A stretch of DNA of 54,812 nucleotides, taken from assembly GCA_002700365.1 (NCBI GenBank), contig PADB01000006.1, forward strand, positions 1 to 54,812. The letters run 5' to 3'. The translations under genes and the position numbers were made by a program. The stretch is from Kordiimonas sp. Its GTDB lineage: Bacteria > Pseudomonadota > Alphaproteobacteria > Sphingomonadales > Emcibacteraceae. Each line of letters opens with the position of its first letter. Within the stretch, counting starts at the first letter, position 1. Shown one piece after another: positions 1 to 54,812 of the stretch. A model generated the notes under the pieces. It searched no databases and was not told the origin of the DNA. It saw only the letters and a list, made by a program, of their open reading frames with translations.

Positions 1-499
1 TACGAAAACCACCCTCTCAAGCGATAAACAGAAGCAAGCCGCCCCGTCGGTGAGAGCGGGTTATAAGCACAACATAACATCCTGTAAAGAAGAAAATTTA
101 GAAAAAATCACTTTTTTCCAAAACTACAGTTTTCTTGCGCCTTTTGACACAAAAATACCTGCTTATTATTCTTATTTCTGCCTTATCAAGGCATCGTCTT
201 TAAATAGCACAATCTGTACCGAACACCTAATCTGCCTCTATCCGCAGCAGGTCTAATCCTGAAATACTATTTTAATATAGTAGGTTAATATCCATTAAAA
301 AGAAAAATTACTCAAAACATCAATATAGAAGAGAATAAATTTTTAGCGACTCATGTCATTTAACATACCGTCAGGCCTCACAGCACGCAGATGAGCCACA
401 ATATTAAAAAAAGGGGCACATAACATGGCCCCTTTCACACCTTCCAGGTCAGTTGGATGCGTCTCTCTCCAGAACACACCCCATACTATGCACTGCCGA
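1..499. other. Left-edge non-coding stretch
   Basis: No convincing gene is seen here. A 68-codon open frame at 50-256 lacks a good ribosome site and shows no recognisable family, so it is not called. The stretch is AT-rich and contains the terminator hairpin of the CBS-domain gene at 410-435. Confidence 0.5.
410..435 (-). terminator. Rho-independent terminator of the CBS-domain gene
   Basis: The arms AAAGGGGC and GCCCCTTT pair, and CAT/ATG inside them can pair further. On the minus strand the hairpin is followed by a run of Ts. It lies about 65 bases past the stop codon of the CBS-domain gene. Confidence 0.75.
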
Positions 500-931
500 C
501 TACCCTGTCGTGATATACTGTTTTAACGCCTCGGCCTCGGCCTCAGTTTCTGCAATACGTTGCTTCACCGCATCACCGATACTAATAATGCCAATAACCT
601 TTTCATCCTGAACCACAGGAACATGGCGGATACGTCGTGATGTCATCAACGACATCACAGAGGACATATCATCATCCGGGCCACATGTATAAACGCCTTC
701 GGTCATATATTCAGATACCATATGATCGAGAACGGCAGCCCCCTTTTTTGCCAACGCGATAATGATATCCCGCTCTGACAGTACCCCGCACATTTTTCCA
801 TCTTCTTTGCAAACAATAATGGCGCCGATTTTATTTTCACGCAACACGCGGGCCGCTTCCTGAATTGTTACACCCGGCTTAATGGAAATAACATCATGTC
901 CTTTACGTTGCAGAATATTTGAAACGAACAA
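500..931 (-). CDS. CBS-domain protein (two CBS repeats)
   Basis: A 143-residue protein made almost entirely of a pair of CBS motifs (about residues 10-60 and 75-125), with typical signatures such as GVLSERDIIIAL and IRHVPVVQDEKVIGIISIGD. CBS pairs bind adenine nucleotides (AMP, ATP, SAM) and act as energy or redox sensors. Stand-alone proteins of this size are common in alphaproteobacteria, and their targets are usually unknown. The start used is TTG, with GGGAGGG just upstream on the minus strand. The gene is monocistronic, with its own terminator. No effector domain is present, so any regulatory partner must be a separate protein. The family call is firm, the role is not. Confidence 0.9.
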   Translation of the reverse strand: MFVSNILQRKGHDVISIKPGVTIQEAARVLRENKIGAIIVCKEDGKMCGVLSERDIIIALAKKGAAVLDHMVSEYMTEGVYTCGPDDDMSSVMSLMTSRRIRHVPVVQDEKVIGIISIGDAVKQRIAETEAEAEALKQYITTG

Positions 932-1060
932 GCCACCCTCCCTCTATTTATTTATAAACTAAAGATACCGGGCGACTATAATATAACGCCCTTCACACTC
1001 CCGTACTGTTATCTTAACACTATAGAACCGTTAAGAAAAAGGCTTTAGATGCACCCTGCA

Positions 1061-1103
1061 AAAAAAGACACCGCCAGATTCGCCCCGGCGGTGTCTTTTT
1101 TTT
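1061..1103 (-). terminator. Rho-independent terminator of the DUF2946-like gene
   Basis: The arms AAAGACACCGCC and GGCGGTGTCTTT are perfect complements around an 11-base loop, with long A and T runs on both sides, so it could work in both directions. It begins 11 bases past the stop of the minus-strand gene ending at 1114. Confidence 0.88.
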
Positions 1104-1113
1104 GCTTATATCC

Positions 1114-1515
1114 TTAACGCAAACATACAGGTGGGCCCCTTGGGGCTGCCTGCTGCCAAACCAGCCCTCTTATAGGTTGTTGCCACACAAAAGACACCAG
1201 CCCCATACCGACAATAAGAAAGACAGCCAGTCGTAGCAGGCAGTGCTCCCCCTTACCACCCATACAGCAACCACAGACAATGCAGTCAGCGGCCACCCCA
1301 CTTTGATCAAATGCCCTGCCCGATGTATCAGAATTCACAACACAGATCGCCCGCAGTGCTTTTTGCAAGCTGCTCTCTCCCGGCGAAGCCTGCAAAACGG
1401 GCGTAATCCCCGTGCTCATCATCTGCGCGAACAAAAGAATAGCGAAAAAAGATCCCCAGCGCTGCGGCGCATGGACCAGCTGGCGACGAATATGGGGAAG
1501 CGATAAAAACATCAT
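1114..1515 (-). CDS. DUF2946-like small membrane protein
   Basis: A 133-residue protein with two hydrophobic segments (about residues 20-42 and 93-115), a Cys-rich middle (C-x2-C-x-C-C near residues 79-84) and a C-terminus containing the APRGPP motif typical of DUF2946 proteins. Family members are small inner-membrane or periplasmic proteins, sometimes found near copper or TonB genes. Their function is not established. The Cys cluster suggests metal binding (inference). The gene stands alone, runs opposite to the downstream DUF1499 gene and has a strong terminator. The start could be either of two consecutive ATGs (1515 or 1512); neither has a strong ribosome site. Confidence 0.65.
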   Translation of the reverse strand: MMFLSLPHIRRQLVHAPQRWGSFFAILLFAQMMSTGITPVLQASPGESSLQKALRAICVVNSDTSGRAFDQSGVAADCIVCGCCMGGKGEHCLLRLAVFLIVGMGLVSFVWQQPIRGLVWQQAAPRGPPVCLR

Positions 1516-1748
1516 TTAACTCATTACACTGATATGCGCTCTCTGCAAAAAAGCCACCTGCAGAGAACACCCCATCTATCTCATGAGTCTACTCTATAAT
1601 CTATAAGACCAAAGGCGACCTTGATCCGGATCAAAAGACCACGTTTAATATGAGAAAGGACCGCAATTGTTCTCAAGCCATGGAAAAAGAGAACAACTGT
1701 ATAACCAGAAAAATGAGTACGCGACCATACACAAAGGGGGAGGATGTT

Positions 1749-2522
1749 ATGTCCGCAACACATCATAACTTCACTAGGGCCAATGCAGTCATTGCCCTTT
1801 CACTACTGATAATTGTGATTTTTGCAGGACCTGTTGCCCGACTTGGGCTCTGCGCGCCATTGACAGCCTTCAAAGCGGCCATGTTCGCGAGCCTCGTTGG
1901 CCTATCAATTTGCGGCTTACTAACCTTATGGGTTATTATCCGTGGCCTTCAGGGAGAGCCTACCCCAGCCCTAAAAGCCCACTGGAAAACAATTGTTCTG
2001 ACCGGCCTGGCGAGCGGATTTTTTTGGATCTTAAATGCACAAGTAGGCAATTACCCGCCTATCCATAGCATTACAACGGATCCTTCTTCACCGCCACTGT
2101 TCGAATTTCTCACACACCAACGGGAAGATCACTGGAACAGCCTGAGCTACCCACAAGAAAAGAATGCCCCTCTACAATTAGCCGCTTATCCCGACATTAG
2201 ACCCGTCATGACGACATCTCCCCCGGACGAAGCCTACACCACAGCCTTGACAGTCGCGCAAAGCTTAGGGTGGGACATCGTTCACACATCAGGAGAGAAA
2301 TACCTTATAGAGGCATCACAGACCTCATTCTGGTTTGGCTTTGTTGATGACATCGCTATCCGCGTCCAACCCCACACGCCCCCACACGGGGCAGGAAGCC
2401 GCATTGATCTTATAAGTGTCTCCCGGGTGGGGATGAATGACTTTGGGGCCAACGCCACGCGGTTGCGGCAATTTATCCGCGCCTTTGAAAAGGCGACAAA
2501 CCAGCACAAGCCCCCACTGTGA
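1749..2522 (+). CDS. DUF1499 family membrane protein
   Basis: A 257-residue protein. The N-terminal third has about three hydrophobic segments (near residues 13-30, 38-62 and 78-92). The C-terminal soluble part (residues about 140-250) matches DUF1499, including the pattern SRVGMNDFGANATRLRQFI that is near-invariant in this family. The function is unknown. An upstream in-frame ATG exists at 1650, but the ATG at 1749 is preceded by a strong GGGGGAGGA ribosome site and is preferred. It stands alone between divergent and downstream genes. Nothing in the context points to a pathway. Confidence 0.8.
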   Translation: MSATHHNFTRANAVIALSLLIIVIFAGPVARLGLCAPLTAFKAAMFASLVGLSICGLLTLWVIIRGLQGEPTPALKAHWKTIVLTGLASGFFWILNAQVGNYPPIHSITTDPSSPPLFEFLTHQREDHWNSLSYPQEKNAPLQLAAYPDIRPVMTTSPPDEAYTTALTVAQSLGWDIVHTSGEKYLIEASQTSFWFGFVDDIAIRVQPHTPPHGAGSRIDLISVSRVGMNDFGANATRLRQFIRAFEKATNQHKPPL

Positions 2523-2673
2523 TGACGGAATAACAATAAATAACCCACAGTAGGGAAACATTAACCTGAGCAGACTATAAAGGAGCCTTCATTCTTCGCC
2601 ATGTATATGCGCGGAGAGAACAATATTTAATGAAAATAGCGGGATACCGCCAGAAAGACATAAGGGATAGCGC

Positions 2674-3900
2674 GTGAGTGTTGTTCACCATCTTGCACCA
2701 CGATCACGACCAGGCCTGCTTTTCGAAGCCGTTCTGGATCAGGTTGAAAATGGCATCATCATTATTGATGAAAGACTGACCGTTCTTCATTGCAATAGCT
2801 GGATCGCGCAATTTAGACCTGAAAACCAGGAAGATGATATCCATCTGGAAGGCCACCATATTTATGAAGCCTTTCCCGAAATCGAAGGCAAACAGCTCGA
2901 CAAGTCTATCCATGCTGTTTTTGACTATGCGGTTGGATCTATCCTGACGCCAGACTATGCCCGTGATCCATTATCTCTATATCAAACCAACCCCGACAGC
3001 GGTGAGAAAGAACCTGTTACACAGATAATTCTTGTGAAGCCCTTACAGTCACAGGGTGAACGTTACTGCATGATACAAGTCAATGCTGTCACAACGTCCA
3101 CCGCGCGCGAAGCCATCTTACACAGTCAGGCCATGCGCATGTTTGAACTGGCCGAAAATTTGAAAGTTGCCCGTGATATGGCGGACGAAGCCAATAGGGC
3201 CAAGTCTGAGTTTCTGGCACTGATGAGCCACGAATTAAGAACCCCGTTAAATGCGATCATCGGTTTTTCAGACTTACTCGCGCAAGAAATGTTAGGTCCA
3301 CACAGCACCGCGCAATATAAAGAATATTCCAGCGACATACACAATGCAGGACAGCATCTGCTTCAGGTCATTAATGACATTTTGGATTTATCAAAAATCG
3401 AAGCCGGAAAAATGGAGCTGCACGAAGAAGATGTAGACCTGCCAGAGACAATCCGCAGCGTTGAACAAATGGTCCGCCCCACAGCAAATGCCAAGGGCCT
3501 TACCATTACTCAACATTTTTCAGATGATTTGCCAGAGCTCTACGGTGATGCGCGCGCCTTTAAGCAAATGCTGCTAAACCTGATTTCTAACGCTATCAAA
3601 TTTACCCCTAAAGGCGGTGACGTGGACATCTATGCGTCCCATGAAGAAGGAGGACCGTTAATCATTACGGTCAAGGACAGCGGTATTGGTATCGCAGAAG
3701 AAGACATCCCCCATATCATGGAACCTTTCCGTCAGGCCGACACGCAGTTCAACCGCAACACAGAAGGTACAGGACTTGGCGTGACTTTGGTTAAGAAGCT
3801 GACAGAACTGCACGATGGGCATATGAATATTTGCAGTGAACTTGGACTGGGCACAGCCGTTTCCTTATCTTTCCCCCCCGAACGATTACGATCTGCCTAA
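2674..3900 (+). CDS. PAS-domain sensor histidine kinase, soluble
   Basis: A 408-residue kinase with an N-terminal PAS-like domain (about residues 18-130), a short coiled linker, a HisKA dimerisation/phosphoacceptor domain with the H-box MSHELRTPLNAIIGFSD (about residue 188) and a HATPase_c domain showing the N box (NLISNAIKFTPKGG), G1 (DSGIGI), F box (PFRQAD) and G2 (GTGLGV). There is no transmembrane segment or signal peptide, so it senses a cytoplasmic signal. The start is GTG with AAGGGA upstream. No response regulator lies next to it (an orphan kinase in this window). The ligand is unknown; PAS kinases of this layout are often redox or light/oxygen sensors. Confidence 0.92.
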   Translation: MSVVHHLAPRSRPGLLFEAVLDQVENGIIIIDERLTVLHCNSWIAQFRPENQEDDIHLEGHHIYEAFPEIEGKQLDKSIHAVFDYAVGSILTPDYARDPLSLYQTNPDSGEKEPVTQIILVKPLQSQGERYCMIQVNAVTTSTAREAILHSQAMRMFELAENLKVARDMADEANRAKSEFLALMSHELRTPLNAIIGFSDLLAQEMLGPHSTAQYKEYSSDIHNAGQHLLQVINDILDLSKIEAGKMELHEEDVDLPETIRSVEQMVRPTANAKGLTITQHFSDDLPELYGDARAFKQMLLNLISNAIKFTPKGGDVDIYASHEEGGPLIITVKDSGIGIAEEDIPHIMEPFRQADTQFNRNTEGTGLGVTLVKKLTELHDGHMNICSELGLGTAVSLSFPPERLRSA

Positions 3901-4006
3901 AATTGCTACAACGGGCATCTTTTCTGCAACTGCCTCTTTTGCGGCCGAATTTTTCTGTTATGGTCATCAGACCAACATGATTGTACTGGGCAACAGTTGG
4001 TAACAT

Positions 4007-5386
4007 ATGGCCCGACATCATAATAGAATACAGATGACACTCGATTCCTCTGCAAGCTTTCATTTCTTAGACCACTGTTATATGCCGCACGATGGTGTAT
4101 TAAAGCTACACTACGGCTATGATAATGGCCCACGTTTCGAAGAAAAAATTACCTTCACAGGCCATCGCCGCCCGCTTTCAAAAGCAGAAGAAAGCGCATT
4201 GGAAGCAGTCTTTCGACAAATCCACCTCGCAGCTGGAATTAGCTATTATAAAGCATTTGTCCCGCATGAATTGATTTATGCACAAGAAGGCGTTACGGCC
4301 GCAGAAGCCCGGTTTTTTGAAGATTTCTATCTACAGGGGCTTGGCGAGTTTGCCGTTGAAAACGCATTAGACTTGCGCGGGCATATTCATTTCCGCCAAA
4401 ACACGAATGCCCCCTCCCTCACGCCACACACCATTTCTTTACCACGGGTCACGGCGGTTCCCATTGGCGGTGGCAAGGATTCCGTTGTAACGTTAGAGAC
4501 TTTAAAAGCTGCGGGGGACACTCTTCTCCCTATATGCGTCAATGCGACACAACCAATGTTGGACTGTCTGGAAACGGCAGCACTCCCCGCTGCAATATAC
4601 ATCAAACGTCAGCTGGATCCCGGACTGTTTTCCCTGAACAAAGAAGGAGCCTATAACGGCCATGTCCCCATAACGGGGATCCTCTCCTTTGTCATGATTG
4701 CAGCGGGGCTAATATACGGCTTTGATAAAATCGCATTTTCAAATGAACGCTCCGCCAATCAGGGCAATTTGCAGATGGGCGACCTGAACATCAATCACCA
4801 ATACAGTAAATCATTTGCCTTTGAACAGGGCTTCAGTCGCTACATACAAGATAATGTCCTGCAAACAATTAAGTATTTCTCATTCCTGCGACCCCTCTCA
4901 GAACTCGGCATAGCCCGCCTTTTTGCACAAATGCCCGCTTATTTCCCTGTCTTCAAAAGCTGCAATCGTAATTTCCACATTGATACGGACAAACGCCAAC
5001 ACGGCTGGTGCGGCAATTGTCCGAAATGCCGTTTTGTCTTTCTGGCCCTCGCCCCTTTCGTAGAGCGCGATACCTTGATCGAAATTTTTGGCACTAACAT
5101 GCTGAATAATGCCGACCAATTACTCGGCTACCGTGAGCTCACTGGCCTTACAGGCCACAAACCTTTTGAATGTGTTGGTGAAGTCGAAGAATGCCAAACG
5201 GCACTACGCTATTTGGCGGCCCACCCCAACTGGTCACAAGACACAGTTATTACAACCCTTAATACCGAATTGGGGCAGCTTCCGGCCTCACAGGAAGAAC
5301 TTCTAAACGATGCGACAACTATGCTGCCACCGCATCTCTTATCTGACAAGGAATGGGATATATTATATGCAGCTGTTCATGCTTAA
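4007..5386 (+). CDS. murL: UDP-MurNAc-L-Ala-L-Glu epimerase MurL
   Basis: MurL epimerises the terminal L-Glu of UDP-MurNAc-L-Ala-L-Glu to D-Glu in an ATP-dependent reaction, replacing the usual glutamate racemase (MurI) route. The 459-residue protein has a PP-loop-like nucleotide motif (PIGGGKDSVVTLE, about residue 153) and a Cys cluster CGNCPKCRF near residue 335, both features of this family. The strongest support is context: the next gene, overlapping by 20 bases, is a MurD-type ligase of the L-Glu-adding MurD2 kind. The pair was first described in Xanthomonas. Cytoplasmic, peptidoglycan precursor synthesis. It is likely co-transcribed and translationally coupled with murD2. Confidence 0.85.
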   Translation: MARHHNRIQMTLDSSASFHFLDHCYMPHDGVLKLHYGYDNGPRFEEKITFTGHRRPLSKAEESALEAVFRQIHLAAGISYYKAFVPHELIYAQEGVTAAEARFFEDFYLQGLGEFAVENALDLRGHIHFRQNTNAPSLTPHTISLPRVTAVPIGGGKDSVVTLETLKAAGDTLLPICVNATQPMLDCLETAALPAAIYIKRQLDPGLFSLNKEGAYNGHVPITGILSFVMIAAGLIYGFDKIAFSNERSANQGNLQMGDLNINHQYSKSFAFEQGFSRYIQDNVLQTIKYFSFLRPLSELGIARLFAQMPAYFPVFKSCNRNFHIDTDKRQHGWCGNCPKCRFVFLALAPFVERDTLIEIFGTNMLNNADQLLGYRELTGLTGHKPFECVGEVEECQTALRYLAAHPNWSQDTVITTLNTELGQLPASQEELLNDATTMLPPHLLSDKEWDILYAAVHA

Positions 5387-6734
5387 GGGGAAACGCATCA
5401 GCCTATGGGGACTTGGCCGCGAAGGACTCGCTACATTACATTTCCTGCGAGCAAAACTCGGCAATATTCCCCTTACCATCATCACGGATGCGCCGCTGCA
5501 GGACGACAAAATTCCCAATGATGACAACCTTGTTTTTGCCAGTGGTGCAGATATTCCAACAGCGTTGCAAACAACAGATATCGTTATCAAATCCCCGGGT
5601 ATTAGTCGCTATCGCCCGGAATTGATTGCCTTTCGCCAGAACGGCGGAGAAGTTACAACCCCTACGAATATATGGCTGGCCCAACCGCGAAACGCGCCGG
5701 CCATTGCCGTTACCGGCAGCAATGGAAAAAGCACCACAGTCTGCCTCCTGCACCACATTCTCAACAATGTCGGTTTTCCGGCACAACTCGCAGGCAACAT
5801 CGGCACCCCACTGTTGGAATTGGACCCGCTTACTGATTGCCGCGCCTGGATCATTGAACTGTCCAGTTATCAGACAGCAGACCTGTATAGCACATCTGGT
5901 CCGCCTCTCCTGGATATCGCGCTTGTGCTAAACCTTTTTCCTGAACATCTTCAATGGCACCAAAGTCACGAACAATATTATCGAGATAAGCTGAATATCC
6001 TTATCTCCCCCACAACGCAGGCGATCTTAAATGCCGCAGATCCGCGCATACGTGAACGCCATGCCCCACACCGCCCCAATACCATATGGTTTAATGATCA
6101 TGCGGGATATCATGTCGCCCAAGACTGGCTTTATCATAAACAAAAGCCCATCCTAAAGAAAAACGACTGGCCCCTAAAAGGCATTCATAATCTGGTCAAT
6201 CTGGCCGCGGCCCTAACGCTCTGCCAAACACTGGGGTTAAACGAACACGACTGCCTTCAGGCCGCATTGTGTTTTCCCGGCCTTCCTCACCGTTTGGAAT
6301 ATCTCGGCCAAATTGGGCAACACCAAATCGTCAATGACAGCAACAGTAAGACACCGGAAGCCACTTTAGCAGCCCTTGACAGCTTTCCAGGTGAAACCCT
6401 AACACTGATTGCAGGCGGTGAAGATCGTGGTCAGGACTTTAATACCCTTGCCACATATATTGTTGAACACCCCTTACATGCCGTCATCACCGCCTATGAG
6501 ACAGGGCCACGGCTTCATACAGCCTTAAAAGACGCCATAAGCAAGAAAGGGACACATATCACGTCCCCTAAACTTCTTCAGGCAAAGGACCTTACGGAAG
6601 CAACACAAATTGCACAGAACATCACACCAGAAGGCGGTCTGATTTTACTCTCTCCCGCCGCCCCAAGCTATGATGGTTTTAAAAGTTTTGAAGATCGTGG
6701 CAACCAATTTAAACAATTCATCACCACCGCCTAA
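5367..6734 (+). CDS. murD2: UDP-MurNAc-L-Ala-L-Glu ligase MurD2
   Basis: A Mur ligase that adds glutamate to UDP-MurNAc-L-Ala. It has an N-terminal Rossmann-like UDP-binding domain (WGLGREG, residues about 12-20), a central ATPase domain with the P-loop AVTGSNGKSTT, and a C-terminal ligase domain containing AGGEDRGQDF. Being paired with murL, it is expected to use L-Glu, unlike classical MurD (D-Glu). The start at 5367 overlaps the end of murL by 20 bases. ATG at 5379 is an alternative. A longer frame starting at 5310 lies wholly inside murL and is unlikely. Length about 455 residues, normal for the family. Confidence 0.85.
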   Translation: MQLFMLKGKRISLWGLGREGLATLHFLRAKLGNIPLTIITDAPLQDDKIPNDDNLVFASGADIPTALQTTDIVIKSPGISRYRPELIAFRQNGGEVTTPTNIWLAQPRNAPAIAVTGSNGKSTTVCLLHHILNNVGFPAQLAGNIGTPLLELDPLTDCRAWIIELSSYQTADLYSTSGPPLLDIALVLNLFPEHLQWHQSHEQYYRDKLNILISPTTQAILNAADPRIRERHAPHRPNTIWFNDHAGYHVAQDWLYHKQKPILKKNDWPLKGIHNLVNLAAALTLCQTLGLNEHDCLQAALCFPGLPHRLEYLGQIGQHQIVNDSNSKTPEATLAALDSFPGETLTLIAGGEDRGQDFNTLATYIVEHPLHAVITAYETGPRLHTALKDAISKKGTHITSPKLLQAKDLTEATQIAQNITPEGGLILLSPAAPSYDGFKSFEDRGNQFKQFITTA

Positions 6735-6787
6735 GACCCAAGATACATTTTCTACAAAATGATATTACCGAAGAATGAAATCTGCCC

Positions 6788-6964
6788 TTAAGCTGTGCCG
6801 ACACCACGCATATCGTTCACCGCCGCCAACACACCGTGCCAGTGATTTTCACGGCATGTCTGCTTCGCCCCATCCCGGCCCAATCGTTTCACCAACGCCT
6901 GCGCAAGAGATTGTCTGCGGTCTTGCATATCTGCAGCTTCCTTGTATGTCGCATTGATTGTCAT
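6788..6964 (-). CDS. 58-residue conserved-looking small protein
   Basis: A short gene with a strong ribosome site (GGAGG, 7 bases before ATG on the minus strand). The product is 58 residues, mostly helical in character and charged, with the distinctive stretch GRDGAKQTCRENHWHGVL near residues 29-46. It has no signal peptide or membrane segment. I do not recognise a characterised family. It is divergent from the arsenic-linked GAPDH gene and convergent with murD2. The sharp ribosome site and sensible composition are the only evidence that it is real, and its function is unknown. Confidence 0.6.
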   Translation of the reverse strand: MTINATYKEAADMQDRRQSLAQALVKRLGRDGAKQTCRENHWHGVLAAVNDMRGVGTA

Positions 6965-7104
6965 GGTTTGTCCTCCCTGCTCAACAGGATAACAACGTTA
7001 TACTTAACAAAATCATAACGTGATAATCACAGGCCTTTAACCCCGACTTTGGTCTGACGACCGCCCGCACTATCACGATTTGTGCATCGTCATAAAATCA
7101 TCAC

Positions 7105-7148
7105 TTGACCCATAATCTATTAATCTATAATTCCAGAAATATAGATTA
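7105..7148 (+). promoter_or_regulatory. Promoter with overlapping palindromic operator of the arsenic pair
   Basis: A candidate -35 box TTGACC (7105-7110) and -10 box TATAAT (7126-7131) are spaced by 15 bases. A perfect 9-base inverted repeat, TAATCTATA (7121-7129) and TATAGATTA (7140-7148) with a 10-base spacer, covers the -10 box. This is the layout expected for a repressor operator (ArsR-type control is likely by context). TAATCTAT also occurs as a direct repeat at 7113-7128. No arsR gene is present in the window. Confidence 0.65.
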
Positions 7149-7182
7149 AAGGGATCCTTCTTCATAAGATGAGGAGAATAAG

Positions 7183-8199
7183 ATGACCATACGCGTGGCA
7201 ATAAATGGTTTTGGGCGCATGGGGCGTTTAGCCCTACGGGCAATTCTGGAAGGTGATTTTCCTGAACTGGATGTCGTTCTCATTAATGAAAAGGAAGGCG
7301 ATGCGGCGTTAGCAGCCCACCTTCTGGAATTTGACAGCCTCCACGGCCGTCTATCCCGTCCCGTCCGCAGTGAGAACGGCAAACTCTATGTGGATGGCAA
7401 GGCAATCACAGTCACACATTTTGCCGATATTGCCCCTCTGCCCCTTCAGGACCTTCGGGTTGATCTTGTACTTGAATGTACGGGGGTGTTTAAAACCACG
7501 CCTGCATTGGCTCCCTACTTCCAGAGGGGTGTGAAAAAGGTTGTCGTATCTGCCCCGGTCAAAGACGGCCCGTTGAATATCGTCATGGGCATCAATGATA
7601 ATCTGTATGACCCCGCAAAACATCACATCGTCACAGCGGCGTCATGCACAACGAATTGTCTGGCCCCGGTTGTCAAAGTCATTCACGAAAACCTGGGCAT
7701 CCGGCATGGCTCTATGACGACAATTCATGACCTGACAAACACACAATCTATAATAGACCAGCCCCATAAGGACTTTCGCCGGGCGCGCGCCTGTCTAAAT
7801 GCGTTGATCCCAACGACCACAGGTTCCGCCACGGCAATCACAATGATCTATCCTGAACTGGCCGGAAAGCTTAATGGATTAGCCGTTCGCGTCCCTGTCC
7901 TCAATGCGTCCCTGACTGATTGTGTTTTTGAGGTCGAACGCCCCACAACAAAGGAAGAGGTCAACGCTTATTTCGCCGCTGCGGCTCATGGCGATCTGCA
8001 AGGCATACTTGGTTACGAAGAACGCCCACTTGTATCCACTGACTACAACAACGATACCCGCTCCAGCATTATAGATGCCTTATCCACCATGGTGATTAAC
8101 GGCACACAGGTAAAAATACTGGCGTGGTATGATAATGAAGTCGGCTATGCAACGCGATTGGCGGAACTCGCCCGTAAAGTTGCCCGCATGATGTCTTAA
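7183..8199 (+). CDS. gap: Type I glyceraldehyde-3-phosphate dehydrogenase, arsenate-resistance type
   Basis: A complete 338-residue GAPDH with the NAD-binding start [18 protein letters not shown], the active-site motif [12 protein letters not shown] (catalytic Cys about residue 152) and the C-terminal [12 protein letters not shown]. The next gene, 11 bases downstream, is arsJ. In this pairing GAPDH uses arsenate in place of phosphate to make 1-arseno-3-phosphoglycerate, which ArsJ exports and which breaks down outside the cell. A good ribosome site (GAGGAG) precedes the ATG. A palindromic operator sits over the promoter, consistent with arsenic induction. A purely glycolytic role is possible but less likely given the neighbour. 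Confidence 0.9.
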
Positions 8200-8210
8200 A
8201 GGCCCGTCAC

Positions 8211-9455
8211 ATGTCAGATGCTAACCCGAAACGTCATTACGCTATCGTCACTGGTGCCTATTGGGGCTTCACCCTGACAGATGGTGCCTTGCGTATGTTA
8301 GTCTTGTTATATTTCCACACGTTGGGCTTCACGCCATTACAATTAGCAACGCTGTTTTTGTTATATGAAGTCTTTGGCATTATCACCAATCTTGTCGGCG
8401 GATGGATTGGCAACCGCCTGGGCCTCAATCTTACACTCTATATCGGTCTCGGGTTACAGATAGTCGCTCTCATCACGCTATCGATGCTGAACCCCGACTG
8501 GCCACGCAGCCTGTCTGTCACTTACGTCCTTTGCGCGCAGGGGCTATCAGGAATAGCCAAAGATTTCACAAAAATGAGTGCTAAAAGCAGCATAAAGCTA
8601 TTGGTAAAGGAAAATGCACATTCCGTGCTTTTTAAGTGGGTAGCTCTACTGACCGGGTCAAAAAACACCTTAAAGGGTTTGGGCTTTTTCGTGGGGGCGG
8701 CCTTGCTTACGGCCATAGGCTTCACGGCCTCTCTGTTACTTATGGCCGCGGCACTCAGCCTCCTATTACTATTAGCCCTTATTTTACTGCCCGCAACATC
8801 GGGCGCAACCAAACACAAAACCAAGTTCACACACATACTGGCAAAATCAGCCGATATAAATAAATTATCGGCAGCCCGAATGATGCTCTTCGGCGCGCGC
8901 GACGTCTGGTTTGTTGTTGCCCTGCCGCTCTTCCTTTATGAAATCCTTAACTGGACCTTTCATGAGGTGGGGGCCTTTATGGCCTTCTGGATCATTGGCT
9001 ATGGTTTTGTCCAGGGCTTTACACCCAATATTATCAAACGATCGCAGGATGGCCGCCATACGGAAATACAAGCCGCCCGCATCGGCATTAGCCTGCTGTC
9101 GCTGATCCCCATCATCATGTCTATGGCTTACGTTTACACTCCACTGTCAAAGGATTTAATTATTTTGCCTGGCCTGATTCTGTTTGGGGTGGTCTTTGCC
9201 GTTAATTCATCTGTCCATTCCTATCTGATTCTGGCCTTCAGCAAATCAGACACGGTGTCACTGGACGTCGGGTTTTATTATATGGCCAACGCCGCCGGGC
9301 GGCTATTGGGCACGATTTTATCAGGACTTTGTTATCAACAAGGGGGGATTGTCGCCTGTCTGCTGGCGGCAGCCACCATGTTAGCACTCGGTAGTGTGCT
9401 AACCTTCACCCTGCCCCGTCAGGCTGCTGTTACGGCACCTGAGACAACGTCATAA
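8211..9455 (+). CDS. arsJ: ArsJ-type organoarsenical efflux MFS transporter
   Basis: A 414-residue major facilitator protein with about 11-12 hydrophobic segments. The N-terminal region (YWGFTLTDGALRMLVLLYFH) and the loop GLSGIAKDFTKMSAKSS are characteristic of ArsJ, which exports 1-arseno-3-phosphoglycerate. It follows gap by 11 bases with no terminator between them, so the two form an operon under the upstream palindromic promoter. Inner membrane. ArsJ proteins are nearly always found beside such a GAPDH, which supports both calls. Confidence 0.9.
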   Translation: MSDANPKRHYAIVTGAYWGFTLTDGALRMLVLLYFHTLGFTPLQLATLFLLYEVFGIITNLVGGWIGNRLGLNLTLYIGLGLQIVALITLSMLNPDWPRSLSVTYVLCAQGLSGIAKDFTKMSAKSSIKLLVKENAHSVLFKWVALLTGSKNTLKGLGFFVGAALLTAIGFTASLLLMAAALSLLLLLALILLPATSGATKHKTKFTHILAKSADINKLSAARMMLFGARDVWFVVALPLFLYEILNWTFHEVGAFMAFWIIGYGFVQGFTPNIIKRSQDGRHTEIQAARIGISLLSLIPIIMSMAYVYTPLSKDLIILPGLILFGVVFAVNSSVHSYLILAFSKSDTVSLDVGFYYMANAAGRLLGTILSGLCYQQGGIVACLLAAATMLALGSVLTFTLPRQAAVTAPETTS

Positions 9456-9518
9456 AACCGCAAACTACCTGTCACCTAACCTAAACAAATACGCCATAAC
9501 GTGCCCCCATGATAAAGC

Positions 9519-10364
9519 ATGAGAAAAGATCGCGTTATGCAGGGTAAGGTACGCCGCTATAAAAGCATTTTCCTGTCTGACATCCATCTAGGAACCCGCG
9601 GTTGTAATGCGGATTACTTATTGGAATTCATCAAATATCACGATGCCGATAATTTCTATCTGGTCGGTGACATTGTTGATTGCTGGAAACTCAAAAAAAA
9701 TTGGTACTGGCCCCAGGCCCATAATGATGTCGTGCAGAAAATTTTGCGTAAAGCACGAAAAGGGAGCCGTGTTATCTATATTACCGGCAACCATGATGAA
9801 ATCTTTCGCGATTATTTCGGCATACATTTTGGCGGCATCGAAGTAGCCGAAGAAGCCGTACACATCGCTGCAGACGGCAAAAAGTATCTCGTCATGCATG
9901 GAGACGCCTTTGATGGCGTCCTCCTGAATGCTAAATGGCTGGCCTATCTTGGTGACTGGGCTTATGAAACCTGCCTCAAACTCAATACCGTCTTTAATTA
10001 TTGTCGTCGTAAGCTGGGGTTCGGCTATTGGTCCCTTTCGGCCTATCTAAAATTCAAAGTTAAAAATGCAGTGCAATTTATTTATGACTTTGAAAATCTA
10101 TTGATTGAAGAAGCGCGCCGCCGAGAGGTAGATGGCGTCATCTGCGGCCACATCCATCATGCAGAGATTCGCAAAATGGACGGAATTGTTTACATGAATG
10201 ATGGCGACTGGGTCGAAAGTTGCACCGCATTAGTTGAAGACAAGAATGGCAAGTTTCGCATTATTGACTGGGTTAGCGAGCGCGAAGCCATTCTCACTGA
10301 TGAAGAATTACATAAGAAAAAACCACGTAGTAAGAATAAAAATAAAACCGTAGAGGCTGCGTGA
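9519..10364 (+). CDS. plcP: PlcP-like metallophosphoesterase (lipid remodelling)
   Basis: A calcineurin-like phosphoesterase of the LpxH/COG2908 type: SDIHLGTRG (metal ligands Asp and His, about residue 20), GDIVDCWKL, TGNHDE, MHGDAFDG and GHIHHAEI. Length 281 residues. Immediately followed (TGATG overlap) by a GT4 glycosyltransferase. This two-gene layout matches plcP-agt of marine alphaproteobacteria, where PlcP removes phospholipid head groups during phosphate starvation to give diacylglycerol, which Agt then glycosylates. LpxH-like UDP-diacylglucosamine hydrolysis is the alternative. An in-frame ATG at 9537 could be the true start. A CTGTCAC half-site at 9469-9475 resembles half a Pho box, but the second half is poor. 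Confidence 0.78.
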   Translation: MRKDRVMQGKVRRYKSIFLSDIHLGTRGCNADYLLEFIKYHDADNFYLVGDIVDCWKLKKNWYWPQAHNDVVQKILRKARKGSRVIYITGNHDEIFRDYFGIHFGGIEVAEEAVHIAADGKKYLVMHGDAFDGVLLNAKWLAYLGDWAYETCLKLNTVFNYCRRKLGFGYWSLSAYLKFKVKNAVQFIYDFENLLIEEARRREVDGVICGHIHHAEIRKMDGIVYMNDGDWVESCTALVEDKNGKFRIIDWVSEREAILTDEELHKKKPRSKNKNKTVEAA

Positions 10365-11392
10365 TGCATATCCTGATTGTCACAGACGCATGGGAACCAC
10401 AAATCAATGGCGTCGTCCGCACCTTAAAACAACTAAGAGAAGAATGTCATAAACTTGGCCATAAGATTGAGGTCATTACGCCACAGGACTGCCCGCTGAC
10501 ATTGCCTATGCCGCTTTATCCTGAAATTCGTCTCGGTTTTTTTGCAAAAAAGATTATTCGTCAATATCTGGACACGCATCAACCTGATGCCATTCATATC
10601 TCTACGGAAGGCCCGCTGGGATTGGCCGCGCGACGAATTTGCCTACAGCGCAACCTTAACTTCACGACGGGTTATCACACCCGTTTTCCCGAATATATCA
10701 ATGCGCGCATCAATACCCCGCTTAGTTGGGGATACAGGTTTATGCGCTGGTTTCACGCCCCATCTAAAAAAATCCTCGTCCCCACACCGACCATGCGCCG
10801 TGAACTTGAGGACGCAGGTTTTAACAATCTTGCCGATTGGACACGTGGCGTGGATACGGCGTTATTCCGCCCAACTGATGATAGAATAATATCCTTAGAC
10901 GGGCCGGTTTTTATTAATATCGGGCGTGTATCTAAAGAAAAAAATATTGACGCATTTCTTAAGCTCGACCTCCCCGGCACAAAAATTGTTATTGGCGAGG
11001 GCCCCTATCTAGAAGAACTAAAAAAACGCTATCCTGATGTCATTTTCCCTGGCGCAAAACAGGGAAAAGAGCTTATCGATTACTATAATCTGGGCGATGT
11101 CTTTGTCTTTCCGAGTCTCACAGATACTTTTGGACTGGTAATGTTGGAAGCGCTCGCTTGTGGATTACCCGTTGCCGCTTTTCCCGTAACAGGGCCATTG
11201 GATGTCGTTGGTGGGGCAGATATCGCTATATTGGACCACGATTTACATAAAGCCTGCATAGAAGCCCTAAATATTCCTGCGGATCGTTGTCGCGATTATG
11301 CTTTGGAATTCAGCTGGGAAACCTGCGCCCACCAATTCATTGACAATTTAGCCCCCCTAACGCACTCACCCGCAAACGCACGACCAGCCTGA
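10364..11392 (+). CDS. agt: GT4 glycosyltransferase, Agt-like (glycolipid synthesis)
   Basis: A 342-residue GT-B glycosyltransferase: the N-terminal HILIVTDAWEPQINGVVRTL is the acceptor-domain start typical of GT4 lipid glycosyltransferases, and the C-terminal donor domain has FPSLTDTFGLVMLEALACGLPVAA (Glu-x7-Glu motif). The ATG shares one base with the plcP stop, so translation is coupled. Expected job: transfer of a sugar (glucose, galactose or glucuronic acid) to diacylglycerol made by PlcP, replacing phospholipids under phosphate limitation. The sugar cannot be told from sequence. The general family (alpha-mannosyl/glucosyl transferases) is certain; the lipid role rests on the gene pairing. 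Confidence 0.8.
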   Translation: MHILIVTDAWEPQINGVVRTLKQLREECHKLGHKIEVITPQDCPLTLPMPLYPEIRLGFFAKKIIRQYLDTHQPDAIHISTEGPLGLAARRICLQRNLNFTTGYHTRFPEYINARINTPLSWGYRFMRWFHAPSKKILVPTPTMRRELEDAGFNNLADWTRGVDTALFRPTDDRIISLDGPVFINIGRVSKEKNIDAFLKLDLPGTKIVIGEGPYLEELKKRYPDVIFPGAKQGKELIDYYNLGDVFVFPSLTDTFGLVMLEALACGLPVAAFPVTGPLDVVGGADIAILDHDLHKACIEALNIPADRCRDYALEFSWETCAHQFIDNLAPLTHSPANARPA

Positions 11393-11752
11393 CCTGCCCC
11401 CCCTACAACGAAGTACAAACTGAAAAATACCCATAGCACTCTAGAAGGGCAAAGGGCGCGCCGTTGCGAACATCTACTGTATTGGCATTTATCCCTGGTA
11501 TTTGGAGCGAGCAAACCATTGTCCTACATTTTAAAAAACAATAGGCATTACAAAAAACAAAATCACTATATAAGCTTTTTTATTCAATGGGTTATGACTT
11601 TATTTTTGATTGATAATCCGTATTCCTATCCACACTTATATTATGCATATTAAAACATCTTAATAAGTTGATTTTAATTTGTTGCAAATACAACGTTTAT
11701 GAGATTAACATGGCGCAGCTATTAAAATGATGCAGTCATTCCGGTGTAAGCT
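11393..11752. other. Intergenic stretch, no gene seen
   Basis: AT-rich between agt and the PAS_5 gene. No convincing coding sequence on either strand and no strong terminator hairpin. The AT-rich part (about 11520-11740) presumably carries the promoter of the PAS_5 gene, but no clear consensus boxes stand out. Confidence 0.5.
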
Positions 11753-12340
11753 ATGCAGCAGTTTCTTTCTAATCTTGATAATTATCCTGATATTAAAGAC
11801 GTGTATGATTACTGGCTTTCCTTACGCCCTGAAGGGAAGATGATCCCTGCACGCAAAGCACTACAACCGCAAGCCTTACTGCCTTTACTACCAAACTGTT
11901 TCTTATTGGAACATCCCGCCAAAGGCGAGGTCTATATTCGCCTCTTCGGCACGGCCCTTGTAGAACGCGCCGGTCTTGAGCTTACGGGCATTAATTTACT
12001 TAAACACTGGCCAATAGCAGACCAAAAACTCATTGAGCAATTCTGGACTGCAGCCTTGAGGCAACCCTGTATTACTCAATATGTTATCTCAACAGCCAAT
12101 GAAAGCGGTCTTTCAAAACAATGCCTCCGGACTCTGTTTCCCCTTTTGGATAGCACAGAAGAACCTCGTATTTTATTCGGCTACGATCATTTTCTTGGCT
12201 TGGGTGACATTTACGACAATGCCAAAGAAGGCAAACTCATGGCGACTTATCAGCAAATCCATTTTCATGATATCGGGGCCGGCCTGCCAGAAGAGAACTT
12301 TGCGGCTTTACTCAACAGACAGATACCTTTCTCACTCTAA
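11753..12340 (+). CDS. PAS_5 family (DUF1950-like) protein
   Basis: A 195-residue protein with the PAS_5 pattern of alphaproteobacteria: an N-terminal motif (YDYWLSLRPEGKMIPARKAL), a stretch of hydrophobic leucines (LLPLLPNCFLLEHP), then YIRLFGTALVERAGLELTG with the conserved RLFGT core. No output domain is present. The function of the family is largely unknown; ligand sensing or cell-cycle links have been suggested for relatives. It stands alone between long AT-rich intergenic stretches. Confidence 0.75.
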   Translation: MQQFLSNLDNYPDIKDVYDYWLSLRPEGKMIPARKALQPQALLPLLPNCFLLEHPAKGEVYIRLFGTALVERAGLELTGINLLKHWPIADQKLIEQFWTAALRQPCITQYVISTANESGLSKQCLRTLFPLLDSTEEPRILFGYDHFLGLGDIYDNAKEGKLMATYQQIHFHDIGAGLPEENFAALLNRQIPFSL

Positions 12341-12663
12341 ACCGATAGCCCCACCCGCATTATTGCCTTCATTTTTGCCGGAATGTTTGCCGTCTCTTAA
12401 CCCTTACGCGCTATGTTCCCGGCATAGGCCGCGCACCTGAATGTTCATATTCTTTTTATGCAATGTCGGTGTGCCTCAACCCTTATTAAAACACTATTTT
12501 TATGTATAATTATTTTTTTAACATTTAATTATGTACTTTTATAAAAAATACACTATTATTCGCAAAATATTTCGGAAGATAACATTTGCATTCTTAGCTT
12601 CGGACCATATTTTAACCGTTCAAAGATGACCTTTCACAACGCCTGATACAGGACTAATGCCAC
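12341..12663. other. AT-rich leader of the cys operon
   Basis: No gene is seen. The stretch 12475-12600 is strongly AT-rich and likely carries the cysD promoter and activator sites, but I could not identify a clear CysB or SAM-responsive element. Confidence 0.4.
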
Positions 12664-13566
12664 ATGACATCCCTGACACACCTCAAACAACTTGAAGCGG
12701 AAAGCATCAACATCATGCGCGAAGTTGTCGCAGAAGCGGACAATCCGGTTATGCTGTACTCTATCGGTAAAGATTCTGCCGTCATGATGCATTTGGCGAT
12801 GAAAGCATTTTACCCTTCAAAGCCCCCCTTCCCGATTATGCATGTGGATACCACATGGAAATTCAAAGAAATGATCGCCTTTCGCGATAACCTTGCCGCA
12901 GAATTAGGGTTGGACCTTATTGTACACATTAATCAGGACGGCGTTAAAGAAGGCATCGGCCCGTTCACCCATGGGTCGGCCATTCATACGGATGTTATGA
13001 AAACCCAGTCCTTAAAGCAGGCTTTAGACAAATATGGCTTCGATGCGGCCTTTGGCGGGGCACGGCGTGACGAAGAAAAAAGCCGGGCCAAAGAGCGTGT
13101 TTTCTCTTTCCGTTCCGCACAACACCGCTGGGACCCGAAAAACCAGCGACCGGAACTATGGGACTTATATAACTGCCGTAAACACAAAGGCGAAAGCATT
13201 CGTGTCTTCCCGCTTTCCAATTGGACGGAATTGGATATCTGGCAATATATCTATAAAGAAAATATTCCGATTGTTCCGCTCTATATGGCGAAAGAACGCC
13301 CGGTTGTGGAACGTGACGGCGTGCTTATCATGGTGGACGATGAACGTTTGCCGTTAAAGTCAGGCGAAAAGCCCGAAATGAAAAAAGTCCGTTTCCGCAC
13401 CTTGGGCTGTTATCCCCTAACCGGTGCAGTTGAATCTGATGCGGAAACACTGCCTGAAATTATTCAGGAAATGTTACTGACCCGCACCTCCGAAAGACAA
13501 GGCCGCGTCATCGATCAGGACAGCAATGCGTCCATGGAACAAAAGAAACAAGAGGGATATTTCTAA
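12664..13566 (+). CDS. cysD: Sulfate adenylyltransferase subunit 2
   Basis: CysD makes APS from sulfate and ATP together with the GTPase subunit CysN. The 300-residue protein shows the PP-loop [18 protein letters not shown] (about residue 36), the family stretch [20 protein letters not shown] and the C-terminal [10 protein letters not shown]. Full length. The stop codon shares one base with the ATG of cysNC, so the two are co-translated. Cytoplasmic, first step of assimilatory sulfate activation. Nothing unusual. Confidence 0.97.
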
Positions 13567-15467
13567 TGGCACATTCATCCGACTTGATCGCCAAGGATAT
13601 CCATGAATATCTACAGGCACAGGAAGACAAAAGCCTGCTACGCTTTATTACCTGCGGCAGCGTTGATGACGGCAAAAGCACGCTTATCGGCCGCTTGCTT
13701 TATGATTCAAAGCTGATCTTCGAAGACCAACTGAATACACTGGAAAATGACAGTAAAAAAGTCGGCACACAGGGCGGGGATATTGATTTTGCCTTGCTCG
13801 TTGACGGTCTGGCAGCAGAACGCGAACAAGGTATTACCATTGATGTTGCCTATCGCTTCTTCTCCACTGACAAACGTAAATTCATCGTTGCCGACACCCC
13901 TGGGCATGAACAATACACGCGAAACATGGCTACTGGGGCCTCAACCGCTGAACTGGCCATTATTCTGGTAGATGCCCGCAAAGGTATCCTGACACAGACC
14001 CGTCGCCATAGCTTTATTGTCTCTTTGCTGGGTATCAAGCATGTTATTGTTGCCATCAATAAAATGGACTTAGTCGACTATTCGCAGCACAGCTTTAACC
14101 AGATAGAAGAAGATTACCGCGAATTTGCCAAAGGGATTGGCCTGAAGAATATTAGCTGCGTCCCTATTTCCGCGCTTAAAGGGGATAATATCCTCAGCAA
14201 GAGCGACAATATGGACTGGTATCATGGCCCGACACTTATGGCGGAGCTGGAAAACGTCGATGTCACCACAGATGATACACAAAAACCATTCCGCCTGCCT
14301 GTTCAATGGGTGAACCGCCCGAACCTCGATTTTCGTGGTTTTTCCGGCACTGTCGCCTCTGGCCGCATTCGTCCCGGGGACGAAATAGTTGCCCTGCCCT
14401 CTGCTAAAACAAGCAAAGTCAAAGAAATCGTCACCTATGATGGCAATCTTGACGAAGCGGTCGCCCATCAGGCCATCACCCTGGTGTTGGAAGATGAAAT
14501 TGATATTTCCCGCGGGGACATTATCTGTGCCGCCCAAGAGCGCGCACAGCTGACCGATCAATTCATGGCGCACGTTTTGTGGATGAACGACGAACATTTG
14601 CTGCCCGGGCGTCCCTATTTGTTAAAAACTGCGGGCAAGACACTCAATGCGACTGTGACTGAGCTAAAGCATAAGATCAATGTCAACACGATGGAACACG
14701 AAGCCGGTAAGACATTGGAACTCAATGAAGTCGGCGTCTGTAACCTCTCACTGGGCCAAGCCATCGCCTTTGACCCCTATGCGGACGATCATGTGACCGG
14801 TGCTTTCATTCTTATTGATCGTCTGACCAATAATACTGTTGGTGTCGGCATGATTGATTATGGCCTACGCCGTGCGGAAAATATTCATTGGCAGGCTACG
14901 GATGTTAACAAAGACGTCCGCGCCGAGCAAAAAGGTCAAAAACCCGCTATGCTCTGGTTCACTGGCCTGTCCGGTTCCGGGAAGTCTACTGTGGCCAATC
15001 TGGTGGAACAAAAACTACTTGCCCGCCATCAGCATACCTACCTGCTTGATGGTGATAATGTCCGCCACGGCCTTAACAAGGACCTAGGCTTTACTGATGC
15101 CGACCGGGTGGAAAATATCCGCCGCGTTGCCGAAACCTCCAAATTGATGGTAGATGCGGGGCTGTTAGTTATGGTGTCGTTCATTTCACCCTTTAAAGCC
15201 GAACGCCGCATGGCCCGTGATCTCGTGGAAACGGGAGAGTTCATCGAAATCTTTATCGACACACCAATTGAAATTTGTGAACAACGCGATCCAAAGGGGC
15301 TATACAAAAAGGCACGTCAGGGTGAAATCAAGAACTTTACAGGCTTCGATTCTCCATACGAAGCACCGGAAGATCCGGAATTGCGTATTGACACCACCCT
15401 CAAGACCCCTGAACAGGCGGCTGATGAGATTGTCGCCCATCTGGAAGAAAACGGATATCTTAGATAA
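13566..15467 (+). CDS. cysNC: Bifunctional sulfate adenylyltransferase subunit 1 / APS kinase
   Basis: A 633-residue fusion. The N-terminal two thirds is the CysN GTPase with [17 protein letters not shown] (G1), [12 protein letters not shown] (G3) and INKMDLV (G4), followed by EF-Tu-like beta-barrels. The C-terminal third (from about residue 455) is APS kinase CysC with the P-loop [17 protein letters not shown] and [16 protein letters not shown]. It activates APS synthesis by CysD and converts APS to PAPS. This fusion is common in alphaproteobacteria (NodQ-type). It ends with a strong terminator at 15491-15520. Confidence 0.97.
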
Positions 15468-15490
15468 TTATTTCTCGTTTCTCATACACA

Positions 15491-15520
15491 AAAGGCAGTC
15501 TTTACAGGCTGCCTTTTTTT
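15491..15520 (+). terminator. Rho-independent terminator of cysDNC
   Basis: The stem AAAGGCAG/CTGCCTTT, extendable by a wobble pair and a C-G pair, is followed by a T run. It lies 24 bases past the cysNC stop. Confidence 0.9.
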
Positions 15521-15596
15521 ATGATGCTATTTCGCCTTACCGCATTATCATAAGATTTCTGGTCTTCCATAAAAATTTGCGGTCACGGATCAACAG

Positions 15597-16505
15597 TTGC
15601 AGAAAAGAGCCTACTCTTCACCCCATAAAATTATGGTCATCATTGGTACCCGTCCAGAGGCCATTAAAATGGCCCCCGTTATTCAGGCTATGGGGAACAG
15701 TGCACATTACACCCCTATTCTTTGCTCAACAGAACAACATCAGGATTTAATCCCCCCTCTTCTGGACTTTTTCGATCTTTCCCCACACCACAGTCTACCG
15801 CCATTTCCCTCCTCCACTGATACATACCCCCCTGCAAACCTGCGCGAATATGGACTTTCCGCTTTTGTCGCCCATTGCCTATACTATTTACCAAATATCA
15901 TGAAGGAAGTGGTCCCTGACATGGTCCTTGTTCAGGGAGATACCAACAGTGCCCTCGCCGGGGCGATGACAGCCTTTCATCAAAAAATCCCCGTTGGTCA
16001 TGTGGAGGCTGGGCTCCGCAGCGGGGATATGGCAGCCCCGTGGCCCGAAGAAGGTAATCGCCGGCTCATTTCAGTATTGGCAAATATCCATTTCGCGCCG
16101 ACCACCGCGGCGGCCACAAATTTACAGCATGAAGCCATATCGCCTTCGCTAATCCACGTCACTGGTAATACCGGGATTGATGCCCTTCTTTATGCGCAGG
16201 CGAAATTACAAAAAAATACACCACCCCTACCGATACCCATCACCCCGTCACTGCGTGACAAACGCCAAATTCTCGTGACAATCCATCGGCGCGAAAACCA
16301 AGGCACACCACTGCAACATATTTGCGATGCCTTACGGCTCATCGCAGACAGGCAAGATTGTTATATCATTCTGCCACTGCATCCAAACCCTGATGTCGCC
16401 TCCCCCTTGAGGCAGATGCTGGGCAGCCATCACAATATGCTTTCGCACTTACCTCGAAGAATTGCATCGTCAGATTACAGAATTCTTCTGGATATTCGAT
16501 CATGA
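15597..16505 (+). pseudogene. wecB: UDP-GlcNAc 2-epimerase, 3'-truncated (wecB remnant)
   Basis: Non-hydrolysing UDP-N-acetylglucosamine 2-epimerase makes UDP-ManNAc for surface polysaccharide. The family signatures are clear: VIIGTRPEAIKMAPVIQAM, VQGDTNSALAG, GHVEAGLRSGD, PWPEEGNRR, VTGNTGIDALL, VTIHRREN and PLHPNPDV. Homologues run to about 370 residues, but similarity here stops after about residue 280 (SHHNM, near base 16440). The rest of the frame is antisense to the end of the neighbouring hydrolase. The C-terminal nucleotide-binding part (with its conserved SGGxxEE region) is missing, so the protein is very probably inactive. The start is uncertain (TTG 15597 or ATG 15633). Confidence 0.85.
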
Positions 16506-17277
16506 CCCAGTGGCCGCAATCTGGCATAAATACGCCCCAGGCATGTGGGATTTCCTGCATCGCCTGAATCATCATGCGTTGCGGCACCATGATGTCATCA
16601 CGTCCTGTGATAATCATGACTGGTGGCTTGAGTGAACCCAGCTCTTCGCCTGAATAATAAAGGCCATTGTTAAACGCCAATTTCATTGCGGCGATAAAGG
16701 CTTCCATCGTACCAGGGGCAGTCGCCAACTCCTGACGATAATCAACCAGCTCATCTGCTGGCTCATAACTATGCGTCAGCGCCTTGATAGTGCGCAGCAT
16801 ACCTTCACGCGTGCCGTCATATTTATGAACGGCATTGTCATCCTGTGCAGCAACCATTTCGGCATGATCGATTTTGATCGCAGCCCCCATCAAAACAAGG
16901 CTTTTCACCAAGTCCGGACGCAGTAATGTGGCACCACAGGCAGCCGCACCACCCATAGAATTCCCAACGAGGTTAACCGGACCTACGCCCAATGCTTCGA
17001 TAAACGCGGCAATGTGCTCTGCACGAGCTTCCTGTGTATAGGAAAACTCTTCAGGGTTCGGCTTATCTGAACGGCCATAACCTACCATATCCGGGCAAAT
17101 GACCCGCATACCGGCTTTATTATAAAACGGGACATTCGTGGAAAAGTTGCCTTTGCCATCCGCGCCAGCACCACCACCATGGATGAGGACGACAATATTG
17201 TCACCTTCGCCTTCATCGATATAGTGTGTTTTAATACCGTTTACGTCGATATATTTACTTTCAAGATGATCAAACAT
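16366..17277 (-). CDS. MhpC/CarC-type meta-cleavage product hydrolase, 3' end altered
   Basis: An alpha/beta hydrolase that splits the C-C bond of a meta-ring-fission product. Visible: oxyanion motif LIHGGGAGADG, nucleophile elbow GNSMGG (Ser), acid TGRDDIMVP (Asp) and GHWVMIEYPEEF (His). It is last in the operon with the FAD hydroxylase and LigA/LigB genes. Its core ends at about FCNLTMQFFEV; the last 20 or so residues are translated from antisense wecB, so the original stop has been lost at the junction near 16440. The catalytic core is intact, so it may still work. The start at 17277 is preferred because GGAG lies 7 bases before it; ATG 17289 is the alternative. Confidence 0.85.
   Translation of the reverse strand: MFDHLESKYIDVNGIKTHYIDEGEGDNIVVLIHGGGAGADGKGNFSTNVPFYNKAGMRVICPDMVGYGRSDKPNPEEFSYTQEARAEHIAAFIEALGVGPVNLVGNSMGGAAACGATLLRPDLVKSLVLMGAAIKIDHAEMVAAQDDNAVHKYDGTREGMLRTIKALTHSYEPADELVDYRQELATAPGTMEAFIAAMKLAFNNGLYYSGEELGSLKPPVMIITGRDDIMVPQRMMIQAMQEIPHAWGVFMPDCGHWVMIEYPEEFCNLTMQFFEVSAKAYCDGCPASASRGRRHQGLDAVAE
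16430..16460. other. Recombination junction between chromosome and catabolic block
   Basis: Two convergent genes, wecB (plus) and the hydrolase (minus), both lose their natural 3' ends within the same few tens of bases, and each frame continues as antisense of the other. No transposon end or tRNA is visible here. The simplest reading is a deletion or insertion endpoint joining the backbone to the catabolic genes. The exact base cannot be set without homologues. Confidence 0.65.
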
Positions 17278-17331
17278 CTCTTTCTCCATCGTATTTTTTC
17301 GTTATACCCTTAAATCATCGATGACAGATTC

Positions 17332-18147
17332 TTAGACTGTCATCTCTACGCCGCCCATTCCCGTTTTCCACGGATAAATCGGCTCGTAGAATACCTTTCG
17401 TCCCTTTGCACCAGGCACTGTTGCGGCCATAGCAAGCCAACTAATAATTTCAACGCCACCGTTCCCGCCAATCTTAATGATATCATTGACTGTTAAGTCC
17501 AATAGCGTATCAGCTTTACCTTGCGCGAAAGTCTGGATGATCTCTTCATCCCATTCTTCATTGATCTGACCATCGCCTTCGATCATGAGCCAATGGGAAA
17601 TCCCCCCGGCCCCAATTACGGCAATGCGCTCCCCTTCCGGGCGTGCTTCAGTAATATATTTCCGTAATACTTCCCCCAACGCATAAGAACGTTGTGGTGA
17701 CGGGATCGGATCCATATTGATATTCAGATTAATGATAACCGTAGGAATATCCCCTAAAGGGTTACAGAACATGGTGGGAATACAAACACCATGGTCCGGG
17801 CGATAATCCTCTTCTTCATATTTCGTCAGATCAAAACCTTCTTCAGCGGCAAAACGGACAAAGGCTTCGGCAAATTCCCGCTGTCCCTTGAAGGGTTCAA
17901 CGGGTATTGCCAGATCTCCAAATGGCAGATGCGTGTCACCGACAGCCACAGAAATCGGGGCCTGTACATCAGACATCATATTAAACATATGATCGCTACT
18001 GATGATGACGATGACATCCGGCTTGGACTGGCGGAGCTTCTCACCAATCTCTTTAAAGCCATTGAAGACATTCGCGGCCTGTTCCTCGACACCCTTGTCG
18101 TTAAACATCACGTGTGATTGCGCAAAAGCTGAAACGACTTTGCCCAT
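17332..18147 (-). CDS. Class III extradiol dioxygenase catalytic subunit (LigB family)
   Basis: A 271-residue LigB-type Fe(II) dioxygenase. The expected residues are visible: His12 (AQSH, same number as in LigB of Sphingobium), His in SSDH (residue 53), the catalytic His in GGISHW and the Glu in GGNGGVEIISW. It forms the active site with the LigA-type subunit encoded 2 bases upstream. Protocatechuate 4,5-, gallate or aminobiphenyldiol-type dioxygenases all share this architecture, so the substrate is open. The hydrolase downstream argues for a product cleaved by hydrolysis (CarBaBb-CarC-like) rather than by a dehydrogenase. Ribosome site AAGGGGAA. Confidence 0.88.
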   Translation of the reverse strand: MGKVVSAFAQSHVMFNDKGVEEQAANVFNGFKEIGEKLRQSKPDVIVIISSDHMFNMMSDVQAPISVAVGDTHLPFGDLAIPVEPFKGQREFAEAFVRFAAEEGFDLTKYEEEDYRPDHGVCIPTMFCNPLGDIPTVIINLNINMDPIPSPQRSYALGEVLRKYITEARPEGERIAVIGAGGISHWLMIEGDGQINEEWDEEIIQTFAQGKADTLLDLTVNDIIKIGGNGGVEIISWLAMAATVPGAKGRKVFYEPIYPWKTGMGGVEMTV

Positions 18148-18149
18148 TA

Positions 18150-18485
18150 TTATTCCCCTTGCCGTGATACCGGCGTTGCCGATTGTTTAACTTCTACAGC
18201 GTGGCGCTCTAGGAAACAGGATACATTTAGAAAATTATGTGCATCAGGATTCATCATAGACAATAGGCCCATCTGATACATGGGCGGCACGCCTATTTTC
18301 CCTAATCCACCTTCTGCGGCTTTATCAAACGCCGCGATTTCAGCATCGCTCAATTCGTATTTTTTGAATAAAGCGGGGAAACCGCCTTCCTGCAATAACT
18401 CACGTGCACTATTCCGGTTCTTCGTCAAATCATTGACCATGCGATTAACACGTGTTGGAACGGGTGGTGCTTGTAGCTTTGCCAT
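18150..18485 (-). CDS. Extradiol dioxygenase small subunit (LigA family)
   Basis: A 111-residue all-helical LigA-domain protein (KNRNSARELLQEGGFPALFKK... and the region GVPPMYQMGLLSMM). In LigAB enzymes the small subunit caps the active site of LigB. Its gene is separated from the large subunit gene by 2 bases, so they are translationally coupled. It follows the FAD hydroxylase gene by 36 bases in the same operon. Confidence 0.85.
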   Translation of the reverse strand: MAKLQAPPVPTRVNRMVNDLTKNRNSARELLQEGGFPALFKKYELSDAEIAAFDKAAEGGLGKIGVPPMYQMGLLSMMNPDAHNFLNVSCFLERHAVEVKQSATPVSRQGE

Positions 18486-18521
18486 TGGCGGTATCCCCTA
18501 TATTTTTCGATGCTAAAACTT

Positions 18522-20270
18522 TTATCGTGCAAGAATAGCTTTCATTGCTGCAACAAGATCATCTGTCGCTGATGCTGACACTTCATGTGCCCGCCAACCG
18601 ATGAAATGATCCGGCCGCACCAGTAGCGCGCCACTCTCACCTACTTCACGGGCATTCGCCCAATCACCGTAGATGTCTTCGTAGTCCTGACCCGGGCCAA
18701 TGACATGCACGTTAACTTTTACACCGAGCTGGCTCTCTACAGCAGCTGCAGCTTCAGTCCACGCTTCACCGCCAATACCCGTCAGCAATGAAAATTCGCC
18801 ATGACCACATAAGTCAAAAGTTGATACCTGCCGATCATCCTGCGTCACCCAGATATGCGGCACATGTGCCCCAGGGCGTGCGCTTTGCTGATAATACAGC
18901 TCTGGATCACGGTCAAAGCCAGGATCTTCGGTACCATCAGGCAAAATCGCATCGGATTCGTAACGCTGGTTCATTTCAACACCATGGGCATCAAAATCAT
19001 ACTTGGTCAGCTCAACAGCTTTCAACAAGGCATCACGTTGTGCAGCCGCGTCCGCATTTGCGCCTTTACGAGCTGCCATTGTAGATTCAATTTGCTCTTC
19101 GCTGGCACCTGGCACTGCACCTAATGTTTCATAAATAGGCATCAGTTCACGCAGACTCTGGTTCGCACGGGTGATAATTTGCTTTCCAACTGGCATACGT
19201 TCAGGATCGTAACTCTTCAGAAGATCTTCACCAGCCTGGCCTTTCAGCACCATTGCCAATTTCCAGCACAGGTTATAGGCATCCTGAATGCATGTGTTCG
19301 CGCCCAAACCATTGTTCGGCGGATGACGGTGAATAGCGTCACCCATGCAGAAAACCCGCCCTTTGCTAAGCTCTTCTGCGTACATTTCATTAATCGTCCA
19401 CAAGGACTTGTCAGTAATCTTGATCGGAATGTCTTTATCACCAATCAGATTGCCAACAATTTCCTCACACATTTCATCTGTAAGGTCTTCAGGCTTATCA
19501 TCCATATCAAAGCCATATGTGGCCAACCATTTGTCCCAAGGACGGACCATGCGGAGCACATTATTACTGAAACCGCCCGCAGGCTGAATTAGCCAATACA
19601 AAACACCGGGGCGATGTGCCACCAGATGTGAGAGGTCAGCTTCAAAAACCACATTCATAGAAGCGGCCAAGCCCATCTTACCTACCATTGGCAGGCCAAT
19701 GTCTTCGGCAATTTGTGAGCGTGCACCGTCCGCACCAATCAGATATTTGGCACGCACCTGATATGTGCTTCCCACCAGGCGATCATGCAATGTCACAGTA
19801 ACGCCATCTGCATCCTGCTCGTGGCTGACGTAATCTGTATTAAAGCGAACTCTTGACCCGCGACCAGAAGCCGCAGTCAACAAAATAGGTTCCCAAAAAT
19901 CCTGTGTCAGATCGCACAATTTTGTTGGGCTAGCCATTTGGTGCGCAGCCTGCGTTTCAGGATGATTCCCCCACGCCTTAACCCGGCCGAGCTCTTCACC
20001 AACAAGGCTTGTGGCATAAACATGTTCCGCAAGATATTCTTGCGGCGTCGCAAAACGCTCCACTTCGCCCTCAAGGCCCAAATCACGAAAAACTTCCACA
20101 GCGCGCTGATTGGTAATATGCGCCCGTGGCTCTTGCGCTGTATTATTGCGCTTATTAATGACAATATTATCAATGCCGTAGGTTGCAAGCAACGCAGACG
20201 CACCCGCCCCCGCTGGACCCGCACCGACGATTAATACTTCGGTTTCCACCATTGGTGTCGCATCAGCCAT
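18522..20270 (-). CDS. FAD-dependent phenol hydroxylase, TfdB/MhpA family (copy 1)
   Basis: A 582-residue class A flavoprotein monooxygenase: FAD-binding VLIVGAGPAGAGASALLA, the DG motif LIGADGARSQIA, the GD motif CMGDAIHRHPPNNGLGANT and a C-terminal thioredoxin-like domain. It hydroxylates a phenol ortho to the OH using NAD(P)H and O2, feeding the LigA/LigB dioxygenase encoded downstream. The start at 20270 is chosen for its GGAGGAG site; an in-frame start 39 bases further upstream has none. Paralogue of the gene at 27760-29529. Close families are 2,4-dichlorophenol, 2-hydroxybiphenyl and 3-hydroxyphenylpropionate hydroxylases; the substrate cannot be chosen from sequence alone. Confidence 0.88.
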   Translation of the reverse strand: MADATPMVETEVLIVGAGPAGAGASALLATYGIDNIVINKRNNTAQEPRAHITNQRAVEVFRDLGLEGEVERFATPQEYLAEHVYATSLVGEELGRVKAWGNHPETQAAHQMASPTKLCDLTQDFWEPILLTAASGRGSRVRFNTDYVSHEQDADGVTVTLHDRLVGSTYQVRAKYLIGADGARSQIAEDIGLPMVGKMGLAASMNVVFEADLSHLVAHRPGVLYWLIQPAGGFSNNVLRMVRPWDKWLATYGFDMDDKPEDLTDEMCEEIVGNLIGDKDIPIKITDKSLWTINEMYAEELSKGRVFCMGDAIHRHPPNNGLGANTCIQDAYNLCWKLAMVLKGQAGEDLLKSYDPERMPVGKQIITRANQSLRELMPIYETLGAVPGASEEQIESTMAARKGANADAAAQRDALLKAVELTKYDFDAHGVEMNQRYESDAILPDGTEDPGFDRDPELYYQQSARPGAHVPHIWVTQDDRQVSTFDLCGHGEFSLLTGIGGEAWTEAAAAVESQLGVKVNVHVIGPGQDYEDIYGDWANAREVGESGALLVRPDHFIGWRAHEVSASATDDLVAAMKAILAR

Positions 20271-20336
20271 ACTGATATCTCCTCCCTCATTTACATTACT
20301 TGTTAACATTCTTCATGAGGGCGTGTGATTTTGGAA

Positions 20337-20362
20337 TGCACAAAAGGCACAAATATTTGCAC
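20337..20362 (-). promoter_or_regulatory. Tandem TGCAC half-sites, 21 bases apart (AraC-type operator)
   Basis: TGCAC occurs at 20337-20341 and again at 20358-20362, exactly 21 bases apart, 67-92 bases upstream of the FAD hydroxylase start. On the opposite strand both half-sites read GTGCA. Tandem half-sites two helical turns apart are what XylS/AraC activators bind, and an AraC gene lies just upstream. A 10-base palindrome CAAATATTTG (20350-20359) overlaps the second site. Confidence 0.5.
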
Positions 20363-20518
20363 TTTCCGTAACCAACTCATTTTTACACCCATATAGTGGC
20401 ATGTGCATTTTTCATACTTAAAGGCAATGCGTATAAATATTTATGGCCACTAAATACCTATGTTACAAGCAAATGTCGGCCTCTAAAGCGCAGCAGTCAC
20501 AACATAAATTCTTACATA

Positions 20519-21442
20519 TCAAGTATCGGATGTGGAAAGTTCAGATTGCACATTCTTTCGATAGGCATAGGGGGAAATCCCGGCATTTCTTTTGAAAAAT
20601 CGCGAAAAGTATCCCGGATCATTAAAGCCCAGATCATACGCCATCTCACTGACCGATACCGTGGCATATATAAGTCGCCTTTTTGCTTCCAGCATGATCC
20701 TTTCATGCACAATTTCCAGAGCAGATTTTTTGGTCACTTCACGACATAAATTATTCAAATGAGTCGTTGTAATACCTAATTCCCGCGCATAAAAAGACAG
20801 CGGTTTCTGGCTCTTAAAATGCACATTAACCAAATCCCTGAACTGGCGCACTCGCAAAGACGACTTTTCTTCGACCGCTGCTGATACCGCCAGGCTTTTC
20901 ATTTCCTTGCGCGCCAGCCACACCATAACCATTCCCAAGGCCGATCGCATCGCCAATTGCCGCCCCTGCCGCTCTAGCCTGCCGAACTCCTCCACCAGCT
21001 TTTGGAACATAAAGTCAATGCCATCTTCTGGTGTCGGCCCCTCTTCTCCACCAAAAATAAGAACACTGGTAACAGCCTGCTGAAGCCTTTCGCTGGCCAT
21101 TAACCACTCGGAAAATGCTGAAGACTGCACCATAAGCACATAACCGTCCACATCGGGGGACCATGAAAAACCATGAACAATCAGCGGCGGTATAGACACG
21201 ACAGCCGGGGCCTGCACTTCCACTTCACGTCCATCAAAGTGGGTTACGAAATGTCCCGACTTTACAAACATAACCTGGTAAAGAGAATCATGGAAATGTA
21301 CTGGAATTTCCCAATCATAAGTTGAACTTCGGACACTAAGCGGTTCAATATGAATAGGGTCCGGTGCCTGCCACCCTTTTTCCTCGCCAAACAGATCATA
21401 AACAGGTACCGACTTTTTCTTTCGGTCTGGCTTATCAACCAT
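20519..21442 (-). CDS. AraC-family transcriptional activator (PobR-like)
   Basis: A 307-residue regulator with an N-terminal cupin sensor domain (about residues 45-115) and a C-terminal double helix-turn-helix (about residues 205-300) ending in the AraC signature AYDLGFNDPGYFSRFFKRNAGISPYAYR. The layout and length resemble PobR, the activator of 4-hydroxybenzoate hydroxylase. It lies upstream of, and on the same strand as, the hydroxylase/LigA/LigB operon, and is divergent from the HpaD-like gene with only 119 bases between, so it could control both. The ligand is probably an aromatic acid or phenol (inference). Confidence 0.85.
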   Translation of the reverse strand: MVDKPDRKKKSVPVYDLFGEEKGWQAPDPIHIEPLSVRSSTYDWEIPVHFHDSLYQVMFVKSGHFVTHFDGREVEVQAPAVVSIPPLIVHGFSWSPDVDGYVLMVQSSAFSEWLMASERLQQAVTSVLIFGGEEGPTPEDGIDFMFQKLVEEFGRLERQGRQLAMRSALGMVMVWLARKEMKSLAVSAAVEEKSSLRVRQFRDLVNVHFKSQKPLSFYARELGITTTHLNNLCREVTKKSALEIVHERIMLEAKRRLIYATVSVSEMAYDLGFNDPGYFSRFFKRNAGISPYAYRKNVQSELSTSDT

Positions 21443-21561
21443 ATCGCCCCCCTTGCTCCCATCCTATAGTTTCTATAAGTACAAACAATAATACGTTCTG
21501 TCCATATAACTTGGCCATATCTTAATGGTATATTTTCACGCAATAAGAGGAGGGAGAAAAA

Positions 21562-22389
21562 ATGGCTGATGGAATTATTGCCGCAGCGGTCATTCCCCAT
21601 GTTCCGCGTATCGGGATAGAGGAAAGGGCCCCTGAATTCGCCAAGGGTATGATTGCTGGCATTAAAGAAGCCGGCGAAAGCATTCGGGCCTTAAAGCCTG
21701 ATGCAATTGTTTTAATGTCCGCACATTGGGTATCCACTTTTGCATGGTATGCAACAGGCCAATCTGTGCATAAGGGGATATGTGTGGCGGAAGAGGCCCC
21801 GGATCTTATCCCCGGCAGCCCCTATGAATATAAGGGAAAGCCGGAATTGGCCGAAGCTTTGGCTGAAAAAGTCAGCGCACAGGACATTCCTATGCTCGTC
21901 AATACGTCGCCAAACTATAACTGGGATTACGCCAGTTATGTACCGATGCACTACCTTGACCCGGATGCAGAAATTCCTGTTGTGACATTATCTACAGTAA
22001 TTTGTTCCAGTCTGGATGAATGTCATGATGTCGGCCAAATGGTTGCTGACGTTGCTAAGGAAACGGGTCTGCGCGTTGTCTTTATTGCAAGTTGCGCTTT
22101 ATCCCATGCTGTTGTACGTGGCCCTGAACTCTGGCCAACACCTGAACGGCAGGAAATGGACCATAAAATCATCGAAATGCTGAAGACTCCCGATGCGGAT
22201 GCTCTATACACTTATCTGCCAACATTCGCCAAAGAGGCCGTTGCAGAAATGGGAGGACGTGTTTTAGGGGCCTATTTCGGTGTGCTTAAACATATGCAGA
22301 AGGACCAGAAGCTCGCAGGGACACAATTTGGTCCCTATGCCCAAAGCTCCGGGTCGGGGAATGCCAGCATCTGCATTACGCCACAATAA
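21562..22389 (+). CDS. Extradiol dioxygenase, HpaD/HpcB-like (LigB superfamily)
   Basis: A 275-residue class III extradiol dioxygenase. Its order of motifs follows 3,4-dihydroxyphenylacetate 2,3-dioxygenase: IPHVPRIG (Fe His, residue 13), SAHWVSTFAWY (second His), the middle YVPMHYL, the catalytic His in ASCALSHAVV and a Glu near AEMGGRVLGAY. It is a single-subunit relative, not the LigB paralogue at 17332. Strong ribosome site (AGGAGGG). It is followed 37 bases later by a carboxymuconolactone-decarboxylase-like gene. The substrate (homoprotocatechuate or another substituted catechol) is not resolved. Confidence 0.8.
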   Translation: MADGIIAAAVIPHVPRIGIEERAPEFAKGMIAGIKEAGESIRALKPDAIVLMSAHWVSTFAWYATGQSVHKGICVAEEAPDLIPGSPYEYKGKPELAEALAEKVSAQDIPMLVNTSPNYNWDYASYVPMHYLDPDAEIPVVTLSTVICSSLDECHDVGQMVADVAKETGLRVVFIASCALSHAVVRGPELWPTPERQEMDHKIIEMLKTPDADALYTYLPTFAKEAVAEMGGRVLGAYFGVLKHMQKDQKLAGTQFGPYAQSSGSGNASICITPQ

Positions 22390-22426
22390 TATTATTCAAT
22401 TCTCATTATGAAATCAGGGAAATACC

Positions 22427-22798
22427 ATGAAAACAAAAGACGATTATTACGGCATTTATGAAGAATTAATTGGCTTTGTACCACCAAAGATTCAAAACCG
22501 TATCCGTGCCGGTCTGGAACTGGATCCGGAAATACTTGATATGGTCGAAAATATCCGCACCAAAGCCATGTACCCTGACAGCATGGACACAAAAACGGCG
22601 CAGATGATCTTATTCGGCATCCTGCTGTCCCATGTGGCCCCAGCGGCTGAATTCCATGGCCGGGCTGCAAAACGCGCGGGAGCTTCAAAAAAAGAGCTGC
22701 ATGATGTTTGCGCTCTTGCCTTCTTGTTCCGTGGTCTGCCTGCTTTTAATACTGGCGCAGAACTCATTAACAAGATTTTTGACGAAGACGAAAAATAA
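22427..22798 (+). CDS. Carboxymuconolactone decarboxylase / AhpD-like protein
   Basis: A 123-residue all-helical protein of the CMD family (core around HVAPAAEFHGRAAKRAGASKKELHD). The family includes 4-carboxymuconolactone decarboxylase and AhpD-type peroxidase partners. The classical AhpD CxxC pair is absent, so a redox role is unlikely. Co-transcribed with the HpaD-like dioxygenase and followed by a terminator. The exact reaction is unknown; processing of a ring-fission product is plausible from context. Confidence 0.75.
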   Translation: MKTKDDYYGIYEELIGFVPPKIQNRIRAGLELDPEILDMVENIRTKAMYPDSMDTKTAQMILFGILLSHVAPAAEFHGRAAKRAGASKKELHDVCALAFLFRGLPAFNTGAELINKIFDEDEK

Positions 22799-22848
22799 TC
22801 CGTCTTCGACGATCGCTCATGGACAATGAGCCAACATTATTCATATAG

Positions 22849-22879
22849 GCCCTCCCTTCACATTTCCGGAAGGGGGGGC
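22849..22879 (+). terminator. Rho-independent terminator after the CMD-family gene
   Basis: The stem GCCCTCCCTTC/GAAGGGGGGGC (one wobble pair, 9-base loop) is followed by TTATTTT. It separates the HpaD-like unit from xylG. Confidence 0.85.
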
Positions 22880-23252
22880 TTATTTTACGCTACCCTAGTG
22901 TTCACCTTCTAAAAATATGTTCGACTTGTAAAAATCACGAATTAATCTGCCATTTTACCTAAAAGAACAATAATCTGCGCCGAATTATTTGATTTAGCAT
23001 CATAATACCATTAAATTTCCGAAGAAATGAACGGGCTACCAGAGCCACTTAATCGGTCTTGGTTGATTGCTGTTCGCGGTATAATCCTGCCGTCATATAC
23101 TATAATGTACCTTACGTCATATGACAGGAGGGCACATATCCTTAACGCAGGGTATTTTCACCGTAACAATGATCTGCTACATACGTTCTGAATCGCAATC
23201 ATAATAAACGCTAGACTGTAATTTTCCTCACAGGACTGACTAGAGAGCAAAA
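22880..23252 (+). promoter_or_regulatory. Long leader of the xylG-type gene with candidate promoter and operator
   Basis: No gene is seen. A candidate -35 TTGGTT (23059-23064) and -10 TATAAT (23080-23085) are spaced by 15 bases, and a second TATAAT lies at 23101-23106. Downstream, CGTCATAT is repeated at 23091 and 23115, the second copy being part of the perfect palindrome GTCATATGAC (23116-23125). These are candidate regulator sites between the promoter and the start codon. Confidence 0.4.
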
Positions 23253-24719
23253 ATGAGCACAAAAAAAATTCTGAATTTCATCAATGGCGAATTTACTGAA
23301 GGCACTTCAGGTAAAACCTTTGAAGATCGCAACCCTGTTGACAACAGCCTTGTCGGCACCGTTTACGAAGCGGGCGAGGCCGATGTAGATACCGCCGTTA
23401 AAGCCGCAAAAGCAGCCCTGAAAGGTCCATGGGGTAAAATGACCCTGCAGCAGCGCGTTGATATGCTGTATAAAGTAGCAGACCGTATCAACGAACGTTT
23501 TGACGAATTCCTCGAAGCAGAATGCGCCGACACAGGCAAACCCTACTCTCTGGCCAGTCACATTGATATTCCCCGTGGCGCGGCTAATTTCAAAGTATTT
23601 GCTGACGTTGTTAAAAACGTTCCTGAAGAAGCCTTCCGTCTGGATACTCCTGATGGCAAAGGCGCATTGAACGTGGGGCAACGCTCTCCTAAAGGCGTTA
23701 TTGCCGTCATCAGCCCATGGAACCTGCCATTATTGTTAATGACATGGAAAGTCGGTCCTGCTTTGGCGTGTGGAAACACAGTTGTCGTTAAGCCATCCGA
23801 AGAGACACCGCAGACAACCGCCCTGCTTGGCGATGTAATGCGTGAATGCGGCATGCCGGAAGGTGTGTTTAATGTCATACATGGCTTCGGTCCAAACTCT
23901 GCAGGTGCGTTCCTGACAGCCCATCCTGGTGTTGATGCTATCACCTTTACCGGGGAAACCCGCACTGGTGAAATCATCACTCAGGCCGCAGCCATTGGTC
24001 TTCGTGATGTTTCCATGGAATGTGGCGGTAAAAACGCCGCTATTGTCTTTGCTGACTGCGACATGGATAAAGCTATCGAAGGCACAATGCGTTCCGCATT
24101 CGCCAACTGCGGGCAAGTCTGTCTCGGTACCGAACGAGTTTATGTCGAACGCCCTATTTTCGATGAATTCGTATCCCGCCTTGCTGAGGCCGCCAAAGGT
24201 TTGAAACTGGGGGCTCCGCAGGACAAAGCAACATCCATGGGTCCATTGATTAGCTTGGAACATCGTGAAAAAGTCCTCTCCTACTATAAATTAGCCGTAG
24301 AAGAAGGTGCGACAGTTGTCACCGGCGGCGGTATTCCTGACATGCCGGGCGATATGGCCGAAGGCGCGTGGATTGAACCGACAATCTGGACTGGCCTTGC
24401 AGATGATGCCCGCGTGGTCAAAGAAGAAATTTTCGGCCCTTGCTGTCATATTCGCCCCTTCGATACAGAAGACGAAGTTATCGAACTGGCCAACGACAAT
24501 GTCTATGGCCTCGCCACAGCTATCTGGACAGAAAACAGCTCCCGCGCAATCCGCGTCTCTGAACAAATCGAGGTGGGCCTTGCTTGGGTCAATAGCTGGT
24601 TCCTGCGTGATCTGCGCACATCTTTTGGCGGGGCAAAACAATCCGGAATGGGCCGCGAAGGTGGCGTTCATTCTCTGGAATTCTATACAGAAATGAAAAA
24701 CATCTGCATCAAGCTATAA
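23253..24719 (+). CDS. xylG: 2-hydroxymuconic semialdehyde dehydrogenase (XylG/DmpC type)
   Basis: A 488-residue NAD-dependent aldehyde dehydrogenase that oxidises the catechol meta-cleavage product to 2-hydroxymuconate. Many stretches match XylG/DmpC, not just the ALDH fold: SHIDIPRGAANFKVFADVVK, SPWNLPLLLMTWKVGPALAC, TFTGETRTGEI, and the catalytic Cys in NCGQVCLGTERVYVERP. Catalytic Glu in MECGGKNAA. It has its own long leader and its own terminator, so it is probably a single-gene unit. It works downstream of the catechol 2,3-dioxygenase at 33683 and upstream of the decarboxylase at 24840. Confidence 0.92.
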   Translation: MSTKKILNFINGEFTEGTSGKTFEDRNPVDNSLVGTVYEAGEADVDTAVKAAKAALKGPWGKMTLQQRVDMLYKVADRINERFDEFLEAECADTGKPYSLASHIDIPRGAANFKVFADVVKNVPEEAFRLDTPDGKGALNVGQRSPKGVIAVISPWNLPLLLMTWKVGPALACGNTVVVKPSEETPQTTALLGDVMRECGMPEGVFNVIHGFGPNSAGAFLTAHPGVDAITFTGETRTGEIITQAAAIGLRDVSMECGGKNAAIVFADCDMDKAIEGTMRSAFANCGQVCLGTERVYVERPIFDEFVSRLAEAAKGLKLGAPQDKATSMGPLISLEHREKVLSYYKLAVEEGATVVTGGGIPDMPGDMAEGAWIEPTIWTGLADDARVVKEEIFGPCCHIRPFDTEDEVIELANDNVYGLATAIWTENSSRAIRVSEQIEVGLAWVNSWFLRDLRTSFGGAKQSGMGREGGVHSLEFYTEMKNICIKL

Positions 24720-24743
24720 CACTGCAGATACCATAACATTTTT

Positions 24744-24773
24744 AAAGGGAGCAACTGTACAGTTGCTCCCTTT
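24744..24773 (+). terminator. Rho-independent terminator after xylG
   Basis: A perfect 14-base stem (AAAGGGAGCAACTG and its complement) around a TA loop, followed by T residues, 25 bases past the stop. Confidence 0.92.
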
Positions 24774-24839
24774 TCCTTATCTGCATAATGTCATAAACTG
24801 GAAAAATGAGAGACACCCGCCAGCATTAAAGGCAACATT

Positions 24840-25637
24840 ATGCCCCACAGCATCACCCATGACATAATTTCCCAAATTGCCACACGCCTGGAAGAAGCAG
24901 AACTCAATCATAAAGATCTGCCCAAAATCACCGATGACTTTCCGGACCTCACCATGGCAGATGCCACCGCCGTCAATTGGGAAATTCGCCGCCGCAAATT
25001 AGCCCGTGGGCATAAAGCTATCGGAATGAAAATGGGTTTTACATCCAATGCCATGCGCGCCCAAATGGGCGTCAGCAGCCCCACCTACGGAACGCTTTAT
25101 GACCATTATCGCTTTGAAAATGGGGCCACCATTTCCTTCTCTGAATTGATCCATCCTCGCATTGAACCAGAACTATCTTTCATCACCCATAGTGAATTGT
25201 CCGGCCCTGATCTGAGCATTACGGATGTGCTAAATGCCACAGAAGCCATCGTCCCTTCTATCGAAATAGTCGATTCCCGCTTTATTGACTACAAATTTGA
25301 TATGGTGAGCAATCAGGCCGATAACTCTTCTTCCGCACGCTTTATTGTCGGCCCACAACAATTTTCTCCTGACATCATAGACGCCCAGGCTGTTACCTGC
25401 CAATTAGAACGTAATGGTGAAATTATTGATCATGGTAGTGGCGCCGAAGTGATGGAACACCCCGCCGCCAGCGTTGCCTGTCTTGTCGCAATGCTGGACG
25501 AGGTTGGGAAGACATTACCCGCGGGCAGCTTTGTCATGACCGGTGGCATGACCCGTGCTGCCGCCAGCGCCCCCGGTGACCATTTTGTTGCCCGTTTTTC
25601 TGGCATGGGTGACGTTCACTTTCACTTTTCGCAATAA
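24840..25637 (+). CDS. dmpH: 4-oxalocrotonate decarboxylase (DmpH/XylI type)
   Basis: A 265-residue member of the hydratase/decarboxylase family. It turns 2-oxo-3-hexenedioate into 2-oxopent-4-enoate in the catechol meta pathway. Stretches such as AELNHKDLPKITDDFPDL, NWEIRRRKLARG and SELIHPRIEPELSF follow DmpH/XylI rather than the DmpE/MhpD hydratases. Metal-site residues are likely in the EPELSF and VDSR regions. The tautomerase (XylH), hydratase and aldolase that normally accompany it are not in the window. It is followed 49 bases later by the DsbA-like isomerase gene. Confidence 0.85.
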   Translation: MPHSITHDIISQIATRLEEAELNHKDLPKITDDFPDLTMADATAVNWEIRRRKLARGHKAIGMKMGFTSNAMRAQMGVSSPTYGTLYDHYRFENGATISFSELIHPRIEPELSFITHSELSGPDLSITDVLNATEAIVPSIEIVDSRFIDYKFDMVSNQADNSSSARFIVGPQQFSPDIIDAQAVTCQLERNGEIIDHGSGAEVMEHPAASVACLVAMLDEVGKTLPAGSFVMTGGMTRAAASAPGDHFVARFSGMGDVHFHFSQ

Positions 25638-25686
25638 CCACGCCCTCATGCCATCATCTCTTATATGAACAGGACATATCCCCACA

Positions 25687-26271
25687 ATGATTGATGTAAA
25701 ATTCTATTTTAACTTTCGCAGCCCTTATTGCTATTTGGCCTCTAAGACGATGTGGCCCATTATTGATGACTATAACGTCAACATGGTGTGGCGTCCTGTG
25801 GGGGGGTATGATCTGCGGTCTGTCCCCAGCCGTGCAAAAAAGAAAATGCCCTTGGCACGCCAGGACATGGCACGATATGCCCGGCGGCTTGGTATTCCCG
25901 TCTCCCCGCCACCCGTCGACACGGAACCCACACCCGCGGGTGCCGCATCTCTGTACGCCGAAACAGAAGGAAAATTGCGAGAATATATTATCGAAACCAT
26001 GCGCCTTGAATGGGCAGAAGCCCGCAACATCGCCGAAGACGATGCGTTACGCGAAATTGCCAGACGCATTGATCTGGATCCTGACGCCCTCTTAAACGCC
26101 AGTAAAAACGAAAACAATCTGGCGCAATTAGAAAGAAATGCGCAGGAAGCCGAAGAAGATGGCGTGATTGGCGTCCCCAGCTTTGTTATCGGTGAAGAGA
26201 TATTCTGGGGTCAGGACCGCATTGATTTCGTGCTCGAACATTTACGGGAATTGCGCGCGTCCAAGGTCTGA
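25687..26271 (+). CDS. DsbA-fold isomerase (2-hydroxychromene-2-carboxylate isomerase / GST-kappa family)
   Basis: A 194-residue protein starting with KFYFNFRSPYCYLASK, the typical beta-strand plus SPY(C) start of HCCA isomerases, and ending with GVIGVPSFVIGEEIFWGQDR, the DsbA-family cis-Pro region. Such enzymes use glutathione to isomerise ring-fission or chromene products in naphthalene-type and related pathways. Cytoplasmic. The operon position after the decarboxylase suggests a role in the same degradation route, but no naphthalene genes are seen, so the substrate is open. Confidence 0.8.
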   Translation: MIDVKFYFNFRSPYCYLASKTMWPIIDDYNVNMVWRPVGGYDLRSVPSRAKKKMPLARQDMARYARRLGIPVSPPPVDTEPTPAGAASLYAETEGKLREYIIETMRLEWAEARNIAEDDALREIARRIDLDPDALLNASKNENNLAQLERNAQEAEEDGVIGVPSFVIGEEIFWGQDRIDFVLEHLRELRASKV

Positions 26272-26307
26272 ATACTTTGCCCATATATAAAGCTGCCCAT
26301 ACATAAA

Positions 26308-26332
26308 GAAGGCCCGCAATATGCGGGCCTTC
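26308..26332. terminator. Bidirectional terminator between the isomerase gene and pobA
   Basis: A perfect 11-base stem (GAAGGCCCGCA and its complement) around an ATA loop between two convergent genes. Confidence 0.88.
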
Positions 26333-26355
26333 CTTCTCCCATGTCCTAGCGTTTT

Positions 26356-27546
<1,191 letters not shown>

Positions 27547-27556
27547 TCAAAAAATG

Positions 27557-27604
27557 TTTTCACATACACAGAATTAACCGCGTTAAGGCCTTATTATGTG
27601 AAAA
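27557..27604 (-). promoter_or_regulatory. Inverted repeat upstream of pobA
   Basis: TTTTCACATA (27557-27566) and TATGTGAAAA (27595-27604) are perfect 10-base complements whose centres are 38 bases apart, 23-70 bases upstream of the pobA start. This is a candidate two-site operator for a pobA regulator. Confidence 0.5.
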
Positions 27605-27693
27605 GAGACAAATTACGCCATGGACGTTTCCATCGTTTATTTGTACTTTGCGTAAATAAAAACTTTCATACGAATAACGTACCAAAAGGCAAA

Positions 27694-27723
27694 AAGGGCT
27701 ATTTCCGTAAGGAAATAGCCCTT
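27694..27723 (-). terminator. Terminator of the hbp-like operon
   Basis: A perfect 13-base stem (AAGGGCTATTTCC and its complement) with a GTAA loop, followed on the minus strand by a T run. It lies about 37 bases past the end of the FAD hydroxylase gene. Confidence 0.9.
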
Positions 27724-27759
27724 CTCACCTTGGAACTAAAAGACAATAACTATATAAAA

Positions 27760-29529
27760 TTAGCCTTTAGCCAAAATTTTAGTCATTGCTGACACCAGCT
27801 CCTCTGAAATCGTATCGGTGCCTATCGGTGCGCGATATCCGACAAAGAAATCTGGACGAACCAATAATGCGCCAGACTCTTCGACTTCGCGCACTTTTGC
27901 GTAATAACCGTATGAGTCTTCATACGCACGACCCATACCAATCACCTCCAGTTTGATGTCTACACCTAACGCCGCCTTAACCGCCTCGATGGCCGCCGCC
28001 CAACGCTTCTCCCCGGATATTCCCGTCAACAATGTGAATTTTCCTTTACCACAAAGATCCAAGGTGGATACACGCTTCTGTGTGCGCTTATTCACTAACC
28101 ATGCATGCGGCAGATGAGCACCCGGGCGGCTGCTTGCTTGATAGTACAGCTCTTCATCTTTTTCAAAACCAGGGTCCGGTGTCCCGTCCGTGACAATCGC
28201 CGCCGATGTATAACGCTGGTTAACTTCGACACCATGACAGTCAAAGTCATACTGGTGAACGCCAAAACCATGTAACAACGCATGACGCATCTCTTCACCT
28301 TCAGGCGTATCATCCTTACGCTTCTCAAATTGCGCCGCGACTTCTTCTTTAGACATATTCGGGTTTAGTCCCAATGCGCCTAGTGTATAGATAATTTCAT
28401 CCATACTTTTGTTTGCGCGTTTCACGATCTGTCGTGCGACCGGTACGCGCTCTTCCTGATAAGAGGTCAGCAAATCAGGCCCGGCTTCACCTTTGATTAC
28501 CATAGCCATCTTCCAGGCCAGGTTCATCACATCTTGCACACAGGTGTTCGTACCCAATCCATTGGTCGGTGGATGACGATGCACCGCATCCCCGGCGCAG
28601 AAAACCCGCCCCTTATGATTTTCCAGGGCATGCATGTCATTCACGGTCCACAGCAAATAACTTTCGATTTTAACATCATCCAGTTTTTCCCCCACCAGAC
28701 GATCAATCACGTCACGGGCATCCTGTTCTGTAATCTCTGGCTCCCCCTGACTGATATCATAGCCCCAATAAGCGACCCATCTGTTCCATGTTTCTGCCAT
28801 ACGCAGCGATCCCACCGGGGAACCACCAATACCAGCGCCTTCTTCTTGGAACATCATATAAATCACCCCTGGGCGATGCTCTACATACTTCGACAGGTCG
28901 GCCTGGAACACGATATTAAAACCGCCACTCAGGCCCATTTTTCCTTCAAACGGCAACCCAAGATCTTCTGCGACTTGTGACCGGGCCCCATCCGCACCGA
29001 TCATATATTTTGAGCGGATTTGGTATTCATCACCACGCAGACGATCCCGCACTGTGGTAATAACGAAATCTTCATCCTGAACATGGCTGACATATTCTGT
29101 ATACATCCGCACTTTCGCATCAAGCTTTTGCGCAGTATCCAGCAAAATCGGCTCCATACGGTCCTGCGGAATATCACAAAGACGGCTAGGGCTAGCATAT
29201 TCATGATCCGCATAGCTCGTCGGGTTATTACCCCATGCTTCCAGACGGGCAATCTCTTCACCTGCCAAGCTACGGCAGAAAACATGCTCCCCCATCAGTT
29301 CTTTAGGGGTCCCCACATTAATCATCTGGTCTTCAATATCCAGATCCCGGAAAACTTCCATACACCGTTGATTGGTAATATGCGCGCGCGGATTGCGGGC
29401 AGTCGATCCATATTTATTAATGGTAATACAATCAATCCCCTCCCGCGCCAGAAGTGCCGCCATCGACAAACCCGTTGGGCCTGTTCCGATGATTAAAACA
29501 TCCGTTTCCACAAGGTTCTTCTCAGTCAT
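27760..29529 (-). CDS. FAD-dependent phenol hydroxylase, TfdB/HbpA family (copy 2)
   Basis: A 589-residue class A flavoprotein monooxygenase with VLIIGTGPTGLSMAALLA, MIGADGARSQVAEDLGL and CAGDAVHRHPPTNGLGTNT. It is homologous over its whole length to the protein encoded at 18522-20270. Its length and neighbours fit 2-hydroxybiphenyl 3-monooxygenase (HbpA, about 586 residues): the same operon holds a BphC-type dioxygenase and a meta-cleavage hydrolase, and the operon has a sigma-54 promoter facing a XylR/DmpR-type activator, as in the hbp system. The ATG at 29529 has GGAG upstream and is preferred over a TTG 12 bases earlier. The substrate is a substituted phenol; which one is inference. Confidence 0.88.
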   Translation of the reverse strand: MTEKNLVETDVLIIGTGPTGLSMAALLAREGIDCITINKYGSTARNPRAHITNQRCMEVFRDLDIEDQMINVGTPKELMGEHVFCRSLAGEEIARLEAWGNNPTSYADHEYASPSRLCDIPQDRMEPILLDTAQKLDAKVRMYTEYVSHVQDEDFVITTVRDRLRGDEYQIRSKYMIGADGARSQVAEDLGLPFEGKMGLSGGFNIVFQADLSKYVEHRPGVIYMMFQEEGAGIGGSPVGSLRMAETWNRWVAYWGYDISQGEPEITEQDARDVIDRLVGEKLDDVKIESYLLWTVNDMHALENHKGRVFCAGDAVHRHPPTNGLGTNTCVQDVMNLAWKMAMVIKGEAGPDLLTSYQEERVPVARQIVKRANKSMDEIIYTLGALGLNPNMSKEEVAAQFEKRKDDTPEGEEMRHALLHGFGVHQYDFDCHGVEVNQRYTSAAIVTDGTPDPGFEKDEELYYQASSRPGAHLPHAWLVNKRTQKRVSTLDLCGKGKFTLLTGISGEKRWAAAIEAVKAALGVDIKLEVIGMGRAYEDSYGYYAKVREVEESGALLVRPDFFVGYRAPIGTDTISEELVSAMTKILAKG

Positions 29530-29703
29530 TTTGTGCTCCAATATTATTATACGTTCTCAACTTGCCGTCTTAATAACGGCTTTCTTCTCCGGCATCCCTC
29601 AGGCCTTTGAGCCAACCTGCGGGCAATGTGGTACCGTTCCGCCAAATAGGCAGTTATATAACCGTCAACTTACGCGATACCGGAAAGGGACTAGGCTAAA
29701 GGC

Positions 29704-30585
29704 CTAGACATCTCCCTCTGTTACAAATTTGCGAATAATCCGGTTAAACTCGTCCACGTCTTCATACTGCGGCCAGTGGGCTACTTCCCCACGCATGACA
29801 TGTAATTTTCCATTTTTGACATGCTTCACTGCACTTTCCGCCGCCGGCAGATCATGCATAGGGTTATGCTCTGTCCACAGGAATAAAGTTTCCGTCTCCA
29901 ACTTCTCCAAAGGAATAAGCGGTGGTTCGTACGTGCCAGCTACCCAGCCCTTCAGGAAACCAAAGACCTTTGGCGCAATTGCCGCCAATTCAGGCTGGGA
30001 ATAATACTGCAGGCGCAGCTCAATCAGCTCATCTGTCAACATGCCCCAATTCTTTTCATGCAATAACCAGCGCATTCTGGCCTGTACAGATTCAAATGTG
30101 GGCTTCTGTCCCTTTGACTTGGCGGACATCGCAGCCAGATTTTTCAGGTCTTCGCGTCCCTGTTCAGTCACGATAGGAATCCCGCCGGACGTCACCAATA
30201 TAAGTTTATCCACGCGGCTTGGGTTTTCCGCGGCTAATACACCCGCAGCACCACCGCCCATAGATTCACCAATCAGAGTAGCCTTCTCAATACCCAACAC
30301 ATCCATTACTTCCAGAATATGTTGCGTATAGATATCCAGACTGTAGTCAATATCCAGCTTTGCCGACAGCCCATGCGCAATAAAGTCAAACGCAATCACA
30401 TGAAACTGATCTGACAACGGGACAACGTTTTTACAATAAGCCTCTGCATGCCCTCCCATACCATGCATGAAGATCAGAACATCTTTATTGTCTGTACCTG
30501 CCTCGATAATACGTGTGCGGCCGCAACTTGGTGTGTCGATATAGCGCACTTCTGCGCCCACAAAATCTTGCCATAAAGTCGTCAT
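29704..30585 (-). CDS. Alpha/beta hydrolase, meta-cleavage product hydrolase (HbpD/BphD-like)
   Basis: A 293-residue alpha/beta hydrolase with the oxyanion motif FMHGMGGHAEAY, nucleophile elbow GESMGGGAAG (Ser), and the catalytic His in GEVAHWPQYE. It lies between the BphC-type dioxygenase (54 bases upstream) and the FAD hydroxylase (174 bases downstream) in one operon, so it should split the ring-fission product into a carboxylic acid and 2-hydroxypenta-2,4-dienoate. It differs clearly from the hydrolase at 16366-17277, so the two are not recent duplicates. Confidence 0.82.
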   Translation of the reverse strand: MTTLWQDFVGAEVRYIDTPSCGRTRIIEAGTDNKDVLIFMHGMGGHAEAYCKNVVPLSDQFHVIAFDFIAHGLSAKLDIDYSLDIYTQHILEVMDVLGIEKATLIGESMGGGAAGVLAAENPSRVDKLILVTSGGIPIVTEQGREDLKNLAAMSAKSKGQKPTFESVQARMRWLLHEKNWGMLTDELIELRLQYYSQPELAAIAPKVFGFLKGWVAGTYEPPLIPLEKLETETLFLWTEHNPMHDLPAAESAVKHVKNGKLHVMRGEVAHWPQYEDVDEFNRIIRKFVTEGDV

Positions 30586-30638
30586 TTATATTTTCCCTTA
30601 CCCGTGTATTCACCGGTTTATATTTTTCGGTCCGAAGC

Positions 30639-31562
30639 TTATGAATTACCGCCCTGCGGCATTTCCATTTTGTGGCCCCAAGTGCTCATCTGGCTATATT
30701 CAATCGCCGACCAGTCAGGTCTTTCGATGACCAGTCCGCCTGTCCCGAACTCATATTGGAAGCCGGATGGTGTCACCATATAGAAAGAGAACATATTATC
30801 GTTCGGATGCCGCCCTAAACCCTTAGCAACACGAAAACCTAATTCTTTCGCTCGGTCATAGGCCAAACCTACATCGTCAAGGTTATCGACCTCCGCCATC
30901 AAATGATCGATGCGCTTTGCACCGGGAGGCATTGGTGCCCCGACAAGACTACCCGTCGCAAGACTGTGATGACGGCCGGTTTCTGAATGATAGAACGTTG
31001 CATCCAAAACAATACCGGGCTTAAACTCTTCGCGGATGACGTCGCTAACATATAACCCTAATTTATTTTCGTAGAAATCACGGGTCACATCGTAATCTTG
31101 TGCCATCGCTGTCGCGTGGCCAAAGCCCTTATCACCAGCAACAAAATTTCCTTGCAAAACAGCGGACCTGAACGGACGCGTTGAGGGAGCCAACAAAGGC
31201 ATGGCGTAAAACTCATGGTCAAACCCATTTGGGTCTTGAGCAACATAAAGGTAGTTCACCTTACGGCGATCTTTTAGTTCATCACTCGCTTCTGTAACTT
31301 CAACACCCTTGCGCTGCAGCCCTTCCACATAAGCTTCTAAAGCTTTCTGGTCCGGCAACTCCCAACCCAGAAATAACATGTCATCGATATCATCTTTTTC
31401 AATAATCAGGCGTTGCTCATGATTATCCATACGTAACGTCAGCAATTGCCCGGCATTCTTCGTGCCGACCATCATACCCATAAAATCTACAGTAAACCGC
31501 TCCCATGCCTCTAAATCCGAAGCACCTACCCCCACATAACCCGCACTCAAAAGACCTGACAT
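30639..31562 (-). CDS. Type I extradiol dioxygenase, BphC/HbpC-like
   Basis: A 307-residue two-domain VOC-fold dioxygenase. The iron ligands align as His149 (GFGHATAM), His220 (RIDHLMAEV) and Glu271 (FQYEFGTGG), the spacing seen in 2,3-dihydroxybiphenyl 1,2-dioxygenases; catalytic His198/199 and His252 are present. It is first in the operon behind the sigma-54 promoter, with a strong ribosome site (GAGGAG). It would cleave a 3-substituted catechol made by the FAD hydroxylase. Biphenyl-, alkyl- or steroid-catechol substrates are all possible. Confidence 0.88.
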   Translation of the reverse strand: MSGLLSAGYVGVGASDLEAWERFTVDFMGMMVGTKNAGQLLTLRMDNHEQRLIIEKDDIDDMLFLGWELPDQKALEAYVEGLQRKGVEVTEASDELKDRRKVNYLYVAQDPNGFDHEFYAMPLLAPSTRPFRSAVLQGNFVAGDKGFGHATAMAQDYDVTRDFYENKLGLYVSDVIREEFKPGIVLDATFYHSETGRHHSLATGSLVGAPMPPGAKRIDHLMAEVDNLDDVGLAYDRAKELGFRVAKGLGRHPNDNMFSFYMVTPSGFQYEFGTGGLVIERPDWSAIEYSQMSTWGHKMEMPQGGNS

Positions 31563-31625
31563 GACACTCTCCTCTATTCTTTTTTAGATCCTCATCACCA
31601 AATTGTGATATCTTAATCACTACAT

Positions 31626-31641
31626 AGCAATTGCCGTGCCA
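31626..31641 (-). promoter_or_regulatory. Sigma-54 (-24/-12) promoter of the hbp-like operon
   Basis: Read on the minus strand the site is TGGCACGGCAATTGCT, a full match to the RpoN consensus TGGCACG-N4-TTGCW. It lies 64 bases upstream of the BphC-like start codon, and a sigma-54-dependent activator gene lies divergently on the other side. Confidence 0.93.
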
Positions 31642-31728
31642 CCTTTATTCCCAACAACAGGAAATATATAATGTCTTTTAATTACAATAGTTTAATGACA
31701 TTTTCACTGACAAACGCCCCCCTAAAAA

Positions 31729-31741
31729 CACTATGATAGTG
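31729..31741. promoter_or_regulatory. Candidate upstream activator site
   Basis: A perfect palindrome CACTATGATAGTG lies about 90 bases upstream of the sigma-54 promoter, a typical distance for XylR/HbpR-type activator sites. It does not match the XylR consensus, so it is only a candidate. Confidence 0.35.
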
Positions 31742-31877
31742 ACACAAGCCTTCACAAATATGAGCGTAATTGATAAAATTATTAATACTTTTATTAAGCT
31801 AAGTCGCTTTTCCTCGGAGCCATCATAGCGAACTTCCACCTCCCCCCAAGACTTAAGAAGGCTTAAGAAGACCGAAC

Positions 31878-33611
31878 ATGATTGAAAATGAAGAATTAAT
31901 TCGTCATCCCGAAATGGACGACCTGCGCGAAAAATTAAACTTTGAACCTGACAAGGGGCGCATTTGGCTTGGTTCCCAGCGCATGCTTCTGATTAACGCC
32001 GAAGCATTTGGGGCCTTCCGTCGCGACCTGATCGAAACGCTTGGGTTTAATGCAGCCCGGCAGCTAATTACACGATTTGGTTATATTTCCGGCTCAAAAG
32101 ACGCCATCCTTGCACGACAAATACGGCAAGACCAAAGCCCATGGGAGCAATTTATTGTTGGCCCCCATTTACACGCGATCGAAGGATTTGTCCGTAGCGT
32201 TCCTGTTCTGGATGAAACATTTACCGAAGACCGCCTCTATAAAGGTTACGTAGAATGGCACGATTCTGCAGAAGCCAATGCCCATATCGAAGCCTTTGGC
32301 ATTGGGTCCATGTCCGCCTGCTGGATGGAAGAAGGCTATGCATCGGGCTTTATGTCCAGCTTCTTTGGCCGCCGCATGCTTGTACGCGAAATTGAATGCC
32401 GCGCCATGGGACATGACAGTTGTAGATGTTACGCCCAACCGCTTGAAGATTGGGGCGATGAATTAGATGATAGCTACGTCTATCCCGTCAGCTCTATCTA
32501 CGATATGCAGAATATCCCTAAGCACAGCAAAACAATCACGTTCAACGCCACACCCCTGACAACTGATGGCCCAGTTGGCACCTCTGGCGCGTTTAGTACT
32601 GTTATGCATCGCATTGAAAGAGTAGGAAAAACGTCGGCCACTGTACTGCTTCTTGGGGAAAGCGGCGTTGGAAAAAGCCTGCTGGCAAAAGAGGTCCACA
32701 AAAAAAGCGATCGTGCCGACAAACCTTTTATCGACGTCAATTGCGCCGCCATTCCTGAACAACTTATTGAGGCGGAACTCTTTGGTGTTGAAAAAGGTGC
32801 CTATACAGGGGCAGTTGAAACACGCGCCGGCCGGTTCGAAGTGGCAGATGGTGGCACCATTTTCCTGGATGAGGTCGCCTTACTAACCCCAACCGCACAA
32901 AGCAAACTGCTGCGCGTCCTGCAAACTGGGGAGATGGAATATCTTGGCAGCACCAAAACGCGCAAGGTAGACGTTCGCCTCATTGCTGCTACCAATGAAA
33001 ACCTGACCCAAGCTATCAAGGAAGGACGCTTCCGCGAGGATCTCTTTTATCGCCTGAACGTCTTCCCAATTTCCATTCCTGCCCTGCGTGATCGTATTGA
33101 TGACCTTCCGGACCTGATCGAAATATGCCTGCATAAATTTTCCAAACGTTATAAACGGGCCATGCCGGGTATCACCGCCCGGGCCCTCCAGGATATGATG
33201 GATTATAGCTGGCCGGGAAATGTCCGGGAACTGGAAAACATTCTCGAACGCGCACTCATCCTTGCGGAGGACAACGCGCCACTGGATACTTTCCATCTAT
33301 TTGCCTATCACGATAGTGCCAACACCGAACAACCTTTGAAAATGCTCAAAACACCCCGCATTGAAGAACAGGCTACCACACAATTACCTACCGACATGAC
33401 GGAACCCGGTATATCAAAGAATATCCCCCCCACGCCTCAGGACATTGCCGATATCCTGATGCGTGAAAACATCCGCACCGATGAATTGGAAGAACTTCTT
33501 GCCCAAAAGGCGATGGATGAAGCCGATGGCAATATTACAAAGGCCGCCCATAGATTGGGCATATCACGGGCGCAGCTAGCTTATCGCATTAAAAAAGCAA
33601 CGAAGACATAA
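31878..33611 (+). CDS. Sigma-54-dependent aromatic-responsive activator (XylR/DmpR/HbpR family)
   Basis: A 577-residue regulator with an N-terminal XylR_N/V4R aromatic-sensing domain (residues about 20-205, with Cys-rich [16 protein letters not shown] near 180), a central AAA+ domain (Walker A GESGVGKS, the sigma-54 contact loop as GAYTGA instead of GAFTGA, Walker [10 protein letters not shown]) and a C-terminal Fis-type helix-turn-helix ([20 protein letters not shown]). It is divergent from the BphC-hydrolase-hydroxylase operon and should activate its sigma-54 promoter when an aromatic substrate binds the N-terminal domain. It shares a terminator with the convergent catechol dioxygenase gene. 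Confidence 0.92.
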
Positions 33612-33628
33612 GCAGAAAACATAAGAAA

Positions 33629-33656
33629 ACGGGCCCGCATGAACATGCGGGCCCGT
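33629..33656. terminator. Bidirectional terminator between regulator and catechol dioxygenase
   Basis: A perfect 13-base stem (ACGGGCCCGCATG and its complement) with a 2-base loop between convergent genes. Confidence 0.9.
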
Positions 33657-33682
33657 CACATTAAAATCTCACGCTGTCAAAC

Positions 33683-34606
33683 TTATGTGACAACTGGCAG
33701 GAATGTGTCGTTCAGCTTCTTCTCATAATAGAAGATCGCCTTACCGACGTTATCAAAATCCCACGTGCGCTGCGGCAGGTCAGGATAATAATGATAGCCG
33801 CCCGCAAACACTTCATTACGGTTCCCGGATGGATCCCAGAAATAAATTGTCCGGCCCCGTGTGATACCATGGCGTGTCGGCCCAATATCCACAGGAATAT
33901 CAAACCGCGTCATAATATCCGCAGCGTGGCCAACCGCATTCCAGTCTTCCAGCAAGAAGGAACAATGGTGCAGCTTACCCGGCTCTTCATGTTCTGCAAA
34001 TGCGACATCATGCGCCTTGTTGGAAATACTCAGGAAAATAACCAGTGGCTTACCTTCCGGATCATTCTGGACTTCAGCAAGCTCGAAATCGAACACTTCG
34101 TTCAGAATTTTGAAGTTTTCCATCACATTCACGCCATAAAGCAATGCGTGATCAAAACGGATAACACCACAGGCACGAGGCATGTCTTTGAAAACGTCCG
34201 GATTTTCAGTCATCGGACCATTGTCGGACAGTTCCATATCTGCATAGAAATCGAACAAATGACCAGAAGGCAGATGTACGCGCAAACGGCGACCCACGCC
34301 TGGCTGCTCACCAGCTTCGACCCATTCCGTTTTGCAATCGTAATTTTTCAACTTTTCTGCACTTTCGTCCAGGTAAGCATCGCTTGAGACCTTAAAGCCC
34401 ATTACGTCCATACCCGGCACATCTGTTTCACGCAGAATAATGCTATGTCTGTGGAACTCGTCATAAGCCTTCAGATAAACACGACCGTCTTCACCCGTAC
34501 CCACGACATCCAAACCCAGAATATCACGGTAATGCCACAGGGCTTTTTCCATTTCCATTACACGGATCTGCATAAAACCCGGACGCAACACTCCATTAAT
34601 CGCCAT
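33683..34606 (-). CDS. xylE: Catechol 2,3-dioxygenase (XylE/DmpB type)
   Basis: A 307-residue extradiol dioxygenase. Key residues fall at the same numbers as in XylE of Pseudomonas putida mt-2: Fe ligands His153 (FDHALLYG), His214 (LHHCSFLLE) and Glu265 (NRNEVFAGG), and active-site His199, His246 and Tyr255. It opens catechol to 2-hydroxymuconic semialdehyde, the substrate of the XylG-type enzyme at 23253. Ribosome site GGAGG. It is the second gene after the flavin/2Fe-2S reductase (36-base gap). Confidence 0.96.
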   Translation of the reverse strand: MAINGVLRPGFMQIRVMEMEKALWHYRDILGLDVVGTGEDGRVYLKAYDEFHRHSIILRETDVPGMDVMGFKVSSDAYLDESAEKLKNYDCKTEWVEAGEQPGVGRRLRVHLPSGHLFDFYADMELSDNGPMTENPDVFKDMPRACGVIRFDHALLYGVNVMENFKILNEVFDFELAEVQNDPEGKPLVIFLSISNKAHDVAFAEHEEPGKLHHCSFLLEDWNAVGHAADIMTRFDIPVDIGPTRHGITRGRTIYFWDPSGNRNEVFAGGYHYYPDLPQRTWDFDNVGKAIFYYEKKLNDTFLPVVT

Positions 34607-34642
34607 TACAGCCTCCTATAGTGCATCAGCTAAAACTGTTGT

Positions 34643-35605
34643 TTATATATCGAGCACAAGCTCGGTCCCTGGTGCCCCGCGAGAGACACATGGGGCAATG
34701 ATCTTGCCCTCTTTTTTTTCACCATCACTCAGGCAAAGATCATTATGCTGGATCTCACCGGAAATCACATTCAGCAGACAGCTTCCACAAAAACCTTCTG
34801 CACATGACAGTGCCACTTTATAACCATTTTCACGTAACGCGTCAGACAGCTTTTCGTCTGGCCCTACGGAGAAGGTCTTACCACTCTTCGCCATTGTAAC
34901 CGTAAACTCACCACCCGTCGCTTCTTCAGGGTGATGTACACCAGAAGCCGAGAAATACTCTTTACGTACCAATTTACTTGGCCAATGTTCTGTTGCTTTT
35001 TCAATGGCATCCATAAAACCACCAGGGCCACACATATAAAGCTGTGCGTCAGCTGGCACATCTTTAAAAGCCGCACCAAAATCCATCAACTGCTCTTTCG
35101 GGCCTGTGTCCAGATGAATCGACACTTTATCCGCAAATGGCTTTTCCAGAATAATTTCTTGAAAAGCCGCGCGCTCTGCGTCCCGGGCACAATAATGCAA
35201 TTCAAATGATTTGCCTTTGGCATGCAATTCTTCCGCCATCGCCAGAACAGGGGTAATACCAATGCCACCGCCCATCAGGATATAATGGCCATAACCTTCT
35301 TCTAGTTCGAAGTGGTTGCGCGGTTCGGAAATCATGACTTCATCGTCAACTTGTATGTTATCACAAATTGCGATCGATCCTCCGCGGCCTTCAGCTTCAC
35401 GCTGTACCCCGATCTGATACTGCCCATTGGGCGCGTAATAGTTATAAAGTGAATACTGGCGGATCAGGTCGTCGCCCACATGCACATCAATATGTGCACC
35501 TGCAGTGAACGCCGGGAACGCTTCCCCTTCGACCGGCTCCAACCCAAATGAAAAAATGCCTTCTGACAGTTTATTTTTTGATTTTACGACAGCACGAATA
35601 GTCAT
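34643..35605 (-). CDS. Phthalate-dioxygenase-reductase-type flavoprotein with C-terminal 2Fe-2S domain
   Basis: A 320-residue reductase: N-terminal flavin domain (RQYSLYN, residue about 48), NAD(P)H domain (GGGIGITPVLAMAEEL, then MCGPGGFMDAIE) and a C-terminal plant-type 2Fe-2S ferredoxin domain (CAEGFCGSC and a later Cys in NDLCLS). It moves electrons from NAD(P)H to a partner oxygenase or reductase. No oxygenase alpha subunit is present. Partners could be the catechol dioxygenase downstream (reactivation, as XylT does for XylE), the Rieske protein at 45833, or the RdhA-like proteins. The fused reductase of the dehalogenase NpRdhA is of this same type. Confidence 0.9.
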   Translation of the reverse strand: MTIRAVVKSKNKLSEGIFSFGLEPVEGEAFPAFTAGAHIDVHVGDDLIRQYSLYNYYAPNGQYQIGVQREAEGRGGSIAICDNIQVDDEVMISEPRNHFELEEGYGHYILMGGGIGITPVLAMAEELHAKGKSFELHYCARDAERAAFQEIILEKPFADKVSIHLDTGPKEQLMDFGAAFKDVPADAQLYMCGPGGFMDAIEKATEHWPSKLVRKEYFSASGVHHPEEATGGEFTVTMAKSGKTFSVGPDEKLSDALRENGYKVALSCAEGFCGSCLLNVISGEIQHNDLCLSDGEKKEGKIIAPCVSRGAPGTELVLDI

Positions 35606-35681
35606 TATGTCTCCAACACGCGATTAGATATTAATTTATGTCTGTTATTACCAGAGCAGTATATAGGAATAAATGTTCAAG

Positions 35682-35720
35682 AAAACAGTTCTAAAGCGCA
35701 AAAAAACAGTTTCAAACGCC
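35682..35720 (-). promoter_or_regulatory. Direct repeats 21 bases apart upstream of the reductase-dioxygenase operon
   Basis: AAAACAGTT followed by an A-rich, CGC-ending tail occurs at 35682-35690 and again at 35703-35711, exactly 21 bases apart, about 75-115 bases upstream of the reductase start. The spacing is typical of AraC/XylS-type tandem half-sites. The repeat unit is different from the TGCAC pair at 20337. Confidence 0.5.
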
Positions 35721-35745
35721 TTAAGCACAAAAAGAAGCATAAAAA

Positions 35746-35769
35746 AAGGCCCGGAATGTTCCGGGCCTT
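35746..35769 (-). terminator. Terminator of the TonB receptor gene
   Basis: A perfect 11-base stem AAGGCCCGGAA/TTCCGGGCCTT with a TG loop, and a T run on the minus strand. It is 27 bases past the receptor stop codon. Confidence 0.9.
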
Positions 35770-35795
35770 GTCAAAGATGTCAATTTTATAGACAA

Positions 35796-38147
35796 TTAAA
35801 AGTCCATACGGGCCTGTAAAAAGACCTGACGTCCCGGGCCTTTTGCCTGTACGTATACAGGGTTTGCCGGGTCTGCAGGGAAGCCGGCATCAGTACCATA
35901 GCTGATAATATCTTCATCTGTCAGGTTTTTAACCTGCAAAGATAATTCCCAGCCATTGTCTAAGGATGAAAGCCCCACACGCGCATCAAACTTCCAGTAA
36001 GAATCAATACGCAAGAAAGGATCACGATCCAGATCAGGGTCAAAGCTATCTGTATACTGTGCATCCAGACGCAAACTAACCTCGTAACCGTTGGCGACCG
36101 GATAATCCACCTGTCCAAACATATTCGCCGTGATTTTTGACGCATAAGGCAATGGTTGTCCGCGCAGATTCTGTGTATCGCCCGGTGCTTCACAAACACC
36201 ATTGTTATCCACCTGCAATATTTGTGGACATTCGACACCCGGGAAATCGCCATATTCTGTGTCCAGATAGGCAAAGTTTCCACCGACCAATAGATATTCG
36301 TTCACCTGGAACTGGGTTTCAATTTCTAACCCGTCCATGCTGTGCGATGGAATATTCTTCACTTCAAAACCAACCAATGGGGCATTAAAGGCCACATATT
36401 GCAGGTTTTTGTAATCTGTGTGAAAAACCGTCAGGTTGAAGATTGCCCGACCATCCAGCAGCTTCGCCTTCATACCCAGTTCAAAGTTCTCTGCTTCTTC
36501 GTCTTCATATTCCAAAGACGCTGCAGTTTTCGCAACTGGTGCCGCATAAACTGGAAAGAAGTCGAAACCGCCTGTTTTTGATGCCTGTGTCCATGTAGCA
36601 AACAACATCACATCATCTGTAAGGTCGTATTGCAGGTTAATCGTCGGATCAAAGCTTTTATCCGAACGTGTCTCATCAATAGGGTTAAACACGGTCAGTG
36701 TCGTAATATCCGTTTGGGCGTCCACGGCCAATGCACCGCCGCCAACTGTGTTACGAATATCTGCAACATAATCTTTTGTTTCATCATTGTAACGGCCGGA
36801 CAGTGCCAGACGTAAATCGTCAGAAACATTCCACACCAATTGACCAAATACAGACCACATTTCTGTATCCTGATCGATACGCCAGCGTGTCGCGTACCCT
36901 AATGTCGGCGGGGCCTGCACAATATTAAGGGCATTATCCAAAGCCTGTTCCTGCTTCAAATAATAAAGGCCAACAATATATTCAAAAGTTTCACCCACAG
37001 GTGATTCCAAACGGATTTCCTGACTGAACTGTTTGAAGTTACCTTCGGACGTCCATGTCTCCAGACCGATGCCGCTGAAATCCGCCGGGGCCTGGTCGGC
37101 CTCATCAAACTCCGCATAGCCAGACACCATCTTCAAGGCATGTTCGCCAAGGGTATAATCAATAGCCAGCATCGCGTTCAATGTTTCCGTATCAGAAAAA
37201 TCCTGATCCGGGAAAACGCCTGCCAATGGACCTGCAACAGCACCACTGGTTACTGTTTCATCCAACGCACACTCAACGGTACCGAATGCACCAAGTCCCG
37301 GACCCGCTGTAGGGAATGAATATGTCGGGGCACCATTTCCGCAAACGAGCTGACGGTCAGACCCTTCTACCTTGCGCTCCGCATATTCGATTTTGAGATC
37401 TGCAGACAGGTTATCTGTCAGATTAAAAATAAAATAACCGCGCCCCACTTTTGAATCGACTTCCGGCTCGTCTTCACCCGTTACAGGGTTGTCAAGATAG
37501 CCGCCTTCACGCACAACACGACCGGCAATCCGCGCCAGAATTTTATCTGTTAGCGCGCCAGAGACGGCCGCCTCCAGGTTATAGCCATCATATTCGAATT
37601 CATAACCACCGGAAACATAGCCTTCTAGCTCCTCGCTAGGCTTACGTGATGTAATGCTAATTGCACCTGCGGTCGCATTTTTACCAAACATGGCAGATTG
37701 CGGTCCGCGAATGACCTCGATGCGTTCCATGTCAAAAAACGGTGCCAAAAACTGCTTTGCGCGTCCGCTATAGACGCCATCAATAAACATGCTAACGGAC
37801 TCTTCAAAGCCCTTATTGCCGCCTGATGCACCAAGACCCCGGATCTTAATAATCGGCTGAAATGGGGATGCTGCAACCTGCATGTTCGGGATCATGCCGC
37901 TTATGTCTTTTAATTCGAAGACATTGTTTTTTACGGCAAAATTGCCGTCAATCGCGGCAATAGAAATCGGCACATCCTGAATGCTTTGCGCCCGTTTCTG
38001 GGCTGTAACTGTGATCTCTTCAATTTGAAAAGTTTCCGCCTGCGCCGCTGGGGTCAGGGCGATAACAGCACTCGTCAATAGAAGAGAGAATTTAAATGAT
38101 GATGAACGTATACGCCATACGTTCCTCCCTTGGAAATACACACTCAT
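35796..38147 (-). CDS. TonB-dependent outer-membrane receptor
   Basis: A 783-residue receptor: a cleavable signal peptide (hydrophobic stretch then AQA, about residue 37), the TonB-box-like EEITVTAQKRAQS, a plug domain (about residues 55-165, with IRGLGASGGNKGF and the IEVIRGPQSAMFGKNATAGAI motif) and a beta-barrel ending in Phe. This is the type common in sphingomonads and marine alphaproteobacteria for aromatic compounds, sugars or siderophores. Lying between the catechol/reductase operon and the RdhA-like genes, it may import the aromatic substrate or cobalamin. No cobalamin riboswitch is seen upstream, so the aromatic is favoured (inference). Confidence 0.92.
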   Translation of the reverse strand: MSVYFQGRNVWRIRSSSFKFSLLLTSAVIALTPAAQAETFQIEEITVTAQKRAQSIQDVPISIAAIDGNFAVKNNVFELKDISGMIPNMQVAASPFQPIIKIRGLGASGGNKGFEESVSMFIDGVYSGRAKQFLAPFFDMERIEVIRGPQSAMFGKNATAGAISITSRKPSEELEGYVSGGYEFEYDGYNLEAAVSGALTDKILARIAGRVVREGGYLDNPVTGEDEPEVDSKVGRGYFIFNLTDNLSADLKIEYAERKVEGSDRQLVCGNGAPTYSFPTAGPGLGAFGTVECALDETVTSGAVAGPLAGVFPDQDFSDTETLNAMLAIDYTLGEHALKMVSGYAEFDEADQAPADFSGIGLETWTSEGNFKQFSQEIRLESPVGETFEYIVGLYYLKQEQALDNALNIVQAPPTLGYATRWRIDQDTEMWSVFGQLVWNVSDDLRLALSGRYNDETKDYVADIRNTVGGGALAVDAQTDITTLTVFNPIDETRSDKSFDPTINLQYDLTDDVMLFATWTQASKTGGFDFFPVYAAPVAKTAASLEYEDEEAENFELGMKAKLLDGRAIFNLTVFHTDYKNLQYVAFNAPLVGFEVKNIPSHSMDGLEIETQFQVNEYLLVGGNFAYLDTEYGDFPGVECPQILQVDNNGVCEAPGDTQNLRGQPLPYASKITANMFGQVDYPVANGYEVSLRLDAQYTDSFDPDLDRDPFLRIDSYWKFDARVGLSSLDNGWELSLQVKNLTDEDIISYGTDAGFPADPANPVYVQAKGPGRQVFLQARMDF

Positions 38148-38453
38148 TTTACTGAGGAAGGCCCGTCTTTCCGTCCGCCCACAGGCATCCGGAGAGATAA
38201 TAATTAAGACTTCCCTCGGTAGCGTATACTGTCGATATCGGGAGGGATTTTCTATGTCCTAAATCACAAGTTTATTGTCTAATGACACTATACGAACATA
38301 AATTCGCAAAATGCATTTCATGCAACACGTAGATATATTCAAATATTAGGTTATTTTAATTATAGGGTATATGTGGAGACTAAGAAAGCCGCAATCCTGA
38401 CGATACAAAGACTGCGGCTTTCTTACGATATTAACATGGTCGCGTGACCCGAA
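38148..38453 (-). promoter_or_regulatory. Leader of the TonB receptor gene, with a terminator inside
   Basis: No gene is seen. It should hold the receptor promoter, but no clear boxes stand out. I looked for the conserved cobalamin riboswitch box (GCCACTG) on the minus strand and did not find it. The distal part carries the terminator of the first RdhA-like gene. Confidence 0.4.
38382..38424 (-). terminator. Terminator of RdhA-like gene 1
   Basis: The arms AAGAAAGCCGCA and TGCGGCTTTCTT are perfect complements around a 19-base loop, 30 bases past the stop. Confidence 0.75.
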
Positions 38454-39482
38454 TTACATAGTATTTTCTGCCTTACGCGCCATTTTCTTCAGCATCTTTT
38501 TCGACAGCGATGTGGCGACGCCAGGACGGCTCCATGGGCAAGTCGACAGGCAGATACCACACGCTTTGTGTTCCGTAATGAACGGCATGCATTTATCAAA
38601 GTCCACGTACCATTTTTCAACACCACGCACCATCTGCTTTTTGTCACTAATAGCACCAGGCGGACAATCTTCGGTGCATTTCTTACAGGACATGCAAAAT
38701 TCATCCACACCGATTTCCCGCGGCTGATCCTCTATCAACGGCATATCTGTCATAACCGTTGCAATACGAAAGGCACTCCCAAGTTCATCGCTAATCATGG
38801 AGCCATTCTTCGCTAGCTGACCAATCCCTGCCTCAATTGCTGGCGGGATCATCAAATGCAACTCCCCCTCATTAAGGGTCAATCCACCATAACCGGTAGC
38901 CGGCCAACCCTGCGCCCGTATCCAATTGGCCAGGTCCACAGCCGCACGTTGGGTTTTTTCATAACCACCGATCACCTGCGTAATCGCTGACGAAAAATCA
39001 CCCCCCAAATTCTTCGCCAGCAAGTCATAATCCATAGAACGCGCCAAAACGACGACATATTTGGCGGATAAGTTTTCCTGATTTTCAAACATCCAGTCTT
39101 TACGCATCCGCGTCACACCCACAACCTCGACCTCCTCATGGGCTAAGGCCTTTTTCTTTAAAGCAGCTGTAAATTCTTCCGGTGTTTTTTCAATGCGCAC
39201 ATCTGCTATTTTTTTATGGCCGATTTTGTCGCGGATCGCATGGGTAAAAAAAGAAATCGCCGCCGATAAACTCCCCATATAGGAGCGAAATAAAAACATG
39301 TAGACAATTGACATCCACGGGTGTTTTTCCGTGCCGTGCATCTGCGGCCATGCACGATAAACGTCTTTTCGCCCCAGCCCATTAAACGTATTTCCCGACA
39401 CACCTTCCGGAATACACCATTTCGTCAATACGGAAGGCTCATATTCATGATGCCTTACCTGTTTACCTACAAAGAAACCCAT
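38454..39482 (-). CDS. RdhA-like cobalamin/4Fe-4S protein, paralogue 1 (stand-alone reductive dehalogenase core)
   Basis: A 342-residue protein, one of five tandem paralogues. The C-terminal half carries two ferredoxin-type clusters: FCMSCKKCTEDCPPGAIS (CX2CX2CX3CP) and a second Cys set, CX9CX2CX3CP, ending CLSTCPWSRPG. Before them is a region like the RdhA core (GIGQLAKNG, then MTDMPL...IGVDEFC). RdhA enzymes bind cobalamin and remove halogen reductively. There is no Tat signal or membrane anchor, so it is cytosolic, unlike respiratory RdhA. The start at 39482 is chosen for AGGAAG 7 bases upstream and because all paralogues begin MGF(F/W). QueG (epoxyqueuosine reductase) is a related family but less similar. 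The substrate is unknown. Confidence 0.75.
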   Translation of the reverse strand: MGFFVGKQVRHHEYEPSVLTKWCIPEGVSGNTFNGLGRKDVYRAWPQMHGTEKHPWMSIVYMFLFRSYMGSLSAAISFFTHAIRDKIGHKKIADVRIEKTPEEFTAALKKKALAHEEVEVVGVTRMRKDWMFENQENLSAKYVVVLARSMDYDLLAKNLGGDFSSAITQVIGGYEKTQRAAVDLANWIRAQGWPATGYGGLTLNEGELHLMIPPAIEAGIGQLAKNGSMISDELGSAFRIATVMTDMPLIEDQPREIGVDEFCMSCKKCTEDCPPGAISDKKQMVRGVEKWYVDFDKCMPFITEHKACGICLSTCPWSRPGVATSLSKKMLKKMARKAENTM

Positions 39483-39726
39483 GTCCACACTTCCTGAATA
39501 AAATTAAAATTATTCATTCCATAATACACAATAAGAACATTTGTTCAATTATAGCTATCACTTGATAAGTGTCCCACAGACCACTCTAACACATAAAAAA
39601 ATTGTACTTTTATGGGTCATACATGAAATGATGATGATAGACGCGTTGCCACTACATCAAAAAGCACTGGCCATCACAACGAAGAGGCGCCACCTTGTCA
39701 TCACCACGGTTATGCCCTAAATAAAA

Positions 39727-39750
39727 AAGCGGTGGCTATCACCACCGCTT
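39727..39750 (-). terminator. Terminator of RdhA-like gene 2
   Basis: A perfect 9-base stem AAGCGGTGG/CCACCGCTT with a T run on the minus strand, 24 bases past the stop codon of the gene ending at 39775. Confidence 0.88.
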
Positions 39751-39774
39751 CTTGCAATTGACACATATTTACGC

Positions 39775-40809
39775 CTAGGACGCCAATTCCGTTTCTTGTC
39801 GCCGCGCCATTTTCTTTAACATTTTTTGTGATAAAGAAGGCGCAACACCCGGGCGGCTCCAGGGGCATGTGGACAGGCAAATGCCACAGGCATTATGTTC
39901 AGTAACAAAGGGCATACATTTATCAAAGTCCACGTACCATTTTTCAACACCACGCACCATTTGCTTTTTGTCACTGATCGCACCGGGCGGGCAGTCTTCT
40001 GTGCATTTCTTACAGGACATGCAAAATTCATCCACACCAATTTCGCGTGGTTTATCCTCAACCAGTGGCATATCTGTTAAGACAGAAGCAATACGAAACG
40101 CACTGCCCAATTTATCGCTAATCATCGAACCATTCTTGGCCAGTTGACCAATGCCACTTGCAATAGCAGGTGGCATTGACAGAAACCATTCACCTTCAGT
40201 CGTAGAAAGTCCCCCATATCCCTTTGCTGGCCAGCCTTGAGAGCGGATCCAGTTCGCTACATGCACCGCCCCGCGCTGGGTCAATTCGTACCCCCCAATG
40301 ACCTGCGTAATCGCCGAAGAAAAGTCTCCCTTAAGGTTCCTCGCTAGGCTATCATAATCCATGGAACGGCCGACCGTGATCACCCATTTATATTGGGACG
40401 AATCGTGTCCTTCAAAACGATATTCATCTTTCATCCGCGTAATCCCCACCACTTCCACTTCGGGGTGGGCCAACGCAATTTTCTTAACCTCCGCAGTAAA
40501 TTCTTCCGGACTTTTACGCACAACCTCATCCGCGACGGGTACATGACCGGTCACCTCACGCCATTTATGCTTGACTGCAGAAATAACCGTATTGAAATTC
40601 CCCCCCATCGTCCGAAAGAAAAATAGGGCGGTCACCTTGAACCATGGGTGCGGTGTTGGGCTATGAAATTGTGGCAAGGCCCGATAGACATCCTTACGCC
40701 CTAACCCATTATAGTCATTCCCGGACCCATTTTTTGGCATCAACCATTTCGTCAATGTCGCTGGCTCATAAACGTGTTTTGCGGTGTTTTCACCCTGCCA
40801 AAAACCCAT
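39775..40809 (-). CDS. RdhA-like cobalamin/4Fe-4S protein, paralogue 2
   Basis: 344 residues, same architecture as paralogue 1: N-terminal MGFWQG, HPEVEVVGITRMK, GRSMDYD, GYGGLS, GIGQLAKNGSMISD, then FCMSCKKCTEDCPPGAISDK and CGICLSTCPWSRPG. The Fe-S half is nearly identical to paralogue 1, even at DNA level, while the N-terminal half is more divergent. The start at 40809 has AGGGAGA upstream; a longer in-frame start at 40857 has none. It has its own terminator, so each copy appears to be a separate transcription unit. Confidence 0.75.
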   Translation of the reverse strand: MGFWQGENTAKHVYEPATLTKWLMPKNGSGNDYNGLGRKDVYRALPQFHSPTPHPWFKVTALFFFRTMGGNFNTVISAVKHKWREVTGHVPVADEVVRKSPEEFTAEVKKIALAHPEVEVVGITRMKDEYRFEGHDSSQYKWVITVGRSMDYDSLARNLKGDFSSAITQVIGGYELTQRGAVHVANWIRSQGWPAKGYGGLSTTEGEWFLSMPPAIASGIGQLAKNGSMISDKLGSAFRIASVLTDMPLVEDKPREIGVDEFCMSCKKCTEDCPPGAISDKKQMVRGVEKWYVDFDKCMPFVTEHNACGICLSTCPWSRPGVAPSLSQKMLKKMARRQETELAS

Positions 40810-40974
40810 TTTATTCTCCCTGAATTTTAGCTCTGGCTTTAAAGTAAAAGAACCCACGCATCTGTGTCATTGGCCATAAGGATAAAAAGAATGTCGCTGC
40901 GTTTAATATCAACCACGACATTTTTTCTTGATGATCTGACCACGCCTAACGGAAAAACCTCACATACGACACGC

Positions 40975-42006
40975 TCAAGAAATGTTTTCTGCACGCCGTG
41001 ACATTTTCTTTAACATTTTTTGAGAGAGAGACGGGGCTATACCCGGACGGCTCCAGGGGCAGGTCGATAAACAAATAGCACAGCCTTTATGCTCTGCCAT
41101 GTAAGGCATGCATTTATCAAAATCCACATACCATTTTTCAACACCGCGAACCATTTGCTTTTCATTACTGATCGCACCTGGCGGACAGTCTGTCTGGCAC
41201 TTCTGACAGGACATACAAAATTCGTCCACACCCATTTCCCGCGGCGCATCCGCCAACAGCGGCATATCCGTCAGAACGGTTGCAACGCGAAACGCACTGC
41301 CCAAACTATCATTAATCATCGAACCATTCTTTGCCAATTGGCCGATACCCGCCTCTATCGCCGGCGGAATTGCCAAATGCCATTCGCCCTTCGTGGACGA
41401 TAACCCGCCATATCCTTTGGCATAGTATCCTCTCTCGCGTATCCAATTGGCAATGTGAACCGCGCCACTTTGCGTCTTTTCATAGCCACCGATCACCTGC
41501 GCCAGTGCAGAACTAAAATCTCCCTGCATATTTTTCGCCAGTGCCTCATAATCCATGGACCGGCCCGTCACAACAATCCACGGCAAATCCGCAATATCGT
41601 CATGCCCCTGAAATCGCCATTCTTCGCGCATACGGGCAATACCCACGATCTCTACTTCCGCATGCTTTAATGCTTCTTCCTTTAGGGCGGCCGTAAAAGA
41701 TTCCGGTGTGCCCTGTTGCCGTTGTGCGGCGATGTCAATATGACCGAATTTTTCCCGCCACATATGTTTTATGGACGCCACCGCCGACACCGGGCTGCCG
41801 ATGGTGGTGCGAAATAAAAACATCGCCACTACTTTTGTCCATGGATGTTTTTCCGGGCCATGCATTTGCGGGCGGGCCCGGGATACTTTTGTATCACCCA
41901 AACCGTTATAGGTATTTCCTGATGCCCCTTTGGGGATAAGCCACGATGTCAGAACAGACGGCTTATATCTGTTTGGCCCTAATTCTTTACCGACAAAAAA
42001 ACCCAT
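40975..42006 (-). CDS. RdhA-like cobalamin/4Fe-4S protein, paralogue 3
   Basis: 343 residues with the shared blocks GLGDTKVSRARPQMHGP, HAEVEIVGIARMR, GRSMDYEALAKN, GYGGLSSTKGEWH and GIGQLAKNGSMIND. Its first cluster motif is a variant, FCMSCQKCQTDCPPGAISNE, shared with paralogue 4, and the second reads CAICLSTCPWSRPG. The start at 42006 has GGAG 9 bases upstream; longer in-frame starts upstream (42018, 42153) have no ribosome site. No strong terminator is seen on its downstream side. Confidence 0.74.
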   Translation of the reverse strand: MGFFVGKELGPNRYKPSVLTSWLIPKGASGNTYNGLGDTKVSRARPQMHGPEKHPWTKVVAMFLFRTTIGSPVSAVASIKHMWREKFGHIDIAAQRQQGTPESFTAALKEEALKHAEVEIVGIARMREEWRFQGHDDIADLPWIVVTGRSMDYEALAKNMQGDFSSALAQVIGGYEKTQSGAVHIANWIRERGYYAKGYGGLSSTKGEWHLAIPPAIEAGIGQLAKNGSMINDSLGSAFRVATVLTDMPLLADAPREMGVDEFCMSCQKCQTDCPPGAISNEKQMVRGVEKWYVDFDKCMPYMAEHKGCAICLSTCPWSRPGIAPSLSQKMLKKMSRRAENIS

Positions 42007-42180
42007 ATTCTGCTCCATGTCATATCGCATACACTCTACGGTAGTAATTTCTTTAATTACTCTTACCCGTAAAGTTCTGTTGTGGTTTCGGCATTTTGCC
42101 AGCGGTTTTAAAATAACGATATTATACAGTAATGAAGCAGGAAATTCTTCCAATGCTGCCTTTATTTTTGCAGCCTCAAT

Positions 42181-42208
42181 AAAAAAGGCGGGAAAACCCG
42201 CCTTTTTT
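42181..42208 (-). terminator. Terminator of RdhA-like gene 4
   Basis: A perfect 12-base stem AAAAAAGGCGGG/CCCGCCTTTTTT with an AAAA loop, 38 bases past the stop of the gene ending at 42247. Confidence 0.92.
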
Positions 42209-42246
42209 ATCTATCACCATACTCTAGCTAGAGAAGATGTCGTTTT

Positions 42247-43278
42247 CTATGACGCGACCATCTCCTCTTGGCGGGCCATTTTCCTCAGCATTTTTTGTGA
42301 AAGTGATTTTGCAATGCCTGGACGGCTCCACGGGCACGTCGACAGGCAGATACCACAGGCTTTATGTTCTGTGACGTAAGGCATACATTTATCAAAATCC
42401 ACATACCACTTCACGACACCGCGGACCAAAGTCTTTTCATTGCTAATCGCGCCGGGAGGACAATCAGTCTGACATTTCTTGCAGGACATGCAAAATTCAT
42501 CCACACCAATTTCGCGCGGCGCATCCGCCACCAATGGCATATCCGTCAGCATTGTCGAAATACGGAAGGCACTTCCCAGTTCATCGCTAATGATAGAACC
42601 GTTTTTCGCCAACTGCCCGATCCCTGCTTCCAATGCCGGAGGGATCATCGCATGCAGTTCCCCTTTGGTCGTCGTCAGGCCGCCATAGCCGCGCGCAGGC
42701 CAACCCTGAGAACGCACCCAGTTCGCCAGGTCCACGGCCGCACGCTGTGTCTTTTCGTATCCGCCGATCACCTGCGTGATCGCGGATGAAAAGTCATGGT
42801 TCAAATTTTTAGCAAGATTTTCATAATCCATAGAGCGGCCAATAACCACAATCCATTTGTAGTCAATATCTTCCTGGCCCGCGAACATCCATTCTTTACG
42901 CATCCGGGTAATACCAACAACCTCTGCTTCCGGATGAGCCAGTGCTCTTCTCTTCACTTCTGCGGTAAATTCCTCTGGTGACTTCTCAACTCTCACTGGC
43001 GCGATTTCAACGCTGCCATAACGGTCACGCCACTGGTGCACAATAAATGACACCAACGCAGAAAAACTCCCCAAATAGGCCCGGATCAGAAATAAAATCA
43101 CCAATGATTGCCAGGGGTGATCTTCTGGACCATGCATTTGTGGCAACGCGCGATATTCATCTTTGCGTCCCACGCCATTAAATACATTGCCTGATGTGCC
43201 CTTTGGAATAAGCCAACGTGTCAGCGTACCCGCCTTATACTCATTCGGCCCAATTTGCTCACCTGTAAAAAAACCCAT
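42247..43278 (-). CDS. RdhA-like cobalamin/4Fe-4S protein, paralogue 4
   Basis: 343 residues. The blocks HPEAEVVGITRMRKEWMFAG, GRSMDYENLAKN, GYGGLTTTKGELH and ISDELGSAFR are closest to paralogue 1, while the first cluster motif (FCMSCKKCQTDCPPGAISNE) matches paralogue 3, a mosaic pattern. The second cluster reads CGICLSTCPWSRPG. Ribosome site AGGAAAG precedes the ATG at 43278. It has its own strong terminator. Confidence 0.75.
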   Translation of the reverse strand: MGFFTGEQIGPNEYKAGTLTRWLIPKGTSGNVFNGVGRKDEYRALPQMHGPEDHPWQSLVILFLIRAYLGSFSALVSFIVHQWRDRYGSVEIAPVRVEKSPEEFTAEVKRRALAHPEAEVVGITRMRKEWMFAGQEDIDYKWIVVIGRSMDYENLAKNLNHDFSSAITQVIGGYEKTQRAAVDLANWVRSQGWPARGYGGLTTTKGELHAMIPPALEAGIGQLAKNGSIISDELGSAFRISTMLTDMPLVADAPREIGVDEFCMSCKKCQTDCPPGAISNEKTLVRGVVKWYVDFDKCMPYVTEHKACGICLSTCPWSRPGIAKSLSQKMLRKMARQEEMVAS

Positions 43279-43456
43279 TATTCTTTCCTGTCTAGTATAC
43301 CGTCATAATTTTTCAGGGGGCATAGTACCAAAAATACACCAACCCTTATTATCCGATAAGCTACTTTTTTTGTCCGAGTTCTGAGTTACGCATATCCTAC
43401 ATCTGCTAACATCAGACTACGTCTATTTCTGCCCCGCTTTCTTAAAGAATAATGAC

Positions 43457-44488
43457 CTAAGAAGCCATTTGTTCTTTCTGGCGAGCCATTTTCTTCAGCA
43501 TTTTTTGTGATAAAGAAGGCGCAATGCCCGGACGGCTCCACGGACACGTTGACAAACAAATCGCACAGCCTTCATGCTCCGTGATAAACGGCAAACATTT
43601 GTCATAATTTACGTACCACCGTTCCACGCCCCTCACCATTTGCTTTTTATCGCTAATCGCTCCAGGCGGACAATCTTCCGTACATTTTTTACATGACATA
43701 CAAAACTCATCCACACCGATATTGCGTGGTTCATCAGCAACAAGTGGCATATCCGTTACCACGGTGGATAAACGGAAATTACCCCCCACAACATCACTAA
43801 TCATCGAACCATTTTTGGCTAATTGACCAATACCACTATCTATCGCCGGCGGAATTGCCAGATGAAATTCATTTTCAATAAAGGACGCTCCACCATACGC
43901 CTTCGCATAATAGCCCCGGCGACGGATCCAGTTTGCAACCACCATGGCCCCATGCTGCGTACGTTCGTAGCCGCCAATAACCTGCTTAATGGTCGCGGAA
44001 AAGTTCCCTTCCAGATTTTTAGCTAATTCATCATAATCCATCGACAATGCGACAACAACGACCCACGGGCTCGTAATGCCGTCTTGACCTGCGAACATAT
44101 AGTCTGATTTCATTCTCGTAATGCCGATCATTTCGACATATTCACTTTTCAGCACGTCGCGCTTCATATCACGGGAAAAGCTTTCCGCTGTACCTTCTGC
44201 TTTTTGTTCGGCAATCTTCACATGCAGAAATGTTTCTCTGAATTTATGTTTCATGATAGAAACAATCGTACCTGGCCGCCCAAACACGGCGCGCATGCCA
44301 AACAAATTAGCTACCTTTTTCCACGGGTGCCAATTCGGTCCATGGAAATGTGACGGTGGACGATAAACATCCTCACGCCCTAATCCATTAAAATCATTAC
44401 CGGAAACATCCTTTGGCATAAGCCATTTTGTGAATGTTGCTGGCTCATATTGATGTTTACCTACGACTTTACCGACCCAAAAACCCAT
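43457..44488 (-). CDS. RdhA-like cobalamin/4Fe-4S protein, paralogue 5 (most divergent)
   Basis: 343 residues, the most divergent of the five: SEYVEMIGITRMKSDYMFAG, ALSMDYDELAKN (Ala-Leu in place of Gly-Arg), GGASFIENEFH in place of GYGGL..., GIGQLAKNGSMISDVVGGNF, then FCMSCKKCTEDCPPGAISDK and CAICLSTCPWSRPG. All eight cluster Cys are conserved, so cofactor binding is kept, while the predicted substrate region differs, suggesting another substrate. The start at 44488 has AAGGACA upstream; an in-frame start at 44545 lacks one. Confidence 0.74.
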   Translation of the reverse strand: MGFWVGKVVGKHQYEPATFTKWLMPKDVSGNDFNGLGREDVYRPPSHFHGPNWHPWKKVANLFGMRAVFGRPGTIVSIMKHKFRETFLHVKIAEQKAEGTAESFSRDMKRDVLKSEYVEMIGITRMKSDYMFAGQDGITSPWVVVVALSMDYDELAKNLEGNFSATIKQVIGGYERTQHGAMVVANWIRRRGYYAKAYGGASFIENEFHLAIPPAIDSGIGQLAKNGSMISDVVGGNFRLSTVVTDMPLVADEPRNIGVDEFCMSCKKCTEDCPPGAISDKKQMVRGVERWYVNYDKCLPFITEHEGCAICLSTCPWSRPGIAPSLSQKMLKKMARQKEQMAS

Positions 44489-44601
44489 TTTCTTGTCCTT
44501 ATAAATTTTGTGCCACTTCATAAGATTATTGATTCTTGATAGCATACTTTTATACCATTGTATAATTTTATATGCCTGTATAATTGTTTTTGCATCTGCA
44601 A

Positions 44602-44629
44602 AAAAGCCCGCTGTTTCCAGCAGGCTTTT
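44602..44629 (-). terminator. Terminator of the AraC regulator gene
   Basis: The arms AAAAGCCCGCTG and CAGCAGGCTTTT form a 12-base stem (with one G-U pair in the minus-strand RNA) and a 4-base loop. It lies 30 bases past the regulator stop. Confidence 0.8.
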
Positions 44630-44658
44630 GATGAGTATTCCTTTAACAATAAGGAAGG

Positions 44659-45645
44659 TTATTCTGGATTATCCCGGGATATGAAACCGGCATTAAAGTC
44701 ATTAATATCCCCGCGGCGGATTAATTCCCGGTAACGTCCCGGCGTGTGCCCGACCCGGCGACTAAAGGCTTTATTGAAAGCTGATTCAGATTGATAACCG
44801 ATTAGCCCGGCAATCTGGTTAATAGCCAATGTACTCCCCCGTAGCAAAGAGGCTGCACGTTGCATCCGAATACGGCTTAAATAATTGAGGGGCGTGTCCC
44901 CCACCATTTGCTTGAAACGTTCACTTAACCCTGAACGGCTCATGTTCGCGAGTTCTGAAAGCTGGTCTAATGTCCAGTCTTTACCATAATCACCATGCAA
45001 CGCTGACAAAACGCGGCGAATACGATCGTCATAACACCCCGACTGCCCAAGCAATTGCGGTGCTTCTTTCTTATTCAGCCCGTAAATACTAATTAAAACA
45101 CACACAGCTTCGATTAAACGGCGTTTAAGCACCGTGCCTTTATCCTGGGTCCGGACATCCCCGCGCATAAACAACGATAATAACGACCACAAACCCGGAA
45201 TATCATCACGGTCTTCCGGCCGCACGACAAAAATAGGCGGAATAATATCCGGCACCAGATTGCTGGTTTCCCGGACTGTCATGACAAAGAAAAGTGGCGT
45301 TTCCGCATTCTCATCACCAATAAAGAAATCCTGGCGATCATGATCGTCTATGGGCAAAAATTCTGCCTTATGGGTACCTGCTTTTTTTTCTCCCGGCGCA
45401 TATTGTGACCATAAATGGCTTGATGGCCGGGTCAGGGCTACAGCCGTGCCCGGTTTTATTTCCCACGGCGGGTCATCCTGACAATGCAACCACGCCTTGC
45501 CTTCCAATAATATATATAAAGGAATGATATCCCCCGTCGTTACCTCGTATGACCATGGTTTTTCCATGCGCATAAGATAACAACTAATTGAATCCACCCG
45601 AATATCAGGTGTGAACAACAAATCCTGCACCAATACGGCCTCCAC
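44659..45645 (-). CDS. AraC-family transcriptional regulator (cupin_6 type)
   Basis: A 328-residue regulator with an N-terminal AraC_binding/cupin_6 domain (residues about 15-215) and a C-terminal double helix-turn-helix (about residues 225-315) ending IAGLIGYQSESAFNKAFSRRVGHTPGRYR. The N-terminus is uncertain: the frame opens at GTG 45645, but GTG 45630 has a better-placed GGAGG. It is on the same strand as, and between, the RdhA-like genes and the Rieske/hydroxyquinol operon, and could regulate either. The ligand is unknown. Confidence 0.85.
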   Translation of the reverse strand: MEAVLVQDLLFTPDIRVDSISCYLMRMEKPWSYEVTTGDIIPLYILLEGKAWLHCQDDPPWEIKPGTAVALTRPSSHLWSQYAPGEKKAGTHKAEFLPIDDHDRQDFFIGDENAETPLFFVMTVRETSNLVPDIIPPIFVVRPEDRDDIPGLWSLLSLFMRGDVRTQDKGTVLKRRLIEAVCVLISIYGLNKKEAPQLLGQSGCYDDRIRRVLSALHGDYGKDWTLDQLSELANMSRSGLSERFKQMVGDTPLNYLSRIRMQRAASLLRGSTLAINQIAGLIGYQSESAFNKAFSRRVGHTPGRYRELIRRGDINDFNAGFISRDNPE

Positions 45646-45832
45646 ACTCCCAAATTACTACCGCAGGCATCTGGTACGCCTCCCCCGTATGCCGCCATTA
45701 TTTTATTTATATTGATATGGCCGCGTGACACTATAACAGGACTTATTATCAGATAGCAATCAAGGCTAAGTGGAAAAACATATAGACCTATTTATCCGCA
45801 TCACAAATCAAAACAATTGCGCAGATAAAACA

Positions 45833-46273
45833 TCAGTCTCCTATTGCGACACCATCCCCCTTTGTGATCAGGGGAATTTTAATCAGCAAATCTTTTTCCG
45901 GAGGCCCTTCTATACAAAGCCCTGTATCAACCTCAAATAAAGCCATGTGATGTGCACATTTCAAATGCTGTTTGTTCACACATAGGAATTTTTCAGGCAC
46001 CGCCGGGCTGTTCAACGGGATTTGGAAATGGGGACAAACATTCACATAGCCGTAAAACATGTCACCTTTACGCGCGACAATCATTGAAAAAGCTTTATTT
46101 TCCGGCCCAAACCGAAACTCTTTTACGCCAGGGTCTTCAATATCTGATTGATTGCATAACACATGCCCGGGTTTTGGTGCATGTGCAAATGTTTGCCATT
46201 GGCCAGTTAAATAATTACCCATCAATGTTCCATAATAACCGGACCCCACTGGCCCATTAAAAAAATGGCCCAT
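45833..46273 (-). CDS. Rieske 2Fe-2S ferredoxin-like protein
   Basis: A 146-residue single-domain protein with a Rieske motif: CPH (VCPHFQIPLN) followed by CAHH (LKCAHHMALFEVDTG), the C-x-H...C-x2-H pattern that binds a 2Fe-2S cluster with two Cys and two His. It has no catalytic domain, so it is an electron carrier, such as the ferredoxin of a ring-hydroxylating system. Its 5' end overlaps a terminator-like hairpin (46266-46298), so the true start may be the internal ATG at 46222 (129 residues, GGAA upstream). It follows the hydroxyquinol dioxygenase gene by 54 bases. Its partner is unknown. Confidence 0.8.
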   Translation of the reverse strand: MGHFFNGPVGSGYYGTLMGNYLTGQWQTFAHAPKPGHVLCNQSDIEDPGVKEFRFGPENKAFSMIVARKGDMFYGYVNVCPHFQIPLNSPAVPEKFLCVNKQHLKCAHHMALFEVDTGLCIEGPPEKDLLIKIPLITKGDGVAIGD

Positions 46274-46298
46274 ACTTATTTACAATAAATATGGGCCA
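46266..46298 (-). terminator. Hairpin with T run overlapping the start of the Rieske gene
   Basis: TGGCCCATA and TATGGGCCA pair, and after one mismatch TTATT/AATAA pair around a TAC loop. On the minus strand the hairpin is followed by seven Ts. It looks like an intrinsic terminator or attenuator for the hydroxyquinol operon, placed across the first possible start codon of the Rieske gene. Confidence 0.7.
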
Positions 46299-46327
46299 GT
46301 CTGACTTATGCAATCCAGGCGCTAGGA

Positions 46328-47191
46328 CTAGGAACCTGGATTTAGTACGAAATCGTAAGTCGCATATCTAAATGGACTTTCGACACCGTATTTCTGCGCC
46401 GCTTCTTCATCAGAAGAGGTCGGGAAATCAATAATCAATGATTCTTTCACACCGAATACGGCATCTGAATCCAGATACTCGCCGCCTTCGGGGAAAATAT
46501 GTGTGGTCACAGGCTCATACCCTTCGGCCTGCACAATGAAATGCACATGCGCCGGGCGATAAGGATGGCGACCCAATTGCGTCAACATTGCCCCTACCGG
46601 ACCATCTGTCGGGATCGGGTAAGCACAAGGCATACTTGTCACGAACCAATATTCGCCATTTTCGTTTGTCTGCAGCCGAACGCGCAGGTCAAAGCCTTCA
46701 TCAGGCTTTTGCACATCATAAAACCCTTCTGTGTCAGATTGCCAAACATCCAACAGGGCATTGGCAATAGGATTACCATCCAGATCCGTCACACGCCCGG
46801 ACATCACACACGGTTCGTCCACCGCTTCATTATAAATTTTGCTCCCCAGCGGCACTTCCGGCGCGCCTTCTACAAAGAACGGCCCCAATACCGTGGATTC
46901 TGTGGCCCCACCGGGTTTTCTGTTATTGATGGCATCCACCAACATTGAAACGCCCAATGTATCGGATAACAAAATCCACTCTTGTCTTTTGTCATCACAC
47001 ATTTGTCCTGTCGCCGTCAGGAATTGAATAGCTGCCATCCACTCATCCATTGTCGGCTCGACTTCTTTGACCACAGCGTGCAAATGCTTAATCACGCTGG
47101 TCATTACTTCTTTCAAACGTTCATTCTTGGCATCGTCCATCCGCGCTAAAACTGTTTCCGCCGATTTCTCTTCGCTAAAACCTCTATCCAT
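46328..47191 (-). CDS. chqB: Hydroxyquinol 1,2-dioxygenase (intradiol, ChqB/DxnF type)
   Basis: A 287-residue Fe(III) intradiol dioxygenase with an N-terminal helical dimerisation domain and a beta-sandwich catalytic domain. Fe ligands are visible: Tyr in SDTEGFYDV, Tyr in HPYRPAHVHF and His x2 in AHVHF. ESTVLGPFFVEGAPE is typical of hydroxyquinol/chlorocatechol dioxygenases. It converts benzene-1,2,4-triol to maleylacetate, the substrate of the maleylacetate reductase encoded nearby. The start at 47191 has AGGAG 8 bases upstream and is preferred over 47221. Confidence 0.88.
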   Translation of the reverse strand: MDRGFSEEKSAETVLARMDDAKNERLKEVMTSVIKHLHAVVKEVEPTMDEWMAAIQFLTATGQMCDDKRQEWILLSDTLGVSMLVDAINNRKPGGATESTVLGPFFVEGAPEVPLGSKIYNEAVDEPCVMSGRVTDLDGNPIANALLDVWQSDTEGFYDVQKPDEGFDLRVRLQTNENGEYWFVTSMPCAYPIPTDGPVGAMLTQLGRHPYRPAHVHFIVQAEGYEPVTTHIFPEGGEYLDSDAVFGVKESLIIDFPTSSDEEAAQKYGVESPFRYATYDFVLNPGS

Positions 47192-47217
47192 TTTCCGTAA
47201 CTCCTGACTTATGATTA

Positions 47218-48426
47218 TCAAATACGTTCAAAGGCAACCGAAACCCCTTGCCCCACGCCAATACACATCGTTGCAACCCCCAACGATAACGACTGTTGCT
47301 GTAATTCTTCAACCAATGTCATCGCCAGACGCGCGCCTGACATGCCCAAAGGATGGCCCAAGGCAATTGCCCCGCCGTTCGGATTTACATGGTCCGCATC
47401 ATCCGCCAGACCTAACTGACGCATCACCCCAAGTCCTTGCGCGGCAAAAGCTTCGTTTAATTCGACCAGATCCACATCGCCGATGGTCTTGCCCATTTTC
47501 GCCAACAGCTTTTCCGTTGCTGGCGCAGGGCCAATTCCCATGACCCGCGGGGGCACCCCCGCGGTCGCACTGGCCACCACGCGGGCACGCGGCACCAGGT
47601 TATATTTTTTGACGGCGGCCTCACTGGCAATAATCATTGCCGCCGCCCCGTCATTTACGCCGGATGCATTCCCGGCTGTTACTGTCCCGTCAGCAACCAC
47701 AACAGGGTTTAAAGACTGTAACTTTTCATAGGTTGTCTCTGCACGCGGGTGTTCATCAACGGCAACTTCCGTCACTGCCCCTTTACGCCCCGGCACCATG
47801 ACGGGCACAATTTCTGTGGCAAACCGCCCTGATTGCTGCGCTTTGGCCGCACGCTGCTGTGACCGCAAGGCAAAAGCATCCTGATCATCACGAGAAATAT
47901 TGTAATCCGCTGCAACATTTTCCGCTGTTTCCGGCATGCTGTCCACGCCATAGGCCGCTTTCATTTGCTTATTTACAAACCGCCAGCCAATAGTCGTATC
48001 ATACACTGCATTGGCACGGGTAAAGGCCTTTTCCGCCTTTGGCATCACAAACGGCGCGCGCGACATACTTTCCACACCACCGACAATAAGCAAATCCGCC
48101 TCGCCCGATTTAATCAGACTACTTCCCAAACGCACTGCATCCAGCCCAGACCCGCAAAGACGATTGACTGTCGTCCCGGTGACCACATCGGGCAGTCCCG
48201 CGAGCAGCGATGACATACGTGCCACATTGCGATTGTCTTCACCCGCCTGATTGGCGCAGCCAAAAATAACATCTTCAACAGCCGCAAAATCCACATCAGG
48301 ATTGCGCTCCATCAGGGCTTTCAGCACCACTGCCCCCAAATCATCCGGCCGCACTGTAGAAAGTCCACCGCCATAACGGCCTATTGGAGTACGAATGGCA
48401 TCACAAAGAAATGCTTGTGTCATCAT
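47218..48426 (-). CDS. pcaF: 3-oxoadipyl-CoA thiolase (acetyl-CoA acyltransferase)
   Basis: A 402-residue thiolase with the acyl-enzyme Cys in [11 protein letters not shown] (about residue 90), the [20 protein letters not shown] block and the final Cys-containing [12 protein letters not shown]. It splits 3-oxoadipyl-CoA to succinyl-CoA and acetyl-CoA, the last step of both the hydroxyquinol and hydroquinone branches. Six bases separate it from the maleylacetate reductase gene. Confidence 0.92.
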
Positions 48427-48432
48427 GTTTCC

Positions 48433-49497
48433 CTATAACAGCACTGGGGCATCACCCGCCCACGCGTTGGAAATTACATCCCGGATCAGGTCACGTTCTA
48501 AGGGGCGTGGATTCCAGTATGGGTTGGACATGGCGATCTCCGTCGCCTTGTCGATACCATCTTCCGGCATTCCTAACGCTTTCAAACCCACAGGCACATC
48601 AACCTGTCGACTGATCTCAAATAATGCCTGCGCAGGATTGTCATGTGACAAGGCCCGGCTCAGAGCCGCCACAGCATCAGGCGTCGCTGGTGCGTTGTAA
48701 GCCAGAGCATGGGGCAGGACAATGGAATGGGTTTCCGCATGGGGCAGATCAAAAGACCCCCCCAACGTATGGCACAGCTTATGATGCAAGGACATCCCCA
48801 CCATTCCCAGCACCGCCCCACAAAGCCACGCGCCATAAAGCGCATCACTTCGTGCCTCCACATTACTTTCATCGTCCATTAATACGGGCAGTGCGCCAGC
48901 CAAAGCCCGTGTCCCTTCTTCCGCCATCATAGAAACAATCGGGTTTCGATCTTTGGCATAGAGTGCCTCCACCGCATGGGCAATGGCATTCAACCCGCTC
49001 GACCCGGACATTTTCGCAGGCAATGTCAATGTCAGATTGACATCATAAATCACGGTTTCAGGCAGAACCTTCAGCGTTTTCTGGGTTGTCTTTACACCTT
49101 TTTCCGTCTGCCCGATGATCGGGGTCATTTCCGATCCGGCATATGTCGTTGGAATAGCGATTTGTGGCAAATCAGTGCGCAGGGCAATAGCCTTCGCCAG
49201 ACCGATTGTCGACCCGCCGCCCACAGTGACCAGAATATCAGCAGCCAATTCCTGCTGCACAGCCATCGCCGCCTCTGTGACCTCAACCGGGGTATGCATC
49301 GTGGCATTATCATAAACACCAACAGCCACATCCCCCAGCAATGCCGCAATTTCTTCACCCAGATCCTTTTGAAATGGCGTTGTCAGCACCAAGGCGCGCT
49401 TCCCACCTAATGCTTCTATTTCCGCAGACAACTGCTGCACAGTATCACGCCCAAAAATCACACGCGATGGCAACGCATTGTATATAAAAGCGTCCAT
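48433..49497 (-). CDS. Maleylacetate reductase
   Basis: A 354-residue iron-dependent alcohol-dehydrogenase-like enzyme that reduces maleylacetate to 3-oxoadipate with NAD(P)H. The NAD-site GGGSTIGLAKAIA, PTTYAGSEMTP and the His-rich SLHHKLCHTLGGSFDLPHAETHS are typical of the family. It sits after pcaJ (TAATG overlap) and before pcaF. It is a shared enzyme for hydroxyquinol and hydroquinone degradation. Confidence 0.95.
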   Translation of the reverse strand: MDAFIYNALPSRVIFGRDTVQQLSAEIEALGGKRALVLTTPFQKDLGEEIAALLGDVAVGVYDNATMHTPVEVTEAAMAVQQELAADILVTVGGGSTIGLAKAIALRTDLPQIAIPTTYAGSEMTPIIGQTEKGVKTTQKTLKVLPETVIYDVNLTLTLPAKMSGSSGLNAIAHAVEALYAKDRNPIVSMMAEEGTRALAGALPVLMDDESNVEARSDALYGAWLCGAVLGMVGMSLHHKLCHTLGGSFDLPHAETHSIVLPHALAYNAPATPDAVAALSRALSHDNPAQALFEISRQVDVPVGLKALGMPEDGIDKATEIAMSNPYWNPRPLERDLIRDVISNAWAGDAPVLL

Positions 49498-50273
49498 TAT
49501 GCCTCCCCTGCATGGGCTTCTTTGGTCCGCCGATGAAGGTCACGCAGTACCTCTAGTTCATGGGCGGAGGGCTCCGGTGTGGTTGTCACCTCTTCTGCAA
49601 AGCGGACCCCCCACCCCGTATTATCAATAATTTGTTGCCGCTCTACACCACGGTGCATAGAGGTCACAATAAATTCTTTGGTCTGTGAATCCGGTTCCAT
49701 AATACAAAGATCCGTAATGATCTTTGTCGGGCCTTTACCGCCGCATCGTTTCTTATTATCGCCCCCCGGCTGACCGCCGGCTGACGTGATAAAGTCGAGT
49801 TTTTCAACAAACCCACGTTTTGAATGACGCAAGGTAATAAAAACCTCACCACTATGCGTGGCTATTTCCGGTGCCCCACCACCGCCAGGCAGGCGCACTT
49901 TTGGCGCGTCATAGTCGCCAATAACAGTGGTGTTAATATTGGCGTATTTATCAAGCTGCGCCGCCCCAAGAAAGCCAACCTGGACGCGCCCGCCTTGCAA
50001 CCAATACCTGAACATTTCCGGCACTGACACTGTCGTCAATGCGGTCTCACTTAATTCACCATCACCAATAGATAACGGTAGAATATCCGGCTTGGTTTCA
50101 ATGGTCCCGGATTCATAAATCAACACCACGTTCGGCGCATGGGTGAGACGCGCCAAATTTGCCGCGGCACTGGGCAGGCCGATACCCACAAAACACACAG
50201 TACCATCCGCTAACGCACGCGAAGCTGCCACCGTCATCATTTCGTCGCCGCTATACTCCAACAACTCGCTCAT
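49497..50273 (-). CDS. pcaJ: 3-oxoadipate CoA-transferase subunit B
   Basis: A 258-residue CoA-transferase beta subunit of the CatJ type (glutaconate-transferase-like). The catalytic Glu is expected in the ESG of VVLIYESGTIETKP. It pairs with subunit A (ATGA overlap, 50270-50273). It activates 3-oxoadipate with CoA from succinyl-CoA. The start at 50273 is fixed by the overlap; a longer in-frame start at 50318 lies within subunit A. Confidence 0.9.
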   Translation of the reverse strand: MSELLEYSGDEMMTVAASRALADGTVCFVGIGLPSAAANLARLTHAPNVVLIYESGTIETKPDILPLSIGDGELSETALTTVSVPEMFRYWLQGGRVQVGFLGAAQLDKYANINTTVIGDYDAPKVRLPGGGGAPEIATHSGEVFITLRHSKRGFVEKLDFITSAGGQPGGDNKKRCGGKGPTKIITDLCIMEPDSQTKEFIVTSMHRGVERQQIIDNTGWGVRFAEEVTTTPEPSAHELEVLRDLHRRTKEAHAGEA

Positions 50274-51097
50274 GAGGCGTCTCCCGTTGCTGATTGCATA
50301 ATATTCTCGTCTATCCATGCCTGAAAGCTATCCCGATCACGGGCGATATTATCCCAGTCCTGATAGTATTTATTATCACGGCTGTAATAACCATGGGCAT
50401 ATGAAGGGAAGGCACCACGCGGCACTTCGGCAACCGCGCTCACGACCCAAGATGGCAGAATACAGGCATTAGGGTGGACATCACCCAAATCATCAACAAT
50501 TTCTTCAACAGTGACGATGGCACGCTTCGCCGCCAACACTGCCTCTTTTTGCACACCTAGAATGCCCTCAATCAGGACATCGCCTTTCGTTGTAGCTTTT
50601 TGCGCGTGTATTACTGCCACATCAGGACGTATTGACGGAATAGCGACCAATGCTTCGCCCGTGAAAGGACATTCCATTGGCACAATCGTTTTAGTCACCT
50701 TGGGGTAGTCCGTATTGGCGTAGGCCTTTATCACCGCACAAGGCAGACCAGCGGCCCCTGCCTCATAGGCATTTGCCATTGCAGCATGGCTATGTTCTTC
50801 AAGTTCCAATGCTTGCGGCCACCCCTTCTCAACCGCATCACGCAGCCGGTGAAGAGATCCCACACCCGGGTTCCCCCCCCATGAGAAAATCAGTTTACGG
50901 GCACAGCCCGCCCCGATTAACTGATCGTAAATCACATCCGGCGTCATGCGGATAAGTGTCAAGTCACGCTTACCCTGACGGATAATCTCATGCCCTGCGG
51001 CAAAAGGAATAAGATGAGTGAACCCTTCCATTGCGATAATATCACCATCATTGACATTATCACGAATTGCATTTTCTAAACTTGTTACCTTAGCCAT
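50270..51097 (-). CDS. pcaI: 3-oxoadipate CoA-transferase subunit A
   Basis: A 275-residue CoA-transferase alpha subunit closest to CatI (LIRMTPDVIYDQLIGAGCAR, FSWGGNPGVGSLHRLRDAVE). Together with subunit B it makes 3-oxoadipyl-CoA. The start at 51097 has GAGG upstream and replaces a longer in-frame start at 51160, which would overlap the dehydrogenase gene. Confidence 0.92.
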   Translation of the reverse strand: MAKVTSLENAIRDNVNDGDIIAMEGFTHLIPFAAGHEIIRQGKRDLTLIRMTPDVIYDQLIGAGCARKLIFSWGGNPGVGSLHRLRDAVEKGWPQALELEEHSHAAMANAYEAGAAGLPCAVIKAYANTDYPKVTKTIVPMECPFTGEALVAIPSIRPDVAVIHAQKATTKGDVLIEGILGVQKEAVLAAKRAIVTVEEIVDDLGDVHPNACILPSWVVSAVAEVPRGAFPSYAHGYYSRDNKYYQDWDNIARDRDSFQAWIDENIMQSATGDAS

Positions 51098-51114
51098 ACT
51101 GCCTCTTATTAAAC

Positions 51115-52632
51115 CTACCTTTGATAGAATGGTGGGATTTGGGCATCGACATTCACCCAAACCGATTTAGCCTGCGTGTACTCACGCATCACGTCAAAGC
51201 CCATTTCACGTCCATAGCCTGATTGGCCGACACCCCCAAACGGGCTTCCCGGATGAACACGCTTATAACAATTAATCCAGACCATGCCCGCATGCAGGTT
51301 GTCTGCCATGCGATGGGCGCGCGTAATATCACGGGTCCATAACCCTGCTCCCAGACCATAGTCCGTACTGTTAGCAATTTTAAGGGCTTCTTCATCGTCT
51401 TTAAAGGTCAGCACCGTGACAAAAGGCCCAAAGACTTCTTCCTGGGCCACGCGGTCCGTATATTTCGCCCGCACGATGGTCGGCTTTACAAAATATCCGC
51501 TTTCCAGTGCCTCACTCTCTGGTCCTGCCCCGCCACAAAGCACTTCACCGCCCTGCTCTTTTGCAACATCCACAAAGCTTAATACCCGCTTCTGGTGCAA
51601 CTCAGACGTCAACGGCCCCATTTCCGTATTGGGATCCAGCGGATCGCCAAGTCGAATTGAGCCAGCCAGTGCCGTAAATTTCTCAAGGAAGTTATCTGCA
51701 ATACTTTCATGCAGCATAATCCGCGACCCCGCAATACAGGCTTGCCCCTGATTATGGAAGATCGCAAAGGCCGACCCACCGACAGCCGCCGGAATATTCG
51801 CATCCTCAAAAACGATATTGGGTCCTTTACCCCCCAATTCTAACTGCACCTTCTTCAGGTTCCCTGCAGACGCCTGGACAATGCGCCGTCCTGTATCCGT
51901 TGAACCCGTGAAAGAAATCTTCCCAATTTCCGGATGGTCGGAAATACGCTGACCCGCCGTATGGCCGTAGCCGGTCACGATGTTCACAACACCTGGGGGG
52001 AAACCCACTTCCATCATTAACTCACCAATCCGCAATGTCGTAAGCGGCGTGATTTCAGACGGTTTAATGACGACTGCATTACCTGCGGCTAATGCCGGGG
52101 CCATTTTCCAACTGGTAAACATCAATGGAAAATTCCACGGCACAATCTGCCCGACAACGCCAATTGGCTCGCGTTTGACGTAATTCAGAAAACCCGCATC
52201 AACAGGAATAACCGATCCTTCAACTTTATCGGCAATACCACCAAAGTAACGGTAGCAGAGTACGGTTCGCGGCACATCCAGACGCAAACAATCATTGATC
52301 GGATGCCCCGTATCAATGGCCTCCAGATAGGCCAGATATTCCGTGTCTTCTTCAATGCGATCTGCCAACTTTAATAAAAGGCGGCCACGGTCATGGGCCG
52401 CCATTTTTGACCAGCTAGGGAAGGCCGCTTTCGCGGCCTCCACTGCAAGGTCGACATCAGCTTCACGTGCTTCGGCTATTTCCGCAATCACAGTTCCATC
52501 ATATGGGTCAATCGTGGCAATTTTCCCACCATCTACACCATCGACCCATTCGCCATTAATCAGCAACTTAGTCTGGACAGACTGGAGTTTGGCATGACGC
52601 GGATTGTTACCGCCCTGATTTTGTATTGTCAC
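51115..52632 (-). CDS. hapE: 4-hydroxymuconic semialdehyde dehydrogenase (HapE/PnpE type)
   Basis: A 505-residue NAD(P)-dependent aldehyde dehydrogenase with NFPLMFTSWKMAPALAAGNA, catalytic Glu in LELGGKGPNI and catalytic Cys in GQACIAGSRI. Generic by sequence, but its place directly after the HapCD-like dioxygenase genes and before the CoA-transferase points to oxidation of 4-hydroxymuconic semialdehyde to maleylacetate. The start is GTG with AAGGA upstream. Other aldehyde substrates cannot be excluded. Confidence 0.82.
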   Translation of the reverse strand: MTIQNQGGNNPRHAKLQSVQTKLLINGEWVDGVDGGKIATIDPYDGTVIAEIAEAREADVDLAVEAAKAAFPSWSKMAAHDRGRLLLKLADRIEEDTEYLAYLEAIDTGHPINDCLRLDVPRTVLCYRYFGGIADKVEGSVIPVDAGFLNYVKREPIGVVGQIVPWNFPLMFTSWKMAPALAAGNAVVIKPSEITPLTTLRIGELMMEVGFPPGVVNIVTGYGHTAGQRISDHPEIGKISFTGSTDTGRRIVQASAGNLKKVQLELGGKGPNIVFEDANIPAAVGGSAFAIFHNQGQACIAGSRIMLHESIADNFLEKFTALAGSIRLGDPLDPNTEMGPLTSELHQKRVLSFVDVAKEQGGEVLCGGAGPESEALESGYFVKPTIVRAKYTDRVAQEEVFGPFVTVLTFKDDEEALKIANSTDYGLGAGLWTRDITRAHRMADNLHAGMVWINCYKRVHPGSPFGGVGQSGYGREMGFDVMREYTQAKSVWVNVDAQIPPFYQR

Positions 52633-52673
52633 CTGCTTATCCTTCTATATTGCACTATTCACTGCATTCATTC

Positions 52674-53669
52674 TTAGAATTCAACAGGAACGACAGGGGA
52701 TTCACCCTTTTTAATTAAATCAGGGATGACAGGGGAGGCATTTTCCCACACCAACAACATAGACCGTTTGTTTGAGAAACCCTGGTGACGAATATCTGCT
52801 GGCATTGCAGAAACATCCCCCGGCTTCATCGTCACGATTGCACGTGGTTTACCACTTTCTTTATCCTTCACTTCCCAGGTAATTTCATCGGAAAGCTGGA
52901 TGAACCACTCAACGCGGTCATTACCATGCTCAACGGGCAGAATATACTCTTCCGTCGTTGGACAGAACAGGCTTTCTTTCACAACAGAACAAACGCTGGG
53001 ATTCCAGGTCACATCTGAACGTGACAGATAACCGTAAAGATTATAGGCCGAAACCTGATCCTCAAAACCCGGCTCTGCTTGCACGACAGGCTGGCTCTGG
53101 TCCACATCGGCAAACATACGGTTTACAGGAAAACCTGATTCATCCGTACGTAATGGTGTATCCCCATCCAGACCCACCATCCGCTTTGCGGTCACACGTG
53201 CGCGCTGCACGGCTTCGTCATTATCACCGTTTTTGGCACCAAAGGCGTCATTTGTCTCCATTGGTGATGCGAAAGGATCAAACCCTTCCACCGTCCAGTC
53301 AGACACCATTGCCTTAAACATCGGCATTAATTCTTCGGATTCAAAACGTTCCTGCCAATCCAGACCACCTTCTTTATAACTGTCGTGGTAAGTTCCTGCG
53401 AACATCTCCACCTGCCCGTACAGGTTCGTTGTCCCGAACACAGGATCAAAATTAACAGTCCCGTAAAAGAAGCCCCAAGCCACATCGCGCATCAAGGCCC
53501 GCAGGAACGCATCAATAGACATCATATGTGAACCGGTCGGCCATGTAATATAAGCGAAATACTCATCGCGCGAAAACTTGAACGAACCCATTTCAAAACT
53601 TTTATAGCCGGTCTCATTATCTTGCGGCAATGTCGCGAAATGCTTTTGAATAGATGTGTCGTTAACCAT
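52674..53669 (-). CDS. hapD: Hydroquinone 1,2-dioxygenase large subunit (HapD/PnpD)
   Basis: A 331-residue subunit of the two-component Fe dioxygenase that cleaves hydroquinone to 4-hydroxymuconic semialdehyde. It has a cupin-type C-terminal domain. The iron ligands reported for PnpD, His256, Asn258, Glu262 and His303 (from memory), are here His248, Asn250, Glu254 (VEHGNDRVE) and His295 (DIRHQGFSN), with the same 2-, 6- and 47-residue spacing. The start at 53669 has AGGAAAGGG upstream; a longer frame start at 53738 would overlap the small-subunit gene. It lies 28 bases after that gene. Confidence 0.9.
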   Translation of the reverse strand: MVNDTSIQKHFATLPQDNETGYKSFEMGSFKFSRDEYFAYITWPTGSHMMSIDAFLRALMRDVAWGFFYGTVNFDPVFGTTNLYGQVEMFAGTYHDSYKEGGLDWQERFESEELMPMFKAMVSDWTVEGFDPFASPMETNDAFGAKNGDNDEAVQRARVTAKRMVGLDGDTPLRTDESGFPVNRMFADVDQSQPVVQAEPGFEDQVSAYNLYGYLSRSDVTWNPSVCSVVKESLFCPTTEEYILPVEHGNDRVEWFIQLSDEITWEVKDKESGKPRAIVTMKPGDVSAMPADIRHQGFSNKRSMLLVWENASPVIPDLIKKGESPVVPVEF

Positions 53670-53697
53670 TTTATATACCCTTTCCTGACCTTGTGAC

Positions 53698-54204
53698 TTA
53701 AGCTTCTGTTTGACAGATATCCGCCCATTTCTGGACACTTACTGGCCCAAGAATAGACTGAACACTAATCACACTGACTTTTACTGAAGAGAAACGATAA
53801 AGACATCCGGCAGGCAACAACCCCTGATGACCACGACCTAGAACTAGACGTCCCATCTTCTGGCCCTCTGCCTCACCTTCGACAAGGTGCGCCCCTTCCG
53901 CGTCGGATGGTAATAACGCAACTTCCGGCTTCATGAGCTCCACCTCTACCTCACCGTCCATGCATAACACGAATTCATCGTGGGCATTTGTGTACAAAGG
54001 CGATGCGCCCTCTGCTCTTGCAGCTTCGATCACATACTCTCTATTGATCGCAACAACAACGCGCTCATAAGGCGCTGACGTATTGGCCACATCGTAAATA
54101 TTCGAAAAAACATAGTTTTTGGGATTGTCATTGATGATTGTGACACCCCCTTTTTCGAAATCTGCGACTGACCCAAATTCCGTTTTATAGTCTACAGTTG
54201 TCAT
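53698..54204 (-). CDS. hapC: Hydroquinone 1,2-dioxygenase small subunit (HapC/PnpC)
   Basis: A 168-residue protein next to HapD. HapC/PnpC-type small subunits are about this size and pair with the catalytic HapD to form a heterotetramer. It is first in the operon hapC-hapD-hapE-pcaI-pcaJ-maleylacetate reductase-pcaF-chqB, with a very strong ribosome site (GGAGGAG, 10 bases before ATG). The family assignment rests mainly on size and on its link with the HapD-like gene; by itself its motifs are weak. Confidence 0.82.
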   Translation of the reverse strand: MTTVDYKTEFGSVADFEKGGVTIINDNPKNYVFSNIYDVANTSAPYERVVVAINREYVIEAARAEGASPLYTNAHDEFVLCMDGEVEVELMKPEVALLPSDAEGAHLVEGEAEGQKMGRLVLGRGHQGLLPAGCLYRFSSVKVSVISVQSILGPVSVQKWADICQTEA

Positions 54205-54225
54205 CTCTACTATACTCCTCCACCG

Positions 54226-54247
54226 AGTTCTGGGATTAGACAGAACT
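54226..54247 (-). promoter_or_regulatory. Inverted repeat ahead of hapC
   Basis: AGTTCTG and CAGAACT flank an 8-base spacer, 22-43 bases upstream of the hapC start, just before its ribosome site. It could be an operator or a leader hairpin. Confidence 0.45.
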
Positions 54248-54642
54248 ATATCCTAGAGATTTTACCCAACCGCTTCCTGCACAAAACGGACCACTTGCTG
54301 CATAATACTGACTCGCAACAAGCCCACCAGAACGGGCATAAATGGAATGCATTTCGGCCATCAACGTCATACTTCAGCTATTTGGAAAGAACATGTCTGC
54401 AGGCGAATACCCCTGCAAGACACTCGGTTTTCACAACAAAAACCGGCTCGCACTATAAAAAACTTCATTCTAATAATGAATAGTCAGGCGACTTTTACGT
54501 CAACAATGACAATCTTTTCACAACCGAGGACAATAATCACATGAATATTGTCGCAGCATGGACAAGCATCAACATCACAACCAGGTCATACACCTCTACA
54601 CAAACGCGCTCTGGGTGCCGCGCCCTCTGAAGAAACAGAAAA
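54248..54642. other. Non-coding stretch at the right end
   Basis: No gene is seen on either strand. The part nearest hapC should hold the operon promoter. Short plus-strand frames at 54295-54544 lack ribosome sites and family features and are not called. Confidence 0.45.
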
Positions 54643-54672
54643 AAAAGGAAAGAGCGACTGCTCTTTCCTTTT
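54643..54672 (-). terminator. Terminator of the outer-membrane protein gene
   Basis: A perfect 13-base stem AAAAGGAAAGAGC/GCTCTTTCCTTTT with a GACT loop and A/T runs on both sides. It lies about 30 bases past the stop at 54701. Confidence 0.92.
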
Positions 54673-54700
54673 CAGTTTTGCTGACAATACTTTGGGGATA

Positions 54701-54812
54701 TTAGAAGTAAAACCCAATCCCGCCCCCCAAATGGACGGTCTGGTCCAGGGTAATGTGCCGCTTATCCAGCACAAAACCATAGTCGTTATCGGCCTTGATG
54801 AGGACATCATCA
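54701..54812 (-). CDS. Outer-membrane beta-barrel protein, C-terminal fragment
   Basis: The last 36 codons of a gene that runs off the right edge. The end reads ...TLDQTVHLGGGIGFYF: alternating hydrophobic residues and a C-terminal Phe, the pattern recognised by the outer-membrane assembly machinery. The family (OmpW-like or another small barrel) cannot be told from this piece. Confidence 0.65.
   Translation of the reverse strand, partial: DDVLIKADNDYGFVLDKRHITLDQTVHLGGGIGFYF

Follow-up and report, generated by a model that had tools for sequence, protein, structure and literature searches.

The respiratory reductive dehalogenase PceA of Sulfurospirillum multivorans (PDB 4UQU), with the active-site residues Tyr246 and Arg305, is exported through the Tat pathway. 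Among the catabolic enzymes, BhbA of Comamonas sp. 7D-2 (WP_015585978) is one 1071-aa polypeptide with a C-terminal reductase, while NpRdhA of Nitratireductor pacificus (PDB 4RAS, 6ZXU, 6ZY1) is described among the naturally truncated catabolic RdhAs, with about 700 residues, a duplicated cobalamin-type domain and an Arg552 named among the residues for substrate binding and catalysis (PMC10463259). NpRdhA is reported to be inactivated by changing its equivalent of PceA Tyr246 (PMC5500849). A short enzyme lacking a Tat signal, Ros_A3X954 of the marine heterotroph Roseobacter sp. MED193, turns 2,6-dibromophenol into 2-bromophenol according to the published account (PMC13101508). On the panel used in that work, one of eight uncharacterised reductive dehalogenases was active and activity was lost under oxygen (PMC13101508), so homology is no promise of activity, and function in an aerobe is not assured. 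The epoxyqueuosine reductase QueG, as described, is related through a corrinoid/[4Fe-4S] core fold with one common Tyr, and has the motif DYH at the active-site Tyr (PMC4646009).

Tandem array of short RdhA-like genes

The window analysed here is a 54,812-nt stretch of Kordiimonas sp. (Emcibacteraceae; assembly GCA_002700365.1, contig PADB01000006.1). At 38454-44488 it carries five intact ORFs in tandem on the minus strand, free of internal stops and encoding proteins of 342-344 aa: 38454..39482 (342 aa, MGFF start), 39775..40809 (344 aa), 40975..42006, 42247..43278 and 43457..44488 (343 aa each). Starts were set at the common MGF; a mechanical ORF caller runs further upstream in four of the five, and its start for the first copy is a GTG at 39488. 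The copies are separated by spacers of 165-292 nt, one of which holds a terminator-like hairpin, and share 56-72% identity with the copy at 42247.

Two cluster motifs, CX2CX2CX3CP (C263-C273) and CX9CX2CX3CP (C298-C315), are invariant in all five copies, as the original prediction, made from the sequence of the locus, had described along with the gene number and protein lengths. The conserved run it had named holds for GIGQLAKNG, TDMPL and GVDEFC (5/5); the I placed before GVDEFC is found in four copies and replaced by M in one. Its further points, that Tat signal, membrane anchor and nearby rdhB-like gene are all missing, fared almost as well. None of the five proteins has an RR within its first 60 residues, and no RdhB-like ORF is present in 38100-45700, where hydrophobic stretches mark only three ORFs of 40-130 aa: one inside copy 2 in a different frame, another between copy 5 and the AraC gene on the opposite strand, and a third spanning the start of the AraC gene. 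The array lacks the Tat signal and RdhB anchor that mark respiratory RdhAs, PceA being Tat-exported. As to an anchor, the copy at 42247-43278 is borderline, since its residues 57-87 form a hydrophobic stretch with a 19-residue Kyte-Doolittle score of 1.95; the remaining 12 paralogues of the genome stay below 1.6 on this scale, so the claim is a fair one for most copies.

Family placement and predicted fold

The best NCBIfam match of all five proteins is RDH (TIGR02486), at 1e-34 to 3e-33 and 116-121 bits (120.6, 118.9, 118.4, 116.3 and 116.1 bits in order of position), each below the curated cut-off of 160.35 bits, and no PF13486 match is listed for any of them at E up to 10. A sequence search of the PDB returned tetrachloroethene reductive dehalogenases (1e-26, 3e-25), NpRdhA (8e-24) and QueG (5e-7). 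In a tree of 81 rows, the short family, by which we mean the array proteins and their relatives of similar length, forms a clade (95/97; 60 rows, including the long-branched L115) beside an RdhA clade of 16 rows (93/90), and the array proteins do not fall inside the respiratory/catabolic RdhA clade. Catabolic enzymes were represented by BhbA-type rows and this genome's own 751-aa RdhA, which form a clade separate from the short family; NpRdhA is absent from this sample, and the deep order of short family, known reductive dehalogenases and QueG is not settled by the tree (58/1). RdhA-family membership as originally proposed is borne out by fold, catalytic pair and cluster motifs, but not by the curated cut-off, which is missed, nor by the tree, in which the short family has its own clade beside the sampled RdhAs.

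The fold was compared through an AlphaFold model of the copy at 42247-43278 (pLDDT 94), with no corrinoid placed. The model matches NpRdhA with a VIA Z of 27.9 over 292 residues, spanning residues 39-337, and PceA with a Z of about 26; QueG follows at 14.6 over 197 residues spanning 100-323 only, and MMACHC and CblD are distant fold matches (Z 6-7). On this comparison of one modelled copy, the array proteins are predicted to have the RdhA-type corrinoid-binding fold.

Conservation was read from 104 rows, namely 13 paralogues of this genome (see below) and 91 relative rows that include five genes entered twice. Tyr174, Arg239 and all eight cluster Cys are invariant in 13/13 paralogues, the first array copy among them, and in 91/91 relative rows, and the two motifs lie 45 residues apart, start to start, in every row. 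Counted in the PDB-search alignments, Tyr174 and Arg239 correspond to Tyr246 and Arg305 of PceA and to Tyr426 and Lys488 of NpRdhA. Across 22 comparison rows, position 239 is R or K in all 19 non-QueG rows and F, F and Y in the three QueG rows; the Tyr174 column holds Tyr in 18 of the 19, the exception being a Dehalococcoides row (L111) that is left unaligned there. NpRdhA Arg552 has no counterpart: its column holds M, L, I or V in 13/13 paralogues and Phe in 91/91 relatives. Positions 226 and 302 carry residues changed in the expanded clade.

Likeness to NpRdhA thus extends to the fold of the catalytic half, both clusters, the Tyr, a basic residue at its Lys488 and the absence of a Tat signal, whereas a length half that of NpRdhA with no duplicated cobalamin-type domain, the lost Arg552 and the overall sequence (identity about 22%) set the two apart. 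The same chemistry as in BhbA would be expected of the array proteins, yet here the cores are multiple and bare, the 13 paralogues having 26-34 residues past the last Cys and no fused C-terminal reductase. The original prediction, which had both known catabolic enzymes fused to a reductase, was right about BhbA and wrong about NpRdhA, and a bare core outside the Tat pathway is not without precedent, given Ros_A3X954. That protein, compared by its published description only, differs in having its cluster motifs 54 residues apart (283, 337), as against 45 in the short family, and in matching PF13486 by the paper's account (PMC13101508). A spacing of 54 also occurs in 397-423-aa proteins of Emcibacteraceae relatives (L116, L122) and in a Sulfurospirillum row (L107), so that spacing alone cannot identify the Ros_A3X954 type.

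QueG identity was considered and rejected. The five reach 42-48 bits with QueG (7e-13 to 4e-11; 46.3, 43.8, 44.8 and 42.4 bits for copies 1, 2, 3 and 5) against a TIGR00276 cut-off of 200, and all are nearer to RDH; DYH stands at the active-site Tyr in 0/13 paralogues and 0/91 relatives; and the short tails leave out the C-terminal HEAT-repeat domain of QueG, three QueG rows having 122-131 residues past the last Cys. A true QueG is encoded separately in the genome (454 bits).

Expansion in one genome and relatives elsewhere

The five-copy set originally described is an undercount, as eight further full-length paralogues lie elsewhere in the 2.40-Mb genome. The resulting 13, of about 340-350 aa and 44-72% identical to one of them, form a single clade (support 100/96) and are under purifying selection (median dN/dS 0.16 for the 33 of 78 pairs that were computable). 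Five more copies make up a second tandem set 1.9 kb from meta-cleavage lower-pathway genes, and two copies lie near an HsaA-type monooxygenase gene; ring-cleavage gene sets are close to both the window array and that on contig 3. The genome also holds a truncated copy, 0.6 kb distant from the gene of a VanA-type oxygenase. No upstream element common to all 13 paralogues was found.

At least 495 short-family relatives were found, the 13 keeping to their own clade among them, in at least five phyla and mostly as single copies. Every other genome surveyed has at most five copies, a part of the survey having scored at most five candidates per genome. Genes within 160 nt of relatives are mixed (80 loci): MFS transporters at 8, carboxymuconolactone-decarboxylase-like genes at 5, AMP ligases at 5, Rieske oxygenases at 3 (VanA type, L078; LigXa type, L084; Rieske domain only, L027) and UbiD at 2. 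The closest outside relatives of the 13 adjoin other genes. Since most relatives are single-copy in mixed neighbourhoods, the ancestral substrate need not have been a halophenol. Our literature search found no study of this branch.

Neighbouring genes and corrinoid supply

Profile matches in the window bear out the original observation that the array adjoins genes for hydroquinone, catechol and phenol catabolism; all window features named below lie on the minus strand except the sigma-54 activator. Directly upstream of the array is an AraC-family regulator (44659..45645; HTH_18 75.2 bits, Cupin_6 37.9), which by its position may control it. Then follow a small Rieske-domain protein of 146 aa, possibly an electron carrier (45833..46273; Rieske 31.1 bits, cut-off 20.3), an intradiol dioxygenase of catechol or hydroxyquinol 1,2-dioxygenase type (46328..47221; Dioxygenase_C 130.1, Dioxygenase_N 116.1 bits; below all equivalog cut-offs) and the 3-oxoadipyl-CoA thiolase PcaF (47218..48426; TIGR02430 666.1 bits, cut-off 597). 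An iron-type alcohol dehydrogenase family protein (48433..49497; ADH_Fe_C 139.2, Fe-ADH 99 bits) is, from context, probably a maleylacetate reductase, and two CoA-transferase subunits (49497-50318 and 50270-51160; CoA_trans 151.6 and 79.2 bits) may form a 3-oxoadipate CoA-transferase. The aldehyde dehydrogenase at 51115..52632 (Aldedh 592.1 bits; no equivalog cut-off reached among the matches listed) probably acts on hydroxymuconic semialdehyde, again from context. The large subunit of a hydroquinone 1,2-dioxygenase (52674-53738; PnpCD_PnpD_N 182.7 bits) is accompanied by its presumed small subunit, assigned by position in place of a profile match (53698-54204).

Directly downstream lies a TonB-dependent outer-membrane receptor (35796..38147; TonB_dep_Rec 144.3 bits, Plug 49.5), and beyond it a stand-alone reductase of the phthalate-dioxygenase-reductase (PDR/VanB) type (34643..35605; PDB 2pia 217 bits), a candidate electron donor 2.8 kb from the array. 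It is the genome's sole full-length match and is 36% identical to BhbA's C-terminal reductase. At 43% identity to generic PDR/VanB, it is nearer to the ordinary type, which counts against a donor role; six Rieske-domain frames (353-472 aa) in the genome are possible users of it. A catechol 2,3-dioxygenase (33683..34606; TIGR03211 378.5 bits, above the cut-off of 320.2), a sigma-54 activator of the phenol-sensing XylR/DmpR/MobR type on the plus strand (31878..33611; XylR_N 113.5, V4R 49.5; MobR 501 bits, cut-off 999) and a BphC-type extradiol dioxygenase (30639..31562; BphC_D1 53.9, Glyoxalase 73.9; TIGR03213 265 bits, cut-off 366) complete this flank. The genome has no CbiC match and has a B12 riboswitch preceding a BtuB-like receptor gene; it probably imports its corrinoid.

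Proposed function and alternatives

We favour, with a probability of roughly 0.6, the reading that the array belongs to a 13-member, lineage-specific expansion within a branch of cytoplasmic, single-domain reductive dehalogenases that depend on cobalamin and act on halogenated aromatics. Each protein would hold one base-off corrinoid in an RdhA-type, nitroreductase-like pocket together with two [4Fe-4S] clusters, the corrinoid being supplied probably by import. A cellular reductase, perhaps that at 34643-35605, would pass electrons through the clusters to yield Co(I), which would remove halide from the substrate as Tyr174, next to Arg239, donates a proton. Halogenated phenols, hydroquinones or catechols would be the likely substrates, the copies may divide these among themselves as one system serving several halogenated phenols, and the products could enter the adjoining hydroquinone and catechol ring-cleavage pathways and support growth.

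The strongest competitor, to which we assign a clearly smaller but real share, takes these proteins for RdhA-fold B12/[4Fe-4S] reductases that act on aromatics or natural products but remove another group, for example hydroxyl, methoxyl, sulfate or an epoxide oxygen; reducing aromatics in general would then be the role of the family at large, with the 13 copies as variants for different substrates. The wide, mostly single-copy distribution, the Rieske oxygenase genes at 3 of 80 loci, the truncated copy near a VanA-type gene and the altered positions 226 and 302 all suit it. Against this stand the Tyr/Arg pair of PceA and NpRdhA, both proven dehalogenases, and a fold match spanning the whole catalytic core, and O-demethylase neighbours are equally compatible with halogenated methoxy-aromatics.

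Less probable again is detoxification in place of growth, in which halogens would be stripped from toxic bromophenols or similar compounds and the products not fed into the adjoining pathway. Given the spacers, the hairpin and the lack of a common upstream element, the copies may be controlled individually, and the closest outside relatives sit beside other genes; both the window array and that on contig 3 lie near ring-cleavage gene sets, which argues the other way. A non-catalytic role in corrinoid storage, trafficking or sensing, to which the distant MMACHC and CblD matches and probable B12 import might point, is improbable, because eight cluster Cys and a Tyr/Arg pair invariant in 104/104 rows are needless for a carrier, and the 13 copies are divergent, under purifying selection and mostly in arrays near catabolic genes. 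That these are multiplied epoxyqueuosine reductases of QueG type, or further relatives involved in tRNA modification, is hardly credible, the weak QueG similarity being outweighed by the separate QueG, the missing DYH and HEAT domain, the F or Y in place of R at 239 and the lower Z (14.6 vs 27.9).

We consider it an even call whether the short family makes up a separate lineage of B12 reductive dehalogenases, outside the respiratory, catabolic and transmembrane groups. Such a lineage would consist of cytoplasmic single-domain proteins of about 330 aa that escape the curated models and occur across at least five bacterial phyla, in soil and marine bacteria that are for the most part aerobic, and one 2.4 Mb Emcibacteraceae genome would hold 13 functional copies with diverged substrates. 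In that case the 13-copy set would be an aerobic degrader's counterpart of the large RdhA sets in obligate organohalide respirers. Should short-family members dehalogenate, ordinary soil and marine bacteria would hold a large capacity that goes uncounted because these proteins score below the threshold used to name reductive dehalogenases, and degradation of natural bromophenols and chloro-aromatics would be tied to B12 supply, since the genome probably imports its corrinoid. The 13 small cores offer a handy set of natural variants in which to trace substrate choice, and they may express more easily than membrane-bound respiratory enzymes. Besides these short copies, the genome encodes the 751-aa RdhA included in the tree, which is of catabolic type.

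Family membership and fold

The five tandem RdhA-like genes on the minus strand of the window (38454-44488) stand as observed: they are real and intact, and neither of the cluster motifs, nor any of the sequence strings listed in the original prediction, is missing from any of the five proteins. In an NCBIfam profile search, the reductive dehalogenase profile RDH (TIGR02486) was the top match for every one of them (E 1e-34 to 3e-33), with epoxyqueuosine reductase (QueG) far behind, so that a firm placement of all five in QueG, the outcome set beforehand as counting against the idea, was not the case. The curated score does not admit the proteins to the named RDH family: they reach 116-121 bits against a cut-off of 160.35, and a Pfam profile search listed no PF13486 match for any of the five. 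A PDB sequence search found tetrachloroethene reductive dehalogenases (RDases) and the catabolic NpRdhA to be closest, followed by QueG. An AlphaFold model of the copy at 42247-43278 (62 aligned sequences, pLDDT 94, pTM 0.92) can be superposed on NpRdhA along residues 39-337 (Z 27.9, 292 residues, 2.9 A) and on the respiratory PceA with a Z of about 26, and on QueG only along residues 100-323 (Z 14.6, 197 residues). Foldseek E-values give the same family order, at 1e-13 or better for RDases and from 2e-7 for QueG.

Residue counting in the printed PDB-search alignments places positions 174, 239 and 302 opposite Tyr426, Lys488 and Arg552 of NpRdhA (the last at or adjoining 302), and opposite Tyr246, Arg305 and Trp376 of PceA. 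Tyr174 and Arg239 are invariant in the 13 paralogues of this genome and in all 91 rows of relatives. According to PMC5500849, changing the Tyr246 equivalent inactivates NpRdhA, and in PceA a ring of Arg305, Trp376, Asn272 and Phe38 surrounds the substrate; the key NpRdhA residues are named in PMC10463259. Because QueG carries the tyrosine as well, as stated in PMC4646009, this residue alone does not decide between RDase and QueG. Position 239, however, is Phe, Phe and Tyr in three QueG rows and Arg or Lys in 19 other comparison rows, and the DYH found at the Tyr position of QueG occurs in none of the 104 short-family rows. Profile scores, residue 239, the missing DYH, the fold match, C-terminal length and the presence of a separate true QueG elsewhere in the genome together exclude the short proteins from QueG. 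Their function is inferred, and we regard dehalogenase-type chemistry as likely (probability roughly 0.65).

Thirteen paralogues in one genome

The window holds five of a larger set, for a whole-genome search found 13 full-length members in the 2,399,875 bases of the genome: besides the window array on contig 11, a second set of five in tandem (178052-184349) and two further paralogues (3655-6211) on contig 3, and one on contig 1 (68216-69250). This 13-fold expansion is the most striking feature of the finding. None of the 13 frames has an internal stop, and dN/dS, computable for 33 of 78 pairs, indicates purifying selection on the paralogues. That the copies arose from an assembly artefact or a mixed genome is unlikely, because the 12-contig assembly is given as 100% complete with 0% contamination, and the paralogues, which share 44-72% identity with the copy at 42247, are spread over three contigs.

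A tree of 81 catalytic cores unites the short proteins in a single clade (95/97; 60 rows, including the long-branched L115), with respiratory and catabolic RdhAs in a neighbouring one (93/90; 16 rows). Five rows, L018, L019, L021, L022 and L023 (the same genes as L040, L094, L067, L042 and L096), and the fragment L014:16399-17094 were left out of the tree; of the 86 relatives that remained, 46 were included. Support of 58/1 fixes no branching order among the short clade, the RdhA clade, QueG and the pair of RDase-like proteins on contig 4. HMM scores agree with the tree in showing the same gap, with 292-577 bits for the short family, at most 173 for other RDase-type rows and 40-48 for QueG. 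Moreover, the starts of the two cluster motifs lie 45 residues apart in all 104 short rows, and 49 and 54 apart in the four other rows measured. Three long open frames (L052, L057 and L079) were considered as fusions and dropped, their N-terminal extensions being without a Pfam match and resembling read-through of other sequence.

The 13 paralogues are a single group (100/96), whose nearest relatives are three sequences from gammaproteobacterial MAGs (100/98) and not the usual Emcibacteraceae gene. Two of the closest outside relatives, both from such MAGs, are L024, which neighbours a second short copy and a DUF1329 gene, and L026, which by eye adjoins a sulfatase-like gene. An order-level survey, with its threshold set to take in the short family only, found it in 27 of 147 genomes, with 13 matches here and one or two in every other. 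A class-level survey scoring at most five candidates per genome found the family in 22 of 385 genomes, with five of the 13 visible here and at most four in any other; eight genomes of the class rescored without the per-genome limit hold at most four copies each. Among 13 genomes chosen for close relatives, the maximum was five copies, in two gammaproteobacterial MAGs. At least 495 relatives occur in the named genome collection, and the best 80 of these loci come from Pseudomonadota, Acidobacteriota, Chloroflexota, Actinomycetota and Gemmatimonadota, among others. The present genome is the sole representative of its genus among the 32 genomes of the family searched.

Expansion seems to have been accompanied by changes in the pocket, as suggested by three features of the aligned sequences. 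Position 302 is Phe in all 91 relative rows and Met, Leu, Ile or Val in the paralogues; position 226 is His in all 91 and Asn in the 13; and a loop near residues 202-209 is three residues longer in the aligned paralogues than in the aligned Emcibacteraceae relatives. Additionally, a helical hairpin (residues 57-87 of the copy at 42247-43278) shows greater hydrophobicity across the 13 copies (Kyte-Doolittle maxima 0.38-1.95) than across 90 relatives (median 0.0, maximum 1.09), and may contact a membrane or a hydrophobic partner.

Four RdhA subfamilies are distinguished in PMC10463259 (respiratory, transmembrane, and two catabolic ones, with and without a reductase), the transmembrane forms also being treated in PMC6797604. 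PMC13101508 describes Ros_A3X954 from Roseobacter, the sole active enzyme of eight uncharacterised RDases tried, which has no Tat signal, acts on 2,6-dibromophenol and is oxygen-sensitive; its motif spacing is 54, in contrast to 45 in the short family. Among the titles listed from the open-access PMC literature (at most 20 per search), none concerned the short family or a 13-copy expansion, and no paper there linked Emcibacter with reductive dehalogenase.

Genomic context

The window array is flanked by an AraC regulator on one side and a TonB-dependent receptor on the other. Beyond the receptor follow, in order, a stand-alone PDR-type reductase (34643-35605), a catechol 2,3-dioxygenase that passes its cut-off, a XylR/DmpR-type activator and a BphC-type dioxygenase. 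The other side carries a small Rieske protein, an intradiol dioxygenase, PcaF and an iron-type dehydrogenase (by context a maleylacetate reductase), then two CoA-transferase subunits, an aldehyde dehydrogenase and a hydroquinone 1,2-dioxygenase; 4-hydroxybenzoate hydroxylase and two FAD aromatic hydroxylases lie farther from the array. Two catabolic genes lie 1.9 kb from the contig 3 array, one of decarboxylase/hydratase type (220 bits, cut-off 351) and one for a 4-hydroxy-2-oxovalerate aldolase (526 bits, cut-off 286), and the contig 3 pair has an HsaA-type monooxygenase one gene away. Among 80 loci of relatives, recurrent neighbours within 160 nt, counted on a mechanical choice of open frames, are MFS transporters (8), carboxymuconolactone-decarboxylase-like proteins (5), AMP ligases (5), Rieske oxygenases (3) and UbiD-type decarboxylases (2). 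All these neighbours fit aromatic breakdown, and none proves a halogen.

Between the contig 3 pair and the monooxygenase gene lies a 251-aa Cys-rich protein (L011:2819-3574), a stretch of which looks QueG/RDase-like by eye; it has no NCBIfam match at 1e-6 and may be a further, very divergent relative. A Rieske oxygenase gene lies 16-123 nt from an intact short member in the relatives L027, L078 and L084, and a VanA-type one (14642-15763) lies 0.6 kb from the truncated member on contig 4; a link to methoxylated halo-aromatics is possible.

Corrinoid, electrons and regulation

Corrinoid is probably imported, because a single cobalamin riboswitch (108 bits) precedes the gene of a BtuB-like receptor (TIGR01779, 308 bits against a cut-off of 600) and the genome has no match to CbiC, the one family on which absence of de novo synthesis was judged; the same search was positive in 7 of 14 control genomes. 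As for electrons, the genome gave one full-length PDR-type match, the reductase of the window. It shares 36% identity with the reductase portion of the catabolic RdhA BhbA, which suggests that reductase and bare cores could be a split version of the self-sufficient enzymes. This reductase is nearer, however, to ordinary PDR/VanB reductases (43%), and the genome's six Rieske-domain frames of oxygenase size could require a donor as well. The reductase is a doubtful electron donor for the short proteins, and its role as a dedicated partner was set aside.

The XylR/DmpR-type regulator had pointed to sigma-54 promoters at the array, but these did not rise above background; a sigma-70 scan found 20 sites (15.8 expected), and no 10-mer is common to more than three of the regions upstream of the 13 genes. 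Terminator-like sites number 20 against 8.4 expected in window 38000-46400, many within genes; the contig 3 array has 8, with 9.2 expected. The gap that separates copy 2 from copy 1 contains a terminator-like hairpin with a T run (39746-39728), so that transcription of the array may proceed as more than one unit. Perfect 6+6 palindromes of any kind occur in 6 of 13 upstream regions where 3.3 are expected, which does not amount to enrichment. ATCA-N2-TGAT occurs in 4 of the 13 (0.06-0.07 expected) and ATAC-N4-GTAT in 3 (0.03 expected), within 90 nt of the starts of seven copies (window 39482 and 44488; L009 10053, 11353 and 15331; L011 4683 and 6211); as both were chosen by eye before the test, they are a lead only for operators.

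Other RDase-like proteins of this genome

Beyond the 13, the whole-genome search returned four more distant matches. One, a catabolic-type RdhA without reductase, lies on contig 5; of the other three, all on contig 4, two are RDase-like proteins and the third is a truncated short-family copy (L014:16399-17094). The first (L013:9267-11522; RDH 202 bits, above cut-off) is NpRdhA-like and has 751 aa, whereas L118, L121, L123 and L124 from other Emcibacteraceae are forms of about 1070 aa that group with BhbA. On contig 4, L014:11580-13835 (751 aa) consists of an RDase-like corrinoid/[4Fe-4S] domain (RDH 68 bits) fused with a reductase domain of the GltD-like FAD/NAD(P) type, a fusion unnamed in the portions of the RDase literature examined. 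Alongside it lie a bare 368-aa paralogue (L014:8951-10057) and, by eye, TetR-type genes, and in both of these RDase-like proteins the catalytic positions are still occupied by Tyr and Arg.
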